Source: Pseudoflavonifractor sp. Marseille-P3106
GTDB taxonomy: Bacteria > Bacillota > Clostridia > Oscillospirales > Oscillospiraceae
DNA length: 64,000 nt
Assembly (NCBI GenBank): GCA_900169975.1
Contig: LT827126.1
Span: 434,001 to 498,000, forward strand
Direction of reading: 5' to 3'
This document shows, piece by piece, positions 1 to 64,000 of the stretch (positions are counted from its first letter, which is position 1; each line of letters opens with the position of its first letter). Both the position numbers and the translations under genes were made by a program. The notes beneath the pieces are model-generated. The model searched no databases. It was not told where the DNA came from and saw only the letters and a program-made list of their open reading frames with translations.

Positions 1-124
1 CCTCCTGCGTCAGCGCGGCAATATCGCCAATTTTCCGAATCCCGGCCCGCATAAGGGCATTATACGCCGGGGGAGACATGGCCAGCAGGCCAATCGAGGT
101 ATCAGCAGAAAAGCAGTTATCCAT
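1..124 (-). CDS. RNA polymerase alpha C-terminal-domain-like protein (partial)
   Basis: Only the first 41 codons are present; the gene runs off the left edge. The start ATG at 124 has an AAGGAGG site about 11 nt upstream (136-142). Residues 9-40 follow the helix-hairpin-helix pattern of the RNA polymerase alpha CTD (LxxSxxAYNxLxRAGIxxxGDIAxLT). In RpoA this domain binds UP-element DNA and activators. A stand-alone alpha-CTD-like protein on a mobile element could modify host transcription, but that is inference. It is transcribed divergently from the first rightward operon. Confidence 0.6.
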   Translation of the reverse strand, partial: MDNCFSADTSIGLLAMSPPAYNALMRAGIRKIGDIAALTQE

Positions 125-188
125 TATGGAGAAAACCTCCTTATCATCTATAATATTCGGGGCGTACTGGGTTCCCTTTATATTATAT

Positions 189-217
189 ATTATACCACAC
201 AATGATAAATAATTCAA
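189..217 (-). promoter_or_regulatory. Leftward sigma-A promoter for the alpha-CTD-like gene
   Basis: On the minus strand, TTGAAT (217-212) and TATAAT (194-189) are separated by 17 bp, with TGG just before the -10. It lies about 65 bp upstream of the minus-strand ATG and shares the intergenic region with rightward leader A. Confidence 0.6.
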
Positions 218-221
218 TATT

Positions 222-246
222 AAGTGCTTAAGCACCTAAGAACTTT
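222..246 (+). repeat. Octamer array 1
   Basis: Three unspaced degenerate 8-bp units (AAGTGCTT, AAGCACCT, AAGAACTT) lie between the divergent promoters. The same kind of array recurs at six other intergenic places in the element, just upstream of rightward promoters. An operator or centromere role is inferred. Confidence 0.65.
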
Positions 247-274
247 TTTACCCAATACAGCCCCCCTTCGCAAT

Positions 275-411
275 TTGACTTACATCTCAGAACGTGGTAG
301 CATGAATCTATACAGCAAGGAAGTATCTATCAAACAACATACCATACCAAATTCAGCAGTCATTCTTTCGAACAAAGAGTGGCTGCTTTTTTATATATAC
401 ACAAACGAGGT
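275..411 (+). promoter_or_regulatory. Leader A: promoter, GGAAGTAT box, terminator-like hairpin
   Basis: TTGACT (275-280), 17 bp, TAGCAT (298-303), then GGAAGTAT at 319-326. A long hairpin follows, with arms AGCAGTCATTCTTT and AAAGAGTGGCTGCT, then T6 and ATATATACACAAAC. The hairpin looks like an intrinsic terminator, yet it lies between the promoter and the ribosome site at 416-422. It is the first of ten related leaders. Confidence 0.75.
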
Positions 412-431
412 TATGAAAGGAGTCTTTGACC

Positions 432-821
432 ATGAAAGTAACAAGTGGATACCCGCAGGTGTTCCATGTCCTACCCCACGAGAAGGCATACTTGGCCGAC
501 GAAGCCATTGAGCGGATACGGGCGCAGGACAAGTACCTGAGGGCAAGCCTAGCACGAGAAATCCCGGCTCTGATGAAGCAGACCAAGACCATGCGGCGGA
601 ATGAACTGACCGTTGGACGACGGTACGGCGTACTGGGAATTTCCCCGTTTGCCAACGCAGTCCGGGACGGCAAGATATGCGAGCGGCATGGAGAGGTTTA
701 CCTCTATCTCTGGATACTCGGCGAGGACGGGATGTTCTGGAATGAGAACGCCTGGGGGCACCTGGAGTTCAGTGCCTATCCTTGCCATGGAGAAGCAGAA
801 GGAATCTTAGTTGAGGTTTGA
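432..821 (+). CDS. Hypothetical protein, 129 aa
   Basis: First gene of the operon behind leader A. ATG 432 is chosen because AAAGGAG (416-422) sits 9 nt upstream; a TTG at 426 is less well placed. Soluble, with a charged N-terminal half and an aromatic-rich C-terminal half (WILGEDGMFWNENAWG). No family recognised. The next gene follows with only a ribosome site between them. Confidence 0.75.
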   Translation: MKVTSGYPQVFHVLPHEKAYLADEAIERIRAQDKYLRASLAREIPALMKQTKTMRRNELTVGRRYGVLGISPFANAVRDGKICERHGEVYLYLWILGEDGMFWNENAWGHLEFSAYPCHGEAEGILVEV

Positions 822-835
822 AGGAGGAATTTAGA

Positions 836-1117
836 ATGTCCATTGAAACAACAAATACAGGGAGCACAGTTGATGTTACCTATGGCTCCATGTGCGGGCG
901 TATGGGGTATCACTTCGACTTCGGCGACCATGTGGAGTATATCTCCCTTCTGGACCAGCGCAAGGCTTTCTTGCGAGTCCTTGAACTGATGGACGCTGGC
1001 AAGCATGTGCATCTTTGGAACTGCACGTTGACTTCCATCTATAAGGAAATCCGAGCCTGCCAGCAGAACCTCGTCGACGAGGCGGCCAACCTTTTGGCCA
1101 AGCTGAAGCGGGACTGA
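836..1117 (+). CDS. Hypothetical protein, 93 aa
   Basis: ATG 836 has AAGGAGG at 821-827. Small soluble protein with a short helical C-terminus rich in Lys, Leu and Ala. No signal peptide, membrane segment or known motif. Cotranscribed with its neighbours on spacing. Confidence 0.7.
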   Translation: MSIETTNTGSTVDVTYGSMCGRMGYHFDFGDHVEYISLLDQRKAFLRVLELMDAGKHVHLWNCTLTSIYKEIRACQQNLVDEAANLLAKLKRD

Positions 1118-1155
1118 GCGGTCACATTACATTTTTTGAAAAGGAGATTTTTGAA

Positions 1156-1536
1156 ATGTTGGATATTTCGAGACTGAGCAGCGATTCGTACATTCCTGGC
1201 GTCGGTGAGACGGTATATGCTATCCGCCGGAAGAAGCGGCGCAATTCCGCTGGCAGATGGATTCAGTGCCCGCGCAACACGGATGTGGAGATTGTCCAGG
1301 TCATTGTGGACGAAATCACGTTCTTCCATCCCATCGGGGCTACGGAACTGGCTTGGAAGGGCGCAGGCTATCCGCCTCTCAGCCCGGATGATACCTTCTA
1401 TGGTCAAGTCCGCATCTGCAAGGATAATGTTGCCTCTACACAGAAGGAAGCGGAAGCCCTGCTGTCCAAGTTCAAGAAAATCGGCCTGTCGTTCAATGTG
1501 GACGATGTTGTCGAGGAAAGTGGTGACGCAGTGTGA
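1156..1536 (+). CDS. Hypothetical protein, 126 aa
   Basis: ATG 1156 follows AAAAGGAG. A basic patch (YAIRRKKRRNSAGRW, residues about 21-35) precedes an IVQVIVDEI strand-like segment, which could suit a nucleic-acid-binding beta fold; this is weak inference. It overlaps the next GTG start by 4 nt, indicating translational coupling. Confidence 0.7.
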   Translation: MLDISRLSSDSYIPGVGETVYAIRRKKRRNSAGRWIQCPRNTDVEIVQVIVDEITFFHPIGATELAWKGAGYPPLSPDDTFYGQVRICKDNVASTQKEAEALLSKFKKIGLSFNVDDVVEESGDAV

Positions 1537-1757
1537 AGAACTGCCGTACTGTCAGCGGCCTGCAGGTTGCAATCAGCAGGGGAGAGCGGGCCCAGCTCAA
1601 GGTGTATACCACCAGCACGGCCAATCAGGTGCTCCCCGGGACATGGGCAGTCAACGGTGACAGTGTTACCCTGAACCTGGGCGGCGGCAGGTTTGCTCAG
1701 GTATCCCGCCGGGAGTATGAGTTCATCAAGGGCCATCTAAATGCAATCATGTGCTAA
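1533..1757 (+). CDS. Hypothetical protein, 74 aa
   Basis: The GTG start is embedded in the stop of the preceding gene (GTGA). Mostly beta-type sequence (VTLNLGGGRFAQVSRREYEFI). No family recognised. Confidence 0.65.
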   Translation: MKNCRTVSGLQVAISRGERAQLKVYTTSTANQVLPGTWAVNGDSVTLNLGGGRFAQVSRREYEFIKGHLNAIMC

Positions 1758-1772
1758 AAGGAGAGAACTGAG

Positions 1773-2156
1773 TTGAAACAGTGTACATTGAATACGGAGA
1801 CTGCGGTGCAGTTCTTTGACAACCAGCCGCGTACTATCCAGCACGATGTCCGCCCTCAGCCGGAACTGACGGGAGAAGGCGTCTGGCAGTGGAATGACTA
1901 CCAATGGGAGAGCGGTGTAACGGAAATCAACGACCCCCAGGTCATGATGCACTGCCCGGATAAGCCTGGCGAGATTGTCTGGGTCGAGGAACTGCCCGGA
2001 ATGACTGAGAAGTCTGCCCGGCTGTTCCTGGAGGTCAAGGACGCCGTTATGGTCTGCTCCAGCGGACATTGGTACTGGAACATTACCTACGGCCGCATCA
2101 GCCGAAATGAGGCCCTGGCAACCTGCAGTGAGCGCAGTACCAGGAGGGCAGTGTGA
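1773..2156 (+). CDS. Hypothetical protein, 127 aa
   Basis: TTG start with AAAAGGAGAG upstream. Contains the rigid segment PGEIVWVEELPGMTEKSARL and a YWNITYGRISRNEA C-terminal part. No family recognised. Its stop overlaps the GTG/ATG of the next gene. Confidence 0.7.
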   Translation: MKQCTLNTETAVQFFDNQPRTIQHDVRPQPELTGEGVWQWNDYQWESGVTEINDPQVMMHCPDKPGEIVWVEELPGMTEKSARLFLEVKDAVMVCSSGHWYWNITYGRISRNEALATCSERSTRRAV

Positions 2157-2566
2157 TGTTCAGCAGCAACCAGGTGTTCGAGGTTTCCTGCACTAAGAGT
2201 CAGCTAAAGTCTGTACTCGCTTTTGCCTTGGATATGGCCAACGGTGAGCGGACCAGTCCACGGAACCTCGTCTATCAGACGACCCCGGATGGGAGATTCG
2301 CCATCGGGTGGTTTCATCAGGAGCCAAAGGCGGGATGGCAAACGCTTGTGTCTCCAACGCCTTCTGTGGACCTGCTTGCGGAAGCTGCTATCCAGTATCT
2401 GAAGGACTACCCGGACCGCTCGATAGAGCTTTGGGACGGTTCCTATGAGCAGGGGTATCTGGTGAAGGTCATCCAGGAGACGATGGCTTCGGAATGGAAT
2501 GGAATCAAAAATCCGTTCTATGGGTATGTCACCATCCAGGCCCATAAGGTGTTCTACTCAAAGTAA
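2153..2566 (+). CDS. Hypothetical protein, 137 aa
   Basis: GTG 2153 and ATG 2156 are adjacent; either may start translation, overlapping the upstream stop. Mixed alpha/beta soluble protein with many aromatics (GWFHQEPKAGWQTLV). No family recognised. Confidence 0.7.
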   Translation: MMFSSNQVFEVSCTKSQLKSVLAFALDMANGERTSPRNLVYQTTPDGRFAIGWFHQEPKAGWQTLVSPTPSVDLLAEAAIQYLKDYPDRSIELWDGSYEQGYLVKVIQETMASEWNGIKNPFYGYVTIQAHKVFYSK

Positions 2567-2580
2567 AGGGGGAAATTGTT

Positions 2581-2781
2581 GTGAACAAAGAGCCGGAAGC
2601 AAAAATGTTGTCCCGTGATGGACAGATGGTTGGCCAAATCCTGAATATGCATTCCCGCCCTTGCTCCATGGAGGGCTGTACTGGGGTGCGAATCCATGTG
2701 AAATGGCCGGATGGTAAGAGCACCTACCCCTGTTCTAAGGGGTGCCGGGAGATTTCTCCCGGCCTATTCCAAATTGTTTGA
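2581..2781 (+). CDS. Small Cys-containing protein, 66 aa
   Basis: GTG start behind AAAGGGGGA. Four Cys occur as C-x4-C and C-x3-C spaced by about 21 residues (RPCSMEGC ... YPCSKGC), which suits a small zinc-binding knuckle. Function unknown. Confidence 0.65.
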   Translation: MNKEPEAKMLSRDGQMVGQILNMHSRPCSMEGCTGVRIHVKWPDGKSTYPCSKGCREISPGLFQIV

Positions 2782-2793
2782 GGGGGGAGAAAC

Positions 2794-3174
2794 GTGAAAA
2801 TCAAAAATCGTGTGATTGGCGGAGACGCAGGCTGTGTTGCCGTGTATGGCGATATGATGCGATTCCAGGTCCAGGGGACTTACACCGCCGTACCTGAGGG
2901 CGCAGAAGAGAACGCAGAGAACCATCGTATGCGCATTGAGCGGTACGACGATGGAAGTGCGGATGTCACGGTACAATCCCTCGTTAAATGGGATACGTCG
3001 GATACGGACTTGGAGCAGATGTACGAGGATACCCTGAACCACATTGAAGAGGTGCTCGGAATCCCGGATGACTGCCTGAGCAGTTCATCCTGGAACGCAG
3101 GACATAATGTTCCGTACTGGGATGCTCTGCTGACCGATGCCGAGCGGAAGGTCGTGAAGGAGGAGACCCTATGA
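2794..3174 (+). CDS. Hypothetical protein, 126 aa
   Basis: GTG start after GAGGGGGGAG. Acidic soluble protein with a central segment rich in Glu (VPEGAEENAEN). No family recognised. ATGA-type overlap with the next gene. Confidence 0.7.
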   Translation: MKIKNRVIGGDAGCVAVYGDMMRFQVQGTYTAVPEGAEENAENHRMRIERYDDGSADVTVQSLVKWDTSDTDLEQMYEDTLNHIEEVLGIPDDCLSSSSWNAGHNVPYWDALLTDAERKVVKEETL

Positions 3175-3416
3175 AATCCAAGAAGGACCTTGCATTCGAG
3201 AAGTTTAGGTTTTCCGACCCTGGCTGGAACGCCGAGGTCGTCCCGATTGCCGGAAGCACCAGCGTGGCCATTTGTGCTGCTTCCGTGGACAAATATACCG
3301 GCCGGAAGATGTACGGGCAGCAGCTCGCTACATATACCCATCGGGCGACGGCTGAGAAGGTATGCAGAGAGCTGAACGAGTTCAAGGCTCGTATGCTTGC
3401 CACCGCATACCCGTAA
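3171..3416 (+). CDS. Hypothetical protein, 81 aa; last gene of operon A
   Basis: ATG with GGAGGAG upstream, overlapping the previous stop by 4 nt. Short alpha/beta protein. A terminator hairpin follows directly at 3430-3458. Confidence 0.7.
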   Translation: MKSKKDLAFEKFRFSDPGWNAEVVPIAGSTSVAICAASVDKYTGRKMYGQQLATYTHRATAEKVCRELNEFKARMLATAYP

Positions 3417-3429
3417 CCAATACCACGAA

Positions 3430-3458
3430 GGGCTCCAGCATATGCCGGGGCCCTTTCT
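3430..3458 (+). terminator. Terminator after operon A
   Basis: A GGGCTCC/GGGGCCC stem-loop followed by a T-rich stretch, directly after the stop codon and before the next octamer array. Confidence 0.55.
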
Positions 3459-3480
3459 CTGTGTTCATCAGCTCCAACAT

Positions 3481-3520
3481 ATAAGCACTTAGGTGCTTGG
3501 GTGTTTAAGTGCTTGCATGG
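3481..3520 (+). repeat. Octamer array 2
   Basis: About five 8-bp units (ATAAGCAC, TTAGGTGC, TTGGGTGT, TTAAGTGC, TTGCATGG), 25 bp upstream of the -35 of leader B. Same degenerate consensus and unspaced 8-bp phase as array 1. Confidence 0.65.
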
Positions 3521-3545
3521 CATGAGCGATAGGGAGCCGGCCGTT

Positions 3546-3681
3546 TTGACTTTACAGGCGATAGATGGTAGGATATTACTATCAAACGAGGAAGTATAGT
3601 AACGCATAAGCATTGTTTTATAAGTCTCAAGCAGTTAGGTTCATTTTATGAGCCTGACTGCTTTTTCATATATACACAAAC
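3546..3681 (+). promoter_or_regulatory. Leader B
   Basis: TTGACT (3546-3551), 17 bp, TAGGAT (3569-3574), GGAAGTAT (3590-3597). The hairpin at 3630-3662 (AGCAGTTAGG... CCTGACTGCT) is followed by T5 and CATATATACACAAAC. Same order and spacing as leader A. Confidence 0.75.
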
Positions 3682-3702
3682 ATTTTCAAAGGAGACGATT
3701 TT

Positions 3703-4473
3703 ATGGACATCAAGAAAATCAACAAGGCAGTTAGTATTCTGGAGAATAGCAACCGGCTCCTCAAAGGCCGGATGGATGAACTCCGCCATGCGCTGGAAAA
3801 GAGCATCCTTCCGAAGGATGCCGCTGACCCTTATTCTGTGCTGGAACACTGTGAGGCTGAGTATGAGGCGGTGGAGATGGCAATTCGGGCTCTGCAGTCT
3901 GAAAGCCATTCAGACGTGACAGACTTGCGAAAAAGCTGGGTCCTGTGCTGGGAGGAACCCACCGGCCAGCGCAGATGGGAAGCCTTTCACTGCGCAGATG
4001 GTGTGGGCGACAAACTTATTGAGTTGGTAAATGCCTACAACGAGTTCGATGCCGCACTTCACCCCAGAGAGCATGAGCAGCCGTACGGCGCGATGGATTT
4101 TGAAGACAAATTCATTATCCTCTGCCTGCATCCCAGTGCTGACAGAATCAGCATTGAGAGTTTGCCCGAGTACTGCTCCAGCACCTGGGTCACGAAGAAC
4201 TCCGACCCGGCAGTGAAGCCGCATTTCAGCTATAAGCAGGCCAGGGAGGATATCATCAAGTATCTTCAGGCTCAGCCGGAGAAGTACTTCAAGCAGCGCG
4301 GCAGGCGCAAGGATGAGATGCTCAACGACACAGAGACCATTGCAAACCTGGCTTGTGAGCATATGCACTGCGTGAATCAGTCCGGCATTGACCGTGAATG
4401 GTCCTGCAAGGACGCATGTGACCATACGCCCGGAATCCGCAAGAACGATGGGGAAGGAGATGACCTGGCGTGA
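3703..4473 (+). CDS. Hypothetical protein, 256 aa
   Basis: First gene behind leader B, AAAGGAG upstream. The N-terminal 75 residues are strongly helical (probable coiled coil). The C-terminal third holds four Cys and several His (CEHMHCVNQSGI, CKDACDHTPG), which could bind a metal. No known family. Overlaps the next GTG by 4 nt. Confidence 0.7.
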   Translation: MDIKKINKAVSILENSNRLLKGRMDELRHALEKSILPKDAADPYSVLEHCEAEYEAVEMAIRALQSESHSDVTDLRKSWVLCWEEPTGQRRWEAFHCADGVGDKLIELVNAYNEFDAALHPREHEQPYGAMDFEDKFIILCLHPSADRISIESLPEYCSSTWVTKNSDPAVKPHFSYKQAREDIIKYLQAQPEKYFKQRGRRKDEMLNDTETIANLACEHMHCVNQSGIDREWSCKDACDHTPGIRKNDGEGDDLA

Positions 4474-4994
4474 ATGAGGCAGTATCTGGAGTCATCACGC
4501 TATGGCGGGACGGCATTCCGTTCTGGTTTGACATTTATACAGACCCTATCTGCTCCATTCTGAAGCGGAAGATGCTGCTGGTCGGCCTGGATGACGTTAT
4601 CCCAGACCACCTGTATGCTGTCGTCGCCTTGCTGTCGAATGGGAACCCCGGGATGTGTCAAATCATCCTGAAGGAAATCCTGATGTCCAGCCGAGACGAC
4701 GTTAAGACCTCTCTGACGGCCGGGACGTACCTGGACCCGTCCGTGATGGACCGGGTGATGTTCCGCTTTCATGGGAAACTTCCAGATGCGCAGGACCCTG
4801 TTGCTATGGAACGGCTGATGCGTCTCTACATGGAGCAGAAGGTCCAAAGCAAAGAGACCTTCTCGGACAATGCCATGGACACCCAGCAGTATTGGTCCGA
4901 AGTGACTATGGCCGGGAAAGTCGATGAGTCTGTCCCGTACTGTGAGAGATTTAAGTCCTACATCAAGCAAGGAGAGGGATTTCGATATGGATGA
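4470..4994 (+). CDS. Hypothetical protein, 174 aa
   Basis: GTG start coupled to the stop of the previous gene. All-alpha looking; no signal or membrane segment. It ends just inside the next gene, whose ribosome site lies in its last codons. Confidence 0.65.
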   Translation: MNEAVSGVITLWRDGIPFWFDIYTDPICSILKRKMLLVGLDDVIPDHLYAVVALLSNGNPGMCQIILKEILMSSRDDVKTSLTAGTYLDPSVMDRVMFRFHGKLPDAQDPVAMERLMRLYMEQKVQSKETFSDNAMDTQQYWSEVTMAGKVDESVPYCERFKSYIKQGEGFRYG

Positions 4995-5130
4995 GCTGTT
5001 TTCCGTAATCACAAGTTATCTGGCCCGTGCCGGGTACGAGATTTTGGACGGTGATGCGTCCAAGTTTGTCATTCGAGACAAATTGAAGGATGCAGATTTT
5101 GAAATCACCATCAGTGAAATTGCTGGGTAA
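4987..5130 (+). CDS. Small hypothetical protein, 47 aa
   Basis: ATG 4987 with AAGGAGAGGG upstream, overlapping the previous gene by 8 nt. Acidic protein (SVITSYLARAGYEIL then a KDADFEITISEI strand). Function unknown. Confidence 0.6.
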   Translation: MDELFSVITSYLARAGYEILDGDASKFVIRDKLKDADFEITISEIAG

Positions 5131-5147
5131 GAAGGAGGGAAAAGAGT

Positions 5148-6464
5148 ATGAGTGTCAGCTCTGAGCTGCGTCTCGACGGACATGTCGATTTTGACGTTCT
5201 GTTTGAGATGGTCAAGCTCCTGTTCGACAAGAGGGCAAAGAAGAATTTCCAAGCGGACAATCTGGGGCCCATCGCCGAACTGGATGACGTGAAGGAAGTT
5301 TACGGCGAATCCAAAGACTATGAGACGGAATTCGGCTGGATTTCCTTTACCTACGAGGGCGAAAAGCGGTTCCTGAACTACCAGTACCGCAACATCAATA
5401 CCTATGAGGGCCTGCGGTACTATGAGAAGCTCGGTGCGGCAGATATGGTCAAGGCCGAAACATCCATTCTGCGGATTGGCTACTGGGGTCATGCGGTGAA
5501 CATCATGGAGACCATCGCCTGCTACTTCGGCGGCTGGCTGGTGGAACGCGATGATTACGATGACCCGCCCCGTAGAATCGAGCTGGTGACTGAGCCATAC
5601 GCACATATCGGGCATTTTGCCCGGGAGCGTTCTATGCCGAACCTGTTCTCTAAGTGGTGGCCCGCCGTCAAGGACTGTGGCATCAAGGTTCCGAAATCCA
5701 CAGTATTCTCCGTGCCGTCGGAGCTGCTGAAGCACTTCTTCATGGAGAAGCCAGATGAGGATATTGCCGCCGTTCGGGCTTGGGTGGACAGCATCGTACG
5801 CCCAGGGCTGAAAGAGGCAGGACTTCAAGGGCTCCTCTTTGTAAAGAACGGAGACTTCGGCAATAAGTTCGATGCGGATAAGTCCTGCATGGTCCTGCCC
5901 GACGAACTGACCGACGCCATCATCAATATCAACTACGCCGCAGCTTGCTGCGGCGCGGATATGGGTGGTGGCTGGAGTGAGTTGGTCGTTCGGGAGCGCA
6001 TCCGGCATGACGAAAGAGTGACTCCCTGTATTTACCACGGGTTGCCGCTGCGCTCTGAGTTCCGGGTCTTCTATGACTTTGACCTCAAGAAGGTGCTCTT
6101 TACCGCCAACTACTGGGATTATGATTCTGTCTACGGGCGTCTCTATGATGCAACGGACAAAATCATCTTCGACCACGAGCGGGAGCGGCTTGAGAGCACA
6201 TTCAAGGAGAAGAAAGACGCGGCGGAGGCGCTGGTTGCCGAACACATGGCCAATGTGGAAGGTCTCTCTGGCCCCTGGTCAGTCGACCTTATGATGACGG
6301 AGGCTGGCGAAATGTATCTTATCGACATGGCCGTGGCCGAGCAGTCCGCTTATTGGGAGCTCCGTCCCGGTAATGAGCGGAAACTGGCTGAGGCTCGCGT
6401 TGAAAACATGCGGCAGCGGCAAAAGGCCCTGGAGATGCAAAAAGCCATGCTTCAGCAGATTTGA
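5148..6464 (+). CDS. ATP-grasp-like protein, 438 aa
   Basis: ATG behind GAAGGAGGG. The C-terminal half carries features of ATP-grasp enzymes, which form carboxylate-amine or -thiol bonds with ATP: a candidate nucleotide-binding Lys in LLFVKNGDFG (residues about 227-236), an EFRVFYDFD strand, and WSVDLMMTEAGEMYLIDMA near residues 378-396 matching the metal-binding end of the fold. The N-terminal 200 residues match nothing I know, and the substrate is unknown. A charged helix ends the protein. ATP-grasp proteins occur on phages, but the assignment rests on motif shape only. Confidence 0.5.
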   Translation: MSVSSELRLDGHVDFDVLFEMVKLLFDKRAKKNFQADNLGPIAELDDVKEVYGESKDYETEFGWISFTYEGEKRFLNYQYRNINTYEGLRYYEKLGAADMVKAETSILRIGYWGHAVNIMETIACYFGGWLVERDDYDDPPRRIELVTEPYAHIGHFARERSMPNLFSKWWPAVKDCGIKVPKSTVFSVPSELLKHFFMEKPDEDIAAVRAWVDSIVRPGLKEAGLQGLLFVKNGDFGNKFDADKSCMVLPDELTDAIININYAAACCGADMGGGWSELVVRERIRHDERVTPCIYHGLPLRSEFRVFYDFDLKKVLFTANYWDYDSVYGRLYDATDKIIFDHERERLESTFKEKKDAAEALVAEHMANVEGLSGPWSVDLMMTEAGEMYLIDMAVAEQSAYWELRPGNERKLAEARVENMRQRQKALEMQKAMLQQI

Positions 6465-6470
6465 TTTTTA

Positions 6471-6515
6471 AAGGAGGCTGGTCAATGCGGCCAGCCTCCT
6501 ATTGCTACTTTTTAT
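6471..6515 (+). terminator. Hairpin between the ATP-grasp-like gene and the next gene
   Basis: AGGAGGCTGG pairs with CCAGCCTCCT around a 9-nt loop, with a T-rich tract about 9 nt downstream. It may be a weak terminator or processing site; the Shine-Dalgarno-like AAGGAGG is buried in the stem. Confidence 0.4.
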
Positions 6516-6529
6516 TGGAGGTATGAACC

Positions 6530-7678
6530 ATGGAAAACAAAAAATTGACTGGAGGTTTCCTTCTGATTGAAAGTTATGCCCAGTGGGAAAACGACAAGGA
6601 ATGGGAAACGAACCGCTACGATGATGAGCGGCCCACGGCCATTCTTGCCGTCAAGGAGTGGTTCCTGCAGAAGTTCGCTGAGGAATCCGGTTATGGCTCT
6701 CTCGATGAGTTCTTTGGGGACTACACCTGGGAAACCATTGATTCCCTCCAGGCCGAGGCTGAAACGGCGGCGGCGCTTGCCTTTGCCTACCGGCCGACGC
6801 TGGTTCCGCATTTCCAGTTTCCTGACGTAATGACTGCGGAAATGGCGCAGGCCCTGGTGGAGTTCATGGAATCCGAGCCGATTTATGAGCGTATTACCAA
6901 GGCTCTGCCTCAGAATCCGGTCAAGCCTTTTGCGGCCATTGGAGACAACATCATTGTTCCCAGTGTTGAGCAGGGGAGGGTGGTGGCCAGTTTCCTGAGT
7001 GCCCTGGGTGTCGAGGCCCTTATGGTTTCCCCTATGGGCGATGAGAACCGTGGCCGGATTTGGGTGAACACCGGAGACGCGGAAGTGTCTGCCGAGGATG
7101 AACCTGTGACAAGCGGCATTCCGTTTATATTCGCGGACTGTACAGGGTTGGCTATTCAACTCTGCGGTTCCTTAGAAGACGGACCAGTTACGGAAAATGG
7201 AGAGCGTTGCAGCGAGTACCTGGACCTGATGACCTTTGATGGGAAGGCTTTCAAAGTCCAGCTCATTGAGCGAAAGGGCAATGACGGCAAACCTTCCTAC
7301 TACTCAATTCATTTCATTGACGATATCAATGAAACGGATTGCCAGTTAGTGGATACCAAAGGAACATCAGTCGAGGAAATTGCGGACTGCCTCAAGTTGC
7401 AGCAGAATATGGCTTTCTCCCAGTGGGAGAAGACCCGCGACGAGAATGTTGAGGTTATTGTCCCGGCCAAATTTGTCTCGGTTTGGGACGGAGGTACGCT
7501 TATCGAGGCTGGATGCAAGGTCAACCTGAAGACCAAGGAAGTCTTTGACATTGAGGTCGTCGAGGATGTTGCGGATATGCTCGATACCCTGGATGAGGAG
7601 TACATCGTGCTCCCTGGCGTCAAAGAGGCTGTCATTCCGCAGGATGAGAGGGAAAACGGTGAGTACTGGTATCGGTGA
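6530..7678 (+). CDS. Hypothetical protein, 382 aa
   Basis: ATG with GGAGGT upstream. Acidic soluble protein that looks two-domain: a helical first 150 residues, then beta-rich segments (GDNIIVPSVEQGRVVASFLSAL; VIVPAKFVSVWDGG). No catalytic motif recognised. Confidence 0.65.
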   Translation: MENKKLTGGFLLIESYAQWENDKEWETNRYDDERPTAILAVKEWFLQKFAEESGYGSLDEFFGDYTWETIDSLQAEAETAAALAFAYRPTLVPHFQFPDVMTAEMAQALVEFMESEPIYERITKALPQNPVKPFAAIGDNIIVPSVEQGRVVASFLSALGVEALMVSPMGDENRGRIWVNTGDAEVSAEDEPVTSGIPFIFADCTGLAIQLCGSLEDGPVTENGERCSEYLDLMTFDGKAFKVQLIERKGNDGKPSYYSIHFIDDINETDCQLVDTKGTSVEEIADCLKLQQNMAFSQWEKTRDENVEVIVPAKFVSVWDGGTLIEAGCKVNLKTKEVFDIEVVEDVADMLDTLDEEYIVLPGVKEAVIPQDERENGEYWYR

Positions 7679-7691
7679 GGGGGGAGCACGA

Positions 7692-8078
7692 ATGGCAAAG
7701 TTCTATTACGGAATTCTGAAACTTAATGGAGACTCCGCCGCGCTGAAAGAGCTGGTCTCCCACCTGGAACGGCTTGCTGAGTGCTGCGCTGCTTCCGGTG
7801 CTGTTTCCTTTGACTACCTGCCTGCGGTTTTTGAAGATTACCCGGAGGAGCAGCACGTGTTCTGCGCGGGGTGGGATGCCAGTGATATCGAGAATGGCCA
7901 CCTGGTGCTCCGTACCCGCAGTCATTACGACTATGGCGACAACTTCGCCGCCATCCTCTGCCGCTCTCTTGGGCTTTCTGGAAGACTGCGCGTGGAATAC
8001 GATGAGGGCAACCCGGATACATTTGAGTTCTCCTTCGATGAGGATGTGCCCATCTGTAACTGGCGTGTTTTACAGTGA
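7692..8078 (+). CDS. Hypothetical protein, 128 aa
   Basis: ATG 7692 chosen because GAGGGGGGAGC precedes it closely. Small alpha/beta protein (MAKFYYGILKLNGD start, then two helices and acidic strands). No family recognised. Confidence 0.65.
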   Translation: MAKFYYGILKLNGDSAALKELVSHLERLAECCAASGAVSFDYLPAVFEDYPEEQHVFCAGWDASDIENGHLVLRTRSHYDYGDNFAAILCRSLGLSGRLRVEYDEGNPDTFEFSFDEDVPICNWRVLQ

Positions 8079-8097
8079 AAATAAGGGGCGAATATCA

Positions 8098-8331
8098 ATG
8101 AGAGTAAAGGTATTTCGTTTTACAGTATGTGAGTGTCAGGGTATCGGACGTCCTCCCAGAATGGAACGAACCGGACTGACTCCCAGCGAGATTGAGGAGC
8201 GGGTCAACCGATTCTGTGAGACGGTCAATGTCGTCAGCATCAGTGTGACCCCTGTGACGTACAAACAGCATGACGGCGGCGGCTATGATGACGTTGAACT
8301 CTGGTACAACATCGTCTATCAGCCGAAGTAA
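8098..8331 (+). CDS. Hypothetical protein, 77 aa
   Basis: ATG 8098 with AAGGGGCG upstream. Two beta strands flank a helix; the C-terminal strand (DDVELWYNIVYQP) resembles small beta-sheet phage proteins. Function unknown. Confidence 0.6.
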   Translation: MRVKVFRFTVCECQGIGRPPRMERTGLTPSEIEERVNRFCETVNVVSISVTPVTYKQHDGGGYDDVELWYNIVYQPK

Positions 8332-8345
8332 TTATGGAGGGCCTT

Positions 8346-8672
8346 ATGCAGAATCATATGGAGTTCAGTAAGAAGACCTGGCGCTATACCATGGTAGACC
8401 CCTACGGGAACCTCAGCACCATCGAGCGGAATATCCCGCCCACTACGGTAAGCTGGGAGTACATCTGCCGGGACTACCACTTTGGTGCGGAGTCTCGTGA
8501 GAAAGCCGAGGCGCTTATGGTAAAGCACTTCGAGGCTCATTCCCCGTATCGGGGTTTCTGCCAAATCGCCAAGCACCTGGGATATACGCTCGTTTCTGTG
8601 GACACAGAAGGGAACCGCTATATCCGGTGTGGCAATGCCCCGCAGGGTCCTTTTATGGGCGAGGAAGAATAA
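8346..8672 (+). CDS. Hypothetical protein, 108 aa
   Basis: ATG 8346 is preferred over ATG 8334 because GGAGGG lies at 8336-8341. Soluble. Contains REKAEALMVKHFEAH, a helix typical of small accessory proteins of this element. Confidence 0.6.
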   Translation: MQNHMEFSKKTWRYTMVDPYGNLSTIERNIPPTTVSWEYICRDYHFGAESREKAEALMVKHFEAHSPYRGFCQIAKHLGYTLVSVDTEGNRYIRCGNAPQGPFMGEEE

Positions 8673-8679
8673 TAAATTG

Positions 8680-8708
8680 CTGGCCTGGGGTTCTCTCCAG
8701 GCCAGCCT
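8680..8708 (+). terminator. Hairpin after the 108-aa gene
   Basis: GCTGGCCTGG/CCAGGCCAGC stem-loop without a following T-tract. It may limit read-through or act as an RNA-processing hairpin. Confidence 0.35.
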
Positions 8709-8726
8709 GAAAAAAGGAGATAGTTT

Positions 8727-9572
8727 ATGAAAAACTTATGGTTCCGTGCAGGTGTGACCCTGCAGCTCAACGATGACGAGGTGGATACCATCCTAAAAAC
8801 TGGTGCGGACGATAATGGCGACATGGATATCGTTGAGAACGTCGTCAAAACCGCCCTCCAGGAAGGCCGGTTCGCGTTTGACGGGAACTCGTACTTCCCG
8901 GAGCCGGTGGTAGAGAGCCTTATCCAGGCGGAAGGGCTCCCCTATGCGCCCAGTGAGCCGGAGTTTGATATGAGCAGGCTGGGCGGTTTTACCCTGGCCA
9001 AGCCTGCTGTGAACGGCGATATGCTCAGTCGGGCCAGCGCTTTGATTGACCGGGTTGTCAATGAGAAGGACTACCACTGGAGCGGTGTGGTAAGGGAAGT
9101 CACTGTCAATAGCGACGGTATTTCCCTCTTCATCAACAGCGGCGGATACAATTTCTATGCAACCCCGGGCCAGATAAAGGAACTCCAGGCTTCCGTTCCG
9201 GCTACGCAGGTCGAGAAGGGGGAGGAGCCCCTGCTTGGAGTCAAGACGCCCCTGGGTTCTTTGGTTGCCCGAGAAGCGCCTGATGATGAGTACCCCGGAA
9301 TCGACATCTATCTGAACAAGCGCAGCGGGGAACAGGTCCCTGTCGCCCGAATCGAGTATGTCCCCGGCGGCGGGATGTGCGAGCCTGAGCAGAAAGACCC
9401 CAGAAGCGTCATCCCGCAGGAACGCATCCAATTCGCCGAGATAGGCTATTGGTCTGGCACCCAGAAAGCTGTCCCAGTGTTTACTCCGGGGCTCATGGCC
9501 AGAGTCTACAATGATGAGGCCAGGGATGAGCCTATCACCATCGCCTACAACGACTTCAAGGAGGAAGAGTAA
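8727..9572 (+). CDS. Hypothetical protein, 281 aa
   Basis: ATG with AAAAAGGAG upstream. The N-terminus is helical with an LNDDEVDTILKTG motif, followed by beta-rich domains (GSLVAREAPDDEYPGIDIYL). It looks like a multi-domain cytoplasmic protein. Function unknown. Confidence 0.65.
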   Translation: MKNLWFRAGVTLQLNDDEVDTILKTGADDNGDMDIVENVVKTALQEGRFAFDGNSYFPEPVVESLIQAEGLPYAPSEPEFDMSRLGGFTLAKPAVNGDMLSRASALIDRVVNEKDYHWSGVVREVTVNSDGISLFINSGGYNFYATPGQIKELQASVPATQVEKGEEPLLGVKTPLGSLVAREAPDDEYPGIDIYLNKRSGEQVPVARIEYVPGGGMCEPEQKDPRSVIPQERIQFAEIGYWSGTQKAVPVFTPGLMARVYNDEARDEPITIAYNDFKEEE

Positions 9573-9573
9573 C

Positions 9574-9819
9574 ATGCGGAAAAATGTCTGCATCACCTAT
9601 CATATGAGCAAGGAGAACGAGGTTGCAGAGACCTGCATCACCATCCCTATGGATGCAGCGGTCGCCGATGATGTGCTCGCCAATCAGGAAAACAGCCAGT
9701 ATGTCAAAGAAGGCAGTTCCGGCATCACCTCAATCAAGCAGATTCTGAGTAATCTGGCGGAACTTCAGGGGTATGTGGAAGCGCACTTCTGCTGTGCTGA
9801 GGAGCAGAGCACCCTTTAA
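9574..9819 (+). CDS. Hypothetical protein, 81 aa; end of operon B
   Basis: ATG 9574, one base after the previous stop, with GGAGGAAG in the upstream coding end. Short mixed protein with Cys near both ends. A stem-loop follows. Confidence 0.65.
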   Translation: MRKNVCITYHMSKENEVAETCITIPMDAAVADDVLANQENSQYVKEGSSGITSIKQILSNLAELQGYVEAHFCCAEEQSTL

Positions 9820-9827
9820 TTGCGCTA

Positions 9828-9856
9828 GGGGCGGACAGGATTTTCTGTCCGCCCCT
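9828..9856 (+). terminator. Terminator after operon B
   Basis: AGGGGCGGACAG pairs with CTGTCCGCCCCT around a short T-rich loop, just before the -35 of leader C. The downstream T-tract is poor. Confidence 0.55.
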
Positions 9857-9862
9857 CTAAAT

Positions 9863-10003
9863 TTGACTTAAAAAATAAAACATGGTAAGATATTTCCATC
9901 AAATAAGGAAGTATCGAATTTAAACCTCAAAATATATTCTAAGGCTCAAGACAGTGTATCCGATTCTCGGGTGTGCTGTCTTTTTTTATATATACAACAA
10001 ATT
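9863..10003 (+). promoter_or_regulatory. Leader C
   Basis: TTGACT (9863-9868), 17 bp, TAAGAT (9886-9891), GGAAGTAT (9907-9914). Hairpin at 9949-9981 (AGACAGTGTATCCGA / TCGGGTGTGCTGTCT), then T7 and ATATATACAACAAA. No octamer array here. Confidence 0.75.
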
Positions 10004-10024
10004 TTTTAAAGGAGAAATGAACCA

Positions 10025-10681
10025 ATGAAAGCCATGAAAACTCGTAGCGTAAAACACATCTTCTGCCTGTTCCTGACCGCTGTATTCGCCATTCTCAGCA
10101 ATGTGGGCGTTGCCTATGCTGCTGACGCCGAGCCGACCGACATCGGCCCTGCCATCATGATGGATGAGAACGGCAAGACCACTGTGGTGCCTACCATTGG
10201 AAATGCTATCCGCATGGAAGAGGATGGAACCATCGTCACCACAGACGAGGAAGGCAATGAAACGGAGTTTAATCCCTATCTCGCACCCGCGCTCTACATG
10301 GACGAGTTTGAAAACCTCATCTATGCGGAGGATGGATACAATATCGTGTCCATTCTGGGGCCTGCGTTCCAGACCGACGAGGACGGCAACATCGTCGAGA
10401 CGACCTCTGACGGTATGCAGACCGTGGTCGGCAAGGCACCGTTCGTAGTTGGAAAAATGGCTGAGGATGGGAAAATCACCCTGGTCGATGCCGATGACAC
10501 TATCCTGTACTTTGAGTTGCAGGATGGCCAGGCAAAGCTGGTCGCTGCGATGACCCCGGCCATCTACATGGACGGGAACGGCGTCGTCATCTCGGTCGAT
10601 TATTTTGGCCGGGAGACAGTGATTTCTGCTCCCGAGGGATTCGTGCCTGCTCCTGTCGGCTATGACCAGGAGGCGAAGTAA
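10025..10681 (+). CDS. Secreted acidic protein, 218 aa
   Basis: ATG with AAAGGAG upstream. A classical signal peptide (Lys/Arg region, hydrophobic core, AYAA cleavage site near residue 33) predicts export. The mature part consists of repeated ~35-residue units of the form PAxxMDE(N/D)GxxxxV, seen as GPAIMMDENG, APALYMDEFE, GPAFQTDEDG and TPAIYMDGNG, probably a short beta-repeat. No membrane anchor or LPXTG signal. Role unknown; its own leader gives it independent control. Confidence 0.7.
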   Translation: MKAMKTRSVKHIFCLFLTAVFAILSNVGVAYAADAEPTDIGPAIMMDENGKTTVVPTIGNAIRMEEDGTIVTTDEEGNETEFNPYLAPALYMDEFENLIYAEDGYNIVSILGPAFQTDEDGNIVETTSDGMQTVVGKAPFVVGKMAEDGKITLVDADDTILYFELQDGQAKLVAAMTPAIYMDGNGVVISVDYFGRETVISAPEGFVPAPVGYDQEAK

Positions 10682-10686
10682 ACTGT

Positions 10687-11121
10687 ATGGAAAACAACAC
10701 AATTTCCCCTGGCCGGTATCGCCACTACAAGGGTAACGAGTATCAGGTGTTGGCTGTTGCAACACATTCTGAGACTCTGGAACCCATGGTGGTTTACCAG
10801 GCGGAATACGAAGACCGCAAAATTTGGGTTCGACCGGCTTCTATGTGGAATGAGATGGTGACGAAGGATGGGGTCACAGCCCCTCGCTTCAAGCGCATAT
10901 CAGACCCGAAGGTATCTATGGGGGCGAAGAGAGCTGTTGAGCTCATCAATCATATGATTGACCGTATGATTGATGATGCTGGCGGGCATTCTCGGGAGGC
11001 TCTGGCTCAGCTTATTGAGTTGGGCTTCACTCGGGAGGAACTTGTTGATGAGTTCCAGTTCCCCACCGCTGACGTCGACGACCTGATGTCGGAGTACGAA
11101 AGCGGCAGCGAAGACGCATAA
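10687..11121 (+). CDS. Hypothetical protein with N-terminal DUF1653-like domain, 144 aa
   Basis: ATG behind the AGGAGGCGAAG of the previous coding end. The first 65 residues (PGRYRHYKGNEYQVLAVATH ... SMWNEMV) match the short DUF1653-type domain, in which PGxYxHYKGxxYxV and SLPVYQ/E-type strands recur; biochemical role unknown. The C-terminal half is helical. Confidence 0.65.
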   Translation: MENNTISPGRYRHYKGNEYQVLAVATHSETLEPMVVYQAEYEDRKIWVRPASMWNEMVTKDGVTAPRFKRISDPKVSMGAKRAVELINHMIDRMIDDAGGHSREALAQLIELGFTREELVDEFQFPTADVDDLMSEYESGSEDA

Positions 11122-11125
11122 ACGC

Positions 11126-11162
11126 AAGGGGAGTGGCACATCAGCCACTCCCCTCATTTTTT
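11126..11162 (+). terminator. Intrinsic terminator
   Basis: GGGGAGTGGC / GCCACTCCCC stem-loop followed by TCATTTTTTC, immediately after the 144-aa gene. Confidence 0.7.
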
Positions 11163-11178
11163 CAAGGAGGATATGTTT

Positions 11179-11748
11179 ATGGATATTTTGGGGCGTATTA
11201 CAAAACTGGTAGTACAACGCTGCGAAGCGTGCGGCAAGGTGTTCCCTATGCTCTATAAGGCTAGGTTCGACAGTTCGGCCGGAGTCTTTGTCAGCGATGG
11301 CTATGACTATGTGGGAGAAACTTGTAACTGCAAAGCCGATTTTGCTCCCGACGAAGGCGACCCGAGCATTTCGGAGTGGGTTGATTCCCTGAATACCGCC
11401 AGGCATAAAACGGTGACAGACCACGCTGTTCTGTTTGAGATGGAACTGGACGCAAGCCCCACCGCAAACGAACTTCAGGCTATCCTCAACCTGTTCGAGC
11501 CGACTGAGCATCTGGTCCCTATTGATATGGCTGCCAATAACAGCTATGCTGTGGGATTCATGCCGGACAGCCTTGCGAACCTGCTGGACTACGACCTGCG
11601 GTATTACGAGCAGGCCATCAGCAAACTTATGGACGACGAGTGCCTGCTTATGGACATTGCGTCGACCAAGGGTCTGCCGCACGGTGCTCTGTACGAGGTC
11701 GTCGTCAAGGACATTCCAACCTACATTTTCCGCAATCTGAAGGAGTGA
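11179..11748 (+). CDS. Zinc-ribbon-like protein, 189 aa
   Basis: ATG 11179 lies 8 nt after AAGGAGG; ATG 11173 is too close. An N-terminal CEACGK and a later CNCKAD segment form a probable four-Cys zinc site (residues about 13-55). The rest is helical. Function unknown. It starts a run of small coupled genes. Confidence 0.65.
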   Translation: MDILGRITKLVVQRCEACGKVFPMLYKARFDSSAGVFVSDGYDYVGETCNCKADFAPDEGDPSISEWVDSLNTARHKTVTDHAVLFEMELDASPTANELQAILNLFEPTEHLVPIDMAANNSYAVGFMPDSLANLLDYDLRYYEQAISKLMDDECLLMDIASTKGLPHGALYEVVVKDIPTYIFRNLKE

Positions 11749-11753
11749 TTTTT

Positions 11754-12089
11754 ATGCTGGGGAGCAGCGTCCATTACGCGCAGTTCGTACCTGCCAGCCT
11801 ATTTCAACTTTCATATCTGAGAGAGAGACGGTTTGGAGATTATCATGCCACCATCGAGCGGCGTCCTGCTGAGGGAGAGCCCCGCAGGCTCAAGGTCTGC
11901 TGGTGCCGTGTGGCTCCGGGCCTCTTAAGTGAGGTGCCCGACCATCTCCGGCCGTTCCACCTCGATTTCATCGAGCAGAAAAGCGGGGATTGGTTGGTCG
12001 CTTTCAAAACTGAAAACATTCTCGCCAGTCTCTATGTGAAGATGACTGGTACAGAAATGGCCAGTCTTCTTGAGAGAGCGGCCCAGTGA
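11754..12089 (+). CDS. Hypothetical protein, 111 aa
   Basis: ATG 11754, GAAGGAGTG upstream. Basic N-terminal half (YLRERRFGDYHATIERR). No family recognised. Confidence 0.6.
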   Translation: MLGSSVHYAQFVPASLFQLSYLRERRFGDYHATIERRPAEGEPRRLKVCWCRVAPGLLSEVPDHLRPFHLDFIEQKSGDWLVAFKTENILASLYVKMTGTEMASLLERAAQ

Positions 12090-12101
12090 AGGAGGAGTCA
12101 T

Positions 12102-12356
12102 ATGGATATCGATTACCTGGAGCAGGCTATCGGAGCGATGCTGATGGCGAAGGTCATCACCTTCGAGGCTAATTCATGGGCGTTTGGCTTTGTGGATATG
12201 GTTGTAAAAAGCACCGTATTTGTTGAGTCGGAGTCCATAATTTCGGTCGTGGAGGATGACTGGAACGATGGCCCTGCCGCCAGCGTTGCAAAACTGCTGG
12301 CCGAACATGTGAGAGACGGAGAGATTCACTTTATTCCCGTTGAAGAACAGCACTGA
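12102..12356 (+). CDS. Hypothetical protein, 84 aa
   Basis: ATG with GAAGGAGGAG upstream. Small acidic alpha/beta protein; no known motif. Confidence 0.65.
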   Translation: MDIDYLEQAIGAMLMAKVITFEANSWAFGFVDMVVKSTVFVESESIISVVEDDWNDGPAASVAKLLAEHVRDGEIHFIPVEEQH

Positions 12357-12373
12357 ATGAACGGAGGTATATC

Positions 12374-12841
12374 ATGTCTGAATATTACACCAAGCAAAGA
12401 GGCCATTTGCAGGTTCTGCTGGAGTCCCTCATCTCGGATGATGTGGACGCCTATCTGTACGATAGTACGGACAGTGCTTGGGGGCTTATCTATCATAAGC
12501 CGACCAATACCATCATGCACATCAGCTATGAGGGAGTCAATGGGATTGCTCTGGGCAGTTGTCTGAAGCCCAACAAGTGGCATGGAACCGGGTATCAGTG
12601 CCTGGAGTCCGGCTTCCGCTGGATTACCAAGGAGGACCTGGAAGCTGCATTTCACAAGGCAAAAGTCCTATTGGCAAAGGATATTATGGCACACAGGGAG
12701 ACTAAAGTCCCTGGCATCTGCCTTCCCGATGATTTGCAGAAGCATCTGTATCGGGACCTGGATGAATATTTTGAAACTCGCTGGCCTGGCCAAAGAGCGA
12801 GAGAAAAATTCATTCAGGTCATGGTCGGAGAATGTGATTGA
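12374..12841 (+). CDS. Hypothetical protein, 155 aa
   Basis: ATG with ACGGAGGT upstream. Soluble, aromatic-rich middle, basic C-terminus (WPGQRAREKFIQ). No family recognised. Confidence 0.65.
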   Translation: MSEYYTKQRGHLQVLLESLISDDVDAYLYDSTDSAWGLIYHKPTNTIMHISYEGVNGIALGSCLKPNKWHGTGYQCLESGFRWITKEDLEAAFHKAKVLLAKDIMAHRETKVPGICLPDDLQKHLYRDLDEYFETRWPGQRAREKFIQVMVGECD

Positions 12842-12862
12842 AGATGAAAAGGAGGGCTTTCA

Positions 12863-13453
12863 TTGAGCACAAAAAGAGCAACTGACCTGGCAGAAAAGCT
12901 CCGATATAAGGAGAACGAGCGTCTGCTGGAGAAACTGCCCATCTGGATTACAGAGTCCGAACCCTGGGCAAGAAAGATGATAGACCAGTATGGCCCGAAT
13001 GGCGCGCAGAAGGATGTGGATGGATACAGGCTTCTGTATGTCCTGAATCACCTTTGCCCGTCACTCTACCACTTCCACCGACAGCCGGACCCGAAGCGCT
13101 TCATGGGCGATATGGACGGTTACAATGCCGCCGCGCAGAAGCATTTTCTGGAGAACACCCAGGCCGGACTGCTGGATAGTGATGGAACACTCATCCAGGA
13201 GGGCGTTTGCTACGACGCTGAGAGTTTCAATGCCTTTCTCGCAGTAGCAAGGTCCTACTGCGACAAGTATTTGGAGCAGCTTTGGCATGAGTTAGCAGAT
13301 GTCCCGTTTGATGACCACCCGGAGAGCGATATGACCTTGGCGGAGCCTTGGCATGGGTTCCCGGCCGGAACAGAGAGAGGGGATATCTGGCACTGGTTCG
13401 ATGACAGATATAGCGGGGGAGTGGTATCGCTCCTCTACGGAAGGAGTAACTGA
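12863..13453 (+). CDS. Hypothetical protein, 196 aa
   Basis: TTG start placed 7 nt after AAAAGGAGGG. Helical, with several His and aromatic residues (CPSLYHFHRQPD). No catalytic motif recognised. Confidence 0.65.
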   Translation: MSTKRATDLAEKLRYKENERLLEKLPIWITESEPWARKMIDQYGPNGAQKDVDGYRLLYVLNHLCPSLYHFHRQPDPKRFMGDMDGYNAAAQKHFLENTQAGLLDSDGTLIQEGVCYDAESFNAFLAVARSYCDKYLEQLWHELADVPFDDHPESDMTLAEPWHGFPAGTERGDIWHWFDDRYSGGVVSLLYGRSN

Positions 13454-13454
13454 A

Positions 13455-14369
13455 ATGACGCTGAATGAAGTAATTAAGAGAATCAACGCGGCGATTCTGG
13501 ACGTCCCGCAGGAGGAAAGAATTCGAAAGTTGGCCGGGAAAAACTCGTTCCTGCAGGGGTTGCTCCGACAGGAGATGGTCGAGTCGGATGAAGCGAAGGC
13601 GGCACTTGCGGAGTACCACATGCGTGCTGAGATAACCTGGGACTTTGGAGTGCCGGTCCCGACACTGGATGTCTACGTCCAGTTGACGGAGGACAGCCCC
13701 TATGCCATTATCGGGCACCGTTACAGCCATGGTTCGTGGAAGTTTCTTTCGTTCAAGCGGAAGAAATGCACAATCAATGGCCGGGCAACCATGTCGGCTG
13801 ACCTCGCTGTACTGAGCGAGTTTGGCCCAAAGGGCGACATCACGGTCGCTGAGTACTACGCTGAGCGGTTTCGCAACATTCAAAAAGCCTGCGAGGGGAC
13901 TATCCAGATGGTGAAGGGCATCGACCTTCTCATTTCCACGTTCGGCCACGAAAAGGCTGCGGAGCTGGTCCAGAGCATCAAAGATTTGGATTCCAATACA
14001 GGGCTGAATTTCTTCAACAGCCAGTATAAAGGTTTCTGGAACCGTTCCATTTTCAATGATGGGGTTCGAGACAAAATCCTGGCTTTGGATACATTCGACA
14101 AGGATAACCTCAGCGACTTGAGTAACCTCGCGGTGGACATCCTTCTGGACGCCACTGACTACATCGGCAACCAGCCAGAGCAGTTTTCTGCCAGAAGAGG
14201 TGATATTTCCACTATGCGGACCAATGCCAGTTTTCACGCCAAACTCCAGGCGGCGGTCGATGAGTGGGCGACAGACCGCGCCAATGATGGTGCTGACCTG
14301 CAGATGTCTCACGCGCAGGCGGCTAAGTTCGTTTGGGACCTCTACATGCTGTATATCGTTGAAGGTTGA
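13455..14369 (+). CDS. Hypothetical protein, 304 aa
   Basis: ATG 13455 with AAGGAGT upstream. Mostly alpha-helical; a basic stretch SWKFLSFKRKKCTING lies near residues 95-110. No known family. It closes this run of genes; the next gene has its own ribosome site after about 110 bp. Confidence 0.65.
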   Translation: MTLNEVIKRINAAILDVPQEERIRKLAGKNSFLQGLLRQEMVESDEAKAALAEYHMRAEITWDFGVPVPTLDVYVQLTEDSPYAIIGHRYSHGSWKFLSFKRKKCTINGRATMSADLAVLSEFGPKGDITVAEYYAERFRNIQKACEGTIQMVKGIDLLISTFGHEKAAELVQSIKDLDSNTGLNFFNSQYKGFWNRSIFNDGVRDKILALDTFDKDNLSDLSNLAVDILLDATDYIGNQPEQFSARRGDISTMRTNASFHAKLQAAVDEWATDRANDGADLQMSHAQAAKFVWDLYMLYIVEG

Positions 14370-14478
14370 GAAAGGGTGCGGAACGGCGCTTGATTATGAA
14401 AGTGAAGCTGATTGGTCTGTATTTTGCAGGCGAAAGCTAAACCGAGCAGCTTTCTGATTAAATAAGGAGGAAAAAGGG

Positions 14479-14700
14479 ATGAAGACGATTTGTTCACTTA
14501 GATTCAAGGAGGCCATTGCAGCCATTCAGGGAACCAAGACCGTAATGTATAAGCACGGAGTCTGGAATGAATACAGTCTGTGCAAGACCGAAGATGCCAT
14601 TAAGGAAATCCAGAGGAGCGGGTATGGAGCCGATGTCAAATACAACGAGGACAAGAAAATGTTCTACGTCAGTGTGCCAGCCGCATGTGATATGTGGTGA
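14479..14700 (+). CDS. Hypothetical protein, 73 aa
   Basis: ATG with AAGGAGGAAAAAG upstream. Basic small protein with alternating strand/helix pattern; no family recognised. Confidence 0.65.
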   Translation: MKTICSLRFKEAIAAIQGTKTVMYKHGVWNEYSLCKTEDAIKEIQRSGYGADVKYNEDKKMFYVSVPAACDMW

Positions 14701-14841
14701 CTTTTGAAATGAAAATCGGCTGCAGTCGACGGACTGCCCAACCTAACAGCATTTCTGGAGGAAATACGTCAGTCACCCCATGAATAAAATCGGGGGCTTG
14801 AAAGAACCCTGACTGACTACCCTAAGTGCTCAGGGCACTAC

Positions 14842-14997
14842 ATGACCCATGACCCGACGACCTTCAGTCAGTGGCACTGCTGGCATCACGGGAACCACTC
14901 CTGGATTGATGCGGCAGACGGCCTCCTGTATGAGTCGGAGCTTGACCTCTCGGATTTGCTCATTGATATGGGCGAGCACCCGGAAAACTATGAGTAA
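14842..14997 (+). CDS. Possible small protein, 51 aa
   Basis: An open frame with ordinary codon use and protein-like composition (FSQWHCWHHGNHSWIDAADG; acidic C-terminus). It lacks a ribosome site, and the frame is open upstream only to 14788. It may be the 3' part of a degraded gene. The 140 bp before it (14701-14841) hold only 9- and 24-codon open frames and hairpins. Confidence 0.4.
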   Translation: MTHDPTTFSQWHCWHHGNHSWIDAADGLLYESELDLSDLLIDMGEHPENYE

Positions 14998-14999
14998 AA

Positions 15000-15036
15000 C
15001 GGCAGTCCCCGCACAAATACTTGTGCGGGGACTCAT
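15000..15036 (+). terminator. Intrinsic terminator-like hairpin
   Basis: AGTCCCCGCAC pairs with GTGCGGGGACT. It lies between the small open frame and the next ribosome site; the T-tract is weak. Confidence 0.5.
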
Positions 15037-15060
15037 TAAAACTGAAAAGAGGTAGATAAC

Positions 15061-15708
15061 ATGCGCAATGGTCATTTGATTGCGATGGAGGGGCCTGTCA
15101 CCAGGATTGTCCGGGAGCAGAGCTGCCTCCTGATGGATGCAGCGGCTAACAACCCTCAATGGAGACTTCCTAATGTCTTTGCCCTCTCCCTCCCGTGGGA
15201 TGATGAAAGCGAGTCCCTTGTGGGTAAGCTGGAGGCCGGTGTATTTGGCTCTCCGCCGGATGTCTATGAGGCGACTATGGTCTACCTGATGGATATTTGG
15301 CACTCCTTCAGGGTCGATTGGGGCGAAGACTATAATTCCGGTGGCCTGGCCATCATCGAGAAGTATGTCCCCCACAACTTTCTCCAGCAGGGAGGACGGT
15401 TTCCCAAGGAATTGCGCCGGGACTATAACCGTTGGCTCATCGACACAGCCTACATAAAGCTCTCTCTGCCTGCGCCGGATACCGTACTGTATCTGGATGT
15501 GCCTGTCGAACTTCGTGCGCAAGCCGGAGGCGCGTCCATATCGGATAATATGCTTCAGCAGGAAGAAACTGTCCGTGCAACAGAACTGGAGATTGCCTCC
15601 AGCCTTGGATGGTTAGTGGTCGATTGTTCGAACAACGGACAGTTGCGGACAAAGGAGTCCATTCATGATGAGCTTTATGCCTATGCAAATCTGCTCTTCA
15701 AAACGTGA
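15061..15708 (+). CDS. Thymidylate-kinase-like protein without P-loop, 215 aa
   Basis: Overall order matches dTMP kinase: an N-terminal strand IAMEGP (7-12), an EKYVPHNFLQQGG segment near residue 100 corresponding to the DRY-x3-N-x2-QG motif, and PDTVLYLDVPVE near residues 140-151, a hallmark of the family. The Walker A loop GxxGxGK(S/T) is replaced by GPVTRIVREQS, with no Lys-Ser/Thr. Family knowledge says this loop binds ATP phosphates, so catalysis is unlikely; a nucleotide-sensing or decoy role is inference. Confidence 0.6.
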   Translation: MRNGHLIAMEGPVTRIVREQSCLLMDAAANNPQWRLPNVFALSLPWDDESESLVGKLEAGVFGSPPDVYEATMVYLMDIWHSFRVDWGEDYNSGGLAIIEKYVPHNFLQQGGRFPKELRRDYNRWLIDTAYIKLSLPAPDTVLYLDVPVELRAQAGGASISDNMLQQEETVRATELEIASSLGWLVVDCSNNGQLRTKESIHDELYAYANLLFKT

Positions 15709-15725
15709 TAGAGGAGGAAATAACT

Positions 15726-16256
15726 ATGTTTGAGAAGAAAAATGTGGGTGGCGAGCACTTCAGCAGCACTGAGGGAGAAAAATTGCCACTCATTTACCAA
15801 TCCATTAACAGCACGGCCGTAACTTTAACAAAGAAACCCTCACGGGACGATTCCTTTGCTTCCGTGCAAATTTCTGTAAAGCAGGCTCTGCAGGCCCCCT
15901 GGACTCCTGCGGTGGTCGTCTTCATTACCATGCGTGGCGATGTTGTAGTCACCCAGTTTCCTGGAGTAGTTCTGGATGCCTCGGTTGCAGTCCACATTGA
16001 AAAAGCGAAAGGGGTTCTCCGTGAATTCTGGGCAGAAAACTCCCAAGGGAAGTACCTTGCACTTACGGATGAGGACGATGTACTGGACTCAATATGGTTC
16101 GTCCGCAACTATAATTCGGAGTTTGAGGATGCCTATGCGGCAGCACGCTATGAATGGGACCATTCTGACGAGGAGTTCTTCCATTTCATGAAGGAGTCTC
16201 TTGCTTTGCACGGATACATCGTAGAGAGCGTCCCTTTCGAAGAATATCTGTCCTGA
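15726..16256 (+). CDS. Hypothetical protein, 176 aa
   Basis: ATG 15726 with GAGGAGGAAATAA upstream. Soluble mixed protein; the C-terminal half is acidic and helical. No family recognised. The nucleotidyltransferase gene starts a few bases after its stop. Confidence 0.65.
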   Translation: MFEKKNVGGEHFSSTEGEKLPLIYQSINSTAVTLTKKPSRDDSFASVQISVKQALQAPWTPAVVVFITMRGDVVVTQFPGVVLDASVAVHIEKAKGVLREFWAENSQGKYLALTDEDDVLDSIWFVRNYNSEFEDAYAAARYEWDHSDEEFFHFMKESLALHGYIVESVPFEEYLS

Positions 16257-16264
16257 GGTGAGTG

Positions 16265-16711
16265 ATGGAACTCTTTGAATCTTTCCTGAATGCGATTGCC
16301 CCTTATGTCATCGTGGTCGGCTCCTTCGGCCGTAACGAGGAAACCGAGGACAGCGATATCGACTGCTTCTTACGGAGTAAGCCGCCAAAGGAAATCGACC
16401 CCGAGACCGGGGATGATACCTATATGCCGGAAATCTTCGCTATCGTGGACAGCTTTGGCCTGGCCTGGTCCAGTGTCATCGTGGGCCACATTGCCGTGGA
16501 GCGGCAGCCGGGTATCCCGAGAATGGTCGAGATAAGCTATCATTATTGCATTCCCTACACAGAACCCGTGTTTAAGCGGGTAATTTACGGTGTACGGTTC
16601 CTGTGCGCCAAAGACGACAAGAACTGCTCTCTGGATGAGCGCAGCGATTTCCTGGATTGGGATGACACCGTTGGCGATAACGTGATTCGTCACCCGCTTC
16701 CACCATATTAA
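16265..16711 (+). CDS. Minimal nucleotidyltransferase (pol-beta superfamily), 148 aa
   Basis: The strand VIVVGSFGRN (about 16-24) followed by SDIDCF (30-35) is the GS-x10-DxD signature of pol-beta-type nucleotidyltransferases; the two Asp bind metal and NTP. Families with this fold include MNT antitoxins and small-molecule or tRNA nucleotidyltransferases. No HEPN partner is adjacent. GTG 16262 or ATG 16265 could be the start. Substrate unknown. Confidence 0.7.
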   Translation: MELFESFLNAIAPYVIVVGSFGRNEETEDSDIDCFLRSKPPKEIDPETGDDTYMPEIFAIVDSFGLAWSSVIVGHIAVERQPGIPRMVEISYHYCIPYTEPVFKRVIYGVRFLCAKDDKNCSLDERSDFLDWDDTVGDNVIRHPLPPY

Positions 16712-16712
16712 C

Positions 16713-16757
16713 GAAAGGCCCCTACGTTCTCATGAACGTAGGGGCCTTTCTCTTTGC
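16713..16757 (+). terminator. Intrinsic terminator
   Basis: GAAAGGCCCCTACGTT pairs with AACGTAGGGGCCTTTC, followed by a T-rich stretch; strong stem directly after the nucleotidyltransferase gene. Confidence 0.75.
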
Positions 16758-16764
16758 TTCAAAA

Positions 16765-16793
16765 TTGACTAATATAATTTTAAATGGTAAAAT
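16765..16793 (+). promoter_or_regulatory. Promoter for the VirD4-like gene
   Basis: TTGACT (16765-16770), 17 bp, TAAAAT (16788-16793) preceded by TGG. Unlike the leaders it leads straight into a ribosome site (GGGAGG) with no hairpin. Confidence 0.7.
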
Positions 16794-16824
16794 ATATACA
16801 ACAAGATATTGGGAGGTATATCTA

Positions 16825-18963
16825 ATGGATATCTTGCAGAAACTCAAGGCTAAGTCCCGAGCGGCAATCCAGAACCTTCGCCCGACGGATTATCAGGATG
16901 CGGCCATTATCCAGCCTGAGACAAATGCTTTCGGCAACATCCTGGGGCAGATTGATAATAGTGGAAAGTACCCTATCGTGTTCCGTATGGACGGCCGGAA
17001 CAGGCTTAATCGAAGCATCTTGGCTACCGGGGGGCAAGACAAACTGGAGTCCTTTGCCAAGAACTTCATCTTTCAGTCCGTAAAGCGGCGCGAGTCCATC
17101 CTGATAAATGACCCGGAGAGCAGGCTTTTCAATACGATGAGTTCGTATTTGAGTTCGAAAGGTTATACTGTGCGGTATCTGGACCTGGACCGCTCGGAAC
17201 TGAGCGATAGCTGGGAACCTTTCCAGCCGTTTTTCTATGCGGAGAATTGTCCTGGGGCAGGGGACCCCGGCTATGCCGCCTTCCTTGCACATGCAATCGT
17301 GGACCCGGCCTGGGGGGATAGTTCCGAATCTTCCTCCGCCGCACAGGACCTCCTGATGGCACTTATCCTGCGTGTCGTCTATGGTATCGAATACGATGAG
17401 AAGACTCTGACTGCGGTGTTCCAGCTCCTGAAAACACCGTATGGCCTGCAGTATCTGGACACACTCTTCACCGAGGAGTTCCAGGGAAGCGCAACTCGCA
17501 TGGCCATTGAGTCCTATCAGAAATTCAAAAAGCACCCGGAGCCGCTGCAGCAGGATGTTTTCAAAAAACTGCCGTCCCTGGTCGAGCCGCTTCTGAAAAT
17601 CTACCCGGCGGCCTCGGAATTTCCCATGCATACGGTTTCTATGGATATGCACCTGCCTGGTAATGCCCCTTGTGCGTATTTTATTAAATACAGCAGGGAT
17701 AGCCAGAACGCCAGGGAGGCCGCATTCTTCTTTAGCGCATTTTACAGGTCCCTGTTCAATGACTCGGACGCGCTTGCAAAACGTGGTGCTGTATCAATCC
17801 CCACGCCGGTAAATTTCCTTCTGCACGAAATGTCCTCTATCGGCCAAATCTTTAAATTGGATTTTGCCTTGGCCACGTCACGGAAGCGGAATGTAAATTT
17901 CTGTATGACGGCCAACAGTATTCAAGACCTCTCACAAACATATGAGAATTGGCTTACGATTTCCGCAAATTGCTCTACTCATCTTGCCTTTAGCCCGTAC
18001 AATGCGACGGACATCGACATGATTCAGAAATGGGTCGGTCCAGGGGAAGTTGTTTTTGACCGCAAAAGCCTCCAGGATGATACTGTGGTTATCCTACTCC
18101 ATTTCCATGAGCCTATTTTCGCCAAGGAATATCCTTACACTCTGCACTCCGAAGCGTCCGACCCCATCATCCGTTCTGATGCTCCGGCAGATATTATCGG
18201 CTTATTGAGCCACAACGGTCTAAAGGAATATCGGGAGGGCCGCGATGCGGTTTCCAAAGACTATATGCGGATTTTCCCCAAGGCAAATGAGGTGAACCGC
18301 AACTGGTTTGGGGAGTGCGAGCCAATTCCGGTTCCAGACTCTGTACTGAACCGGGTAAATGAGCCTGACAATTCGTCCCCCAGCAAAAAACTGGTCAAAA
18401 TCAGCGACTATGGCGCGACCAATCTGGAGGCGGTCTCAACCCTGGAGAATATTTCGCAGAGCGCATTGGTGGATAGGCTTCTGACCTCGCCCTGTATGTT
18501 TGTCAAAGCCCAGTTCCTTGGCCGCGATGCAAATACGGTAGAGCCGATTGCCAATATCGTGGAGTATTACCAGGCGCAGTCCAGCCGGTCGATGTCGTTG
18601 GAGAAAAGCCGCGAGTTGCTGTACCTGATAGAAGATGTTGCGAAAGCAATCCTGGTGAACAGCGAGAAACTGAAACGGCAGAACAAGTACCTCTACTCCA
18701 ACATGGTGGATGTGCTCAAAATGCCGGAGTTCACGGAAATCTGTCAGGACATGGAGGCCCACCGCTTCTGCACAACTGCCCAATTCCAGCAGTTGATAGA
18801 GACTATGCTGGAGAATATCAGCGACCGCCAGGTGTATGCCAGTCCCTTCCTGTTCCGCAATCTGGTCGTTATCCTCCGGGACTTCAGTCAGTGGTTCGGC
18901 GGCCAGACCTCGCTGGACTGGTATACGAAGGCGAAACCCGTCATTGAATTCTTGCTCGCGTGA
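16825..18963 (+). CDS. VirD4/TraG-like coupling-protein homologue with degenerate ATPase motifs, 712 aa
   Basis: ATG 16825 follows GGGAGGT. The order of motifs is that of type IV coupling proteins: ILATGGQDKLESFAKN (65-80) where Walker A should be, SILINDPESRLF (91-102) for the usual 'VVTDPKGE', the SDSWEPF segment, then NFLLHEMSSIGQ (about 329-340) for Walker B 'FLLDEFANIG', and a TANSIQDLSQTYENW segment. Walker A lacks GKT/S and Walker B has HE for DE. No N-terminal membrane segments are seen. In active relatives this ATPase pumps DNA into the secretion channel; this copy is probably ATPase-dead. The C-terminal 240 residues are unmatched. Confidence 0.7.
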   Translation: MDILQKLKAKSRAAIQNLRPTDYQDAAIIQPETNAFGNILGQIDNSGKYPIVFRMDGRNRLNRSILATGGQDKLESFAKNFIFQSVKRRESILINDPESRLFNTMSSYLSSKGYTVRYLDLDRSELSDSWEPFQPFFYAENCPGAGDPGYAAFLAHAIVDPAWGDSSESSSAAQDLLMALILRVVYGIEYDEKTLTAVFQLLKTPYGLQYLDTLFTEEFQGSATRMAIESYQKFKKHPEPLQQDVFKKLPSLVEPLLKIYPAASEFPMHTVSMDMHLPGNAPCAYFIKYSRDSQNAREAAFFFSAFYRSLFNDSDALAKRGAVSIPTPVNFLLHEMSSIGQIFKLDFALATSRKRNVNFCMTANSIQDLSQTYENWLTISANCSTHLAFSPYNATDIDMIQKWVGPGEVVFDRKSLQDDTVVILLHFHEPIFAKEYPYTLHSEASDPIIRSDAPADIIGLLSHNGLKEYREGRDAVSKDYMRIFPKANEVNRNWFGECEPIPVPDSVLNRVNEPDNSSPSKKLVKISDYGATNLEAVSTLENISQSALVDRLLTSPCMFVKAQFLGRDANTVEPIANIVEYYQAQSSRSMSLEKSRELLYLIEDVAKAILVNSEKLKRQNKYLYSNMVDVLKMPEFTEICQDMEAHRFCTTAQFQQLIETMLENISDRQVYASPFLFRNLVVILRDFSQWFGGQTSLDWYTKAKPVIEFLLA

Positions 18964-18976
18964 GGAGGTAAATTTT

Positions 18977-19813
18977 ATGGAGCTTGAAGGAAAAACTGTG
19001 CTTATAACGTCTGAAATGGCGGAAGAATTTTTGAAGCACAATACCAGGAATCGGAACATCCGGCTGCCGTATGTAGAAGAACTTGCCACCTACATGCGGC
19101 AAGGAAAGTGGGACGTCACCCACCAGGGTATCGGCTTCTATGAAGATGGGACCCTTTTCGATGGGCAGCACCGCCTGCACGCCATCATCAAGGCTGGTGT
19201 CCCTGTAAAAATGATGGTCACTTATGGAATCCCCCTCGCTGCAACTCATGCGGACACGGGGCTGAAGCGCTCGGAGGCAGACCTGGTAAAGCTGATGGGT
19301 AACAGCGAGTTTCAGTGGGTCGGGGCCCGCGAAATTGCCATTACAAACATCCTAAAGGTACAATTTCCCCGTCTTGGCCTTGTGACCTTGGAGGATAAAG
19401 CCGCATTCATGCAGTTTTACAAAAATGCGTATTGCTTTGCCAAACAAGCCTACCACCCGAACGGGTCTGGGCTGCGGAGTGCAGCTATCTATGCGGCCTT
19501 TGTTTGTGCCTACATCGAAACGGGGGCAAAAGAGAAACTCTCCGCCGCAGGGACACTCCTTGCATCAGGGTTGATTGATAGTACCACCTCAGATGCCTGC
19601 TCAAACAACATGCTCCTCCTTCGCAACTATGTCATGCGGGCTGAGTACCGGAAACTGGGGAAGACTGATGGTAGCGGGCAAAATAAAGTTATCCTTTTTG
19701 CTTCCGCAAAAGCACTAGACTCCTACATAAAAGGGAAGCCCATGCGGCGCATCACGATTCCAAATGCGTTTCCGTTCCATATCTACAACCAGTACGGCAT
19801 GATTTGCAGTTGA
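18977..19813 (+). CDS. ParB-like DGQHR-type protein, 278 aa
   Basis: ATG 18977 with TGAGGAGGT upstream. The N-terminal part ITSEMAEEFL ... NIRLPYVEELATYMRQGKW ... GTLFDGQHRLHAII is typical of phage and actinobacterial ParB/Srx-fold proteins with a DGQHR motif (about residues 57-61). Helical C-terminal half. Related proteins are DNA-modification or partition-like factors, often uncharacterised. Its stop overlaps the TraX frame. Confidence 0.65.
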   Translation: MELEGKTVLITSEMAEEFLKHNTRNRNIRLPYVEELATYMRQGKWDVTHQGIGFYEDGTLFDGQHRLHAIIKAGVPVKMMVTYGIPLAATHADTGLKRSEADLVKLMGNSEFQWVGAREIAITNILKVQFPRLGLVTLEDKAAFMQFYKNAYCFAKQAYHPNGSGLRSAAIYAAFVCAYIETGAKEKLSAAGTLLASGLIDSTTSDACSNNMLLLRNYVMRAEYRKLGKTDGSGQNKVILFASAKALDSYIKGKPMRRITIPNAFPFHIYNQYGMICS

Positions 19814-20487
19814 ACACTGATATGCTGAAACTGATTGCAATGCTGACGATGCTGGTAGACCATATCGGATTGCTGTTCTTCCCGGAAATTATGGCCTTCC
19901 GCATCGTCGGCCGGATAGCAATGCCGCTGTTTGCCTACGGCATCGCACAGGGATATTGGTACACGAGGCAGCACGGGACAACAGCCCGATATTTGTGCAG
20001 AGTTTCTGCACTTTTCCTCGTTTCCCAAATTCCATACAACTTAGTCCAATATCAGGCCGGAGTGGCGCTGAACTTCAATATCTGCATATCCTGGGTCCTG
20101 GGGATTGTTGCACTGGTCATCCTGGACAGCCAGTGGCATTATCTTCTAAAAACGCTTCTGCTAACGGCCATTGCCGTAGCTATCACGGGCACATGGCTGG
20201 ATTATTCCTTTTTGGCTGTCTCAATGGTGATAGCCTTTTCATTGAGGTTCCGGGTCCAGAAGGGGACACCCATAGCTCTTTGCGCTGCTGGTGCCCTGGT
20301 GATTATGTTCTCAGTACTGTACAGCAATTACATTGAGCTGTATGCTTTGACGACATTACCAATTCTACTCTGGGTTGAAAAGGAGACAGAACAGCGAGGT
20401 AAGACGCTTAAAATCCCAAAGTGGGTTGGCTATGCGTTCTATCCAGTCCATTTATCACTGCTTGCGGCAATTAAATTCATTGTGTAA
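19804..20487 (+). CDS. traX: TraX family membrane protein, 227 aa
   Basis: Multi-pass membrane protein: MLTMLVDHIGLLFF, RIVGRIAMPLFAYGIAQGYWYT and a C-terminal GYAFYPVHLSLLAAI are TraX family signatures (acyltransferase-like; F-plasmid TraX acetylates pilin). TTG 19804 overlaps the previous stop, implying coupling; ATG 19822 is an alternative. It lies next to the VirD4-like gene, suggesting a relic or divergent transfer module. Confidence 0.7.
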   Translation: MQLNTDMLKLIAMLTMLVDHIGLLFFPEIMAFRIVGRIAMPLFAYGIAQGYWYTRQHGTTARYLCRVSALFLVSQIPYNLVQYQAGVALNFNICISWVLGIVALVILDSQWHYLLKTLLLTAIAVAITGTWLDYSFLAVSMVIAFSLRFRVQKGTPIALCAAGALVIMFSVLYSNYIELYALTTLPILLWVEKETEQRGKTLKIPKWVGYAFYPVHLSLLAAIKFIV

Positions 20488-20502
20488 CAGGAGGTCAGCA
20501 TC

Positions 20503-20871
20503 ATGAATTTCCCTATTGTTTTCCGATTCACCGACGCAAAAACACAGGACTTACTCCTTGCGGTTTCCAAAAAGCTAGGGAAATCCCCTATAGAAGCTAT
20601 ACAGGCCACCATTTGTGATGAGCGGACTGTCGAGGCGATTTCTGAGGGCTGGGGTATTATTGCACTATCTCTTTGGGGACATGGTGAAAACAAATTCGAT
20701 GATGATGATTTTGCAAAGTTGGACGAACCCGAATTGGAAGTGCCTCTGAGCGAAGACCAGGTTGCGAACCTTATCGCCTACGCTGACAGTGACGAGTCGG
20801 TGAAGTCTATTGAAGACTTGGTAGGAGTGTTCTTGATTTTTGAGGCAGATGCTCTGGGTTTCCACGTATAA
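20503..20871 (+). CDS. Hypothetical protein, 122 aa
   Basis: ATG with AGGAGGTCAGC upstream. Acidic protein; the first 60 residues contain a short LLAVSKKLGKSPIEAI helix pair. No family recognised. Last gene before leader D. Confidence 0.6.
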   Translation: MNFPIVFRFTDAKTQDLLLAVSKKLGKSPIEAIQATICDERTVEAISEGWGIIALSLWGHGENKFDDDDFAKLDEPELEVPLSEDQVANLIAYADSDESVKSIEDLVGVFLIFEADALGFHV

Positions 20872-20911
20872 GGCACTAAAGCGCCAAGATGCTTAGGCTC
20901 TTAGACACTCA
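20871..20911 (+). repeat. Octamer array 3
   Basis: Five units in 8-bp phase (GGCACTAA, AGCGCCAA, GATGCTTA, GGCTCTTA, GACACTCA), starting at the stop codon and ending 36 bp before the -35 of leader D. Confidence 0.65.
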
Positions 20912-20946
20912 ATAATTCTTGCTGTGCCCGTTCCTTCTCTCGAAAA

Positions 20947-21078
20947 TTGACCAATAAATTTTCACGTGGTATAATAAGAACCAAACCAAGGAAGTATCTG
21001 AAAAATTCTATCATTATGATTCAAGCAGTCATTCTTCGCAATTCATGCGGGAGTGGCTGCTTTTTATATATACACAAA
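20947..21078 (+). promoter_or_regulatory. Leader D
   Basis: TTGACC (20947-20952), 17 bp, TATAAT (20970-20975), GGAAGTAT (20990-20997). Hairpin at 21024-21061 (AGCAGTCATTC ... GAGTGGCTGCT), T5, ATATATACACAAAC. Closest in sequence to leader A. Confidence 0.75.
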
Positions 21079-21101
21079 CATTTTTAAAAGGAGCGATAAC
21101 T

Positions 21102-21368
21102 ATGATAAGAGAAATCAACGATGTTTACGACCTGCGTGCCGCCTACTATGAGAAGCATCCGAACGGCCATTTCTTCGACGGAGACACACTCAAGTTTTTC
21201 GGGGAACGATTCTCCGAGATGCGCCTGCTTAAGGGAACGGTTCAAGTCACCGACTCCTTAGGGAAGGAACATACCTGCTATGTTGTCAGTTCGCTGCAGC
21301 GCATCCCAATGGTAGGGCGGAAGCGTGTCTACCACCATTTCGATGTAGAGACATTGGAGGATATCTGA
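21102..21368 (+). CDS. Hypothetical protein, 88 aa
   Basis: ATG 21102 with AAAAGGAGCG upstream. Contains HFFDGDTLKFFGERFSEM then an HTCYVVSSLQ strand, a layout seen in short phage and ICE proteins of unknown role. TGATG overlap with the next gene. Confidence 0.7.
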   Translation: MIREINDVYDLRAAYYEKHPNGHFFDGDTLKFFGERFSEMRLLKGTVQVTDSLGKEHTCYVVSSLQRIPMVGRKRVYHHFDVETLEDI

Positions 21369-22045
21369 TGGAAATGCAAAAAAACTTGGAGCGTATCATC
21401 GCTGAGACTTCTGCTGTGGCCATTCCAGTCACAGCACAGCCGGGGGAGAAAGAAGACTGGATTCGTTACAGCGACTCCAATGAAGGTGAGCCGGGCTATT
21501 ACCGAGATTATCTGGACCCCAAGACCGGGGCAATCCTGTATAGTTTCGGAGAGACCTGCTGTGTACACCCATGGCTTTGCGACCCTGCTGGTGTCCTTCC
21601 GTCTGAGTGCCATGGTCTGGTTCTATTGAGCAGTGAGAACTGTGACGAAAACTGCTTCACAGTGCCTCTTGCGCAGTTCGAAGCAGATTTTGGCTCGATT
21701 GCAGATGCAGTCATGCAGATGCTGGCCCAAAAACCCGAGAACTGTACGTTGCGGTTGTTTCTTAAGACGGATGACCCGGAAGATTCCTATTTAGACGCCT
21801 TGGATGTAAAGATGGACACCGAAACTGGCACTGTCAGCCTAGACAACGCTTTTATCCACGACTATCTGGATAGTTCGCCTGCATGGCGACTCTGCGAGTC
21901 AGCCGGTATGGAAATCGAGGTGCAGGACTGCTATATGACTGGGTATTCCAGTTTTATTGCCAGCACGACAGCGGATAACCTGAAGAAATTTCTTTTGGAG
22001 CACAAGGTTATTCCTGTGTTCATCAAAAAAGCAAAGGAGAAATGA
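21368..22045 (+). CDS. Hypothetical protein, 225 aa
   Basis: ATG overlaps the upstream stop. Acidic soluble protein with seven Cys, several clustered (FGETCCVHPWLC), possibly a metal site. No family recognised. Confidence 0.65.
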   Translation: MEMQKNLERIIAETSAVAIPVTAQPGEKEDWIRYSDSNEGEPGYYRDYLDPKTGAILYSFGETCCVHPWLCDPAGVLPSECHGLVLLSSENCDENCFTVPLAQFEADFGSIADAVMQMLAQKPENCTLRLFLKTDDPEDSYLDALDVKMDTETGTVSLDNAFIHDYLDSSPAWRLCESAGMEIEVQDCYMTGYSSFIASTTADNLKKFLLEHKVIPVFIKKAKEK

Positions 22046-22048
22046 ACC

Positions 22049-22498
22049 ATGGACGGAACTTTGAGTAAAATCGGCATCATCGACCTTGCTGAACGTGCTT
22101 CCCATCTTCCTGTGAATCGGATGGTTTACATCTACGGAAGGGAGGACATCAGTGCTGGGGAGACCTATGGTCTCATGGTCACGGATGCCTTCGAGACACG
22201 GATGTATCTGTTGTGTTACCTGGGCCACACCCATTGCAAGGCGGTCTCCTGCGACAGCGGCATGGAGCACACAGAGGAGATTTCCGCTATCCGGGACATT
22301 CTGGAAAGTGCCTGGATGGAAGCCGAACTCACCGATTTCTACGTTGATGAGAGACAGTGGAGTGAAAAGCCCGCCGACATCACTCCTTGGCTGCTTGGTA
22401 TCGGATGTGCCAGTAAGAAAAGCAGGGGAGGGGCAGCCACATTGGTTGCCCCTCTCTTCAAAGGAGATGAATCATTTGAAGTACTATCTGAGTTATGA
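22049..22498 (+). CDS. Hypothetical protein, 149 aa
   Basis: ATG behind AAAGGAG. Mixed alpha/beta; its 3' end overlaps the next start. The last 20 codons follow a natural hairpin (GGGGCAGCCAC ... GGTTGCCCC) that may end part of the transcripts. Function unknown. Confidence 0.6.
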   Translation: MDGTLSKIGIIDLAERASHLPVNRMVYIYGREDISAGETYGLMVTDAFETRMYLLCYLGHTHCKAVSCDSGMEHTEEISAIRDILESAWMEAELTDFYVDERQWSEKPADITPWLLGIGCASKKSRGGAATLVAPLFKGDESFEVLSEL

Positions 22499-22805
22499 CC
22501 ATGTGGGGTCCCATGGGCCTGTACAGATGCAGGTCATTCCATACGACCCGTCCAACGGTGTCCGTGTGGTCGGCAAAAGTACCTTCCTCTACCACGGCAG
22601 TCTGATTGTCTCGGGCCTATTTGATACCATCAAAGAGGCCCTTGCAGACCTTGGGACGTACTCGAAGCCCACCAGGCTGCCGGATGGAAGTTCTGTAATT
22701 CCGGCCGCAGCCAACGGCTATGAGCGGGATGACAGTCCGTTCCAGAGATGGCATCCCGGAGTGCAGGAGTTATGGCCCGGAGACCCTGGTTGGGGCCTTG
22801 TATGA
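22476..22805 (+). CDS. Hypothetical protein, 109 aa
   Basis: TTG 22476 is chosen because AAGGAG (22461-22466) is 9 nt upstream; the in-frame ATG 22467 is directly adjacent to it and unusable. Beta-rich N-terminal half, Pro/Trp-rich C-terminus (WHPGVQELWPGDPGW). Function unknown. Confidence 0.6.
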   Translation: MKYYLSYDHVGSHGPVQMQVIPYDPSNGVRVVGKSTFLYHGSLIVSGLFDTIKEALADLGTYSKPTRLPDGSSVIPAAANGYERDDSPFQRWHPGVQELWPGDPGWGLV

Positions 22806-22819
22806 GGGGGGCGTTCAAA

Positions 22820-23113
22820 GTGGATACAATCAGTTCCTATGAGAGTCAGGTAAAAAACAGTATCTTTCAGGTGTTCAACGGTGTCGAGACGGAAGTGGAG
22901 GCTATGGTATTTGCCAATTATGCCATGCGGCAGTTGAAAGAGTCGCAGAACCCCAAATTTTCCAGGGAGACATCCACTGCTTTTATCAATCTCTTGGCAG
23001 AGATGCTCCACCGAGAGATGCACAGCATCTATGGAAGCCAGGTCTTTGACTATTCGCTGGATACAGCAGTGACGGACGCCAAGATTTGCCTTCAATCTGA
23101 AAGAATGGTATAA
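22820..23113 (+). CDS. Hypothetical protein, 97 aa
   Basis: GTG 22820 follows AGGGGGG; ATG 22802 overlaps the previous stop but has no ribosome site. Helical. Its last codons contain the -35 and -10 of leader E (the TAA stop is inside the -10). Confidence 0.6.
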   Translation: MDTISSYESQVKNSIFQVFNGVETEVEAMVFANYAMRQLKESQNPKFSRETSTAFINLLAEMLHREMHSIYGSQVFDYSLDTAVTDAKICLQSERMV

Positions 23114-23215
23114 TTTACTCAAATTAAGGAAGTATCGAAATCACAGCCAATCTCATAACACTTCAAGCAGCTATATCCTTTGGGGTATAGCTGCTTTTTA
23201 TATATATACAAACAA
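23086..23215 (+). promoter_or_regulatory. Leader E
   Basis: TTGCCT (23086-23091), 17 bp, TATAAT (23109-23114), both within the end of the upstream gene. GGAAGTAT at 23128-23135; near-perfect hairpin 23166-23195 (AGCAGCTATA / TATAGCTGCT), T5, ATATATATACAAAC. Confidence 0.75.
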
Positions 23216-23240
23216 TCTTTACAAAAACGGAGGAATCACT

Positions 23241-23693
23241 ATGTTCAGAGTAGACAGTTCCAGATTCAACAACTATCCTGCGTATGAGTTCAACCTGGAG
23301 CACCTCGACTTCTATCAAGTCGGGAATAAGGACCTCTACATCGTCTGCCGCGCAGGTGGAAGCACCGATGACTGTGTGCAGACAGGGAGTCAGGAGTATA
23401 TCAACGGCTGGCTGTATGGTGCAGTCCAGGCCGCGTGTGGTCAGCTTCGCAAGCGCATGGAAAGCTATCCAGAGCTTCGAAATTATGACGAGGACCATCA
23501 GTATGACATGAACCGGGAACCTGATGACGTACCCGGGAACGAATTGGGCCGCTATGAAATCGTGTTCAAAGTACACGAAGACCACTACTATTGCTTTGCT
23601 GATGCAGTCAACATGGACGAAGCCCTGGGTCAGTTTTTCAAGCATCATCCCAATATTACTTATGGGATGGTTGTTGACCACATGGAAGTATAA
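23241..23693 (+). CDS. Hypothetical protein, 150 aa
   Basis: ATG with CGGAGGAA upstream. A segment VFKVHEDHYYCFADAVNMDEAL suggests a small ligand-binding or dsRBD-like alpha/beta domain, but no family is recognised. Confidence 0.65.
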   Translation: MFRVDSSRFNNYPAYEFNLEHLDFYQVGNKDLYIVCRAGGSTDDCVQTGSQEYINGWLYGAVQAACGQLRKRMESYPELRNYDEDHQYDMNREPDDVPGNELGRYEIVFKVHEDHYYCFADAVNMDEALGQFFKHHPNITYGMVVDHMEV

Positions 23694-23719
23694 CCAGCAT
23701 TTGAAAGGGGAGAAAAGTA

Positions 23720-23974
23720 TTGAAAAACACCGTTATTTCGGAAAAAGTGCTTCACGATGCATCCGAATATATCAATGAGCATCCGGGTAACTTTTTCAAG
23801 TCTGACGCTGAGGAACTGAAGAAGTTCAACAGTGCGGAATTCAAGGAGCACGCATTGTCCGAACTTCAGGGTTCCATGGCCTATTCTGGCAATACGGTCT
23901 TTGCCGTCTACACAGCGGCAGACCTCGCCAGATATGTATGGAATATTTTCCTGAACTGGGCCTGGGGGTGGTGA
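23720..23974 (+). CDS. Hypothetical protein, 84 aa
   Basis: TTG start with AAGGGGAGAAAAG upstream. Helical, with a Trp-rich C-terminus (WNIFLNWAWGW). No family recognised. Confidence 0.6.
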   Translation: MKNTVISEKVLHDASEYINEHPGNFFKSDAEELKKFNSAEFKEHALSELQGSMAYSGNTVFAVYTAADLARYVWNIFLNWAWGW

Positions 23975-23975
23975 T

Positions 23976-24371
23976 ATGGGCAACTATCCTATCTTTCCCA
24001 TTGCAGAGGGCCAGAAGGTGTTCCTGGAGCCTTGCGGAAACGCAGCCAGATGGCACGGCGCAAAGGCTCCGTTGGAGGCTACCATCACCGCTATCAAGCG
24101 GAAGTACATCTATGTAGATGTTCCTGCTGTCCACGGAACCTTGAAGTTCTTCCGAGACACCTTGGAATACTGCGATAACTGCGAAACGAACTCATCCTAC
24201 GTCATGTATCCCTCCAAGGAGGAGTACGAGGCGGAAATCGATACCAGAGAGAAGGAGCGTGTCGTAGTCGGTTATTTCCGTGATTACACGATGAACAAAA
24301 TTCGCAGACGTGGCCTATCCCGTGAGGCCCTGAATACCATCTACCGGCTGATTCAAGAAGAGTTGAATTAA
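23976..24371 (+). CDS. Hypothetical protein, 131 aa
   Basis: ATG starts 1 nt after the previous stop. SH3-like beta-barrel start (EGQKVFLEPCGNAAR ... KRKYIYVDV) followed by a helical C-terminus (YTMNKIRRRGLSREALNTIY). This layout is common in small phage-encoded proteins of unknown role. Confidence 0.65.
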   Translation: MGNYPIFPIAEGQKVFLEPCGNAARWHGAKAPLEATITAIKRKYIYVDVPAVHGTLKFFRDTLEYCDNCETNSSYVMYPSKEEYEAEIDTREKERVVVGYFRDYTMNKIRRRGLSREALNTIYRLIQEELN

Positions 24372-24396
24372 CAAATATTTACAGGGAGAAATTTAT

Positions 24397-24918
24397 ATGC
24401 TAAAGTCTTACTATGCCTTAGTTCTTTGCGATAGCCCTTGTGATGCTCAGGATACTGTGGAGCGAATGCAGGCACAGGGGCTGGATGCAACTGCTGTTGG
24501 ACAGGGAGTACAGGTCAGCAGACAGTTTACCCTCCGCGAGGAGGGCCCGAAGTACTCCCCACAGTGGGAGGTGTCCCTGATGAACGCCATTACCGACGAA
24601 ATCGGTGCGGAGGAAATGATTCGGGATGCTGTAAAGGCAACTGGCAAGCCGTATGTGCTTCTGGACGAGGCTGACGCCGATTCCTCCATTTCGCTCAATG
24701 AGCGGTTGGAGGGTCTGGGAGACCATGAGGCATTTGCCAACATTGCCGCTGTGGAGCGTCTGCAGACCAAGCTGATTGACGGGCTGGACTTGGACGATAA
24801 GCCGTCGTTGCAGGAAGCCTTTCAGTACAGAGCCGCTTTGGACGTTGTACTTAGTATTGCGAAGAAGGCCCTGATTCAGAAACTGTCCAGCGAAGGAGGG
24901 CTGCAGGATGCAACCTGA
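24397..24918 (+). CDS. Hypothetical protein, 173 aa
   Basis: ATG with AGGGAGAAA upstream. Mixed protein with a ferredoxin-like first part (SYYALVLCDSPCDAQDTVERM) and an acidic helical tail. No family recognised. Overlaps the next gene by 11 nt. Confidence 0.65.
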   Translation: MLKSYYALVLCDSPCDAQDTVERMQAQGLDATAVGQGVQVSRQFTLREEGPKYSPQWEVSLMNAITDEIGAEEMIRDAVKATGKPYVLLDEADADSSISLNERLEGLGDHEAFANIAAVERLQTKLIDGLDLDDKPSLQEAFQYRAALDVVLSIAKKALIQKLSSEGGLQDAT

Positions 24919-25315
24919 CTTCATCATTCAGGAAGATGCGGCATCTGTATTGCTCAAAACCCGGTGGATGGCCTGCTACACGCTGCGAGACTCCTATCCC
25001 GGCCACGCAAGCAGATGCTTTGAAAGTCTGGACCAGAGGAGGCGAGGGCAAATCATTGCCATCTTCTCCCGGTCTGACCATGAACCTTCCGAGCAGGATA
25101 TCACGGCAGCCTATAACAAAATCCTTGCCCAAGAAATCGAGGACTCTGTGCAGACAGCCATCGAAGAATGGGGCGGAGACCGGGCTACCGTCGAAGTAGA
25201 AATCGCAAAGACGATTCACGAACTTTTCGACGTGTTCGGGGAAAATCCCCGGCCCGTGATACAAGAAAGCACAGAGGGAGACTCTGGAAAAGGCCAACCT
25301 GATTTGCCATTTTGA
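24908..25315 (+). CDS. Hypothetical protein, 135 aa
   Basis: ATG with GAAGGAGGG upstream. Helical protein ending in KGQPDLPF, which superficially resembles the SSB C-terminal tip (xDxPF); no OB-fold is evident. Function unknown. Confidence 0.6.
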   Translation: MQPDFIIQEDAASVLLKTRWMACYTLRDSYPGHASRCFESLDQRRRGQIIAIFSRSDHEPSEQDITAAYNKILAQEIEDSVQTAIEEWGGDRATVEVEIAKTIHELFDVFGENPRPVIQESTEGDSGKGQPDLPF

Positions 25316-25333
25316 AAAAAGGAGAAAAAATAA

Positions 25334-25789
25334 ATGCGAAAATTTTCTTTGCTCGCGGCACTGCTGCTAATTGTCTCTGTACTCGCAGGATGCACCGACG
25401 CTGGCCCAAACAACGATACGGTTCCGTCTGACTTGACCTATACAGGCACATTCCTGGACCTGGTGGCCGAGGAAGAGCGGAACACGCCGCCGGTGGACGG
25501 GGAACTGAAAATCACCAAGGTCGATAAGGAGACTGGCTGGTGCGTTGTACCAGCCATGAGTTCTGGTGATGCTGAGTTCCTGTATCCCCGTATGGACTAC
25601 GACGGGGAGCGTTACCAGCTCCGGTTTGAAAATGGCCTTCTGACCGGCTATACGACGCTCGGCACAGGCGACCTGTCCGTCACTGCGGATGATGTCTACG
25701 GTACGGACGAAGATATGCTGGCGGAATTATTCGATGAATACGTCCGCCAAGTGAACGAATTCCTTGAATCAGAAGAAGCCAAAGAGTAA
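25334..25789 (+). CDS. Lipoprotein, 151 aa
   Basis: Short signal peptide with lipobox LAGC (Cys about residue 20) predicts a lipid-anchored extracytoplasmic protein. The mature part is acidic and beta-rich. It follows the previous gene by 18 bp, so is cotranscribed. A strong terminator follows. Role unknown. Confidence 0.75.
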   Translation: MRKFSLLAALLLIVSVLAGCTDAGPNNDTVPSDLTYTGTFLDLVAEEERNTPPVDGELKITKVDKETGWCVVPAMSSGDAEFLYPRMDYDGERYQLRFENGLLTGYTTLGTGDLSVTADDVYGTDEDMLAELFDEYVRQVNEFLESEEAKE

Positions 25790-25796
25790 CCAGAAA

Positions 25797-25834
25797 AACC
25801 CGGCGTTGTTCAAAACAACGTCGGGTTTTTGCTT
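25797..25834 (+). terminator. Intrinsic terminator
   Basis: AACCCGGCGTTGTT pairs with AACAACGTCGGGTT, then T5. Strong. Confidence 0.8.
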
Positions 25835-25857
25835 ATTTATGCGAAAAATGGTACAAT
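25829..25857 (+). promoter_or_regulatory. Promoter for the 275-aa membrane protein
   Basis: TTGCTT (25829-25834), 17 bp, TACAAT (25852-25857) preceded by TGG. The -35 overlaps the T-tract of the upstream terminator. No leader hairpin. Confidence 0.6.
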
Positions 25858-25889
25858 ACTTACACAAAACACCATGAGGAGAGGATTCT

Positions 25890-26717
25890 ATGAGCAGTCT
25901 CGGCCATTCGGCCTTTCATGCCGGGATAAGCGGCCTGCGTGCCCGCTCGGCGCTGACCAGCGCATACCAGCAGGGCGACGTGAAAAAGGTAAAGCGGTTC
26001 TTCAAAACAGTGGATATTGGGGGCAAGGTTGGCGGCCTCTTTATGGCTCTCATCCTTGTGGCGCTCTCCATATCTATGTTTATGACGGCATTCAGCAGTC
26101 AGACTGATGGCAGCCGCACCGCGCCTTCTATCCCCGCAGAGGCCGGTGCATTGCCGGTCACGGCAGTATACGACGATACAGGCTTCGTGGCGGATTATCA
26201 TATTGAGCATCTGCCAGACTCCTTTGAACATATCGCGGATGACTACCACATCCAGACCGCTGTCTATTCTTCTTCCGCCCCGGCACACGACGTTTACGAT
26301 TCCATTTTCACAGATGAGAATGGCGTTGTCCTCTACATTGAGGAGCACGAGGACTATGGAACGCTGACCTATTACTGGGGCGACAATCTGGACAGTATCT
26401 TCACAGCAGAGAATATCGAGATTCTGGACTCAGCTCAGACCTACTTGGACGCCCGCACGCATGACCGGGCAAGCAACGTGGTGTCTGACTTCAGAACAGG
26501 ATTGAACCAGCTTTTTAACGGTCCTGAACACAAATCTTTATCCGCTCCGTTCGAGTTCGCCACAGCGATTTTCTGGCTCCTGATGGCCCCAGTCTTCTAT
26601 CTACTGGTCAATTTCCTAATCTGTGGTTTAGTCGGAGTGCCGTTCTCAAAGAAGAAGCGCAAAGCATTCCTAGACCGGCTGGTCTCCAGCATGGAGCAGA
26701 ATCCAGCTCCTACCTAA
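25890..26717 (+). CDS. Two-pass membrane protein, 275 aa
   Basis: ATG with GAGGAGAGG upstream. A basic N-terminus, a transmembrane helix near 48-68 (GGLFMALILVALSISMFM), an extracytoplasmic domain of about 150 residues that loosely recalls TPM-type domains (IADDYHIQTAVYSS ... DENGVVLYIEEH), a second helix near 228-250 and a basic tail. Membrane function unknown. Confidence 0.65.
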   Translation: MSSLGHSAFHAGISGLRARSALTSAYQQGDVKKVKRFFKTVDIGGKVGGLFMALILVALSISMFMTAFSSQTDGSRTAPSIPAEAGALPVTAVYDDTGFVADYHIEHLPDSFEHIADDYHIQTAVYSSSAPAHDVYDSIFTDENGVVLYIEEHEDYGTLTYYWGDNLDSIFTAENIEILDSAQTYLDARTHDRASNVVSDFRTGLNQLFNGPEHKSLSAPFEFATAIFWLLMAPVFYLLVNFLICGLVGVPFSKKKRKAFLDRLVSSMEQNPAPT

Positions 26718-26718
26718 T

Positions 26719-26851
26719 TTGACCATCTACCATGCAGATGGTACAATAATAGTATCAATCAAGGGAGTATCTACTACAATCATCATATTATTTCAAGGCA
26801 GCAATCTCGTTACTGAGGTTGCTGTCTTTTTCAATATATACACAAACGATT
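26719..26851 (+). promoter_or_regulatory. Leader F
   Basis: TTGACC (26719-26724), 17 bp, TACAAT (26742-26747), variant box GGGAGTAT (26763-26770). Hairpin 26798-26825 (GGCAGCAATCTC / GAGGTTGCTGTC), T5, CAATATATACACAAAC. Confidence 0.7.
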
Positions 26852-26873
26852 TATCAAAGGAGGTTTTTGTACG

Positions 26874-28397
26874 ATGCAAAACAGTACCAGCAACGACAAG
26901 CAAATCAAAAAGAGCCGCCGGGGACTGACATTCAGCTTTCCGTCGGCAGGACGTCTTTCCGTGGGAAGTCACTATGACTATGTAATCGAGAAGGCGTCGA
27001 GAAGCATCCGCATCGTCCCTGCAGAGGCCGGACAGTACAAAATTTCTCGAAAGAAGAACGGGAAGATATGGAGTTCCCTGGTAGACCTCAGAAATAAGGA
27101 GATTTTGGATGCGGTCGCTGAGATGGAGCAGCTTTATGTTCACATCAGCGATGACCAAATCATCGTCTCCGATGGAAAGGTACACACAGGAGCCGTATCC
27201 AAGAAGACAAGTCCCATTATCGTGTTCCAGCGTGCGGACCTGGCAAGGCTTCGCATGGCGGCTGGCCTAGATGATATTTCGGCTGCAGGGCGGATTCTGG
27301 AGTACACACAAATCAGCCTGGATGAATACCTGGCTGAGTCTCAGGACCCGCTATCGGTCTCTACTGTCCAAAAGGACATCGCCGATATCTACACGGTCGT
27401 CTCACTGTTCAGCGGCGCAGGCATCCTGGATTGGCCATTTGCACAGGACCCGAAGTTCTCTATCCGCTACGCCATCGACTATGACGCTGCGGCCTGCGAG
27501 ACATACCGGAAAAACATCGGGATGCACATTGTCCATGGGGACATCCACAAGGCTTTCACCCAAGCAGGGTATCCTCTGGATGAAACGGTCTCTGACCCAG
27601 ACATCATCATCGGCGGCCCGTCCTGTAAGCCATTCTCGAATGCCAACCGCCATACCAGGCTGGACGACCACCCGGACAGCGACCTCATCGTGCAGTACAT
27701 GCGCATTGTCAAAACCTTGAAACCCAAGGTATTTGCCATGGAGAATGTGCCCGAGGTGCTGACTGCCTGCGGCGGTGCGTATTTTGACGCCATCAAGGAG
27801 ACCGTCAAGGAGTGTGGATATGAGTTGGGCGCTAATATCGTCCAGGACTCCAAAGTCGGCGGTTACACGACCCGGAAGCGTGCCGTTATCCTTGGCAGCC
27901 GGATTGGAGCAGTCTCATTTCCTCCGTTGGAACTGACTTCTGGTATTCACACTGCGGGGGAGGCTCTCGGGAAGGTGACGCCGGAGTGGAGCAACTACTC
28001 TGATGTGACGCTCCCTGGAGCGGATACGAAGAAACGGATGTCCTTCGTCCCGCAGGGAGGGAACTACCAGGATATCCCGGAGGAGTATCGGACGAACAGC
28101 AAGAACCGCCACTCCTGCACCTACCGCCGCCTGGCCTGGAATGAGCCGTCTCCGACGATTGTCAACTGGCGGAAACCGCCGCTGATTCATCCTCTGGAGG
28201 ACCGGACTCTGACTGTGGCCGAAGCAAAAGCTCTCCAGGGCCTGCCGGGCGATTTTCGCATCTGCGGTACTCTTGGGCAGAAACAGCAGCAGGTAGGGAA
28301 CTCCGTGCCTGTCGCACTCGGCCGGTATATCAAGAACGCGGTGTTAGCCCTGCTGCAGAAGGCGACACAGCATCAGCCGTGCGCTTCTATGGCCTAA
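26874..28397 (+). CDS. C5-cytosine DNA methyltransferase, 507 aa
   Basis: ATG with AAAGGAGG upstream. Motif I VVSLFSGAGILDW (about 173-185), motif IV GGPSCKPFS (about 247-255) with the catalytic Cys retained but Ser-Cys-Lys in place of the usual Pro-Cys-Gln, ENVPE (about 289), and QQVGNSVPVALG (motif X, about 472-483). A 165-residue N-terminal extension precedes the catalytic domain. No restriction endonuclease lies nearby, so an orphan role (protection, regulation) is inferred. It sits behind leader F. Confidence 0.85.
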   Translation: MQNSTSNDKQIKKSRRGLTFSFPSAGRLSVGSHYDYVIEKASRSIRIVPAEAGQYKISRKKNGKIWSSLVDLRNKEILDAVAEMEQLYVHISDDQIIVSDGKVHTGAVSKKTSPIIVFQRADLARLRMAAGLDDISAAGRILEYTQISLDEYLAESQDPLSVSTVQKDIADIYTVVSLFSGAGILDWPFAQDPKFSIRYAIDYDAAACETYRKNIGMHIVHGDIHKAFTQAGYPLDETVSDPDIIIGGPSCKPFSNANRHTRLDDHPDSDLIVQYMRIVKTLKPKVFAMENVPEVLTACGGAYFDAIKETVKECGYELGANIVQDSKVGGYTTRKRAVILGSRIGAVSFPPLELTSGIHTAGEALGKVTPEWSNYSDVTLPGADTKKRMSFVPQGGNYQDIPEEYRTNSKNRHSCTYRRLAWNEPSPTIVNWRKPPLIHPLEDRTLTVAEAKALQGLPGDFRICGTLGQKQQQVGNSVPVALGRYIKNAVLALLQKATQHQPCASMA

Positions 28398-28415
28398 TAC
28401 ACGGAGGTGAGAGGT

Positions 28416-28772
28416 ATGGAGACAGATATTGGAGAAATCCCCATTCACTACTTTTTGTCAACTTACGAGTTGGTCAAGAAGTCTGTTCCAGCGAGCTTCG
28501 TGCTCACGATGCTTAATGGCGGCTATCTGACCTTTCTCGGTGATGCGGAGATAGTCAGCCAGATTCTGCAGATTCCACTATACGCCCAGGAAGTGCTCAA
28601 TCACAGCAAGCCTGTGCCATACTGCTTTATCCCCATGGATGGATTCGGTGAAAACCTAGACACCATCATGGATGTGCAGGGGAGTGGTGTTGTTCTTGCT
28701 GACAAAAATCCGGGAGTTGGAATTGAGACATTTGCAATTTTGCCCGCACAGATACAACTCTCACTATTCTGA
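28416..28772 (+). CDS. Hypothetical protein, 118 aa
   Basis: ATG 28416 with CGGAGGTG about 8 nt upstream. Hydrophobic patches but no clear membrane helix. No family recognised. Cotranscribed with the methyltransferase. Confidence 0.65.
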   Translation: METDIGEIPIHYFLSTYELVKKSVPASFVLTMLNGGYLTFLGDAEIVSQILQIPLYAQEVLNHSKPVPYCFIPMDGFGENLDTIMDVQGSGVVLADKNPGVGIETFAILPAQIQLSLF

Positions 28773-28809
28773 TAAACTTATTCTGCGAGTAAAAAAGGAG
28801 ACGTTTCAA

Positions 28810-28971
28810 ATGAAATTCGTTGATGCAAAAAAACTTCATGATGAAGATGAGGTAATTGTCAAAAAGACCGGCTGCGTGCTCCATGTGTTGGGGGACGTCG
28901 AGGTCGACGGGAAGGATGTGTTTATCCCGTGCGATGACGGAAAACTGTATCATCACACTGCCGTCAAATAA
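28810..28971 (+). CDS. Small hypothetical protein, 53 aa
   Basis: ATG 28810 behind AAAAAGGAG. A compact beta-type sequence (DEDEVIVKKTGCVLHVLGDVEV). A terminator follows at once. Confidence 0.65.
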   Translation: MKFVDAKKLHDEDEVIVKKTGCVLHVLGDVEVDGKDVFIPCDDGKLYHHTAVK

Positions 28972-28976
28972 GTCCG

Positions 28977-29016
28977 TCAGGTCCCGCACAGATATATTTT
29001 CTGTGCGGGGCCTGGT
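28977..29016 (+). terminator. Terminator-like hairpin
   Basis: GGTCCCGCACAGA pairs with TCTGTGCGGGGCC; weak T-tract after it. Ends the methyltransferase operon. Confidence 0.6.
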
Positions 29017-29039
29017 TCAAAATGTAGACTTGCCTGGGA

Positions 29040-29068
29040 TTGACCGGGACAAAAAGGTATAGTACAAT
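29040..29068 (+). promoter_or_regulatory. Promoter for the HipA-like gene
   Basis: TTGACC (29040-29045), 17 bp, TACAAT (29063-29068). A GGGAGGGA stretch 13 nt later serves as ribosome site. No attenuator hairpin. Confidence 0.65.
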
Positions 29069-29094
29069 AGCACAGACAGAAGGGAGGGAACCTT

Positions 29095-30144
29095 ATGCTG
29101 ACTGGACTTATCATGAGCGGGGACACACCCGTCGCCAGATTTTCTGGCCGGGCAGTCACCCCCATTTTGCCGAGCAGGGCTCCCCTATGTTTCCGTAATG
29201 GGGGAGACCTGGAGGCGTGGCTTGAAATGCGGGCCATCGACCGCCATCGGACGAATAGCCGCATTTTGAAGCGCGTGCTTCGGCTCGGCGACACCTCAGA
29301 CCTGAACACGGTCCTCCGTGTCCATGGCGCGACGATTACCGACAACTACTGGGTGAAGACGGATGATGAGCAAGACCTATGCTGTGAAAAGGTCCGCTTT
29401 TCCCAGAACTACTTCGCGGACGTGGCTCTGCACGGCTCCTTTGACAGCTTCTCCAAGCAGTATACACCTGAGCAGCTCCGCACCCCAACGCCGGAACTGA
29501 CCAACATCGGCAGTTACGAAAAGTGCTGGCGGCTGATAGATGGGGAGTGGGTTATGCTCAAGCAAGGCTCCATTTGTGAAATCTACTCTGAGGTGTTCAC
29601 CGCCAAACTTGGAAAGCGCCTTGGCTTCCGAATGGCGGATTACCAGGTCATCGACGGCTGCGCCGCAACGACAGATTTCACGGAGGGCAGGCTCAACTTC
29701 GAACCCATGGCCTACCTCACAGGGGAAAACGAGGAGTACGCAGACAACTACCATGCATTGAAGCAGCTTCAACCCGGCCTGGAGCGGGAGTACCTGGACA
29801 TCCTCTTCATGGATGCCCTGGTCTTCAACGTGGACCGGCATACGCAGAACTTCGGCATTCTGCGAAACGGGGAAACTGGAGACATCCTCTCCATGGCCCC
29901 AAACTTCGATAACAACATGGCGCTCATTTCCAGGGGCTATGCGGAGGACCCGGAAAGAACAGCAAATATGCTGGTCGACATGTTCCGCGACCTCATCTAC
30001 GATGAGGGTGTCTTCTATAAGGCCCCGAATCTGGATGAGCAGACGGTGCGTGACATTGCTGTCAGCACCATGCCAGGGGCAGATGTGGACCGGGAGTATG
30101 TGGTAAAGCTGGTCATGGCCAACTATGCCAAGCTCCTCAAGTAG
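29095..30144 (+). CDS. HipA-like kinase domain protein, 349 aa
   Basis: The C-terminal half has the HipA-type catalytic pattern NVDRHTQNFG (about 245-254) and PNFDNNMAL (about 270-278), and WVMLKQGS near residue 157 could supply the ATP-binding Lys. HipA proteins phosphorylate proteins such as glutamyl-tRNA synthetase and are usually paired with a HipB antitoxin. No HipB-like HTH gene is adjacent, and this gene has its own promoter, so a stand-alone regulatory or toxin role is open. Confidence 0.65.
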   Translation: MLTGLIMSGDTPVARFSGRAVTPILPSRAPLCFRNGGDLEAWLEMRAIDRHRTNSRILKRVLRLGDTSDLNTVLRVHGATITDNYWVKTDDEQDLCCEKVRFSQNYFADVALHGSFDSFSKQYTPEQLRTPTPELTNIGSYEKCWRLIDGEWVMLKQGSICEIYSEVFTAKLGKRLGFRMADYQVIDGCAATTDFTEGRLNFEPMAYLTGENEEYADNYHALKQLQPGLEREYLDILFMDALVFNVDRHTQNFGILRNGETGDILSMAPNFDNNMALISRGYAEDPERTANMLVDMFRDLIYDEGVFYKAPNLDEQTVRDIAVSTMPGADVDREYVVKLVMANYAKLLK

Positions 30145-30178
30145 TAAGCGCCTAAGTGCTTAAGCGCTAGAGTGCTTC
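30145..30178 (+). repeat. Octamer array 4
   Basis: Four units in 8-bp phase (AGCGCCTA, AGTGCTTA, AGCGCTAG, AGTGCTTC) directly after the HipA-like gene's stop. Confidence 0.65.
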
Positions 30179-30196
30179 ATTTGACTCAGACAAACA

Positions 30197-30226
30197 GGGC
30201 TCACTCCTTCGGAGTGGGTCTTGTTC
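30197..30226 (+). terminator. Terminator between octamer array 4 and leader G
   Basis: A stem around ACTCCTTCGGAGT within GGGCTCACTCC...GGAGTGGGTCTTG, followed by TTGTTCTAATT. Ends the HipA-like transcript. Confidence 0.5.
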
Positions 30227-30230
30227 TAAT

Positions 30231-30354
30231 TTGACGACAATTTTTGGGCGTGGTACAATAATTTTATCAGACAAGGAAGTATGTTTATCACATCACGGCA
30301 TAGAAAAAATCCAAGACCACAGACTCTAAAGGTGAGTTTGTGGCCTTTTTTCAT
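30231..30354 (+). promoter_or_regulatory. Leader G
   Basis: TTGACG (30231-30236), 17 bp, TACAAT (30254-30259), GGAAGTAT (30275-30282). Hairpin 30317-30343 (CCACAGACTC / GAGTTTGTGG), T6. The downstream ATATATACA tract is replaced by CATATAAAATAG, and an extra 75 nt precede the ribosome site. Confidence 0.7.
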
Positions 30355-30450
30355 ATAAAATAGCGGCTTGCTACCGTATCGATGCAAGGACCTGTCAGGA
30401 AGACGAGTATTATTATTTTCTAAAGCAACATTGAGAATGGAGGAAATACC

Positions 30451-30759
30451 ATGAAAAACACCACAAATAACCAAGAGAAAAAGGTTTTCAATCTGCAGGA
30501 CGCCATCAATAATTTGCTGGCGGAGGACGATGCCAGTATACTGGCGGAAATCCCGGCAGTCTTTGTTGATGAGGCATGGGGCGATGACGAGTCCTATGAA
30601 AGCAAGGGCCGCGCCATGCTGGAGGCATATCTGAAGGGCGACGTTGACGGCTTCTGTATTGCCCTGACTGGATGGTCCTTTGAAAACATCCTGAAAAGAG
30701 CAGGTGCCATCGAGGACTACGACCAGACGTTCCATCAGAAGGGCAGGGGGGAGAAATGA
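30451..30759 (+). CDS. Hypothetical protein, 102 aa
   Basis: ATG with TGGAGGAAA upstream. Acidic, helical. No family recognised. ATGA overlap with the next gene. Confidence 0.65.
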   Translation: MKNTTNNQEKKVFNLQDAINNLLAEDDASILAEIPAVFVDEAWGDDESYESKGRAMLEAYLKGDVDGFCIALTGWSFENILKRAGAIEDYDQTFHQKGRGEK

Positions 30760-30947
30760 CATCATTTTCTCGTTTCCAGGAAATCGTTCGTGCCATGGGC
30801 GGCCAATGGGCTGGCCCTCATGTGGTATTCACTCGGACACAGAGCGAATACCACGCTGCCTGTAACGGCGAATGGATACACCTGCTTGCTCCTGGCGGAT
30901 ACTGGTCCGCAAAAGGGGTGGACGCGGAGCGCCGGATGACTTGGTGA
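30756..30947 (+). CDS. Small hypothetical protein, 63 aa
   Basis: ATGA overlap with the previous stop; GGGGGGAG upstream. Short alpha/beta sequence. Confidence 0.6.
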   Translation: MTSFSRFQEIVRAMGGQWAGPHVVFTRTQSEYHAACNGEWIHLLAPGGYWSAKGVDAERRMTW

Positions 30948-30971
30948 TTGAAAAAGGGGAATGGATTGCTC

Positions 30972-31157
30972 GTGAAAACCAACTGGAAAGAGAAGTCAAA
31001 AGCCATGGTTCAAGAGTACATCGCCGTCTGTCAGCAAGAATGCTACGACGACGCGCAGATTATCGACGTACTGGCTGAAATCTTCACCCGGGAGGAGCTG
31101 GAATCCCTCGGCTATGGTGATTTCGTCAGAGACTACTTTAACGACGCAGAAGGCTGA
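30972..31157 (+). CDS. Small hypothetical protein, 61 aa
   Basis: GTG 30972 is preferred because AAAAAGGGGA (30951-30960) lies upstream; TTG 30948 is an alternative in frame. Helical (MVQEYIAVCQQECYDDAQII). Strong terminator follows. Confidence 0.55.
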   Translation: MKTNWKEKSKAMVQEYIAVCQQECYDDAQIIDVLAEIFTREELESLGYGDFVRDYFNDAEG

Positions 31158-31162
31158 TAAAG

Positions 31163-31208
31163 CCTGCCCCGCACTTTCTCAGATAGAGAGAGTGCGGGGC
31201 TTTTTTAT
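31163..31208 (+). terminator. Intrinsic terminator
   Basis: GCCCCGCACTTTCTC pairs with GAGAGAGTGCGGGGC, then T6. Strong. Confidence 0.8.
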
Positions 31209-31220
31209 TTTTAAACAGCA

Positions 31221-31261
31221 GGCGCTAAAGCACCTAAGCACTTAATATCTTAGGTGCTCAC
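31221..31261 (+). repeat. Octamer array 5
   Basis: GCGCTAAA, GCACCTAA, GCACTTAA, TATCTTAG, GTGCTCAC: the clearest of the arrays, three direct units followed by an inverted one. 39 bp upstream of the -35 of leader H. Confidence 0.7.
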
Positions 31262-31299
31262 ATAGGAGCCCCCTGCACTTGTCCCCTCAAGGGCTAAAT

Positions 31300-31436
31300 T
31301 TGACTCATAAATTTCTGCATGGTAAGATATTCCCATCAAACAAGGGAGTATAAACGAGAACAAAACCCATATTCCACGATGATTCAAGTAGCTTGTATCT
31401 GCTTTGCAGGTGCTGGCTGCTTTTTTATATATACCA
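31300..31436 (+). promoter_or_regulatory. Leader H
   Basis: TTGACT (31300-31305), 17 bp, TAAGAT (31323-31328), box GGGAGTAT (31344-31351). An imperfect hairpin at 31387-31421 (AGTAGC ... GGCTGCT), T6, ATATATACCAAA. Confidence 0.7.
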
Positions 31437-31464
31437 AATCAAAAATTGAAGGAGGAGATGCCGT

Positions 31465-31620
31465 ATGGCTCGAAAGAAGCCTATGAAAACCGTCCCGACC
31501 CAGTTCGAGCTGATGCGGAAGATGCGCGGTTCTTGGAATGGACTGAATCCGGTAACACGGGTCATTCCAAACAAGAAGGCGTACACCCGCAAAGTCAAGC
31601 ACAAGGGTCGGGACGAATGA
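31465..31620 (+). CDS. Small basic protein, 51 aa
   Basis: ATG 31465 follows GAAGGAGGAG. Highly basic, with a conserved-looking core (FELMRKMRGSWNGLNPVTR) and Lys/Arg-rich ends. It may bind nucleic acid. First gene of the operon behind leader H; not recognised. Confidence 0.65.
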   Translation: MARKKPMKTVPTQFELMRKMRGSWNGLNPVTRVIPNKKAYTRKVKHKGRDE

Positions 31621-31656
31621 CCCTGTTATACACAGACGTTTAAGGAGGAGTAACTG

Positions 31657-32853
31657 ATGGAAACCAAGATGGAAAAAAGATTTGACGATTATGTATTCTA
31701 CACAGCAGATGAATCGGAGTTCCTGACGGAAATCTCCGAGATGGAGAAGAACTCTGTCTGGATGCCAGGCATTCCGAGAACCGCATTGACGGTCCTTCCC
31801 CTGGATGCCCCCATGTTCATTCAGGAAGCCGTGGACAAGTACAACATCGACCCCGACCTGGCCCGTGATACCGTGGATGATGCCAGCGCAGGTACACATC
31901 TGATGGTCCAGTACCAGGGCCAGACATGGTGCCTGCGGGACACCGGCCGCATGACCCTCTATACCTCCGCCGGTCAGATTGGCCCGGCGAATGGGAACAT
32001 GGTCAAGGCGGAGGCATACAGCGACCTGGCCAAGAGCATGAACCTCGGCCTGAAATATGCCAAGGGTAACGCTCTCCTGCTGATTCGCTACGGCAAACTG
32101 TCTGCACTGCACAGCGGCGCATCCGACGGCTACTGTGTCATGCCCATCAGCGAACTGCTGGCCGCCACGAAGAACGCCTTAAATAAGCGCTTTGGGGTGC
32201 CCCAGTTCAAGGAGGGGTCCAACAGCCACAGCTACACCAGCGCCATTTGGGAACTGCCGGATGTGCAGAGCGAGTTGGTGAACAAATACCAGCAGGCTCT
32301 CTCCACGGCCGTCAGCCGGAATCACAGCGCCAACTGGATGCCCATGGTTCGCTTTTCTACAAGCGATACTGCGACCAGCAGCGCTGTCCTGATGCCGAAG
32401 CTGAAGCCGAGTTCCGGCGGGTATGCCTTCTGTATCGGCAAGGGCATCCGGGTCGAGCACATGATGAAAACCTCCGGGGCAGTCTATGGGCTGGAGAAGT
32501 TCCAGCAGGAAGCGGAAAATCTCTATGCCCTGTTTGAGGATGGCGCGGAGCTGATGAAGAAGCTGGGTGAGGTGGAAATCGCAAACCCGGTCAACTGCCT
32601 CGTCGGTATCTGTGCTGCCCTGAAGATTCCCCGTAAGTACGCTGACCCCGCTCGTGAGGAAGTGGACACGTTCACTATCAGCACGCCGCGTATGTCCGCT
32701 CTGGATATTTACCTCTCTATGGCTCAAATCCCGCAGTATGCGAAGGACAATGGTGCCAGCGAGGCAAAAATTCTGGAACTGGAGGAGACCGTGGCCAAGA
32801 TTCTGAACATGGACTTCACTGACTACGATGTCGGCGGCGTCGTTTCTTGGTAA
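31657..32853 (+). CDS. Hypothetical protein, possibly DUF932-like, 398 aa
   Basis: ATG with AAGGAGGAG upstream. A long soluble protein. Its middle (WMPMVRFSTSDTATSSAVL, then an FCIGKGIRVEHMMKTSG segment) resembles the strand plus 'NG' loop of DUF932 phage/plasmid proteins, but the match is loose. Its place upstream of the YqaJ-like exonuclease and RecD2-like helicase suggests a role in element DNA metabolism. Confidence 0.5.
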   Translation: METKMEKRFDDYVFYTADESEFLTEISEMEKNSVWMPGIPRTALTVLPLDAPMFIQEAVDKYNIDPDLARDTVDDASAGTHLMVQYQGQTWCLRDTGRMTLYTSAGQIGPANGNMVKAEAYSDLAKSMNLGLKYAKGNALLLIRYGKLSALHSGASDGYCVMPISELLAATKNALNKRFGVPQFKEGSNSHSYTSAIWELPDVQSELVNKYQQALSTAVSRNHSANWMPMVRFSTSDTATSSAVLMPKLKPSSGGYAFCIGKGIRVEHMMKTSGAVYGLEKFQQEAENLYALFEDGAELMKKLGEVEIANPVNCLVGICAALKIPRKYADPAREEVDTFTISTPRMSALDIYLSMAQIPQYAKDNGASEAKILELEETVAKILNMDFTDYDVGGVVSW

Positions 32854-32862
32854 AATCCCATT

Positions 32863-32902
32863 ATAGGGCTCCGCGACCATTCATCGGTTGCGGGGCCCAT
32901 CT
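32863..32902 (+). terminator. Hairpin after the 398-aa gene
   Basis: GGGCTCCGCGACC pairs with GGTTGCGGGGCCC. No T-tract; probably partial termination before the exonuclease genes. Confidence 0.5.
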
Positions 32903-32923
32903 ACTAAAAGAGGTGAACAAAAA

Positions 32924-33250
32924 ATGCGTATCAAAATTTTGGAGACGCAGAGTGGACGGAGATATATCGTTTCTGAAAAGAACGAACTGACCCAGTACAG
33001 ATATAACTTCTCAAAAGGCGGACTCCAGCGCCCGCAGTTCAGTGGGAACTGGAGGCTGGTTGGCTTTGCAAAAGTCCTGCCATTTGGCCATATCGGACCG
33101 GATATCCCGCCGGAAGAAGTCCTGGGTCAAGACATGAAGTTTAAGAACGGTCGAGGGGCCTACGTGGTCCTCGACTACGACTATGGCACACATCGCATCT
33201 GGGGAGACCGGGCGGTGGCCTTTTACGAAACGGAGGTTCGGTTTCAGTGA
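32924..33250 (+). CDS. Hypothetical protein, 108 aa
   Basis: ATG 32924 with AGAGGTGA upstream. Beta-rich small protein. Its stop overlaps the GTG of the exonuclease gene, so the two are probably functionally linked. Confidence 0.65.
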   Translation: MRIKILETQSGRRYIVSEKNELTQYRYNFSKGGLQRPQFSGNWRLVGFAKVLPFGHIGPDIPPEEVLGQDMKFKNGRGAYVVLDYDYGTHRIWGDRAVAFYETEVRFQ

Positions 33251-34632
33251 GCTATTTCGAATGTAACCTGCCAGATGTAAGCCCGGCCTATATCCATCCA
33301 ACCATGTCCGCAGCATTCACTGAGACTTTGCAGCGGGTAAAGCGGCGGATGGCTAAGCTGAATGACGCCCTGGAGATGACCGGCATGGACGGCGCTGTAT
33401 TTGCGAAGCTGGCCAAGGTGCTGTTCGACAACTTCTACACGAAGTTCGAGGACTGCGGCGCTGAGGAACTGGCTGTGTGGGTGCAGAGCTGTGATGACGG
33501 AAGTCCCGTGCAGCATCGGCTTGAATGGCCCAATGCCACCGTGGTCGTCGATTGCGCGTTTCTCACCACAGAAGAGTGGGAGATGATTCGGCACCTGGGT
33601 ATCGGGGGCTCTGATGACGCCTCTATCCTGGGCACCAGTGTCTACAAGAATGCGCAGGAGACATACCACGATAAAGTGTGGAGCCCGATGCTGATGCCTG
33701 CGGACGAATCTCAGGCTGTCTTCGACCGTGGCCATTTTATGGAGGATAACGTCGTGGAGGCATTCCTTAAGCTCACGGATTTCAAGCGTATTCCTGAGAC
33801 CAGGATGTTCCGCTCCAAGAAGTACCCCCACGCTCTGGCCGACATCGACGCCATCATCCAGGCACCGGACGGACGCCTGTTCGTCTTCGAGGCTAAGACA
33901 ACGGTGGCGGAGAACCATGCGGCATGGGAAGACGATAAAATCCCCTGCTCGTATACCCCACAGATGCGGCACTATCCCGCCGTACTTGCGGACGACAGGA
34001 TTCAGGGGACGTACATCGGCTGTATTTTTACAGTTGACCTCATTGCAGGCGGTATCTACATTGGAAGTTCGTTTTCCGATGAGCAATTTGTTGCCCGATT
34101 TCTGGACAGGAATATCCAAACAGAGGGGCAGCAACTTCAACATATCGAAGAGTGGTGGAACGCTTACGTTGAGCGTGGCATTGAGCCGCCGCCATCCAGT
34201 ATTCCCAGTAATGATATCGCCGTTATCCGGCAGTTCCATTCCGGCCCAGCCAATCCAGATAAGCCTGTACTGGACCTGACGCCGGAGGCATCCCAGTACT
34301 GGAAGATTATCGAAGAATACGTGAAGGTAGCAGACGATAAGTCTGCTCAACAGAAAGTCGTAAAGTCTTTGGAGGACCGGCAGAAGCAGATTCAAAAAGT
34401 ATTTATGAAGCGGATGCTGGATGTTACGGAGGCCCGGATTGATTTGCCCAGTGGAGATGAGTACTACGAAATCAAATGGACTCCACGGAAAGGAACCACA
34501 GTTGATATGGAAAAGCTCAAAATCGCGTTTCCTGAGGCTTATCAGAGATGCGTTGAGACCAATCCTGAGTCCTCTCGCGTGTTCAGCATCAAGAAGAAGG
34601 TGAAGAAGGCAGCGAAGAAAAAGAAATCCTGA
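33247..34632 (+). CDS. YqaJ-type (lambda-exonuclease fold) recombination exonuclease, 461 aa
   Basis: GTG start in the preceding stop. GIGGSDDASILG (about 119-130), FDRGHFMEDNVVEAF, ADIDAII (about 198-204) and FVFEAKTT (about 212-219) form the YqaJ/lambda-exo PD-(D/E)xK site. Such enzymes resect DNA ends for single-strand annealing recombination, normally with a RecT-type annealase; no clear annealase is seen here. It has about 110 extra N-terminal residues and a Lys-rich tail. Confidence 0.8.
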   Translation: MSYFECNLPDVSPAYIHPTMSAAFTETLQRVKRRMAKLNDALEMTGMDGAVFAKLAKVLFDNFYTKFEDCGAEELAVWVQSCDDGSPVQHRLEWPNATVVVDCAFLTTEEWEMIRHLGIGGSDDASILGTSVYKNAQETYHDKVWSPMLMPADESQAVFDRGHFMEDNVVEAFLKLTDFKRIPETRMFRSKKYPHALADIDAIIQAPDGRLFVFEAKTTVAENHAAWEDDKIPCSYTPQMRHYPAVLADDRIQGTYIGCIFTVDLIAGGIYIGSSFSDEQFVARFLDRNIQTEGQQLQHIEEWWNAYVERGIEPPPSSIPSNDIAVIRQFHSGPANPDKPVLDLTPEASQYWKIIEEYVKVADDKSAQQKVVKSLEDRQKQIQKVFMKRMLDVTEARIDLPSGDEYYEIKWTPRKGTTVDMEKLKIAFPEAYQRCVETNPESSRVFSIKKKVKKAAKKKKS

Positions 34633-34735
34633 TTTACCTTCCTCCCAGGAAAATCAGAAGGGAGAAGATTTATTTTGACCAAGGCAAATGACTTGATTTC
34701 CACAAGTCAGACTGCCCCGGAGGGGGTGGTTTGAC

Positions 34736-36961
34736 ATGTGTAACGATAAAGGCACCGGGGAACTGCTGAAATCCGAAGTGATATGTTCCCATCTATTTAC
34801 GGTGTATGAATCCCAGGACTGGAACGTGGCCAAGTATGTCGACGCAGAGACGGGCAACACCATTACTGCCTGTGGTGCGAAACTGCCGACCAGCAAGAAT
34901 GTGACCATCCATCTGCATGGCACATGGCGGGACAACCCCAAGTATGGGCGGCAGTTCTCAGTCGATTACTTCGACGTTGACCTGCCATCCACAAAAGATG
35001 GTGTCGTGTCCTACTTAGGCAGCCTCCGCGTAGGCATCGGCAAGGAGAAAGCCCTGCGTGTCTACCAGAAATTCGGCAGCAGCGTATGGAACGTCCTTGA
35101 GCGGAACCCGGAGCAGTTACTGGAAATCCGGGGTATCTCCAAGAAAATCGTGTCCAGGCTGACCAAGAAGCTGGAGGAGACCCGCATCCAACGTAAAATC
35201 ATCGAGCGGTGCGGCGACGCGGCAAGTGTCATTTCACCAGCCATGCTCAATCGAATGATTAACCACTGCGCCAAGCGTGAGTGGGACATCATGGATATCC
35301 TGGAGCACCATACCTATCAGCTTATGGAAATCCGTGGCTTTGGGTTTGAGACAGTCGATAAGTTGGCCCGGCAGATGCCGGATTTTAAACCAGACAGCAT
35401 CGTTCGTATCATTGCCTCGCTGACTTTCCTTTTCGAGCGGGCTGAGAGCAGGGGCCATGTGTGTCTCCCCAAGGACGACCTCATCAAGCAGATGATAGCT
35501 CTGCTCAATAACCAGTTCCCAAACGCAGTCAACGAGGAAAAGTGCCGCCAGGCACTGAATCTCGCTTATAAGCAAGAGGCTATCAAGGTGACGTCCGGGA
35601 TGGTCTACACCAAGCGGTCCTACGACCAGGAGACTGGTATCGTGGAGGACATCAAGCGCCTGATGACGACTCATCCCCACCAAATCTCTAACATTGATGA
35701 TTTCATCAAGCAGTATGAGGATGAGAACGGCGTCACCCTGGCCGACAGTCAAAAGGAAGCCGTCCGAAGCTCCTTCCGAAACCAGGTCAATATCATCACC
35801 GGCGGCCCCGGCACTGGTAAGACGACTACCACGAAGGCCGTACTCTATGTACATGACCAGGTGTTTGGCAGCTCGTCAGAGCCTGTGCTTCTGGCCCCCA
35901 CGGGGCGAGCAGCCCGGCGGATGTCCGAGGCGACTGGCTATCCGGCCTGTACCATCCATTCCGCTGTCGGCTACACCGGCGTGCCTGAACTGGATGAGCG
36001 GATGTCCGATACGCTGGAGGGAAATCTATTCATCATCGACGAGTCCTCGATGGCTGACCAGTTCATCACGAATATCCTGCTGGAACATATCCCTGACGGA
36101 GCCCGTGTCATCTTTGTAGGCGACCCGGACCAGCTTCCCTCGGTCGGCGCTGGCAATGTGCTTCATGAGTTAATCAGAAGCCAGGTCATCCCGACTGTCA
36201 AGCTCAATGTCATTTTCCGGCAGGCGCAGGATAATCCTATCGTAGAGAACTCGATTCGGATGCAAAAAGGGGAGACCTCGCTTTACTTTGATGGCAAAAG
36301 GTTCGTGCTCTTCGAGCAGTCTGACCCCGCAGCTATCTTCAAAAAGGCGTGCTCTCTCTATGTAAAGTCCGTTCAGAAGTTCGGCCTGGATAATGTGATT
36401 CTGCTGAATCCTTACCGTCACAAAACACCTCTGAATGTTGACCGATTCAATTTGAACCTGCAGCATCTTCTGAATCCCCCAATAGAGGGGGAGTACACGA
36501 TGCGAATTCACGGTATTGAGTTTCGGCGCAATGATAAGGTCATGCAGACAAGGAATACCGAAAATGCCATGAATGGCGATATCGGGTATATCCAGAGCAT
36601 TGAACGATGTCCAGACCCGGACAATCCGACGGAATGGACATACATTGCGAGAATCGAATTCAATGGCGATGGAGAAATCCACGAGTATACTGCTGAGATG
36701 ATGCAGGACCTTGACCTCGCCTACTGTAATACCGTACACAAGGCACAAGGGTCCGAATATCTTACGGTCATCATGGTCGTGTCAGGCGTCCATGAAATCA
36801 TGCTGCAAAGGAACGTGGTCTATACCGCGATTACCCGAAGCAAGCAGAATGTGGCCATCGTAGGGGAGGAGGAAGCATTGAAACGCGCCATCCGCAATGA
36901 TAAATCTGAAACACGGTATACATTGCTCGGAGACCGCTTACACAGCAAATTATCCAAGTAG
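34736..36961 (+). CDS. RecD2-like SF1B DNA helicase, 741 aa
   Basis: ATG with GGAGGGGG upstream. N-terminal OB/helix-hairpin-helix region (EIRGISKKIVSRL near 128, MEIRGFGFETVDKLA near 200), then Walker A GGPGTGKTT (about 357-365), DESSMAD (Walker B, about 434-440) and a C-terminal TVHKAQGSEY motif. RecD2 enzymes unwind DNA 5' to 3'. Together with the exonuclease it makes a recombination/replication module. Confidence 0.85.
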   Translation: MCNDKGTGELLKSEVICSHLFTVYESQDWNVAKYVDAETGNTITACGAKLPTSKNVTIHLHGTWRDNPKYGRQFSVDYFDVDLPSTKDGVVSYLGSLRVGIGKEKALRVYQKFGSSVWNVLERNPEQLLEIRGISKKIVSRLTKKLEETRIQRKIIERCGDAASVISPAMLNRMINHCAKREWDIMDILEHHTYQLMEIRGFGFETVDKLARQMPDFKPDSIVRIIASLTFLFERAESRGHVCLPKDDLIKQMIALLNNQFPNAVNEEKCRQALNLAYKQEAIKVTSGMVYTKRSYDQETGIVEDIKRLMTTHPHQISNIDDFIKQYEDENGVTLADSQKEAVRSSFRNQVNIITGGPGTGKTTTTKAVLYVHDQVFGSSSEPVLLAPTGRAARRMSEATGYPACTIHSAVGYTGVPELDERMSDTLEGNLFIIDESSMADQFITNILLEHIPDGARVIFVGDPDQLPSVGAGNVLHELIRSQVIPTVKLNVIFRQAQDNPIVENSIRMQKGETSLYFDGKRFVLFEQSDPAAIFKKACSLYVKSVQKFGLDNVILLNPYRHKTPLNVDRFNLNLQHLLNPPIEGEYTMRIHGIEFRRNDKVMQTRNTENAMNGDIGYIQSIERCPDPDNPTEWTYIARIEFNGDGEIHEYTAEMMQDLDLAYCNTVHKAQGSEYLTVIMVVSGVHEIMLQRNVVYTAITRSKQNVAIVGEEEALKRAIRNDKSETRYTLLGDRLHSKLSK

Positions 36962-36971
36962 TTAAAAAGTC

Positions 36972-37025
36972 CCGCAACCCCTGTCACCCCTCCGAAAAGA
37001 GGAGTTGACAGGGGTTTATTCTTTC
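36972..37025 (+). terminator. Terminator after the helicase gene
   Basis: ACCCCTGTCA(ACT)CC-type stem formed by CCCCTGTCACCCCTCC and GGAGTTGACAGGGG, then TTTATTCTTTCTTT. Confidence 0.65.
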
Positions 37026-37034
37026 TTTAAGAAT

Positions 37035-37063
37035 TTGCACAATACAATGATATATGGTATAAT
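37035..37063 (+). promoter_or_regulatory. Promoter for the SLH protein gene
   Basis: TTGCAC (37035-37040), 17 bp, TATAAT (37058-37063) with TGG before the -10. GGGAGTAC follows 16 nt later, a variant of the leader box, but there is no hairpin. Confidence 0.65.
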
Positions 37064-37109
37064 ATTGTTGCCCCTGATTGGGAGTACTAAAAAGAAGGAG
37101 GAAAAGGAA

Positions 37110-40100
37110 ATGAAAGCAAAGAGATTCGGCTCTTTGCTTCTGACCATTGTGATGGTCGCGTCACTGATTACTGCACTTCCGGTATCTGCATCTGCTGCCG
37201 AAGTGCAAAACGGAACTGCATACTCAGCCAACAACATCACTTACAGTGGTCAGACGCGGCAGGCATCAACAGGGTCCTTTTTCGTCGATAACATCGGCGA
37301 TGTGGACTACAATGGCAACTACCAAACTCCGAAACCGATTGTGATGTCGCTGTCCGGGACAGTGTTAAGGGAAAACCGTGACTACGAACTCTCTTACCAC
37401 AACAACCGGAACGCAGGCATCGCAACCATCACCATCACGGGCCTCGGCTCCTACGAGAACCAGGTCCAAACCCTGTCGTTCACCATCAATGAAGCCCCGC
37501 TGTATGTCCGTGTCAACAGTGTCCAATGCGCAATCAACGAGAACCCGGACTTCAGTTACACGCTCACCGGCGGCCAGCTCTATGGGAACGACACGCTCCC
37601 CGAGCCTGAGTATTCGCTCTACAACCGGAGCAACGGGACAAAGGGCATCACCGCCAGTTTCGCCGGGATGGACAACTATGACATACATGTCACAGACGGC
37701 ATCCTGACCTATACGGACGTTTCTGGAGACGTGACTATCAGTGGCATCTCCGATGTCACATATGACGGCACGTACCAGACCCCAAGTCCCACTGTTACAA
37801 CAGAGAGCGGAACGAAGCTCTATGAGGGCGAAGACTATCAACTGAGCTACTCCAACAATCGCAATGCTGGGCGGGCTTCCGTCCAGGTCATTGGTATCGG
37901 CAGATACGCAGGGCAGCTCAACCAAACCGTTTACTTCAATATCGAGAAGGCTCCTCTGACCATTCAGGTCAGAGATGTGCGGTGCAGCATCCACGACGAC
38001 CCTGAGTTTTCCTACTACATTGCTGATGGCAAGCTCTATGGCTCTGACAGTCTGGGCCAGCCGAAGTACACCACACACTCCAGGACTGGCCATTCCTATG
38101 GCCCTGTGTTCGATATTGAGGTATCGTTCCCCTCCGCAAACACAGCCAACTACGACATCACAGTCCGTGAGGGCACTTTGACCTATACCGACGTGGACTA
38201 CAACACAAGTTATGTCATCGACGTGACTTCCAGTTCCGGCGGCCGGGTTTCTCCCTCTGGGCGCACGCTCGTTTACAGCGGCGATAACCAGACCTTCCGC
38301 TTCTATCCGAACAGCGGGTATGAGGTCATCGCAGTCTATGTGGACGGCAAGGACGTGGGCGACGTGAGCCGCTACACATTCTATGATGTCACCGAGAACC
38401 ACGAGCTCTATGTGGACTTCGCGCCTATCAGTGCGAGCCGGTACGAGATTGAGGCTGACTGCAGCTACGGCGGCACCATCACCCCATCTGGAACGGTCCA
38501 TGTTTCCCGTGACCAAGACCGGACCTTCGTGTTTGACCCCAAGTCTGGATACGAGGTGTCCGCAGTCTATGTGGACGGTAAAAAGCTGTCCTATGTCACG
38601 GAGAAGTATACGTTCCGGGATGTCCGTGATGACCACACCATCTATGTCGAGTTTGAGCGCTCCAACGGCACCAAGTTTGACATCGATGCTGACTGCAGTT
38701 CCGGCGGCTCCATTTCGCCCTCCGGCACCATCCGTGTAACTCGTGGTCACGACCGCACCTTCACATTTGACCCCAATTCCGGGTATGAGGTTTCCGCTAT
38801 CTACGTGGATGGCCGTAAGCTGTCCTATACAGATGACGAGTACACCTTCTATAACGTCCGCGACGACCACACTCTCTATGTGGAGTTTGAGCGGAGCAAT
38901 GCGACCCGGTATGAGATTGAGGCGGATAGCAGCTCCGGCGGCACCATCTCTCCCTCGGGCAATGTGTGGGTCAGCCGTGGCAGTTCCAAGACCTTCACGT
39001 TCAAGCCCAATTCTGGCTATGAGATTGAGGCGGTCTATGTGGATGGTGATAAGGTCAGCGGAACACCCAGCAGTTATCGGTTCTCCAATGTCCGTGATGA
39101 CCACACCATCTATGTGGAGTTTGAACGGGCGAGCCGAAACAAGTTCGAAATCGAGGCCGACGCAAGTTCCGGCGGCCGCATCTCTCCCTCCGGCACATCC
39201 ACTGTGACCCGTGGGAACAACAAGACCTACACCATGACCCCCAATTCCGGCTATGGCATTCTTGCCGTCTATGTCGATGGGGACTATGTAGGGGACTCCA
39301 GGACGTACACCTTCCGCGACGTAGATGAGGACCATGAGATTTTTGTCCGCTTCGCAAAGAAGGCTGAAATCCACGATGACTACGACATCGACATCACCTG
39401 GTCTGACGGCGGCTCCATTTCCCCCAGCGGGAGAGGCACGGTCTCCGTAGAGAAGGGCGATGACCGGACCTTCACCTTCGTGCCAGAGTCTGGCTACAAG
39501 GTGGCTCGTGTCTATGTGGATGACGACCTGGTTCCTGCGGCCCGAAGCTACACCTTCAAGGATGTAGTCGAAGACCACACCCTGCGTGTGGAATTCGAAA
39601 AGACCGGCCCCACGCTGGTCTATCCGACCAACTGGTCCAACCCCTTTACCGATGTCCACGCTGGTGACTGGTTCTATGACTCCGTGAAGTTCATGAATGG
39701 AAATGGTCTGATTCAGGGCACTTCTGGTTCGACCTATTCTCCGTACACGACGACGACCCGGGGCATGATTGTCACTATCCTTTACCGTCTGGATGGCGCA
39801 CCGGCGACTTACAACAGCAATCCCTTCTATGATGTGAGTGCAAACGCCTACTACGCCAATGCCGTGAACTGGGCCTCCCAGGCCGGTATCGTTGCGGGTT
39901 ACGGCGATGGTTCCTTCCATCCCAATGACCCCATCACCAGACAGCAGATGGCGGCTATCCTGTATCGCTACGCGATTTACAAGGGCTATTACACCGCCAA
40001 TCAGAGCAATCTGAGCGCACAGTTCTCCGATTACAACCAGATTTCCTCCTACGCTGTCGTCCCCATGAGCTGGGCTCATGCGAACGGCATCATCGCAGGA

Positions 40101-40193
40101 ACCACGCCGACAACGCTGAATCCTACGGGAACAGCGACCCGTGCGCAAATCACGGTCATGCTGGCTCGCTTCTGCCAGAGGTTCTGCATGTAA
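37110..40193 (+). CDS. Surface protein with MBG-like and six beta repeats plus three SLH domains, 1027 aa
   Basis: ATG 37110 with AGGAGGAAAAGG upstream. Signal peptide ending ASAAE (about residue 31). Two MBG-type domains (DVDYNGNYQTPKP..., DVTYDGTYQTPSP...), then six ~78-residue repeats of the form I-x-A-x-SSGGxISPSG ... VDD/DGxxV ... DDHTIYVEFE, akin to divergent InlB-B repeats. Three S-layer homology domains follow (FTDVHAGDWFYDSVKF, FYDVSANAYYANAV, FSDYNQISSYAVVPM). SLH domains bind pyruvylated cell-wall glycans, so it decorates the host surface. Neighbouring repeats are near-identical at DNA level and prone to recombination. Confidence 0.85.
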   Translation: MKAKRFGSLLLTIVMVASLITALPVSASAAEVQNGTAYSANNITYSGQTRQASTGSFFVDNIGDVDYNGNYQTPKPIVMSLSGTVLRENRDYELSYHNNRNAGIATITITGLGSYENQVQTLSFTINEAPLYVRVNSVQCAINENPDFSYTLTGGQLYGNDTLPEPEYSLYNRSNGTKGITASFAGMDNYDIHVTDGILTYTDVSGDVTISGISDVTYDGTYQTPSPTVTTESGTKLYEGEDYQLSYSNNRNAGRASVQVIGIGRYAGQLNQTVYFNIEKAPLTIQVRDVRCSIHDDPEFSYYIADGKLYGSDSLGQPKYTTHSRTGHSYGPVFDIEVSFPSANTANYDITVREGTLTYTDVDYNTSYVIDVTSSSGGRVSPSGRTLVYSGDNQTFRFYPNSGYEVIAVYVDGKDVGDVSRYTFYDVTENHELYVDFAPISASRYEIEADCSYGGTITPSGTVHVSRDQDRTFVFDPKSGYEVSAVYVDGKKLSYVTEKYTFRDVRDDHTIYVEFERSNGTKFDIDADCSSGGSISPSGTIRVTRGHDRTFTFDPNSGYEVSAIYVDGRKLSYTDDEYTFYNVRDDHTLYVEFERSNATRYEIEADSSSGGTISPSGNVWVSRGSSKTFTFKPNSGYEIEAVYVDGDKVSGTPSSYRFSNVRDDHTIYVEFERASRNKFEIEADASSGGRISPSGTSTVTRGNNKTYTMTPNSGYGILAVYVDGDYVGDSRTYTFRDVDEDHEIFVRFAKKAEIHDDYDIDITWSDGGSISPSGRGTVSVEKGDDRTFTFVPESGYKVARVYVDDDLVPAARSYTFKDVVEDHTLRVEFEKTGPTLVYPTNWSNPFTDVHAGDWFYDSVKFMNGNGLIQGTSGSTYSPYTTTTRGMIVTILYRLDGAPATYNSNPFYDVSANAYYANAVNWASQAGIVAGYGDGSFHPNDPITRQQMAAILYRYAIYKGYYTANQSNLSAQFSDYNQISSYAVVPMSWAHANGIIAGTTPTTLNPTGTATRAQITVMLARFCQRFCM

Positions 40194-40263
40194 CGGAAAT
40201 GGCGCAAACTTTCATCTTTGACGTCAAATAATGTAAGTATACTTATAATATCTGACGCCGTAT

Positions 40264-40395
40264 TGCAAGCGGGGCAGGGTAGGGGACACTGGCTGACGCA
40301 TTGACCGGGCCAGTGAGTTATGCCGGACAAAAAAATCCGGCAGAGGCACTTGGAACGGAATCCAATGCCAGTTTCACCACCTGTCCCGCTTGCTT
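40264..40395 (+). ncRNA. Candidate structured 5' leader (multi-branched RNA) of the M15 peptidase gene
   Basis: An outer helix GCAAGCGGG / CCCGCTTGC closes three stem-loops: CACTGGC/GCCAGTG, GCCGGA/TCCGGC, and GGCA...GGA/TCC...TGCC. This is a compact junction like that of a riboswitch. A TTGACG...TATAAT promoter with a long 20-bp spacer lies at 40218-40249. No riboswitch class recognised; no terminator is obvious between it and the gene. Confidence 0.5.
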
Positions 40396-40441
40396 TCTTA
40401 CAATCTCATTTGCAATAAAAAATCACAGATTGGAGAGCAAG

Positions 40442-41536
40442 ATGCAGTATACAACGGAATTCAAGCGGCTCGTCTCATGCCTGCTCGTGTTTGTGATGCT
40501 GCTCGGGATGATTCCCTTTTCACTGACCACTGCATCGGCAGCATCCACTGGCCCGTTCGAACTCCCTGTTGAGGGTTCCACGGGCTACGCGGTGCGAGAC
40601 ATCAATATTCGAGCGACTCCATCTGAAAGCGGCACTCTTGTGAAGAACATCCCTGCCGGAACTGCCTATCGCATTATCGGCGGGGAAGAGGGCAACTACC
40701 TCAAGGTACAGCTCCAGGATGGGACCGAGGGATACGCCAGCATCACCTATACGATGATTAACCTGCCTGACGTTATCCCTTCTATCACGTACAACGCAAC
40801 CAATTCGTACAATTCCCTTTACAAAAGCCTTGGCTACGATTTGCCTGGCATTACAGGCCAGTCCCTCTACACGGGCAAGACGCAGAATGACCGCTTGGGC
40901 TATTCCGAGTTCATGATGCCGTGCCTGTATGAGATGGCCAAGAAAATCGCAGCCGCCCAGCAGTCTGCGCTGGCCAACAACGAGTGTCTTATCCTGTATG
41001 AGGCATTCCGGCCAAGAGAAGTTCAGGCTGCCGTTGGAGACGCCCTGAACTCCTTGGCTGACTCCAACGCCGAGGTCGATGCCGCCGTTCGGAAGAATCC
41101 GAACTTCAGCATGGCGTATTTCATCAACACCGGCACGGGCAACCATCAGCTCGGCGTCGCAATCGATGTGAGCCTTGGCTCCTTTACATCAACTACTCCT
41201 GTCAAAGTGGGGGATACAACAGTTCAGAAGCCCACCAATGTTCAGGAGTATTCGATGCCAACTCAGATGCATGAACTGTCCCAGCGTGCTGCGGTGTTTA
41301 CAAAGCAGTATTCCCATACTGGGACGGACTGGCAGAGTCAAACTCTGGCAGATTCCTTTAAGAATAACCAGTATGCAGTCAAATTGCAGAGCTACTGCAC
41401 TGGCGCGGGCCTGACGCCGCTGTGCTCTGAGTGGTGGCACTTCAACGACAACACGATTCGTCCGAATGTCGTGAACAGTGCAAAAGGCAACTTCTATATC
41501 ACGCAGTGCTTATGTCCGGGAAATCGTGGCCGCTGA
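40442..41536 (+). CDS. Exported M15-family (VanX/VanY-like) peptidase with SH3 domain; abrupt 3' end, 364 aa
   Basis: ATG 40442 with TGGAGAGCAAG upstream. Signal peptide (cleavage after ASA, about residue 32), an SH3_3-like domain (VRDINIRATPSESGTLVKNI), then an M15 D-Ala-D-Ala peptidase site: YEAFRPREVQ (Arg, about 187), GNHQLGVAIDV (His/Asp, about 234-244) and SEWWHF (Glu/His, about 329-334). It would cleave cell-wall peptides. The last 8 codons run into unrelated sequence: the frame meets a GC-richer surface-protein fragment near 41,505 and stops. Confidence 0.75.
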   Translation: MQYTTEFKRLVSCLLVFVMLLGMIPFSLTTASAASTGPFELPVEGSTGYAVRDINIRATPSESGTLVKNIPAGTAYRIIGGEEGNYLKVQLQDGTEGYASITYTMINLPDVIPSITYNATNSYNSLYKSLGYDLPGITGQSLYTGKTQNDRLGYSEFMMPCLYEMAKKIAAAQQSALANNECLILYEAFRPREVQAAVGDALNSLADSNAEVDAAVRKNPNFSMAYFINTGTGNHQLGVAIDVSLGSFTSTTPVKVGDTTVQKPTNVQEYSMPTQMHELSQRAAVFTKQYSHTGTDWQSQTLADSFKNNQYAVKLQSYCTGAGLTPLCSEWWHFNDNTIRPNVVNSAKGNFYITQCLCPGNRGR

Positions 41537-42473
41537 CGGCTACATCCTCGACAACGAGGTCAAGTCCTTCTGGGTAGAGTCCGGCGACACCACCATGATT
41601 GAGTGGGAGAACACCGCCGAGTACGCCCAGATTCAGGTCGTCAAGACCTCCGCCGACTACAACTCCACCAACGGCCTGCCTGCTGGCACGCCTCTGGCTG
41701 GTGCCGTGTTCACCATCTACGACAAGCGCAACAACGTGGTGGACACCATCCAGACCAACGCCAGCGGCATCGCCTCCTCCAAGCTCCTGCCCCTGGGCAT
41801 CTACACCGTGAAGGAGACGACAGCGCCCACCAACTACGGCCTGAACACCAACACCTTCACCGCAGACCTTGAGTTCGCGGGCCAGGTGGTCCAGATTCAG
41901 GTCACTGACCCCAGCATCTCCACCGGAGTGACTATCAAGAAGACCGGCTATCAGCAGGTCATGAACAACAGCCTCATCCGGTACACCGTCAGCGGTGTCG
42001 CCAACACCTCCAGCGTCAGCCTCAACAGCTTCTACTGGAGGGACACCATCCCGACGGACGCCATGCGCCTGACCCGGCTGGTGACGGGCACTTACAGCGC
42101 CACTCAGAACTACAAAGTGACCTACACCACCAACCTGAACAGCAACTGGCAGACCGCTTATGACAACCTGTCCACGGCGCAGAACTACACGCTGGACATG
42201 AGCGCCACGGCCCTCGGCCTGGCCTCCAACGAGTATGTCACCTCGTTCATGCTGGTATTCGGCATCGTGCCCTCTGGCTTCCACCAGTTGACCGACGCCA
42301 CCGTTGATGGCACCACGCTCTACGCGCTCACCAACGGCTACCAGTTCGCCAACAAGGCGGACGTGGGCGGCCTGTATGGCCAGTACTGGCAGCAGTCCAT
42401 CGCCCGGTGGACCACTTCCATCTACTCTAACTACAAGCCCTACACCCCGACCCTGCCCCGGACTGGTTATTAA
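41506..42473 (+). pseudogene. LPXTG-type prealbumin-fold surface-protein fragment
   Basis: The frame reads SAYVREIVAADGYILDN, then a Cna-B/SpaA-like domain (PAGTPLAGAVFTIYD ... GIYTVKETTAPTNYG) and a beta-rich region ending LPRTGY-stop. It has no start codon with ribosome site, no signal peptide, and no membrane helix or basic tail after LPRTG. The first ATG in frame (41478) lies inside the upstream gene. It is +1 relative to the peptidase frame. The sequence is visibly more GC-rich than its surroundings, so it looks like a foreign segment fused here. Confidence 0.6.
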
Positions 42474-42495
42474 GTCCTAAGCACCCAAGCGCCCC
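42471..42495 (+). repeat. Octamer array 6
   Basis: Three units (AAGTCCTA, AGCACCCA, AGCGCCCC) in 8-bp phase after the stop, running into the next terminator stem. Confidence 0.55.
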
Positions 42496-42525
42496 CGTCT
42501 GAACTCCAGGCGGGGGCGCTTCCTA
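42489..42525 (+). terminator. Terminator
   Basis: AGCGCCCCCG pairs with CGGGGGCGCT, with TTCC following; separates the surface region from leader I. Confidence 0.65.
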
Positions 42526-42538
42526 TCTCACTCATAAT

Positions 42539-42702
42539 TTGACCAGTAAAATGAAAAATGGTACAATATTATCACATTGAGGAAGTATCGAATTTCACCG
42601 TATGACGATATTTGAGGGGTTGGAGAGAGACTTGCCGCAGAACGGCTGGGAACTCATCCACCCCTTTTTCTCTAATGTCCTTCCACGCCTACATCACGAA
42701 GT
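42539..42702 (+). promoter_or_regulatory. Leader I
   Basis: TTGACC (42539-42544), 17 bp, TACAAT (42562-42567), GGAAGTAT (42581-42588). A longer branched hairpin at 42614-42665 (AGGGGTTGGA ... TCCACCCCT) with T5; no ATATATACA tract. Drives the SSB-like gene. Confidence 0.65.
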
Positions 42703-42764
42703 AAATTTTAATTATTAAACAGCGTGGATTGTAGTGTCCTGCGGGGCACAGAAAGGAGATTATC

Positions 42765-43439
42765 ATGGCCGACTCTTTCAGCAACCGCATTTGTATTTCC
42801 AGAACCAACAAGGACCAGAATGGGAACCTGCATCTGCACGGAACCTTCTGCGGCAGTCTGTCGTTCCCCCGGGAAGGCGATGAGAAGCCTTTCTCTTTGG
42901 TGGAGAGAAAAACCCGCAATGATAAGACCTACAAGCAGGTCAAGTGTACGCTGGTCATCGTCCCGGATAACCGGAAGTCGGAAAAGGGATACCCGACCAG
43001 TGGCATCTATCTGGACGGTAATTATCTGACTTTCCAGGAAGTCCTGAACAACGTCGGAGCTGAGCTGTTCAACGGCAAACTCTATGCGACAGTCTACATG
43101 GACCGGAATACCATGGGGCTGTATCAGCTCATGGCCGACCCCAATCTGTCCTACAAGGATAACATTATGGTGGCCGGAGAGCTTTCCTTCTTCAAAGGCA
43201 GCAACGACGGCAAGGTCCGTGCCGCAATCGGGAATGTGTCCCTCTTTGCCCGTGACCATATCTTTGACGATAAGGTCGATAAGGCGAACGCCAACTGCCA
43301 GTTGAGCGACAAGACCGGCGGCAACGGTGGTGGCAGCGCACCGGCCAGTCAGAACAGTGCGGGCGGTTCGGCTCCTGCCTCTGCGTATCCCAGTGCCAGT
43401 TTCGTTGATATTGACGAAGACGAGGAGCTTCCGTTCTAA
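42765..43439 (+). CDS. SSB-like single-stranded-DNA-binding protein, 224 aa
   Basis: ATG with AAAGGAGA upstream. A beta-rich N-terminal domain of about 170 residues, a Gly/Ser/Ala linker (GGNGGGSAPASQNSAGG) and the acidic tip DIDEDEELPF. This is the layout of bacterial SSB, whose tip recruits partner enzymes. The OB-domain sequence itself is not a standard SSB, so the call rests on layout and on the nearby exonuclease and helicase. Confidence 0.6.
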   Translation: MADSFSNRICISRTNKDQNGNLHLHGTFCGSLSFPREGDEKPFSLVERKTRNDKTYKQVKCTLVIVPDNRKSEKGYPTSGIYLDGNYLTFQEVLNNVGAELFNGKLYATVYMDRNTMGLYQLMADPNLSYKDNIMVAGELSFFKGSNDGKVRAAIGNVSLFARDHIFDDKVDKANANCQLSDKTGGNGGGSAPASQNSAGGSAPASAYPSASFVDIDEDEELPF

Positions 43440-43445
43440 GGCACT

Positions 43446-43484
43446 TGACAAATGCGGGCACACTTTTGTGCCCGCATTTTTTAT
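43446..43484 (+). terminator. Intrinsic terminator
   Basis: AAATGCGGGCACA pairs with TGTGCCCGCATTT, then T-rich TTTTTATT. Strong. Confidence 0.8.
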
Positions 43485-43486
43485 TG

Positions 43487-43520
43487 AGGCACTTAAGTGC
43501 TAAAGAACTGAGATGCTGGA
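43487..43520 (+). repeat. Octamer array 7
   Basis: AGGCACTT, AAGTGCTA, AAGAACTG, AGATGCTG in 8-bp phase, 20 bp before the -35 of the next promoter. Confidence 0.65.
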
Positions 43521-43539
43521 TTGCGGTATCACCAAATAA

Positions 43540-43568
43540 TTGCACAATTCACTTTAAAATGGTACAAT
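43540..43568 (+). promoter_or_regulatory. Promoter for the 129-aa membrane protein
   Basis: TTGCAC (43540-43545), 17 bp, TACAAT (43563-43568) with TGG before it. No hairpin leader. Confidence 0.65.
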
Positions 43569-43597
43569 ATTTTATATTTATAAAGGAGGGCCTGCCG

Positions 43598-43987
43598 ATG
43601 AAACCTCAGACCTGTATGTTAATCTCCGGCATCGTCAACATCATTCATGCCTTGCTCTTTCTCCTCTCCATCCTTGCACTGCTCGGCATTGGAAGCCTGG
43701 GGCTAATTGCCTCTGTAGACGGTATCCATGGTCTTGTTGGTCTTACGATGCTCGTTGTTGCTGTCCCATTATTGCTTGGGCTGGCAGTCACGATTGCGGC
43801 CATCGTGCTGGCATTTAAGAGCAGGGGAGATAGGCGGCAGAATCTTATGGTAGCCTGCACTATCTGCTCTGCCGTTGGCATCTTCCTTGGCAACTGGATG
43901 ATTGGGCTGGTGGCGACCGGCTTTGCTGGTGTTGGCGTGTATCTGACTATGCGCGGACCCAGAGATTACAGCAGTGGGCCAATTTGA
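43598..43987 (+). CDS. Small multi-pass membrane protein, 129 aa
   Basis: ATG 43598 with AAAGGAGGG upstream. Three to four hydrophobic segments (IVNIIHALLFLLSILALLG; LTMLVVAVPLLLGLAVTI; VGIFLGNWMIGLVATGFAG). DUF4064-like layout is possible. Function unknown. Confidence 0.7.
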   Translation: MKPQTCMLISGIVNIIHALLFLLSILALLGIGSLGLIASVDGIHGLVGLTMLVVAVPLLLGLAVTIAAIVLAFKSRGDRRQNLMVACTICSAVGIFLGNWMIGLVATGFAGVGVYLTMRGPRDYSSGPI

Positions 43988-44122
43988 CAGGCCAGAAACC
44001 GCATGATAAGATACTTCTATCAGATAAGGAAGTATCCCAAACATATCCAACATTTTTCTAAAGACTCAAGACAGCGTATCTCATTTGTGAGGATGCGCTG
44101 TCTTTTTATATATACACAGACT
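43984..44122 (+). promoter_or_regulatory. Leader J
   Basis: TTGACA (43984-43989, overlapping the upstream stop), 17 bp, TAAGAT (44007-44012), GGAAGTAT (44028-44035). Hairpin 44069-44103 (AGACAGCGTATCTCA / TGAGGATGCGCTGTCT), T5, ATATATACACAGAC. No octamer array directly upstream. Confidence 0.75.
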
Positions 44123-44146
44123 ATAACAAAAAAGGAGAATGATTTT

Positions 44147-44965
44147 ATGCTATTCGACACGAAAATCGAGCACCGTACCGAACCAAAGAGGCCGATTCCT
44201 GAAATGTGGAAGGAATATGTTGACCTGCTGGTAGGAACGAAACGAGTTGGAGTAAAACGGCTCCTCGGCTGGCTCCAGTCCGATATGGGAAATGGCACGC
44301 TGAACTTTCTCGAAGCACCAGCTTCGACACGGTTTCATGGCAGCTACGCCGGTGGATTGTTGGAGCATTCCCTCAATGTATACAAAAGGCTGTACGCTCT
44401 TCTGGCGTTTGAACTCCATAACGAGCCTGATGAAGTCAAAAAGAGCCCTGCGGCGGAATCTATGGTAGATTCTATTACCATTGTGGCCCTGTTACACGAC
44501 CTCTGTAAGGTCGGCTTCTACAAAGAGGATTGGAGCAATAAGAAAATTTACTCCGAGAATGGCTCCAAGCAGGACAAAGGAGGACGTTTTGACTGGGTAG
44601 AGGTACACCAGTATCGCGTTCTCGATACCCATAAGTTTGGCCACGGCGCAGCGTCCATAGAGATTGCGGAACGGTTTATGGGCATCAATGGTTTGACAGA
44701 AGAAGAAAAATATGCTATCCGCTATCATATGGGCGACTTTTCCAATGAGCGTGAGACAGGAGATGTCTATAATCGCTATCCGTTGGCTACTTTGCTGCAC
44801 ATGGCAGATATCGCCGCAACCTACCTCGATGAACGTGAGTGTGATGATTCCGGCGACCTATTCTGGGCAAACCTTAACGCATTTGCCCGTCCAGTCAAAA
44901 AAGAGCCTGCAGACAATAACGGCCAGGGAGGGAACAGCGATGGACAAGCCACTGAATCCACCTAA
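44147..44965 (+). CDS. HD-domain protein, YhaM-like, 272 aa
   Basis: ATG 44147 with AAAAGGAGAA upstream. HD-superfamily metal ligands appear in GGLLEHSLNVY, ALLHDLCKVGFY (H116-D117), FGHGAASIEIAERF, IRYHMGDF and HMADIAATY. Order and spacing resemble the C-terminal HD domain of YhaM 3'-5' exoribonuclease, without its OB domain. It could act on RNA or nucleotides; the substrate is unknown. Confidence 0.7.
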   Translation: MLFDTKIEHRTEPKRPIPEMWKEYVDLLVGTKRVGVKRLLGWLQSDMGNGTLNFLEAPASTRFHGSYAGGLLEHSLNVYKRLYALLAFELHNEPDEVKKSPAAESMVDSITIVALLHDLCKVGFYKEDWSNKKIYSENGSKQDKGGRFDWVEVHQYRVLDTHKFGHGAASIEIAERFMGINGLTEEEKYAIRYHMGDFSNERETGDVYNRYPLATLLHMADIAATYLDERECDDSGDLFWANLNAFARPVKKEPADNNGQGGNSDGQATEST

Positions 44966-45194
44966 TATCGATTTGACGGAGGCAGAGCGCCGTTTTGGCT
45001 TTGTGAATGCAAAGTCCAAAACCTATATCCTTCTGGAACTGCCATCTCGACTTTCCGGCATTTACATTGCCAAGGCGATGGAGGCAGACAGTACTTCCGA
45101 TAGCAGCCCAGCCACGGTCTATCTGGTCTGGGACAACATGGATGATTTCGATGCCGGTAAGGAGCCATCGCAAATTCTGACCAAAATTCACTGA
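44940..45194 (+). CDS. Small hypothetical protein, 84 aa
   Basis: ATG overlaps the end of the HD gene, GGGAGGG upstream. Alpha/beta, acidic. No family recognised. Confidence 0.6.
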   Translation: MDKPLNPPNIDLTEAERRFGFVNAKSKTYILLELPSRLSGIYIAKAMEADSTSDSSPATVYLVWDNMDDFDAGKEPSQILTKIH

Positions 45195-45199
45195 CCCAA

Positions 45200-45236
45200 A
45201 TGGCCGCCCTCTATAGGGCGGCCATTTTCTTTTCCA
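45200..45236 (+). terminator. Intrinsic terminator
   Basis: ATGGCCGCCCT pairs with AGGGCGGCCAT, then TTTCTTTT. Strong. Confidence 0.8.
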
Positions 45237-45277
45237 TGCCATGATAGTCCAGTGTAAAATTGGCAAATTTTTCAGAT

Positions 45278-45306
45278 TTGACTTCAATGTCATGATGTGG
45301 TATAAT
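45278..45306 (+). promoter_or_regulatory. Promoter P1 of the tRNA region
   Basis: TTGACT (45278-45283), 17 bp, TATAAT (45301-45306), TGG before the -10. It drives a transcript without coding potential. Confidence 0.7.
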
Positions 45307-45312
45307 ATATTT

Positions 45313-45630
45313 AACTCAGATAGGTTCGTCTGAGTGAACTAATCTCCTTTAGTTACATAGGGTATGTCGGTGCCCTATCGTAACGCAATTTGTTGTATAT
45401 GATGCCATTGAGCACTTGAATTTGGGCTGCTTTGGGGAAGGGTGCGGCAGCTCATTCAAATCTCGGCAGAAGCTGGGTGAATCAGCCCCTCCAGCCGCAG
45501 CAGGCAGAAGGGTTCACGGGTTTAAATCCCGTTGTCGGGACCACAGGAGGTTTACTCCACCTCCTGAACGTTTGTGTATATAGGGAAGCGGGGCAGTTCG
45601 TATGGACTGCTCCGTTTCCTTTTGTTCATT
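45313..45630 (+). ncRNA. Candidate non-coding RNA ending in a tRNA-like domain and two terminators
   Basis: Starting after P1 there are stem-loops CTCAGA/TCTGAG, TAGGG...CCCTA and GGGCTGC...GCAGCTC, then the tRNA-like element 45462-45543, a CAGGAGG/CCTCCTG stem and a strong terminator (GGAAGCGGGGCAGT / ACTGCTCCGTTTCC, TTTT). No open frame with a ribosome site is seen. No RNA family recognised. Confidence 0.5.
45462..45543 (+). tRNA. tRNA-like element, identity uncertain
   Basis: CTCGGCA pairs with TGTCGGG, discriminator A and encoded CCA. D-stem GCTG/CAGC and T-stem ACGGG/CCCGT with a 7-nt loop (TTTAAAT) are clear, and a short variable arm (GAA/TTC) is possible. The anticodon stem (CCTCC/GCAGG) has a mismatch and the loop lacks U33, so a CCG anticodon is only formal. 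An acceptor extended to 8 bp is possible. Confidence 0.5.
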
Positions 45631-45637
45631 CAATTTA

Positions 45638-45666
45638 TTGACCAATTTAATAATATATGGTATAAT
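45638..45666 (+). promoter_or_regulatory. Promoter P2 of the tRNA region
   Basis: TTGACC (45638-45643), 17 bp, TATAAT (45661-45666). A small hairpin (AAAGCGC / GCGCTTT) follows at 45680-45712. Confidence 0.7.
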
Positions 45667-45727
45667 ATCTATTGAAGAACAAAGCGCCTATTCACATGCA
45701 AAACGCGCTTTGAGCCGCGCTCATTTA

Positions 45728-45756
45728 TTGACTAATATAATGATTTGTGGTATAAT
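45728..45756 (+). promoter_or_regulatory. Promoter P3 of the tRNA region
   Basis: TTGACT (45728-45733), 17 bp, TATAAT (45751-45756). The third strong promoter within 500 bp; probably the main start for the tRNA cluster. Confidence 0.7.
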
Positions 45757-45825
45757 ATTACTTGAGGTCACGTGGCTCTATCTGCTATCTAGCGGAAATT
45801 CACTAAAGTAAGGAGAGTGATAGGA

Positions 45826-45906
45826 ATGGCATATAGCCAGGAGGCAACAGACCTTGACGAATTCATTTTCGGCACTGACTGCACCACAGTTGAAAGCTCC
45901 AGATAA
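45826..45906 (+). CDS. Possible 26-aa peptide before tRNA-Ser
   Basis: ATG 45826 has AAGGAGAG about 10 nt upstream and reads MAYSQEATDLDEFIFG..., stopping 24 nt before tRNA-Ser. Acidic. The good ribosome site argues that it is translated; function unknown. Confidence 0.45.
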   Translation: MAYSQEATDLDEFIFGTDCTTVESSR

Positions 45907-45930
45907 CTGGCCATGCACAAGGGCACATAC

Positions 45931-46019
45931 GAAGAGGTGGCCGAGTGGATGAAGGCGGCGGTCCTGAAAACCGCTGGGTGTAAAAAGCCCCGTGGGTTCG
46001 AACCCCACTCTCTTCGCCA
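45931..46019 (+). tRNA. tRNA-Ser(UGA)
   Basis: Class II tRNA of 89 nt: acceptor GAAGAGG/TCTCTTC, anticodon loop CCTGAAA (TGA), long variable arm, T-loop TTCGAAC, discriminator G, encoded CCA. Confidence 0.92.
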
Positions 46020-46328
46020 GAGCAGGCGGACGATACCCCCTGCTTCCCGTATCTTCCTCCTTTCGGAAGCACGGGCTTCATCCAGCCCTTTGCATACAGC
46101 CAGCCCACTATCCGGGCCGGGGCTAACCACTGGGCTTTTTCAAAAAAACAAAGATACATGCGGCTAAGTGTCTTTTGCCACGAGGCGATAGCGGCAGGCA
46201 GTTCCTGTGCGGCGAAGCATCTTGGGTGTTCTGCGGGGAGTAGTGGCCATATCAATCCGCTGAGGCCGTTTTTATACAACGAGTTAAAAAAAGAAAAATT
46301 CTTTACAGCGAAAGGAAGTGTATGTGCT

Positions 46329-46868
46329 TTGGAGAAAATCACCCGTACTGTGACGGCGACAACCGTCCAGTATGCAGAGGCCATTGTAGAGAATGGCGTC
46401 CCCACCTTCCGTCCCTGCGGGGATGAGGTAATTCCCGGCGAGATTACGGACCAGGTGAATGCACTCCAGTATCTCAGGAAGAAGTATGGCGTCGACCGCT
46501 CTTTCGTTGTTACCGGCATGACGACCGATACAAAGAAATATGTGATGGACCTCGCTACCTTCATCGCCACAGCAACGCCCGTTGCTGTCGTTGCGAAGCA
46601 GGATGCGCCGACTGACAGCGAAGCGGATGCTGAACCTGCTGATGAAACAGGTGCAAACGCTGATACGGTCAACCCGGCTACACCTGCCGCCCCCGTCATC
46701 AATGCACCCACAAATAATCCTCTGCCAGGCAGTCAGGCCGGTGTGTATCCGGGCAGTCCTGTCACACCTCCAGCAGGAACCGCCCCGTTTGGTGCGCCTC
46801 CTACTGCGGAGGCCCCCAATCAGGCACCTTACAACGGCTCCTATCCTGGCTTCCAGGCTCCACAGTGA
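46329..46868 (+). CDS. Hypothetical protein with Pro-rich tail, 179 aa
   Basis: TTG 46329 lies 10 nt after AAAGGAAG. The frame is open for 57 codons upstream, but no ribosome site is there and the region (46020-46310) contains terminator-like stems. The N-terminal 85 residues are globular (ITRTVTATTVQYAEAIVENG), the rest acidic and then Pro/Ala/Gly-rich. Not recognised. Confidence 0.6.
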   Translation: MEKITRTVTATTVQYAEAIVENGVPTFRPCGDEVIPGEITDQVNALQYLRKKYGVDRSFVVTGMTTDTKKYVMDLATFIATATPVAVVAKQDAPTDSEADAEPADETGANADTVNPATPAAPVINAPTNNPLPGSQAGVYPGSPVTPPAGTAPFGAPPTAEAPNQAPYNGSYPGFQAPQ

Positions 46869-46912
46869 GCACTCATCCGCTGGGTGGGGGTATACCCACC
46901 TGGCGGACATAC

Positions 46913-46988
46913 GCTGGTGTAGCTCAGCAGGCAGAGCGACGCACTCGTAATGCGTAGGTCGACGGTTCAATTCCGTCCTCCAGCTCCA
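46913..46988 (+). tRNA. tRNA-Thr(CGU)
   Basis: 76 nt; D-arm AGCTCAGCAGGCAGAGC, anticodon loop CTCGTAA (CGT), T-arm GGTTCAATTCC, encoded CCA. One acceptor mismatch (T-T at pair 6). Confidence 0.88.
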
Positions 46989-47067
46989 AAAATGAATGGA
47001 TAGAGTCACATGCCACGGCACCGGGGCCATGGAAGGCCAAAGCACGAAGTAACGAGGAGATTTTGAC

Positions 47068-47442
47068 ATGGATACGATTTGGAGTGACAGAAAGCGGCAC
47101 TTCGGACTGCCCATCAGTTTCACAAAGTACAGTCTGAGTGAAGACCGTCTTTTCCGAGAGACAGGACTTCTAAATCTCAACGAGGAGGAAGTCCTGCTGT
47201 ATCGAGTCCGGGATGTCTCCTTGTCTCGTTCTTTGTGGCAGCGCATCTTCGGCGTGGGTACAATTACCGTTCATTCGTCTGATAAGACCTCTCCGACCTT
47301 GGAGGTCATCAATGTGAAGGATTCCAAATCTGTAAAGGAACTTATCTTCACAAATGTTGAAAAAGCAAAAGAAGAGCGCCGCATGAGAGCGACAGAGCTT
47401 CTGGATGATGGCGCTGAAGACAGCAATTTTGAAGTGGAGTGA
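47068..47442 (+). CDS. Bacterial PH-domain protein, 124 aa
   Basis: The segment TKYSLSEDRLFRETGLLN ... VRDVSLSRSLWQRIFGVGTI is the strand-helix pattern of bPH_2 (DUF304) domains. The last 40 residues are a charged helix. Soluble; ligand unknown. AACGAGGAG upstream, and it overlaps the next gene's GTG. Confidence 0.7.
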   Translation: MDTIWSDRKRHFGLPISFTKYSLSEDRLFRETGLLNLNEEEVLLYRVRDVSLSRSLWQRIFGVGTITVHSSDKTSPTLEVINVKDSKSVKELIFTNVEKAKEERRMRATELLDDGAEDSNFEVE

Positions 47443-47894
47443 CAACCCGCACGGATACGATACAATTTCCCGTTGTCCCCCTCGATTTTGACGAGGTGGC
47501 GCAGATACTTGATAATATCGTAGATAATGATTTTCCTGAGGAGATGTATCGCGGCCTGACTGGTGGCATCTACTTGCTACCGGAAGAGAAGCACAATGCC
47601 CGGATTCCGTCAAACCGCTATTATGTTCTTGGAGAGTATCGGCGCAACCGCATCATGGGAAACTGCATCTTCGTTTACTACGGTTCCTTTCAGAAACTAT
47701 ACCCGAGGGCTTCCAGAGAACAGGCGATTACCATTTTGCATGGGACCATCGGCCACGAGCTGCGGCACCATATGGAGGGCCGAGCAGGGGAGAGAGGTCT
47801 GGAAGTCGAAGATGAAATTTTTGTACAGCGGGCGCTCCGGCGCTTAGGTGTCTGGCCAGGGAAGGAGGCGTCAAAGTGTGCATCAACAAATTAA
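47439..47894 (+). CDS. Zincin-like protein with HExxH, 151 aa
   Basis: GTG overlaps the PH-domain stop. TILHGTIGHELRHHMEG holds HELRH (106-110), the zinc-protease motif, with a downstream acidic EVEDEIF that could supply the third ligand. Small cytoplasmic metallopeptidase fold, as found on phages and ICEs. Its end overlaps the next small gene. Target unknown. Confidence 0.7.
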   Translation: MTTRTDTIQFPVVPLDFDEVAQILDNIVDNDFPEEMYRGLTGGIYLLPEEKHNARIPSNRYYVLGEYRRNRIMGNCIFVYYGSFQKLYPRASREQAITILHGTIGHELRHHMEGRAGERGLEVEDEIFVQRALRRLGVWPGKEASKCASTN

Positions 47895-48043
47895 AAAAGA
47901 ATAGCAACTGTGCGACCAGCAAGGGGGTCGGAAAGACCCAGGCATTCTCGGCTGGTATCGCCAGGATGCAAAAGACCGGATATAAGTTTGTGGTCATCGA
48001 CAGCAAGGAATTCGAGAAAGAGTCAAAATCTCTGCTGGTATAG
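47876..48043 (+). CDS. Small protein, 55 aa, ending inside tRNA-Thr(UGU)
   Basis: GTG 47876 with GAAGGAGGCG upstream. Basic (Lys-rich N-terminus, then KTGYKFVVIDSKEFEKE). Its last codons and TAG stop (48041-48043) are the first 10 nt of tRNA-Thr, so tRNA 5' processing would remove the stop codon from the mRNA. Confidence 0.6.
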   Translation: MCINKLKKNSNCATSKGVGKTQAFSAGIARMQKTGYKFVVIDSKEFEKESKSLLV

Positions 48044-48109
48044 CTCAGTTGGCAGAGCACGTGATTTGTAATCTCGGGGTCGTGGGTTCGAGCCCCTCTA
48101 CCAGCTCCA
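48034..48109 (+). tRNA. tRNA-Thr(UGU)
   Basis: 76 nt; perfect acceptor GCTGGTA/TACCAGC, anticodon loop TTTGTAA (TGT), T-arm GGTTCGAGCCC, discriminator T, encoded CCA. One mismatch in the anticodon stem. Confidence 0.9.
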
Positions 48110-48238
48110 TGGCACATATATTGTGCCTGTGTACCATTTCTCCCATTCCTCTTTTCCCTTTTCTATTCTCACATGCCATTCGCACCGAGCACAATCACTA
48201 CGGCCGCCATGGGGCAGGGTGCAGCGGCCGCTTCATAT

Positions 48239-48313
48239 TGGGGTGTCGCCAAGTGGTAAGGCAAGGGACTTTGACTCCCTCATTCGCTGGTTCGAGTCCA
48301 GCCATCCCAGCCA
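48239..48313 (+). tRNA. tRNA-Gln(UUG)
   Basis: 75 nt; begins TGGGGTGTCGCCAAGTGG as bacterial tRNA-Gln does, anticodon loop CTTTGAC (TTG), acceptor 3' strand CATCCCA, G73, encoded CCA. The 129 nt before it hold only hairpins (GGCACATATATTGTGCC; CGGCCGC...GCGGCCG). Confidence 0.92.
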
Positions 48314-48337
48314 TCTCCTACTAGGAGGAAATCACAA

Positions 48338-48931
48338 ATGCAGGCAGAGGTCATCCAAACAGATGTAGGATTGTCCCCGCAATACGAAATACGGCGTAAT
48401 AGCAACCTAATTGGTCACGCAGAGATTTCCCATCTGGTTCCAAGTATGTCTCCCTGCAATTTGGAACTGCTTGACCAACACTTGTCTCTGATGTCCGACT
48501 TGTCGTATCAGAGCCAACAGGCTGAATCCGGCTTTCTGAGCCGCCTCCTGCGGTTTGGAGCGCCCATGGAGCAATCCTATAAGGTCACGAGGAACACACG
48601 CTCCGTTGGACGTATCTACCCCTTCAAGGAGCAGTACCGGCCAGGCAAGAGGGTTACATGCCGTGCAATCGAGCTGAATTGCCTGCACTACACCGTTTAT
48701 CACGTTGGCCATGGCAAGGATGGAACGAACTATCCTATCTATGAGGGAGAACACCAGATTGCTCTGGTGAAAAAACCTGCCATGGTGCGTAATGGGTATG
48801 ACACCTATGGCATCGTGGCTCTGGATGATGACTCTCTTCTCATCGCGGTGCTCTTCGCTTTGTATGAGGATATCCGCGAGCATACTTACAACAATCTGCA
48901 CGCGGGTTCAGCAGTGCGGGTTACTGCATAA
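48338..48931 (+). CDS. Hypothetical protein, possibly tubby/LURP-one-like, 197 aa
   Basis: ATG with TAGGAGGAAAT upstream. Beta-rich; the C-terminal part (IYEGEHQIALVKKPAM ... LLIAVLFALYEDIREH) recalls the barrel-plus-helix end of LURP-one/tubby-type domains. Loose similarity only. Confidence 0.5.
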   Translation: MQAEVIQTDVGLSPQYEIRRNSNLIGHAEISHLVPSMSPCNLELLDQHLSLMSDLSYQSQQAESGFLSRLLRFGAPMEQSYKVTRNTRSVGRIYPFKEQYRPGKRVTCRAIELNCLHYTVYHVGHGKDGTNYPIYEGEHQIALVKKPAMVRNGYDTYGIVALDDDSLLIAVLFALYEDIREHTYNNLHAGSAVRVTA

Positions 48932-48997
48932 TTAACGACCAATCCATATCTTCTGAAACGAGATGACCCTGATTTTGAGGCCAGAGCAACTTAATGC

Positions 48998-49065
48998 GTC
49001 CCGGTAGTTCAATAGAAGAACATCCATTCCATTGGAGTATGCTGGTTCGAATCCAGCCAGGGACA
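48998..49065 (+). tRNA. tRNA-Gly-like element A (shortened)
   Basis: 68 nt; GTCCCGG/CAGGGAC acceptor, Gly-type D-arm TAGTTCAATAGAAGAAC, perfect T-arm GCTGG-TTCGAAT-CCAGC, but a 4-bp anticodon stem TCCA/TGGA with a 6-nt loop (TTCCAT, formal TCC) and a short variable loop. No encoded CCA. A homologue lies at 50870; both are followed by the same structured RNA. Confidence 0.5.
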
Positions 49066-49099
49066 GCTTACACTGTCCGCCAGACAGTGTGTTTCATGT

Positions 49100-49236
49100 T
49101 TGGGTTGACTGTGAGCCTGTGCCCATTCTGGGCCCCCGCTATTCATCGCAGTCTGGACGAACAAAGTAGGGACGGGTCTACCTCAGTAATGAGGTGGTCA
49201 AAGATGGCCCGATGCCCGGCAGGTGGGGCCGGGTCA
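49100..49236 (+). ncRNA. Conserved structured RNA, copy A
   Basis: Shares with copy B the blocks CTGTGAGCC, CTGGACGAACAAAGTAGGG, TCTACCTC/GAGGTGG, AAAGATGGCCCG and loop AGGTGGG. Stems covary between copies: GACTG/CAGTC here, CGGGTC/GGCCCG, and CCCGGC/GCCGGG closing AGGTGGG. It ends a few nt before tRNA-Leu(CAA). No family recognised. Confidence 0.7.
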
Positions 49237-49239
49237 CAC

Positions 49240-49325
49240 GCCAAGATGGTGGAATGGCAGACACGGCAGGCTCAAACCCTGCTGTCGGCAGCGGCATGAG
49301 GGTTCGAGTCCCTCTCTTGGCACCA
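49240..49325 (+). tRNA. tRNA-Leu(CAA)
   Basis: Class II, 86 nt; acceptor GCCAAGA/TCTTGGC, anticodon loop CTCAAAC (CAA), T-loop TTCGAGT, A73, encoded CCA. Confidence 0.92.
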
Positions 49326-49328
49326 TAC

Positions 49329-49415
49329 GCCGGAGTGGCGGAATTGGCAGACGCCCGGGACTTAAAATCCCGTGGGAACACTCCCGTGCCGGTTCGAGCC
49401 CGGTCTCCGGCACCA
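49329..49415 (+). tRNA. tRNA-Leu(UAA)
   Basis: Class II, 87 nt; acceptor GCCGGAG/CTCCGGC, anticodon loop CTTAAAA (TAA), A73, encoded CCA. Three nt after the previous tRNA. Confidence 0.92.
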
Positions 49416-49431
49416 TTCTTTCTCAATATAT

Positions 49432-49507
49432 CGCGGGGTAGAGCAGTCGGCAGCTCGCAAGTCTCATACGCTTGAGGCCGGTGGTTCGAGTCCACCCCCC
49501 GCACCCA
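49432..49507 (+). tRNA. Initiator-like tRNA-Met(CAU), copy 1
   Basis: 76 nt; CGCGGGG start with C1-A72 mismatch, the bacterial initiator hallmark; D-arm GAGC...GCTC, anticodon loop CTCATAC. The anticodon stem CAAGT/GCTTG lacks the three G-C pairs of initiators, and position 73 is C. Encoded CCA. Confidence 0.8.
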
Positions 49508-49708
49508 ATGCCGGATTTGTACCGGCTGATGTGGGCGTGGCAGATTCCCCACAAAGAATGACAATGCTCGCTGAAAACTGCCGTACCCGATGCGTCGGGG
49601 CCAGTATGACCGGAAGACACCCGGGGCTATATCTTTGCGGAGAATAGTTGCTGGCTGGTGTGACAATCTAAGCGGGAATTGCACCGAAAATAGTAGGGAG
49701 GGAGACGT
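49508..49708 (+). other. Intergenic stretch without gene
   Basis: About 200 nt between tRNA-Met and the kinase gene. Stem-loops GCCGG...CCGGC and GTGGG...CCCAC and the kinase ribosome site are visible; no open frame with a ribosome site. It may be part of the long tRNA precursor. Confidence 0.4.
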
Positions 49709-50155
49709 ATTGCTACTCTATACCTAATGGTCGGCATCCCAGGGGCAGGGAAAACCACTTGGGCCAAAGAGCACCCTCAGTATGTATATGTGGGTTCTGA
49801 CGAGATTCGGAAAGAACTTTTTGGCAAAGAACTGACCGTGCGTGGATACCGGAAAGTCCATCGTCTGATGATGCAGCGAGCAATCTCCCACCTTGAATCT
49901 GGACATGATGTTGTAATGGATTCAGCCCATGTCAGCATCCACGCTCGGAAGAAAGTCCTAAAAGGGCTTCCGTCCGGCATTGATGTGGTCGCGGTACATA
50001 TTGATACGGCTGTCCCGCAGGCCCTCAAGAATAACCATATGCGGGAACGGCATGTGCCGCGTATTGGCATCATGTTTCTCGGCAAAAAGTTAGAAGTACC
50101 GTCGGCAGGAGAGGGTTTTACGAAGGTCCTACATATAACAAAAGACTTCACTTGA
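49709..50155 (+). CDS. P-loop polynucleotide-kinase-like protein with probable ATT start, 148 aa
   Basis: The frame reads ATLYLMVGIPGAGKTTWAKE from an ATT at 49709, placed after GGGAGGGAGACGT. ATG 49727 has no ribosome site and would remove most of the first beta strand. Walker A is GIPGAGKT; GSDEIRKELFG and VVMDSAHVSIHARKKVL match the AAA-type kinase domain of T4 PnkP-like RNA/DNA 5'-kinases. Located inside a tRNA cluster, it could repair cleaved tRNA; no ligase is seen. Confidence 0.7.
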   Translation: MATLYLMVGIPGAGKTTWAKEHPQYVYVGSDEIRKELFGKELTVRGYRKVHRLMMQRAISHLESGHDVVMDSAHVSIHARKKVLKGLPSGIDVVAVHIDTAVPQALKNNHMRERHVPRIGIMFLGKKLEVPSAGEGFTKVLHITKDFT

Positions 50156-50166
50156 CTGTTTGAAAC

Positions 50167-50255
50167 GCAGAAGTGGTGGAATTGGTAGACACGCCAGCTT
50201 GAGGTGCTGGTGAGCCATTGGGCTCTTACGAGTTTGCGTCCTACTTTCCGCACCA
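50167..50255 (+). tRNA. tRNA-Leu(GAG), divergent T-arm
   Basis: Class II, 89 nt; D-arm TGGTGGAATTGGTAGACAC, anticodon loop TTGAGGT (GAG), variable arm GAGCC...GGCTC, A73, CCA encoded. The T-loop reads TTGCGTC in place of TTCRANN and the T-stem pairs poorly. Confidence 0.75.
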
Positions 50256-50260
50256 GATAC

Positions 50261-50337
50261 GGGCCTTTAGCTCAGTTGGTTAGAGCAGGCGGCTCATAAC
50301 CGCCCGGTCCTGGGTTCGAACCCCCGAAGGCCCACCA
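50261..50337 (+). tRNA. tRNA(CAU), elongator Met or Ile2
   Basis: 77 nt; acceptor GGGCCTT/AAGGCCC, anticodon loop CTCATAA, A73, encoded CCA. The sequence around GGCTCATAACC resembles Gram-positive tRNA-Ile2, whose C34 is changed to lysidine; identity cannot be settled by eye. Confidence 0.88.
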
Positions 50338-50369
50338 GGTAAAATACGAAACTTCGAGGAGGTCATGTT

Positions 50370-50822
50370 GTGCTCAAGAAAGTCCTGTGCATATCCGCCG
50401 CCGCGCTTGCACTGACCGCTTCACTGACAGCCTGCAACACGTATTTAGAGAAGTCCGGCACATACGATGTTGAGACAGGCGACCGCGTGAAAATCACGGT
50501 CGATGCCAAGGTGGGCTATGATATTACGCTGGAGGCACCGTTCGTCATCTCTAAGGACGACGAGACAATTCTGAACGGCACGTTCCTGTACAGCGAATAT
50601 CTGGAAGAGTATAAGAGCGCCTATGAGGCTGAACCCACCGCATCCCTGGTAGATGAAGGGGAAAAGGATGGGAACGAGTATTTCTGCTATGCTGTCGGAG
50701 ATGAGTACGACTACTTCGTGAAAGTAGGCGACTCCAATACCGCAGTCATCTTGTCTTCAGCAGCAAGCGAGGAGGAAGCAAGCGCGGCGTTCAACTCCAC
50801 CGTTATCTCACTAGAGGAATAA
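50370..50822 (+). CDS. Lipoprotein, 150 aa
   Basis: GTG start with CGAGGAGGTC upstream. Signal peptide with lipobox LTAC (Cys about residue 22). Mature domain acidic, alpha/beta (YDITLEAPFVIS ... SNTAVILSSAASEEEA), similar to other small clostridial lipoproteins. A protein gene set among tRNAs. Role unknown. Confidence 0.75.
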   Translation: MLKKVLCISAAALALTASLTACNTYLEKSGTYDVETGDRVKITVDAKVGYDITLEAPFVISKDDETILNGTFLYSEYLEEYKSAYEAEPTASLVDEGEKDGNEYFCYAVGDEYDYFVKVGDSNTAVILSSAASEEEASAAFNSTVISLEE

Positions 50823-50869
50823 CCATTTTGGGGAAGACCCTCATCAGGTATGCCGGTCTCCCCACATAT

Positions 50870-50953
50870 GTCCCTGTAGTTTAATGGCAGAACGGTTTGC
50901 CAACGTGCAGCAATGCCGACAGACATATGCCGGTTCGAATCCGGCCGGGGACA
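50870..50953 (+). tRNA. tRNA-Gly-like element B (enlarged middle)
   Basis: 84 nt; GTCCCTG/CGGGGAC acceptor, D-arm TAGTTTAATGGCAGAAC typical of tRNA-Gly, T-arm GCCGG-TTCGAAT-CCGGC. The middle is a stem TTGC/GCAA with a 9-nt loop plus an 11-nt linker instead of a normal anticodon arm. No encoded CCA. Confidence 0.5.
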
Positions 50954-50988
50954 TGCGCGTTCCATCGTTTTAGATGTACGCATTAGCT

Positions 50989-51140
50989 ATGGGTTGGCTG
51001 TGAGCCCACTCTGCGCGCAGGAATGCCGCAGGGACTCCGATAACCATATCGCAGCCTGGACGAACAAAGTAGGGACGGGCCTACCTCCCCCTGTGAGGTG
51101 GCAAAAGATGGCCCGGGTCACGGTAGGTGGGACCGTGTGT
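50989..51140 (+). ncRNA. Conserved structured RNA, copy B
   Basis: Homologous to 49100-49236. Covarying stems: GGCTG/CAGCC, CGGGCC/GGCCCG, and CACGGT/ACCGTG around the invariant loop AGGTGGG. CTGGACGAACAAAGTAGGG is identical in both. It ends just before an initiator-like tRNA-Met. Confidence 0.7.
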
Positions 51141-51144
51141 ATAT

Positions 51145-51219
51145 CGCGGAGTAGAGCAGTGGTAGCTCGCCTGGTTCATACCCAGGAGGCCGCCGGTTCG
51201 AGTCCGGCCTCCGCAACCA
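51145..51219 (+). tRNA. Initiator-like tRNA-Met(CAU), copy 2
   Basis: 75 nt; CGCGGAG/CTCCGCA with C1-A72 mismatch, A73, encoded CCA; D-arm GAGC...GCTC; anticodon loop TTCATAC with stem CCTGG/CCAGG. Confidence 0.85.
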
Positions 51220-51308
51220 GCCCCTTTTGGGGCATTCTCTCCCCCTCATTATATGGCGGCCTGGTCTTTGCACCTGCTTTCAACCTCCCCACCAGGCCGC
51301 CGCTCCTT

Positions 51309-51384
51309 GGGGACATAGCTCAGTTGGCAGAGCGATGGCTTTGCAAGCCATAGGCCGTGGGTTCGAGCCCCACTGTCTCCACCA
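51309..51384 (+). tRNA. tRNA-Ala(UGC)
   Basis: 76 nt; acceptor GGGGACA/TGTCTCC contains the G3-U70 pair that specifies alanine; anticodon loop TTTGCAA (TGC); encoded CCA. Confidence 0.93.
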
Positions 51385-51850
51385 TGGCACCAAAGGTGCC
51401 GCAATTCCGAGCTGACTGGGAGTTTGCTTCACCTAAGCGGAGCCTCTAGCCTCTGACCTCCGTTGCTGCACTCTTCGGACAATGGGGCCTATGGTCAACC
51501 GCCCATGGCACTGGCAGATGACCGGCACGGTTTGGAAGCATCCTTGCGCGGGTCTCTCCCCGCGCCGCAGCCTGATGACTGCACATAAGTCGGGCGAAAT
51601 CAAAGGAGCCGCCGTGGGTGTCGGCAAGTACGAAATTGGCATCTACAGCGTATTCCGTGTGGCGGAATCAGACGCAGCCAAACTGACCGGGGTGCAACGG
51701 AAAGGGCGGTGTCAGTGAAAAACTGGCGTGGGTGGTATGAGCAAGGTAGATGGGCTTGTCCCATTGCGACGTCAGTCGCATTGCTCAAAATCTACTCCAC
51801 GGAATTGCTGTCACTAGGAGGCCATCCGGTTTGCCGGGTGGCCCCCTTTT
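51385..51850 (+). ncRNA. Candidate structured non-coding region after the tRNA array
   Basis: About 465 nt without a gene that has a ribosome site. Stem-loops include GGCACC/GGTGCC, GCGCGGG/CCCGCGC, a CAGATGACCGGCAC... region and a final terminator GGCCATCCGG / CCGGGTGGCC with CCCCTTTT (51821-51850). It ends the tRNA transcript. Comparable in setting to large phage RNAs of the GOLLD/ROOL kind, but I cannot match it. Confidence 0.4.
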
Positions 51851-51856
51851 CAAAAA

Positions 51857-51885
51857 TTGCGTAATATATTGCTATATGGTATAAT
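51857..51885 (+). promoter_or_regulatory. Promoter
   Basis: TTGCGT (51857-51862), 17 bp, TATAAT (51880-51885) with TGG before it. Confidence 0.65.
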
Positions 51886-51904
51886 ATATCAAGAGGTGAT
51901 GACT

Positions 51905-52507
51905 GTGATTGACCTACTCAAAAAGGCAACGGAAAACCAGCGTTTCCGCATTATCGCCTACATTGCTGGGGGCGCAATCGCAGTAATTCTGCTCTGTTTC
52001 CTCATCATTTCCATCATAAACGGAGGGGAGAAGATTACTGACGATATTGTAGTGACTGCGTACTCTGAGGATGAAATTCAAAATACAGAAGAGTCCGGCG
52101 TCTTCTGCAAATCCATTCTCTCCACGAAAATTGACTCTGATGTCACAGGTGGCAAAACAGTCGTGTTGACCTCATCCAGGGAGTATGAGGACTACCTTGA
52201 CCAATATGATGATATTTCAGTCGTGGAGCCAGAACAGGTTCCCATTGTGGATGACTGGTTCTCCGCTGGGTACTACGCAATCATCGTATCTACCGACCAG
52301 TATGAGCTGCCAGTCAATCTGACCGCTTCAGCGAAATATGTTGATGCCGACGGGAATATAAAAATCCTGGTCGGACCGTCGGGCATCAACCCTGAATTCG
52401 TTTATAGCAAAGAACTTGATTCCTGTAAGCAGGCATCCGTGGTCATTTTCCTTGACCAGGAACTTATCACGGACGCTCCAAGTATCACAATCATGTTTAT
52501 ACAGTAA
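51905..52507 (+). CDS. Membrane-anchored hypothetical protein, 200 aa
   Basis: GTG 51905 is preferred (AAGAGGTG about 8 nt upstream) over ATG 51899. One transmembrane helix near 18-41 (IIAYIAGGAIAVILLCFLII), then an extracytoplasmic acidic domain. No family recognised. Confidence 0.65.
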   Translation: MIDLLKKATENQRFRIIAYIAGGAIAVILLCFLIISIINGGEKITDDIVVTAYSEDEIQNTEESGVFCKSILSTKIDSDVTGGKTVVLTSSREYEDYLDQYDDISVVEPEQVPIVDDWFSAGYYAIIVSTDQYELPVNLTASAKYVDADGNIKILVGPSGINPEFVYSKELDSCKQASVVIFLDQELITDAPSITIMFIQ

Positions 52508-52534
52508 GCCACATTGACGAGGGAGGGGATTCTT

Positions 52535-52996
52535 GTGGCAAGAGGTGAGTGTATCTTAGAGCCTGGCCCGAATAGCTGGCTGAATTTATCCACCAGTCTT
52601 CTATCCAAGGAAGGGAAGGCCATCGTGACATCCGACCCAGACATACAGTGCGGCACCATTGCAGCACTGCAGGCACTTGAGCCGACCAATATGGACGAAT
52701 ATCCGTTTTACTTTTCAGACGACGAAAAGGAGAGCGATATTGGGATGGCTACCCTGTCCATGTGTATCCGGGAAAATCCCTATGCAACCATGGCGGAACT
52801 CGTGGCCAGGTATTCTGACGCCAGGAACGTGCCATATGCGCATGTGGCCACGGTACTGAATGAAATCCGCCGGAGCACCGGATTCACCATGTACCTCCGC
52901 AATCGGGGAGACAATACATTCCAGGCAGTTCAGTGGACCCCGGCAAGAGTCCCGTCAAATATGACACTGCTCCCCCCGCCAAAGCGCCGGGCATGA
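52535..52996 (+). CDS. Hypothetical protein, 153 aa
   Basis: GTG 52535 after GGGAGGGGA. The C-terminal half (PYATMAELVARYSDARNVPYAHVATVLNEI ...) looks like a small helix-turn-helix or winged-helix unit; DNA binding is possible. Confidence 0.55.
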   Translation: MARGECILEPGPNSWLNLSTSLLSKEGKAIVTSDPDIQCGTIAALQALEPTNMDEYPFYFSDDEKESDIGMATLSMCIRENPYATMAELVARYSDARNVPYAHVATVLNEIRRSTGFTMYLRNRGDNTFQAVQWTPARVPSNMTLLPPPKRRA

Positions 52997-53012
52997 GATA
53001 GGGGGAGGCACC

Positions 53013-53258
53013 ATGAGGCTACCACTTGCCCTGCTGAAGGGTGCAATACTCGGCCTGGTCTTGATTGGGGCCGTGTATTTCCTGCAGGAATGCTATGGCC
53101 CAATCGCGGATACGCTGACCCATATCCCAGACATTATCTTCCGTGGTTATCAACCTCAAGCGTTGGATGACAGTTTTTCAGCGCTTTTCTTTTCGTGGAT
53201 AGCAACGGAGGGAATCCTTATGATGCTGTTGCCAAAAAGCGGCGGAGGCGAAGAATGA
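53013..53258 (+). CDS. Small two-pass membrane protein, 81 aa
   Basis: ATG with GGGGGAGG upstream. Hydrophobic helices near 7-26 and 58-74. ATGA overlap with the next gene. Function unknown. Confidence 0.65.
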   Translation: MRLPLALLKGAILGLVLIGAVYFLQECYGPIADTLTHIPDIIFRGYQPQALDDSFSALFFSWIATEGILMMLLPKSGGGEE

Positions 53259-53536
53259 GGTCGGATTCTAGGATGTCATATAAACAAGTCATATCAGGAA
53301 AAACCTCCACATATCATATGGACGGAGGTGAGCCAGTGATAGTCAAACAACCTATAGACCAATCAGAACTGGAGGCCGCTGTCCTACATAATATTTTTGA
53401 TAATATGCTTAAGGCTGGCCTCATTACCGAAGCTCAACATGAAAAAGCCTGCCGCATGATTGATGGTGCAGATGATTTAACACTGGAAAAGGGAATTGAC
53501 GCTCAGGCAGAGCCTGACCTCAATGCCTTTGATTAA
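53255..53536 (+). CDS. Hypothetical protein next to the recombinase, 93 aa
   Basis: ATG 53255 with GGAGGCG upstream. The C-terminal half (LEAAVLHNIFDNMLKAGLITEAQHEKA) resembles SHOCT-type short helices seen beside large serine recombinases. It may assist or direct recombination; inference from position only. Confidence 0.6.
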   Translation: MRSDSRMSYKQVISGKTSTYHMDGGEPVIVKQPIDQSELEAAVLHNIFDNMLKAGLITEAQHEKACRMIDGADDLTLEKGIDAQAEPDLNAFD

Positions 53537-53538
53537 CC

Positions 53539-53573
53539 CTTTCCTTCTGGGAAAGGGTTCTTTTTTATCAAAT
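53539..53573 (+). terminator. Intrinsic terminator
   Basis: AACCCTTTCC pairs with GGAAAGGGTT, then CTTTTTT. Strong. Confidence 0.8.
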
Positions 53574-53613
53574 TAACGATTATCTCAGAGATGAGTACTC
53601 AACTTTGAAGGCA

Positions 53614-53641
53614 TTGAACAATTTCGCGTTCGTGGTATAAT
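53614..53641 (+). promoter_or_regulatory. Promoter of the recombinase
   Basis: TTGAAC (53614-53619), 16 bp, TATAAT (53636-53641). It looks like sigma-A; I see no clear sporulation-sigma (SigE/SigK) -10. GGGGGAGAGTAT follows as ribosome site region. Confidence 0.5.
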
Positions 53642-53685
53642 TATTACATATGCACACTGTTAGAACAAGGGGGAGAGTATAGCAG

Positions 53686-55620
53686 ATGGCGAAACGAAAA
53701 ACGCCTCCGTTAAGGCGGCCAGGATTTCACAAATATGATATCAGCCAAATTCGAAATGAGGATTTAGACCGATACATGATTCAAACCCTGCTGAAAGATG
53801 GTTGGACCATTTATGACCTACCGTTAAGGGTTGCTTGCTATTCCAGGGTATCCACAGATGAAGAAATGCAGCTTCACTCGCTAAATGCTCAAGTAAAATA
53901 CTTCCGGGAGTATGTAAATAACGCTCCGAATTGGACACTTGTAGGGACATACTTTGATGAAGGTATAACTGGAACATCTACAAAAAAGCGCGAAAGTTTT
54001 AACAGAATGATATTAGATGCGGAAGAAAGGAAGTTTAATCTTATTCTGACAAAGGAGGTGTCCCGATTTGCCAGAAATTTATTGGACAGTATTGCTTATA
54101 CAAGGAAACTATTAGAAAAGGGCATCGCGGTCTACTTCCTTTCAGACGGTATTATGACATTCAACGAAGACAGTGAGCTACGACTCGGCATCATGGCCAG
54201 TGTAGCGCAGGAAGAGAGCCGGAAGACCAGTTCCAGAGTCAAATTTGGCTTTCGCCGGAGCATTGAAAATGGTAGTGTTCTTGGCTCAAATCGGATTTAT
54301 GGATACGATAAGGACAACGGACGCTTAGTGATAAATGAAAAAGAAGCCGAGATGGTCCGCAAAGCATTTGACCTCTATGTCAACCATGGACTAGGAATCC
54401 GCCGGGTCGGCGTTGAACTTACAAACCAGGGCTATCGAAATTTTGCCGGAGGCCCAATTACATCAGCCACGGTTAAGAACATTCTTCGGAATCCAAAGTA
54501 TAAGGGCTACTACTGTGGTGGAAAGACGGAAAAGGTTAATTTTCTTTCGAGTGAAATAAAACAAATTCCGCGAGACGAATGGGTCATGTATAAAGACGAA
54601 ACCGGAGAAATCGTCCCTGCACTTGTCGATGAAGAAATATGGGATAAAGCACAAAAAATTCTGGATTCAAAGACGGCACAATACATGAGTTTAAATCCAA
54701 ATGGGACGAAACCACGTGCTTCCTATAAGGGAATGTACCCTTACAGCAGCAAAATCATATGTGAAGAGCATAATACGACTTTCGTGCGCAGGCTGTACAA
54801 GTATACCAAGAAAGACGGAACAAAGGTTGAGAGAGAAATATGGCGTTGTCTGTACCAAGTTCAAAGCGGAAATCACTTCTGCAGTATGCCTAAGCTCTAT
54901 TCCTCAGACCTAGATGAAATTATGACCCAAGTATTGGATTATGTAATCAAAGATAAAGAGGCCATATTAAAAAGGGCCGAGGAAATATACAAAGCCATTC
55001 TCAATGAACCAAGGGCTTTTGAAAAAGAGATTGCAGCTCAAGAGAAAAAAATCAAATCTATTGAAGCAAAAAAAGATAAGCTACTTGATTTGGTAGTCCA
55101 CGGACGGATTTCTGATGCCGAGTTCCAGAAGCGCAATGATTCCCTCAACGTAGAGCTATCAGAAGCCATGGATGAAAAGAAACGCCTTGTCGATGAACAG
55201 ACTAAAGCCAACAGTAATTCAATGCCGACCCCCGAACGAATTCGGGAAGACATCGAATATATTGTCCAATTTAAAGAGGGCTTCAGTCCTGGATTGGTAG
55301 ATAAGGTGCTTGACCATATCGTCATCCAGAAGGGAAGCACGAATGAAAAGATAAACCTCTTGATTTACCTGCATGGGAATCCAAACCCATACAAAGGTCA
55401 AATCGGCGGGAATACGGGCGGAGACGGAACCGCTCAAAATCCCGGAAATGGTTGCGGCTCAGGGGATATCGTATTTTCTGCTAAATGCTATCAACCAGAG
55501 GCATCGTGGTCACCACCGACGGGACCATCACCGACATTCCCCGGGAGGACTATCTGGAGGCTGAGGCGCGGGTCATCACCGAGCTCAAGGCCCTGGGAAA
55601 GCCGTTCCTGGTCCTGCTGA
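53686..55620 (+). CDS. Large serine recombinase (integrase/excisionase of the element), 644 aa
   Basis: Catalytic N-terminal domain with CYSRVSTDEE (nucleophile Ser56, Arg54), then EVSRFARN and the SRVKFGFRRSIENG helix, a recombinase domain (GPITSATVKNILRNPKYKG), a zinc ribbon (IICEEHN ... HFC) and a coiled coil (EKEIAAQEKKIKSIEAKKDK). Large serine recombinases join attP and attB through short cores. It reads AT-richer than its neighbours. The element-encoded part ends about codon 602; the last 40 codons are host spoIVA DNA read in another frame. Confidence 0.92.
   Translation: MAKRKTPPLRRPGFHKYDISQIRNEDLDRYMIQTLLKDGWTIYDLPLRVACYSRVSTDEEMQLHSLNAQVKYFREYVNNAPNWTLVGTYFDEGITGTSTKKRESFNRMILDAEERKFNLILTKEVSRFARNLLDSIAYTRKLLEKGIAVYFLSDGIMTFNEDSELRLGIMASVAQEESRKTSSRVKFGFRRSIENGSVLGSNRIYGYDKDNGRLVINEKEAEMVRKAFDLYVNHGLGIRRVGVELTNQGYRNFAGGPITSATVKNILRNPKYKGYYCGGKTEKVNFLSSEIKQIPRDEWVMYKDETGEIVPALVDEEIWDKAQKILDSKTAQYMSLNPNGTKPRASYKGMYPYSSKIICEEHNTTFVRRLYKYTKKDGTKVEREIWRCLYQVQSGNHFCSMPKLYSSDLDEIMTQVLDYVIKDKEAILKRAEEIYKAILNEPRAFEKEIAAQEKKIKSIEAKKDKLLDLVVHGRISDAEFQKRNDSLNVELSEAMDEKKRLVDEQTKANSNSMPTPERIREDIEYIVQFKEGFSPGLVDKVLDHIVIQKGSTNEKINLLIYLHGNPNPYKGQIGGNTGGDGTAQNPGNGCGSGDIVFSAKCYQPEASWSPPTGPSPTFPGRTIWRLRRGSSPSSRPWESRSWSC
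55490..55515 (+). other. Element-chromosome junction (attachment site) inside spoIVA
   Basis: Left of about 55,495 the sequence is element DNA. From GGCATCGTGGTCACCACC on, the spoIVA frame (GIVVTTDGTITDI) is continuous and GC-rich. The exact crossover cannot be fixed without the other end or an uninterrupted relative. Confidence 0.7.
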
Positions 55621-56537
55621 ACTCCGCCTATCCCCAGTCCGACCGGGCCAAAGCCATCCAGGCCGACATCATGGACCGCTATGACGTCACCTGCATGCGC
55701 TGTAACTGCCTGGAGCTGGACGAGGACGACGTCACCTCCATCATCAAGGGAGTGCTCTACGAGTTCCCCGTCAAAGAGCTGGATCTCTTCCTGCCCCCCT
55801 GGGTGGACGCGCTGCCCTACGACCACCCCATCAAAAACGAACTCTATGCCGCCATCCGGCAGGGCGCGGCCGGGATGCGCCGCATCCGGGACGTGGAGGG
55901 AGCCATGGCCGCCATCGGCGGCTGCGAGAGCGTCAGCAGCGCCCGGGTGACCTCCATCAACCTGGGCGCGGGTCTGGCCGCCGCCGCTCTGGAGCTGCCC
56001 CGCAGTCTCTTCTACGACACCATTTCCGCCCAGTCCGGCTTCACCATCTCGGACGACGGAGACCTGATGAGCCTGCTCACCGAGCTGGCGGGGGTGAAAA
56101 AGGAGTACGACAAGGTCTCCGACGCCCTTCAGCAGGTCCGGGAGACGGGCTACGGCATCGTGGCTCCCGGAGCGGAGGAGATGAAGCTGGAGGAGCCGGA
56201 GATCGTCAAGCAGGGGGGGCGCTACGGAGTCCGGCTGAAGGCATCCGCCCCCAGCATCCACATGATCCGGGCCGACATCGAGACCGAGGTCTCGCCCATC
56301 GTGGGCAGCGAAAAGCAGTCGGAGGAGATGGTGGGCTTCCTGCTCCAAGAGTTTGAGGGGGACACCGCCAAAATCTGGGACTCCAACATCTTCGGCAAGT
56401 CCTTCCATGAGCTGGTGGGGGAGGACCTGAACGCCAAACTCAAGCGCATGCCCGACGACGCCCGGGATAAGTTCCGGGAGACTCTCCAGAGGGTCATCAA
56501 CGAGGGATCGGGCGGCCTCATCTGCATCATACTGTGA
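55497..56537 (+). pseudogene. spoIVA: SpoIVA, 3' two thirds (split by the element)
   Basis: The frame GIVVTTDGTITDIPREDYLEAEARV ... EGSGGLICIIL matches SpoIVA from about residue 145 to the end (B. subtilis SpoIVA has 492 aa and ends GGLIAIIL). SpoIVA is the ATPase that polymerises on the forespore to base the coat. The missing 5' part carries the Walker A loop. The fragment's only in-frame ATG (55485) lacks a ribosome site, so it is silent unless the element excises and rejoins the gene. Confidence 0.9.
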
Positions 56538-56539
56538 GA

Positions 56540-56576
56540 AAAAGCGCCCCGCTGCGAACGGCGGGGCGCTTTCCAA
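56540..56576 (+). terminator. Terminator after spoIVA
   Basis: AAGCGCCCCGC pairs with GCGGGGCGCTT, then TCC. Strong stem. Confidence 0.75.
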
Positions 56577-56665
56577 GCTGTTTGGCCCCGGGGAGGTGAA
56601 ACGGGAGGGGCAGAGATGGATACCTGTTTGGGAGAGTCATGAGCTTTTAGAAAGGGGAGTCATCC

Positions 56666-57997
56666 ATGTCCGACGAAAGGCTGCCCGCAGAGGAGCAGCG
56701 AGAGCAATTCTCCAACCGATGGGGGTTCATTCTGGCCTGTATCGGTTCGGCGGTGGGAATGGCCAATGTGTGGGCCTTCCCCTACCGGACCGCCAAATAC
56801 GGCGGAGCGGCCTTCCTCATCGCCTATTTCATCTGTGCCGGCGTACTGGGCTTTACCGGCGTAGCGGGGGAGATCGCCTTTGGCCGCTGGGGCCAGGCAG
56901 GACCTCTGGGCACCTTCCACAAGGCCCTCACCCTCCGGGAGAAAAAGGGCAAAAACATAGGAATTTTGCCGGTCATCGGCTCCATGGCGGTGGGCATCGG
57001 CTATGCCGTCATCATCGGCTGGGTCCTGCGTTACATGTGGGGAGCCATCGGTGGCGGCATGATGACCGCCTAGTCCACGGGCGAATACTTCGGACAGATC
57101 GTGGGCAGCTTCGGCAGTGTGGGGTGGCACATGCTGGGCCTTGTCATCACGCTGGTGGTCATGGTGGCCGGTGTAACGGCGGGCATTGAAAAAATCAACA
57201 AGGTTATGATGCCGCTCTTCTTCATCCTCTTCTTCCTCATGGCCATCCGGGTGGCTTTCATTCCCGGAGCCATCGAGGGCTACCGCTACCTCTTCGTTCC
57301 CCGGTGGGAATATCTTCTGAATCCACAGACCTGGATCTACGCCCTGGGGCAGTGCTTCTTCTCCCTGTCTCTGGCCGGGTCGGGCACCGTGGTCTACGGC
57401 TCCTACCTGTCCAAGGACGAGAACGTCATCAACTGCGCCAAGAACATCGCGGTGTTCGACACAACGGCGGCCATCCTGGCCTCTCTGGTGGTCATCCCGG
57501 CGGTCTTTGCCTTCGGCTTTGACCCGGCCTCCGGCCCTCCGCTTCTTTTCATCACCATGCCCGCCATCTTCCAGTCCATGCCGGGCGGACGGCTCTTCGC
57601 CATTGTATTTTTCATCGCCATCCTCTTTGCCGGCCTGACCTCCATCGTCAACCTCTTTGAAACGCCGGTGGAAGCCCTCCAGCAGCGGCTGAAGTTCTCC
57701 CGGAAAAAAGCCAGCATCACCATCGTCCTCCTGGCCGCGGTGGTGGGCGTCTTTATTGAAAACGGCGACATCGTGGGCAAGTGGATGGATGCGGTGTCCA
57801 TCTACATCATCCCGGTGGGCGCGCTCATTTCGGCGGTCATCTTCTTCTGGGTCATGGGGGACGGCTTTGCCCGCTCCCAGGTCCATCTGGGCCGTCAGAG
57901 ACCCCTGGGCAAGTGGCTGGAGCCCATGGGAAAATATGTGTTCTGCCTCATCACGGCGGCAGTCATCCTTCTGGGCATTTTCTGCGGCGGTATCTGA
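56666..57997 (+). pseudogene. Sodium:neurotransmitter symporter family transporter with in-frame TAG
   Basis: ATG with AAAGGGGAGTC upstream. NRWGFILACIGSAVGMANVWAFPY is the TM1 signature of the NSS/SNF family (LeuT-like sodium-coupled amino-acid uptake). The frame stays the same throughout, but codon 136 is TAG (57071-57073), after TM3; the following ~308 codons still encode TM4 onward with good hydrophobic pattern. Either a recent nonsense mutation or a sequencing error; no frameshift. Confidence 0.75.
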
Positions 57998-58002
57998 ATC
58001 AA

Positions 58003-58047
58003 AAAAACGGGCCCGGAGACGGTTTTCGTCTCCGGACCCGCATTTTG
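58003..58047. terminator. Bidirectional terminator
   Basis: GGGTCCGGAGAC-type stem (CGGGCCCGGAGACG / CGTCTCCGGACCCG) flanked by A-run on one side and T-run on the other; serves the transporter and the minus-strand EamA gene. Confidence 0.75.
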
Positions 58048-58941
58048 TCATTCCTGTCCCAGAATGACGATGCCCACCGCCGCCACGGCGATGACCAGGT
58101 ACTGGGATTTGGTCAGCTTTTCTTTGAGAATGAGGCGGCTCCACAGCAGGGAGGCCACGCAGTAGGAGGAGATCATGGGGGCGGCCACGATGGGGTTGGC
58201 CCCGATGGCAAAGACGTAGGCGAACTGGCCCGCCGTCTCGCACAGAGCCGCCACGACCTTGGGCTTCTCCCGGGAGATCTTGAGGGGCTGCTTCTTGACG
58301 AGGACCACGTAGATAAAGGCGAACACGGCCATCAGCAGGAAGGTCAGCTCGTAGGCGATGTTGGCCTGCTCCTCGGCAATGACGGTGTCCAGCAGCAGGG
58401 CGTCGGCAAAGGTGCCCAGGCCGTCGATGAGGCAGTAGAGCAGCGGGAAGGCGATGGCGATGATGCTCCGGCTGTGCTTGACGTCTGGGGTCAGGCCCTC
58501 GGAGGCGCGGAGGGCGTCGTCCTTCCGTTTTTCGATGACCGACAGGGCGAACACGCCGGCGCAGACCAGCACCACGCCGAACAGCTGTAGTCCGGACATG
58601 GTCTCGCCCAGGAAGAAGAAGCACAGCAGGGCGGCCACCGCGCCGGAGGAGTTGCACACCGGGGAGGACACCGACAGCTCAATGTAGCGCAGGCCCACAT
58701 AGCCCAGGATCATGGACAGAATGTAAAGGGCTGAGGCGGGGAGGTAGGTGATGATGTCGGCGGGGGAGAAGGGGGTGCCGGTGGCGATGAGGAAAAGGGC
58801 ATGGATGCCCATGACCGTGCCCACCGCCATGACCATCTTCCAATGGCTGTATTTGTCGTCGGGCCTGGAGCCCATCTTGGAGAAGAGATCGGAGCCGCTC
58901 CAGAAGAGGATGGCAATGAGCGAGAGAAGAAACCAGTTCAC
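58048..58941 (-). CDS. EamA/DMT-family transporter, 297 aa
   Basis: Ten predicted membrane helices in two EamA halves, with ILFWSGSDLFSKMG at the start and SSPVCNSSGAVAALLCFFFLGE and SSYCVASLLWSRLILKEKLTKSQ at the ends of the halves, the usual EamA motif. Drug/metabolite exporter superfamily; substrate unknown. The upstream 200 bp (58942-59158) hold no gene. Confidence 0.85.
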   Translation of the reverse strand: MNWFLLSLIAILFWSGSDLFSKMGSRPDDKYSHWKMVMAVGTVMGIHALFLIATGTPFSPADIITYLPASALYILSMILGYVGLRYIELSVSSPVCNSSGAVAALLCFFFLGETMSGLQLFGVVLVCAGVFALSVIEKRKDDALRASEGLTPDVKHSRSIIAIAFPLLYCLIDGLGTFADALLLDTVIAEEQANIAYELTFLLMAVFAFIYVVLVKKQPLKISREKPKVVAALCETAGQFAYVFAIGANPIVAAPMISSYCVASLLWSRLILKEKLTKSQYLVIAVAAVGIVILGQE

Positions 58942-59158
58942 AGGGAAAACGTCCTTTCAAATCAACTTTATTTATTGGTTCAAAAAGGACGGGGCCGGAG
59001 GCGGCCTGCGGGGGAACCGGGTGTTGTGCCAGCATTGAACACGTTTGGCAGGTCTTACTATCACAAGGCAGGCGCCTCCTTTCATCGGCCGAAAGACCGG
59101 TAACGATTTATTATATCAAAGGATGGCGTCTCTGGCAATTCTATTTTGACAAATTTCG

Positions 59159-60013
59159 TCACAGAATGGGCTGTTCTTCCGCGCCCAGGCGGGAGGCCAA
59201 AAGCCCCACCGAGCCGTCGGTGGCCGCCGAGAGGAGGTAGCGGTAGACTCCGGCCTTTTGCTCCTCGTACAGATCCAGTTTCTGATAGAGCTCCTTGTAG
59301 TAGTCAAAGGTCATGCGCTTGGTGGCGATGGTCCTGCGCAGGGTGGACTGAGTGTTCACCAGGCTGTCCCCCCGCTTGCGGTAGTAGTAGAGAGGGCGGG
59401 GCACCGCTGTGATGAGGCGGGCGTACTCGATGTAGTCAAGATTGAAGAGAAAGTCCTCACACCAGTTCACGCCCGCCGGGCAGCGCAGCCGGTGGGCCTC
59501 CACGATGGAGCGGCGGTAGAACTTGTTCCAGAGCACGCCGTAGTAGTAGTTGGCGGGGGCCTTCATCATCTGCTCGGCAAAGTCCCGGCGGGTGAGGACC
59601 CGCTCCGTCTTGATATGCCCCCGCTGGGCCACCCGGTCTCCCGCCACCCGGTAAAAGTGGCTGATGACCAAATCTCCCCCGGTGCTCTCCGCAGCGTGGA
59701 CAAAGGTGTCTGTGGCGTCGGGAGTGAGCCAGTCGTCCCCGTCCAAAAACTGTAAGTATTTCCCCTGGGCCTGATCCATGGCCCGGTTCCGGCTGTCCGA
59801 GACGCCGGTGTTTGGCTTGTCGATGAGCCGGAAACGGCTGTCGGCCCGCTCGTAGGAGCGGCAGATGTAGGGGGAGGCGTCGTCACTGCCGTCGTTGACC
59901 AGCAGCGCTTCAAACTCCCGGTAGCTCTGGGCCCGGATGGAGTCCAGACACTGCTCCAGGTAGGGGGCTACGTTGTAAACTGGGACAAGAATGGATACCA
60001 GCGGTTCTCCCAT
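59159..60013 (-). CDS. Family 2 glycosyltransferase, 284 aa
   Basis: VSILVPVYNVAPYLEQCLDS, LLVNDGSDD and FLDGDDW (the DxD metal site) are GT-A fold, GT2 signatures. ATG 60013 is preferred: GAGGTG lies 5 nt upstream; ATG 60028 has none. It would transfer a sugar from a nucleotide-sugar, probably for a surface polysaccharide. It stands alone. Confidence 0.85.
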   Translation of the reverse strand: MGEPLVSILVPVYNVAPYLEQCLDSIRAQSYREFEALLVNDGSDDASPYICRSYERADSRFRLIDKPNTGVSDSRNRAMDQAQGKYLQFLDGDDWLTPDATDTFVHAAESTGGDLVISHFYRVAGDRVAQRGHIKTERVLTRRDFAEQMMKAPANYYYGVLWNKFYRRSIVEAHRLRCPAGVNWCEDFLFNLDYIEYARLITAVPRPLYYYRKRGDSLVNTQSTLRRTIATKRMTFDYYKELYQKLDLYEEQKAGVYRYLLSAATDGSVGLLASRLGAEEQPIL

Positions 60014-60114
60014 AAGGGCACCTCGCATTTCAAAAAGTCATTTCTGCTATTGTAGTATGTTCCGGCCCCCGCCGCAAGCCCCCAGCCAAAAGTTTGTGAG
60101 GAGGAAAATTTCTC

Positions 60115-60143
60115 TTGACAAGATTAGAATATTTGAATATAAT
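60115..60143 (+). promoter_or_regulatory. Promoter with ArsR-type operator
   Basis: Perfect TTGACA (60115-60120), 17 bp, TATAAT (60138-60143). ATATTTGAATAT overlaps the spacer and -10 and resembles ArsR-family operators, suggesting autoregulation by the first gene. Confidence 0.75.
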
Positions 60144-60168
60144 AAAATTAGAAATTGGAGGTGATCCT

Positions 60169-60453
60169 GTGGAGGAGGAATACCGGGCGGAAGCGGAGCT
60201 TCTGAAGGCTCTGGCCCACCCCGTGCGGCTGGAGATCGTCCACGGCCTGTTGTGCTGCGGCTGCCGCAACGTGGGGTGCATGGTGTCCCACACGGGACAG
60301 TCCCAGTCCTGCGTCTCCCAGCACCTGGCCCGGCTCAAGGCGGCCGGGGTGGTGAAGGCGGAGCGGGCCGGCAACGAGGTCTACTACGAAATCGACGACG
60401 CCAGAGTGCCGAAGCTGCTCTGCGCCCTGTTCCCGAAGGAGGGAGAAAAATGA
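60169..60453 (+). CDS. ArsR-family transcriptional regulator, 94 aa
   Basis: GTG 60169 with TTGGAGGTG upstream. LLKALAHPVRLEIVHGLL, SQSCVSQHLARLKAAGVV and AGNEVYYEI form the winged helix of ArsR/SmtB repressors. A Cys cluster (CCGCRNVGC) next to the recognition helix could sense metal or redox state. ATGA overlap with the reductase gene. Confidence 0.85.
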   Translation: MEEEYRAEAELLKALAHPVRLEIVHGLLCCGCRNVGCMVSHTGQSQSCVSQHLARLKAAGVVKAERAGNEVYYEIDDARVPKLLCALFPKEGEK

Positions 60454-61307
60454 GTTACGACATTCTGGTCATCGGTGCCGGGCCCGCCGGGCTGTCCGCC
60501 GCGCTTCAGGCCCGGGTCAGGGGCAAATCGGTGCTGGTGGTGGCCGGAGACGACCGGGACAACGCTCTTTACAAGGCCCATCAGGTCGACAACTACCTGG
60601 GCCTGCCCGGCCTCACCGGCGCGGAGCTGCTAGACCGCTTTGCCGCCCACGCCAGAGAGACCGGCGTGGAGCGGCGGACCGGCCGGGTGCTGGGCGTCAT
60701 GCCTGTGGGGGACCGCTTCTATGTCAGCATCGACTCCGACATGAAGGAGGCCGGGGCGGTGATCCTGGCCCTGGGGGTCAGCCGGGGGAAGAAGTACCCC
60801 GGCGAGGCCGAGTTCCTGGGCCGGGGTGTGAGCTACTGCGCCACCTGCGATGGCGCGCTCTACCGGGAGAAGCGGGTGGCGGTGGTGGGGCTGAGCGCCG
60901 ACGCCCCCGAGGAGGCCGCCTTCCTCAAACAGCTGGGCTGCCAGGTCACCTATGTGGCCGCCAAACGCCCGGAGCACCTGGAGAACGACATTCCCTTCGT
61001 CAAGGGCGTAAAGCTGGAGATCCGAGGGGAGAAGGCCGTGACGGTCCTGGAGGCCGACGGGGAGGAGATCCCCTGCGACGGCGTGTTCCTCCTGCGGCCC
61101 TCCTTGGCTCCGGCAGACCTGCTGCCCGGACTGGAAACAGACGGGGGCTACATCACTGCGGACCGGGACGGACGGACCAACATTCCCGGTGTGTTCGCCG
61201 CCGGAGACTGTACCGGCCTTCCCCTTCAGGTTTCCAAGGCCGTGGGGGAGGGGCTGGTGGCCGGACTCCGGGCCGCCGAATATTTGGACCAAACCAGACA
61301 AAAATAA
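60450..61307 (+). CDS. Thioredoxin-reductase-like FAD/NAD(P) protein, 285 aa
   Basis: FAD motif VIGAGPAGLSAAL (7-19), YCATCDG redox disulfide (CxxC) and the second FAD motif NIPGVFAAGDC. Somewhat shorter than TrxB, and the NADPH-binding GxGxxA loop is altered (VVGLSADAPEEAAF), so the electron donor may not be NADPH. It sits directly before thioredoxin and after ArsR. Confidence 0.8.
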   Translation: MSYDILVIGAGPAGLSAALQARVRGKSVLVVAGDDRDNALYKAHQVDNYLGLPGLTGAELLDRFAAHARETGVERRTGRVLGVMPVGDRFYVSIDSDMKEAGAVILALGVSRGKKYPGEAEFLGRGVSYCATCDGALYREKRVAVVGLSADAPEEAAFLKQLGCQVTYVAAKRPEHLENDIPFVKGVKLEIRGEKAVTVLEADGEEIPCDGVFLLRPSLAPADLLPGLETDGGYITADRDGRTNIPGVFAAGDCTGLPLQVSKAVGEGLVAGLRAAEYLDQTRQK

Positions 61308-61336
61308 CTGCGACACAAAGAAAGGAAGATTTGAGT

Positions 61337-61657
61337 ATGGCACTGATTCATTTTAACGAGGCCGGTTTCGACAAGGCGCTCCAGTCCGACAAGCTGATGA
61401 TGGTGGACTTCTGGGCCACCTGGTGCGGCCCCTGCAAGATGCTCACCCCCGTCATGGAGCAGCTGGCCCGGGAGTATGAGGGCAAGGACGTCATCATCGG
61501 CAAGGTGGACGTGGATGAGGAGACCCCGCTGGCCCAGCGCTACGGCGTCATGAGCGTCCCCACCGTCATCTTCTTCCGCGACGGCAAGGAGATCGAGCGC
61601 AAGGTGGGTGCCATGCCCCCCGCCGCCTACTCTACCGTCCTGGACGCCAATCTGTAA
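61337..61657 (+). CDS. trxA: Thioredoxin, 106 aa
   Basis: ATG with AAAGGAAG upstream. FWATWCGPCKML (active site WCGPC, 29-33) and the cis-Pro MSVPTVIFF. Reduces protein disulfides; presumed partner of the upstream reductase. Confidence 0.92.
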   Translation: MALIHFNEAGFDKALQSDKLMMVDFWATWCGPCKMLTPVMEQLAREYEGKDVIIGKVDVDEETPLAQRYGVMSVPTVIFFRDGKEIERKVGAMPPAAYSTVLDANL

Positions 61658-61658
61658 G

Positions 61659-62081
61659 ATGCGGATCATGGCAATCGACTACGGCGACGCCCGCACGGGC
61701 GTCGCCGTCTCCGACCCCACCGGCCTGTTGGCGGGCTTCACCACGGTCATCCAGAGCCGCAAGCCGGAATTCGTGGCCGCGGAGTTGGCCCGTCTGGCCC
61801 GGGAGCAGAGGGCGGAAGAGCTGGTGATGGGCTTCCCCCGGAACATGGACGGCACCGAGGGCCCCCGGGCGGAGCTCTGCCGCGCCTTTGCCCGTCAGGT
61901 GGAGGAGGCCGCCGGGATGCCGGTGCGCCTCTGGGACGAGCGGCGCACCACCGTGGAGGCCCACGCCATCCTCTCCGCCGCGGGAAAAAAGACCAAACAG
62001 CACAAAAAGAATGTGGACGCGGTGGCGGCCACGCTCATTTTGGAGGGCTATCTGACCTATCGCCGCACCCATCCGGACTGA
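61659..62081 (+). CDS. ruvX: RuvX/YqgF Holliday-junction-resolvase-like protein, 140 aa
   Basis: MAIDYGDARTGVAVSDP, MGFPRNMDGTEG, LWDERRTT and KNVDAVAATLILEGYL are the YqgF signatures with the catalytic Asp residues. RNase H fold; involved in rRNA 5'-end processing or DNA metabolism. Starts 1 nt after trxA. Confidence 0.88.
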   Translation: MRIMAIDYGDARTGVAVSDPTGLLAGFTTVIQSRKPEFVAAELARLAREQRAEELVMGFPRNMDGTEGPRAELCRAFARQVEEAAGMPVRLWDERRTTVEAHAILSAAGKKTKQHKKNVDAVAATLILEGYLTYRRTHPD

Positions 62082-62439
62082 CGCCTTTCCCGACGGGCCT
62101 GCGGAACAGCTCGGACAGGCCCACACAGATGAGAAACCCGCCGAAGAGCCGGTGGAGGAGTGCCGTGTCCAGCGCGGTGGCTGCCCAGGCAGCCAGAGCG
62201 GTTCCCACCAGCCCGGAGAGGACGGCGGGGAGGAGGACGCTTCGCTCCACGAACCCGTTTTTCACGTGGGCTGGGAGGGCCATGGCGGCGGTGGGAAGGA
62301 AGTAGAGCAGGTTGATCCCCTGGGCCAGCGTCTGGGGCATCCCCGCAAAGACAGTCATGTAGATGAGCAGAAGGGTTCCGCCCCCCACGCCGAAGCCGGA
62401 GAGCACCCCCGCCGCCAGACCGGCCAGAAAGGCCGCCAT
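62035..62439 (-). CDS. Half-size TauE/SafE (DUF81) membrane protein, 134 aa
   Basis: AGVLSGFGVGGGTLLL is the TauE/SafE first-helix motif; four membrane helices. The ATG overlaps the stop of the upstream half. Its 3' end runs 47 bp into ruvX on the other strand. The pair probably forms one transporter of sulfur-containing anions or organic acids. Confidence 0.75.
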   Translation of the reverse strand: MAAFLAGLAAGVLSGFGVGGGTLLLIYMTVFAGMPQTLAQGINLLYFLPTAAMALPAHVKNGFVERSVLLPAVLSGLVGTALAAWAATALDTALLHRLFGGFLICVGLSELFRRPVGKGVSPDGCGDRSDSPPK

Positions 62440-62801
62440 CAGGAGAAAAACGCGGCCCGGACGCCCGCGTAGAGAATGAGCAGGGCAAAGCCCCGGCGCA
62501 GCCAGGTCATGTTCAGCCGCTTGAAGAGCACGCCCCCCAGCGTTCCTCCCGCCAGACCGCCCAACAGGTAGGGAAGGGCGGCGGAGAGGGCCAGCCCGCC
62601 CCGGAGGAAGTAGATCCCGGCGGACAGGGCGCACAGGGGCAGGATGACCGCCACCGAGGTGGCGAAGGCCCGCCGGTCCCCAAGGCCCCTCCAACGGGCC
62701 AGGAGAGGCACCAGAAGCATCCCGCCGCCCCCGCCGAAGAACCCGTTGATGAGTCCGGCCGCGCCGCCCGCTACAGCAGAGCGCAGCTTGTTTTTTTCCA
62801 T
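62439..62801 (-). CDS. Half-size TauE/SafE (DUF81) membrane protein, 120 aa
   Basis: AAGLINGFFGGGGGMLLVPLL motif then four helices. Start ATG 62801; overlapping stop/start with the second half indicates translational coupling. Split TauE pairs are common in clostridia. Confidence 0.75.
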   Translation of the reverse strand: MEKNKLRSAVAGGAAGLINGFFGGGGGMLLVPLLARWRGLGDRRAFATSVAVILPLCALSAGIYFLRGGLALSAALPYLLGGLAGGTLGGVLFKRLNMTWLRRGFALLILYAGVRAAFFS

Positions 62802-62807
62802 TGACAC

Positions 62808-62853
62808 ACAGAGACCCCCTCCCGCCGTAGTTTGGGCGGGAGGGGGTCTTTTT
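62808..62853 (-). terminator. Terminator upstream of the TauE pair
   Basis: AGACCCCCTCCCGCC pairs with GGCGGGAGGGGGTCT. It ends the minus-strand tcdA gene. Confidence 0.7.
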
Positions 62854-63577
62854 ATCCGTGTTCGATCCCAGTCAGGCGGAGAATGGTGTCTCCCGCCAGC
62901 ATGAGTCCGGCGCAGGAGGGGACCCAGGCCACGCTGCCGGGCACGCTCCGGCGGCCGGGCGGGGGCGCCTCCCGATCCTCGGGACGGCGGGGGGCCTCCG
63001 GGGACCAGAGAACCCGGTGGTGGAGAATGCCCCGGTTCCGCAGCTCTTTGCGGATCACCCGTGCCAGGGGACAGCCCTCTGTCTTGGAGAGGTCGGTGAT
63101 GCGGAACTGGGTAGGGTCCAGCTTGTTGCCGGTGCCCAGGGCGGAGACGATGGGCACCGACCGGCTCAGGGCGGTCTGGATCAGATCCAGCTTGCAGGAG
63201 ACCAGGTCGATGGCGTCCACGATATAGTCGTATTCCACAGCGAAAAAGGTCTCCCGGTCCTCCGGAGTGTAGCGGTAGAGAAGGGGATGAACCTTGCAGT
63301 CCGGGGCCAGGAGCGCCACCCGGCGGGCCATGGCCTCGGCCTTGGGCTGCCCCACAGTCTCCCGGGTGGCTTCCAGCTGGCGGTTGAGGTTGGAAAGCCC
63401 CACTTCGTCGCAATCGGCCAGGGTCAGCTCTCCCACACCGGAGCGGGCCAGCGCCTCCACGCACCAGCTGCCCACACCTCCCAGGCCCAGCACCGCCACA
63501 TGGCTGCGGGCCAGCTTCTCCATCGCCTCTGCACCCAGCAGCATCTCGGTGCGGAGAAAAGCTTCGTCTCCCATCAT
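62852..63577 (-). CDS. tcdA: TcdA, tRNA threonylcarbamoyladenosine dehydratase, 241 aa
   Basis: E1/ThiF fold: HVAVLGLGGVGSWCVEALARSG (ATP loop), LADCDEVGLSNLNRQ and the VDAIDLVSCKL segment. TcdA cyclises t6A37 to ct6A in tRNAs. Length is typical. A short gap and a strong stem-loop separate it from the next upstream gene. Confidence 0.88.
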   Translation of the reverse strand: MMGDEAFLRTEMLLGAEAMEKLARSHVAVLGLGGVGSWCVEALARSGVGELTLADCDEVGLSNLNRQLEATRETVGQPKAEAMARRVALLAPDCKVHPLLYRYTPEDRETFFAVEYDYIVDAIDLVSCKLDLIQTALSRSVPIVSALGTGNKLDPTQFRITDLSKTEGCPLARVIRKELRNRGILHHRVLWSPEAPRRPEDREAPPPGRRSVPGSVAWVPSCAGLMLAGDTILRLTGIEHG

Positions 63578-63597
63578 TCACATACCTCCTGATAAAA

Positions 63598-63632
63598 ACC
63601 GCCCCGCGGAAGCTCTCCCGCGGGGCGGTCTG
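63598..63632 (-). terminator. Terminator after the PpiC-like gene
   Basis: CCGCCCCGCGG / CCGCGGGGCGG stem around AAGCTCTC. Lies between the two minus-strand genes. Confidence 0.7.
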
Positions 63633-63641
63633 GGTTCAATG

Positions 63642-64000
63642 TTACGCCGCCGGGCTCTTGGAAACCTCGGGGGCAGCGGACTCAGCCGCGCCGCTCTCGG
63701 AGGGGGCCTCGGACTCGGCTGCACCGCTCTCCGCGGGAGCCTCACCGGCGTCGGAGATGGTGTTGGCCTGGCCGACATACTTCATGCCGTCGGCGGCAGC
63801 GGCCTCCACGTCGTCGGTGATGCCGGTCAGCCATTCGGCCTGGTCGGCAGACTGCTTGGCCGAGATGGCCAGGCTCTTCCAGTAGGGCTCCTCCGTCTTT
63901 TCAAAATAGACGATGTGCCAGCCCTGCTGTCCGGACTGGGTGTTCTCAATGAGCTCCACATCGCCGCTCTTGCGGGCGGGGTCGAAGATCCACTGGTCAA
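63642..64000 (-). CDS. C-terminal part of a PpiC/SurA-like peptidyl-prolyl isomerase (partial)
   Basis: The visible end reads QWIFDPARKSGDVELIENT ... GWHIVYFEKTEEPYWKSLA, a typical end of a parvulin-domain chaperone, followed by a low-complexity Ala/Ser/Glu/Pro tail. The start lies beyond 64,000. Confidence 0.6.
   Translation of the reverse strand, partial: DQWIFDPARKSGDVELIENTQSGQQGWHIVYFEKTEEPYWKSLAISAKQSADQAEWLTGITDDVEAAAADGMKYVGQANTISDAGEAPAESGAAESEAPSESGAAESAAPEVSKSPAA

Follow-up and report, generated by a model that had tools for sequence, protein, structure and literature searches.

A 252-kb conjugative-type element dividing spoIVA in a Pseudoflavonifractor genome: a probable skin-like sporulation-gene intervening element

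Introduction

In the window studied here (the whole stretch of 64,000 nucleotides that was analysed, C20:434001-498000, from a Pseudoflavonifractor draft genome) the sporulation gene spoIVA appears as a frame without a beginning, directly behind the gene of a large serine recombinase. The question raised by this locus is whether spoIVA has been destroyed by a mobile element or interrupted by one that could leave the chromosome during sporulation, as an earlier note made from the sequence had proposed. The precedent is the skin element in sigK (in B. subtilis and in C. difficile), where a serine recombinase, a split mother-cell sporulation gene and in-frame rejoining are combined, as they appear to be here by sequence. 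SP-beta in spsM, vfbin in spoVFB, vrin in spoVR, gin in gerE and yin in yabG are sporulation-gene intervening elements of the same kind, and the 28.6-kb gin had already provided proof that phage genes are dispensable. The relevant reports name sigK, spsM, spoVFB, spoVR, gerE and yabG as targets, and nearly all of the intervened sporulation genes are described there as mother-cell genes (PMC4191935, PMC5595907, PMC6957869, PMC10747680).

To the earlier note spoIVA was not known as a described target, and the accessible parts of the open-licence literature searched (subscription papers being mostly outside this scope) likewise name other genes and do not present spoIVA, spoIIID or spoIIIAC as genes that such an element interrupts. 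Within that literature the target, the size of the element and the wider pattern reported below appear to be new, while the principle is the known skin principle.

Split spoIVA and the limits of the element

The ORF at 55485-56537 matches the SpoIVA_ATPase family from profile position 145 only and continues into complete middle and C-terminal domains (Pfam), in agreement with the earlier description of a frame that begins abruptly near 55,497 and runs to a normal C-terminus. A profile search of the host genome (3.12 Mb in 20 contigs, 99% complete) returned two complementary SpoIVA_ATPase pieces on the same contig and strand: the 3' piece (C20:489491-489769, profile 145-237) and, where the note had expected it at the far end of the element, a 5' piece (C20:236830-237279, profile 1-150). 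The same model search of this nearly complete genome found no further SpoIVA copy; an intact gene elsewhere is what the note would have taken as evidence against an intervening element.

The element between the two parts of spoIVA extends from C20:237271 (left end) to C20:489500 and measures 252,229 bp, so that the earlier figure of more than 55 kb was correct as a minimum but covered only the right-hand part lying in the window, with ~197 kb more beyond its left edge (Table 1). The fetched flanks have a GC content of 0.657 and 0.623 and the element one of 0.514, bearing out the lower-GC DNA that had been noticed to the left of the gene, ending in a large serine recombinase. A run of 1167 N is located within the element (C20:290741-291907; L006).

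Table 1. Features of the spoIVA-intervening element and its right junction (window positions).
Feature	Position	Strand	Details
Right-hand 55.5 kb of the 252,229-bp spoIVA-intervening element	1..55499	+	left end outside the window, C20:237271; lower GC
VirD4/TraG-like coupling protein	16732..18963	+	TraG-D_C 3.1e-9, T4SS-DNA_transf 1.8e-7
RecD2-like helicase	34736..36961	+	with two upstream neighbours and the recombinase, order kept in the G053 spoIIIAC element
12 predicted tRNA genes, one of undefined identity	45931..51384	+	tRNA prediction (L015 13931-19384)
Small 93-aa ORF just upstream of the recombinase	53255..53536	+	Pfam SHOCT_2 E 0.044, below its cut-off
Sigma-A-like promoter before the recombinase	53614..53641	+	TTGAAC-16-TATAAT, 10/12 matches
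Large serine recombinase, right junction	53686..55620	+	644 aa; Pfam Resolvase 2.1e-27, Recombinase 6.6e-19
attR	55470..55531	.	GG crossover dinucleotide at 55500-55501; reconstructed attP 21/25 symmetric
spoIVA 3' part, codons 148-492	55500..56537	+	345 codons of the 492-codon joined ORF

Both ends of the element (C20:237271 and C20:489500) share a GG dinucleotide, and joining at this dinucleotide yields a spoIVA of 492 codons, in frame and without a stop. The seam of the joined gene, HSTIGIVVTTDG, is the same in three congeners (L017, L020, L022), with VI in place of VV in L018. The attP site rebuilt from the two ends is palindromic, the arm positions counted as symmetric around GG being far above those of random end pairs inside the element (mean 6.2, maximum 17 in 198,069 pairs); for attB the count is 14. 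All such controls were computed without N stretches, and each of the other elements discussed below had a control of its own. The proposed comparison with uninterrupted relatives gave a consistent picture: eight of the nine congeners in the family sample have a single uninterrupted full-length SpoIVA match (G012 has none), and in 5/5 congeners tested the alignments of the two flanks abut exactly at the crossover. Two halves of a sporulation gene in the same orientation at opposite ends of one element, together with an element-borne recombinase and att sites whose joining restores the frame exactly, are, at the level of sequence, the hallmarks of a skin-type element. The interpretation as a sporulation-gene intervening element in spoIVA is thus supported by the complementary halves, the att sites, the in-frame join and the comparative evidence.

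A draft of 20 contigs with 3.2% contamination could in principle contain a chimera, the contig of an element having been wrongly joined to spoIVA by the assembly. This explanation is strongly disfavored, as two independent junctions agree on dinucleotide, frame and palindrome, the flanks are those of the congeners, and the same architecture is present in one-contig genomes (G578, G524, G786; see below).

Cargo of the element

Among the 43 ORFs of the element that were scanned against protein families (266 were picked), VirB4- and VirD4-like proteins scored above the Pfam cut-offs, and the NCBIfam conjugation models remained below theirs; the type IV secretion ATPase and the coupling protein of an integrative conjugative element are therefore both present. 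No relaxase was found in the scanned set. It includes a Rep3 initiator, ParA, a topoisomerase and NAD ligase as well as RecG-like, RecJ-like and RecD2-like proteins, NrdD and a sigma-70 factor. Genes for type I-C Cas5 and Cas8 are located near the left end (L004:3314-5852), and the whole element carries 24 predicted tRNA genes, one of undefined identity (those of the window in Table 1, the others in L005, L006 and L012). Capsid, terminase and tail structural genes were absent from the 43 scanned ORFs, where phage-type domains were limited to a holin-family and a phage tail lysozyme domain, and neither the recombinase nor VirB4 had a relative on viral contigs, in scans sensitive to close relatives only.

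In the plasmid collection, VirB4 has its best-covered relatives on gut conjugative megaplasmids of Subdoligranulum (OY725878.1, 247.5 kb; 43% identity) and Vescimonas (NZ_AP023417.1, 142 kb; 42% identity). These are plasmid records, whereas the 252-kb element is integrated in spoIVA, and the likeness is known from VirB4. Judging by its gene content, the element resembles a conjugative megaplasmid in integrated form or a giant integrative conjugative element.

The junction recombinase and its candidate partner

The recombinase of the window is without a close relative in the 400 family genomes (at most 50% identity, over 328 residues). Its frame runs over the crossover and ends inside spoIVA DNA, which contributes the last ~39 codons in a different frame; the C-terminus would differ by form, the circle encoding 658 aa by a frame open across attP and the integrated form the shorter version of Table 1. 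Of 15 elements examined, the recombinase frame passes the crossover in 13 and ends before it in G420 and G671. In all five genomes of the genus g139 (see below) the circle tail has 36 codons, and selection on it is weak.

Seven sigma-A-like sites were counted in the recombinase region versus 5.7 ± 2.5 in shuffles. The small ORF just upstream of the recombinase is no more than a candidate recombination directionality factor. Short ORFs sharing its end pattern occur in the window and in 10 of the 12 one-contig elements at the second spoIVA site described below, their similarity to SHOCT being weak at best.

A reader may see in these data an ordinary integrative conjugative element that entered spoIVA by a loss-of-function accident, leaving a host that no longer sporulates. 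Such a reading would accommodate the conjugative cargo, the promoter search, in which no consistent sigma-E site was found, and the fact that among the genomes examined the host's is the single one split at codon 148. We consider it unlikely. Both spoIVA halves remain intact and keep the frame. Their dN/dS relative to seven congeners is low (0.027/0.59 and 0.043/0.52 versus G008), but this proves little and cannot decide between the readings because the insertion may be recent. Further evidence comes from other loci.

A second spoIVA site in other Clostridia

In other genomes, relatives of the recombinase (about 39-48% identical) immediately precede the final ~91-94 spoIVA codons. A survey with the ATPase domain is blind to splits at codon ~402, and a full-length SpoIVA model was required. 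Using this model, a match was obtained in 332 of 400 family genomes, seven of which have spoIVA interrupted close to codon 402 and a recombinase next to the 3' piece, the two pieces being on one contig (G103, G257, G316) or on two (G374, G156, G046, G192). In a survey of the class (393 genomes of 90% completeness or more, of which 288 gave a match), 19 genomes with extra or short matches were examined further, and 10 of them are split near the same codon: eight on one contig (G578, G524, G612, G717, G786, G455, G420, G671) and two on two contigs (G715, G482), where the contig ends before any recombinase. A named collection added three cases (L083 with both halves, L084 and L106 with the 3' half). 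These counts are lower bounds, the genomes examined further not including G636 (three matches) and the class genomes with a single shortened match.

Twelve loci have the recombinase and the two halves of the gene on a single contig, with elements of 5.2-46 kb. Their attP sites have 17-22 of 25 positions symmetric around CA, which gave the highest symmetry among 11 offsets. The observed symmetry was reached by none of 100,000 random pairs per element in 9/12 loci, by 2 in G316 and G671, and by 28 in the AT-rich L083. AT had been considered as the crossover of this site and was replaced by CA on account of its poor symmetry. Overall, these loci indicate that spoIVA is a recurrent target of related recombinases.

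Apparent splits were discounted where the breaks fall at contig ends (G179, G220, G378, G037, G330, and contig-end pieces in G051 and G400), where frameshifts seem to be the cause (G060, G508), or where a full-length copy is present too (G058, G240, G282, G306, G385, G412). Also left out of the count were seven family genomes (G110, G314, G217, G133, G309, G117, G095) and, in the class, G558, G730 and G519 as well as four drafts (G682, G760, G782, G652), most of them resembling contig-end breaks by their coordinates. In the four drafts the SpoIVA pieces meet near codons 400-407, with contig ends confirmed for G682; such breaks might reflect a mixture of integrated and excised forms or, equally possibly, plain assembly breaks.

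Selection on the separated halves

In the genus g139, six of the eight listed genomes with a SpoIVA match are split. For the five with a small element (5.4-6.3 kb), the detached 3' half shows a dN/dS of 0-0.014 (dS 0.2-1.05), compared with 0.02-0.055 for the 5' half and 0.05-0.09 for the recombinase. Because this fragment would be usable only after rejoining, and such conservation would not be expected otherwise, the split-off 3' half in g139 must remain in use, and is likely rejoined. Selection this strong, in a genus that includes a reported spore-former, speaks against a loss-of-function accident.

The GH48 enzyme of G524 is identical over 619/619 residues to PDB 1f9o (Cel48F), presumably a C. 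cellulolyticum protein, and with the strain presumed to be H10 we take G524 to be C. cellulolyticum H10. This strain reportedly showed 35.7% heat survival in a sporulation assay (PMC3936895), and PMC11076785 describes SpoIVA as required for heat-resistant spores in C. sporogenes. According to a 2012 survey (PMC3533761), spoIVA of C. cellulolyticum H10 was among the genes omitted from annotation, and a spoIVA frameshift is mentioned for L. sphaericus C3-41; the words 'interrupted' and 'skin' are absent from the main text of that survey. C. cellulolyticum could serve as a laboratory model. Skin-type excision is made likely by comparison with other genomes: spoIVA is split in a reported spore-former, the 3' half cut off there is under purifying selection, and sporulation genes have been targeted repeatedly.

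Excision could also be sporadic rather than developmental, by active lysogeny or in the course of conjugation, with spores formed by the minority of cells that have lost the element. For the C. botulinum yabG element the excised form was detected at all time points (PMC10747680), and the breaks at codons 400-407 would fit mixed forms as they would fit assembly breaks. Under this scenario the spores would lose the element, however, and its presence in six of the eight listed g139 genomes would then be hard to explain, which makes sporadic excision quite improbable.

spoIIID and spoIIIAC as further targets

The host genome harbors a second divided sporulation gene. Its spoIIID is in two pieces, which match profile positions 3-41 and 34-79 and are separated by 9.1 kb on C13. 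The intervening element (C13:115217-124587, L154; 9.1 kb) has its 511-aa serine recombinase adjoining the 3' piece and also encodes a Mob/Pre protein, a DNA methylase and an XcyI-like restriction enzyme. Joining at CA restores the SpoIIID protein, and the attP symmetry of 18/25 was reached by 0 of 100,000 random pairs. This parallel split of spoIIID in the host is a further argument against an accident in spoIVA. Among the 114 family genomes with a match (140 searched), spoIIID is in two pieces around position 40 in 13, including the host genome. In all 10 of these loci that were fetched, the host's among them, a recombinase adjoins the 3' piece, and the other nine enzymes are 43-85% identical to that of the host; at least 9 of the 139 other family genomes thus contain a recombinase-split spoIIID.

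In G053, another genome of the family, a recombinase lies against the 3' end of a putative spoIIIAC, followed by SpoIIIAC/AD-family and SpoIIIAE genes, and the 5' half was located about 126 kb away (G053:C40:2734-129706; E 1.7e-8) with a B. subtilis probe. The element in between is matched by 20/264 ORFs of the 252-kb element, including VirB4 and VirD4, and the gene order of the end from RecD2 to the recombinase is the same in both. The best in-frame attP of G053 has 15/25 symmetric positions, a value reached by 38 of 98,146 random pairs, and the junction is less exact because of this low symmetry and its occurrence in random pairs. The G053 element (L026, L174, L167-L173) also contains 7 predicted tRNA genes, the shared conjugation genes and a run of 1140 N.

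The relationships of the recombinases were examined in a tree of 72 rows. Those of the second spoIVA site group together in 16/18 rows (93/90, not starred), with L106 and G192 outside, and the ten from spoIIID loci make up a separate clade (100/100). The recombinase of the window pairs with that of G053 (100/100), a position at which long branches meet. For 43/72 rows neither spoIVA nor spoIIID was found alongside; among them the target was worked out for G053 alone.

Proposed mechanism

We propose that spoIVA of the host is split by a developmentally excised, conjugative-type intervening element that integrated itself at codon 148 and would be removed in a skin-like manner (estimated probability about 0.82). 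A conjugative-plasmid-like element of 252 kb would use its own large serine recombinase for this integration. By analogy with the C. difficile skin element, where a sigma-A promoter drives the recombinase constitutively and mother-cell timing comes from a directionality factor of 72 aa (PMC5025042), the recombinase would be made constitutively and the directionality factor only in the sporulating mother cell. Together they would recombine attL and attR at GG in that cell, releasing the element as a circle and rejoining spoIVA in frame, and the forespore would retain the element and pass it on through the spore. Excision, its timing, its restriction to the mother cell and the directionality factor are inferred.

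Since the sigma-E targets listed for C. difficile include spoIVA (PMC5025042), excision would be placed at the sigma-E stage and, if spoIVA acts as it does there, would have to be early. With spoIIID of the host also split, any SpoIIID-dependent factor would become active only after spoIIID is rejoined.

A broader scheme can be entertained tentatively, at odds somewhat short of even. Sporulation genes active in the mother cell, namely spoIVA with its two sites, spoIIID and spoIIIAC, might be standing docking sites in Clostridia for a wide class of serine-recombinase elements, ranging from 2.5-kb cassettes to 252-kb conjugative megaelements, with host differentiation as the excision signal. In many of these elements the recombinase gene crosses attP, and integration would swap its C-terminal tail (for another tail or a truncation in the chromosome), which might act as a built-in directionality switch. 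The switch is speculative, as the selection on the circle tail is weak.

Comparison with skin and implications

The present case differs from skin in targeting spoIVA (in C. difficile a sigma-E gene), in its 252 kb with conjugative and plasmid genes, and in being known from sequence alone. If the proposed interpretation is true, programmed gene rearrangement in sporulation would extend to spoIVA, spoIIID and spoIIIAC, all of which act before sigK. Two splits would be possible in one genome, raising the question of order (is spoIIID rejoined before spoIVA?), and the findings suggest that the DNA being rearranged may be a quarter-megabase element of the conjugative type. Genome-based prediction of spore-forming capacity may err accordingly, where essential genes seem broken and are merely interrupted.

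Further features of the smaller elements

An attP arm motif, ACAAACAGAAGT, stands directly before the recombinase gene at 11 or 12 of its 12 bases in 8 of the 17 loci of the second spoIVA site and at 10/12 in two more. It was absent from this position in the other 7 loci and in the window; in one of the seven, G524, the recombinase start follows close behind the upstream gene. Shuffled stretches reach 10 or 11 of the 12 bases, and on these two grounds the motif was rejected as a recombinase operator. Where it does precede the recombinase start, the recombinase may repress its own gene. By eye, the ~6-kb spoIVA elements of G578, G524, G717 and G786 (L131, L132, L134, L135) each seem to contain an AgrB/AgrD-like pair, and three of the four a dockerin-like gene as well.
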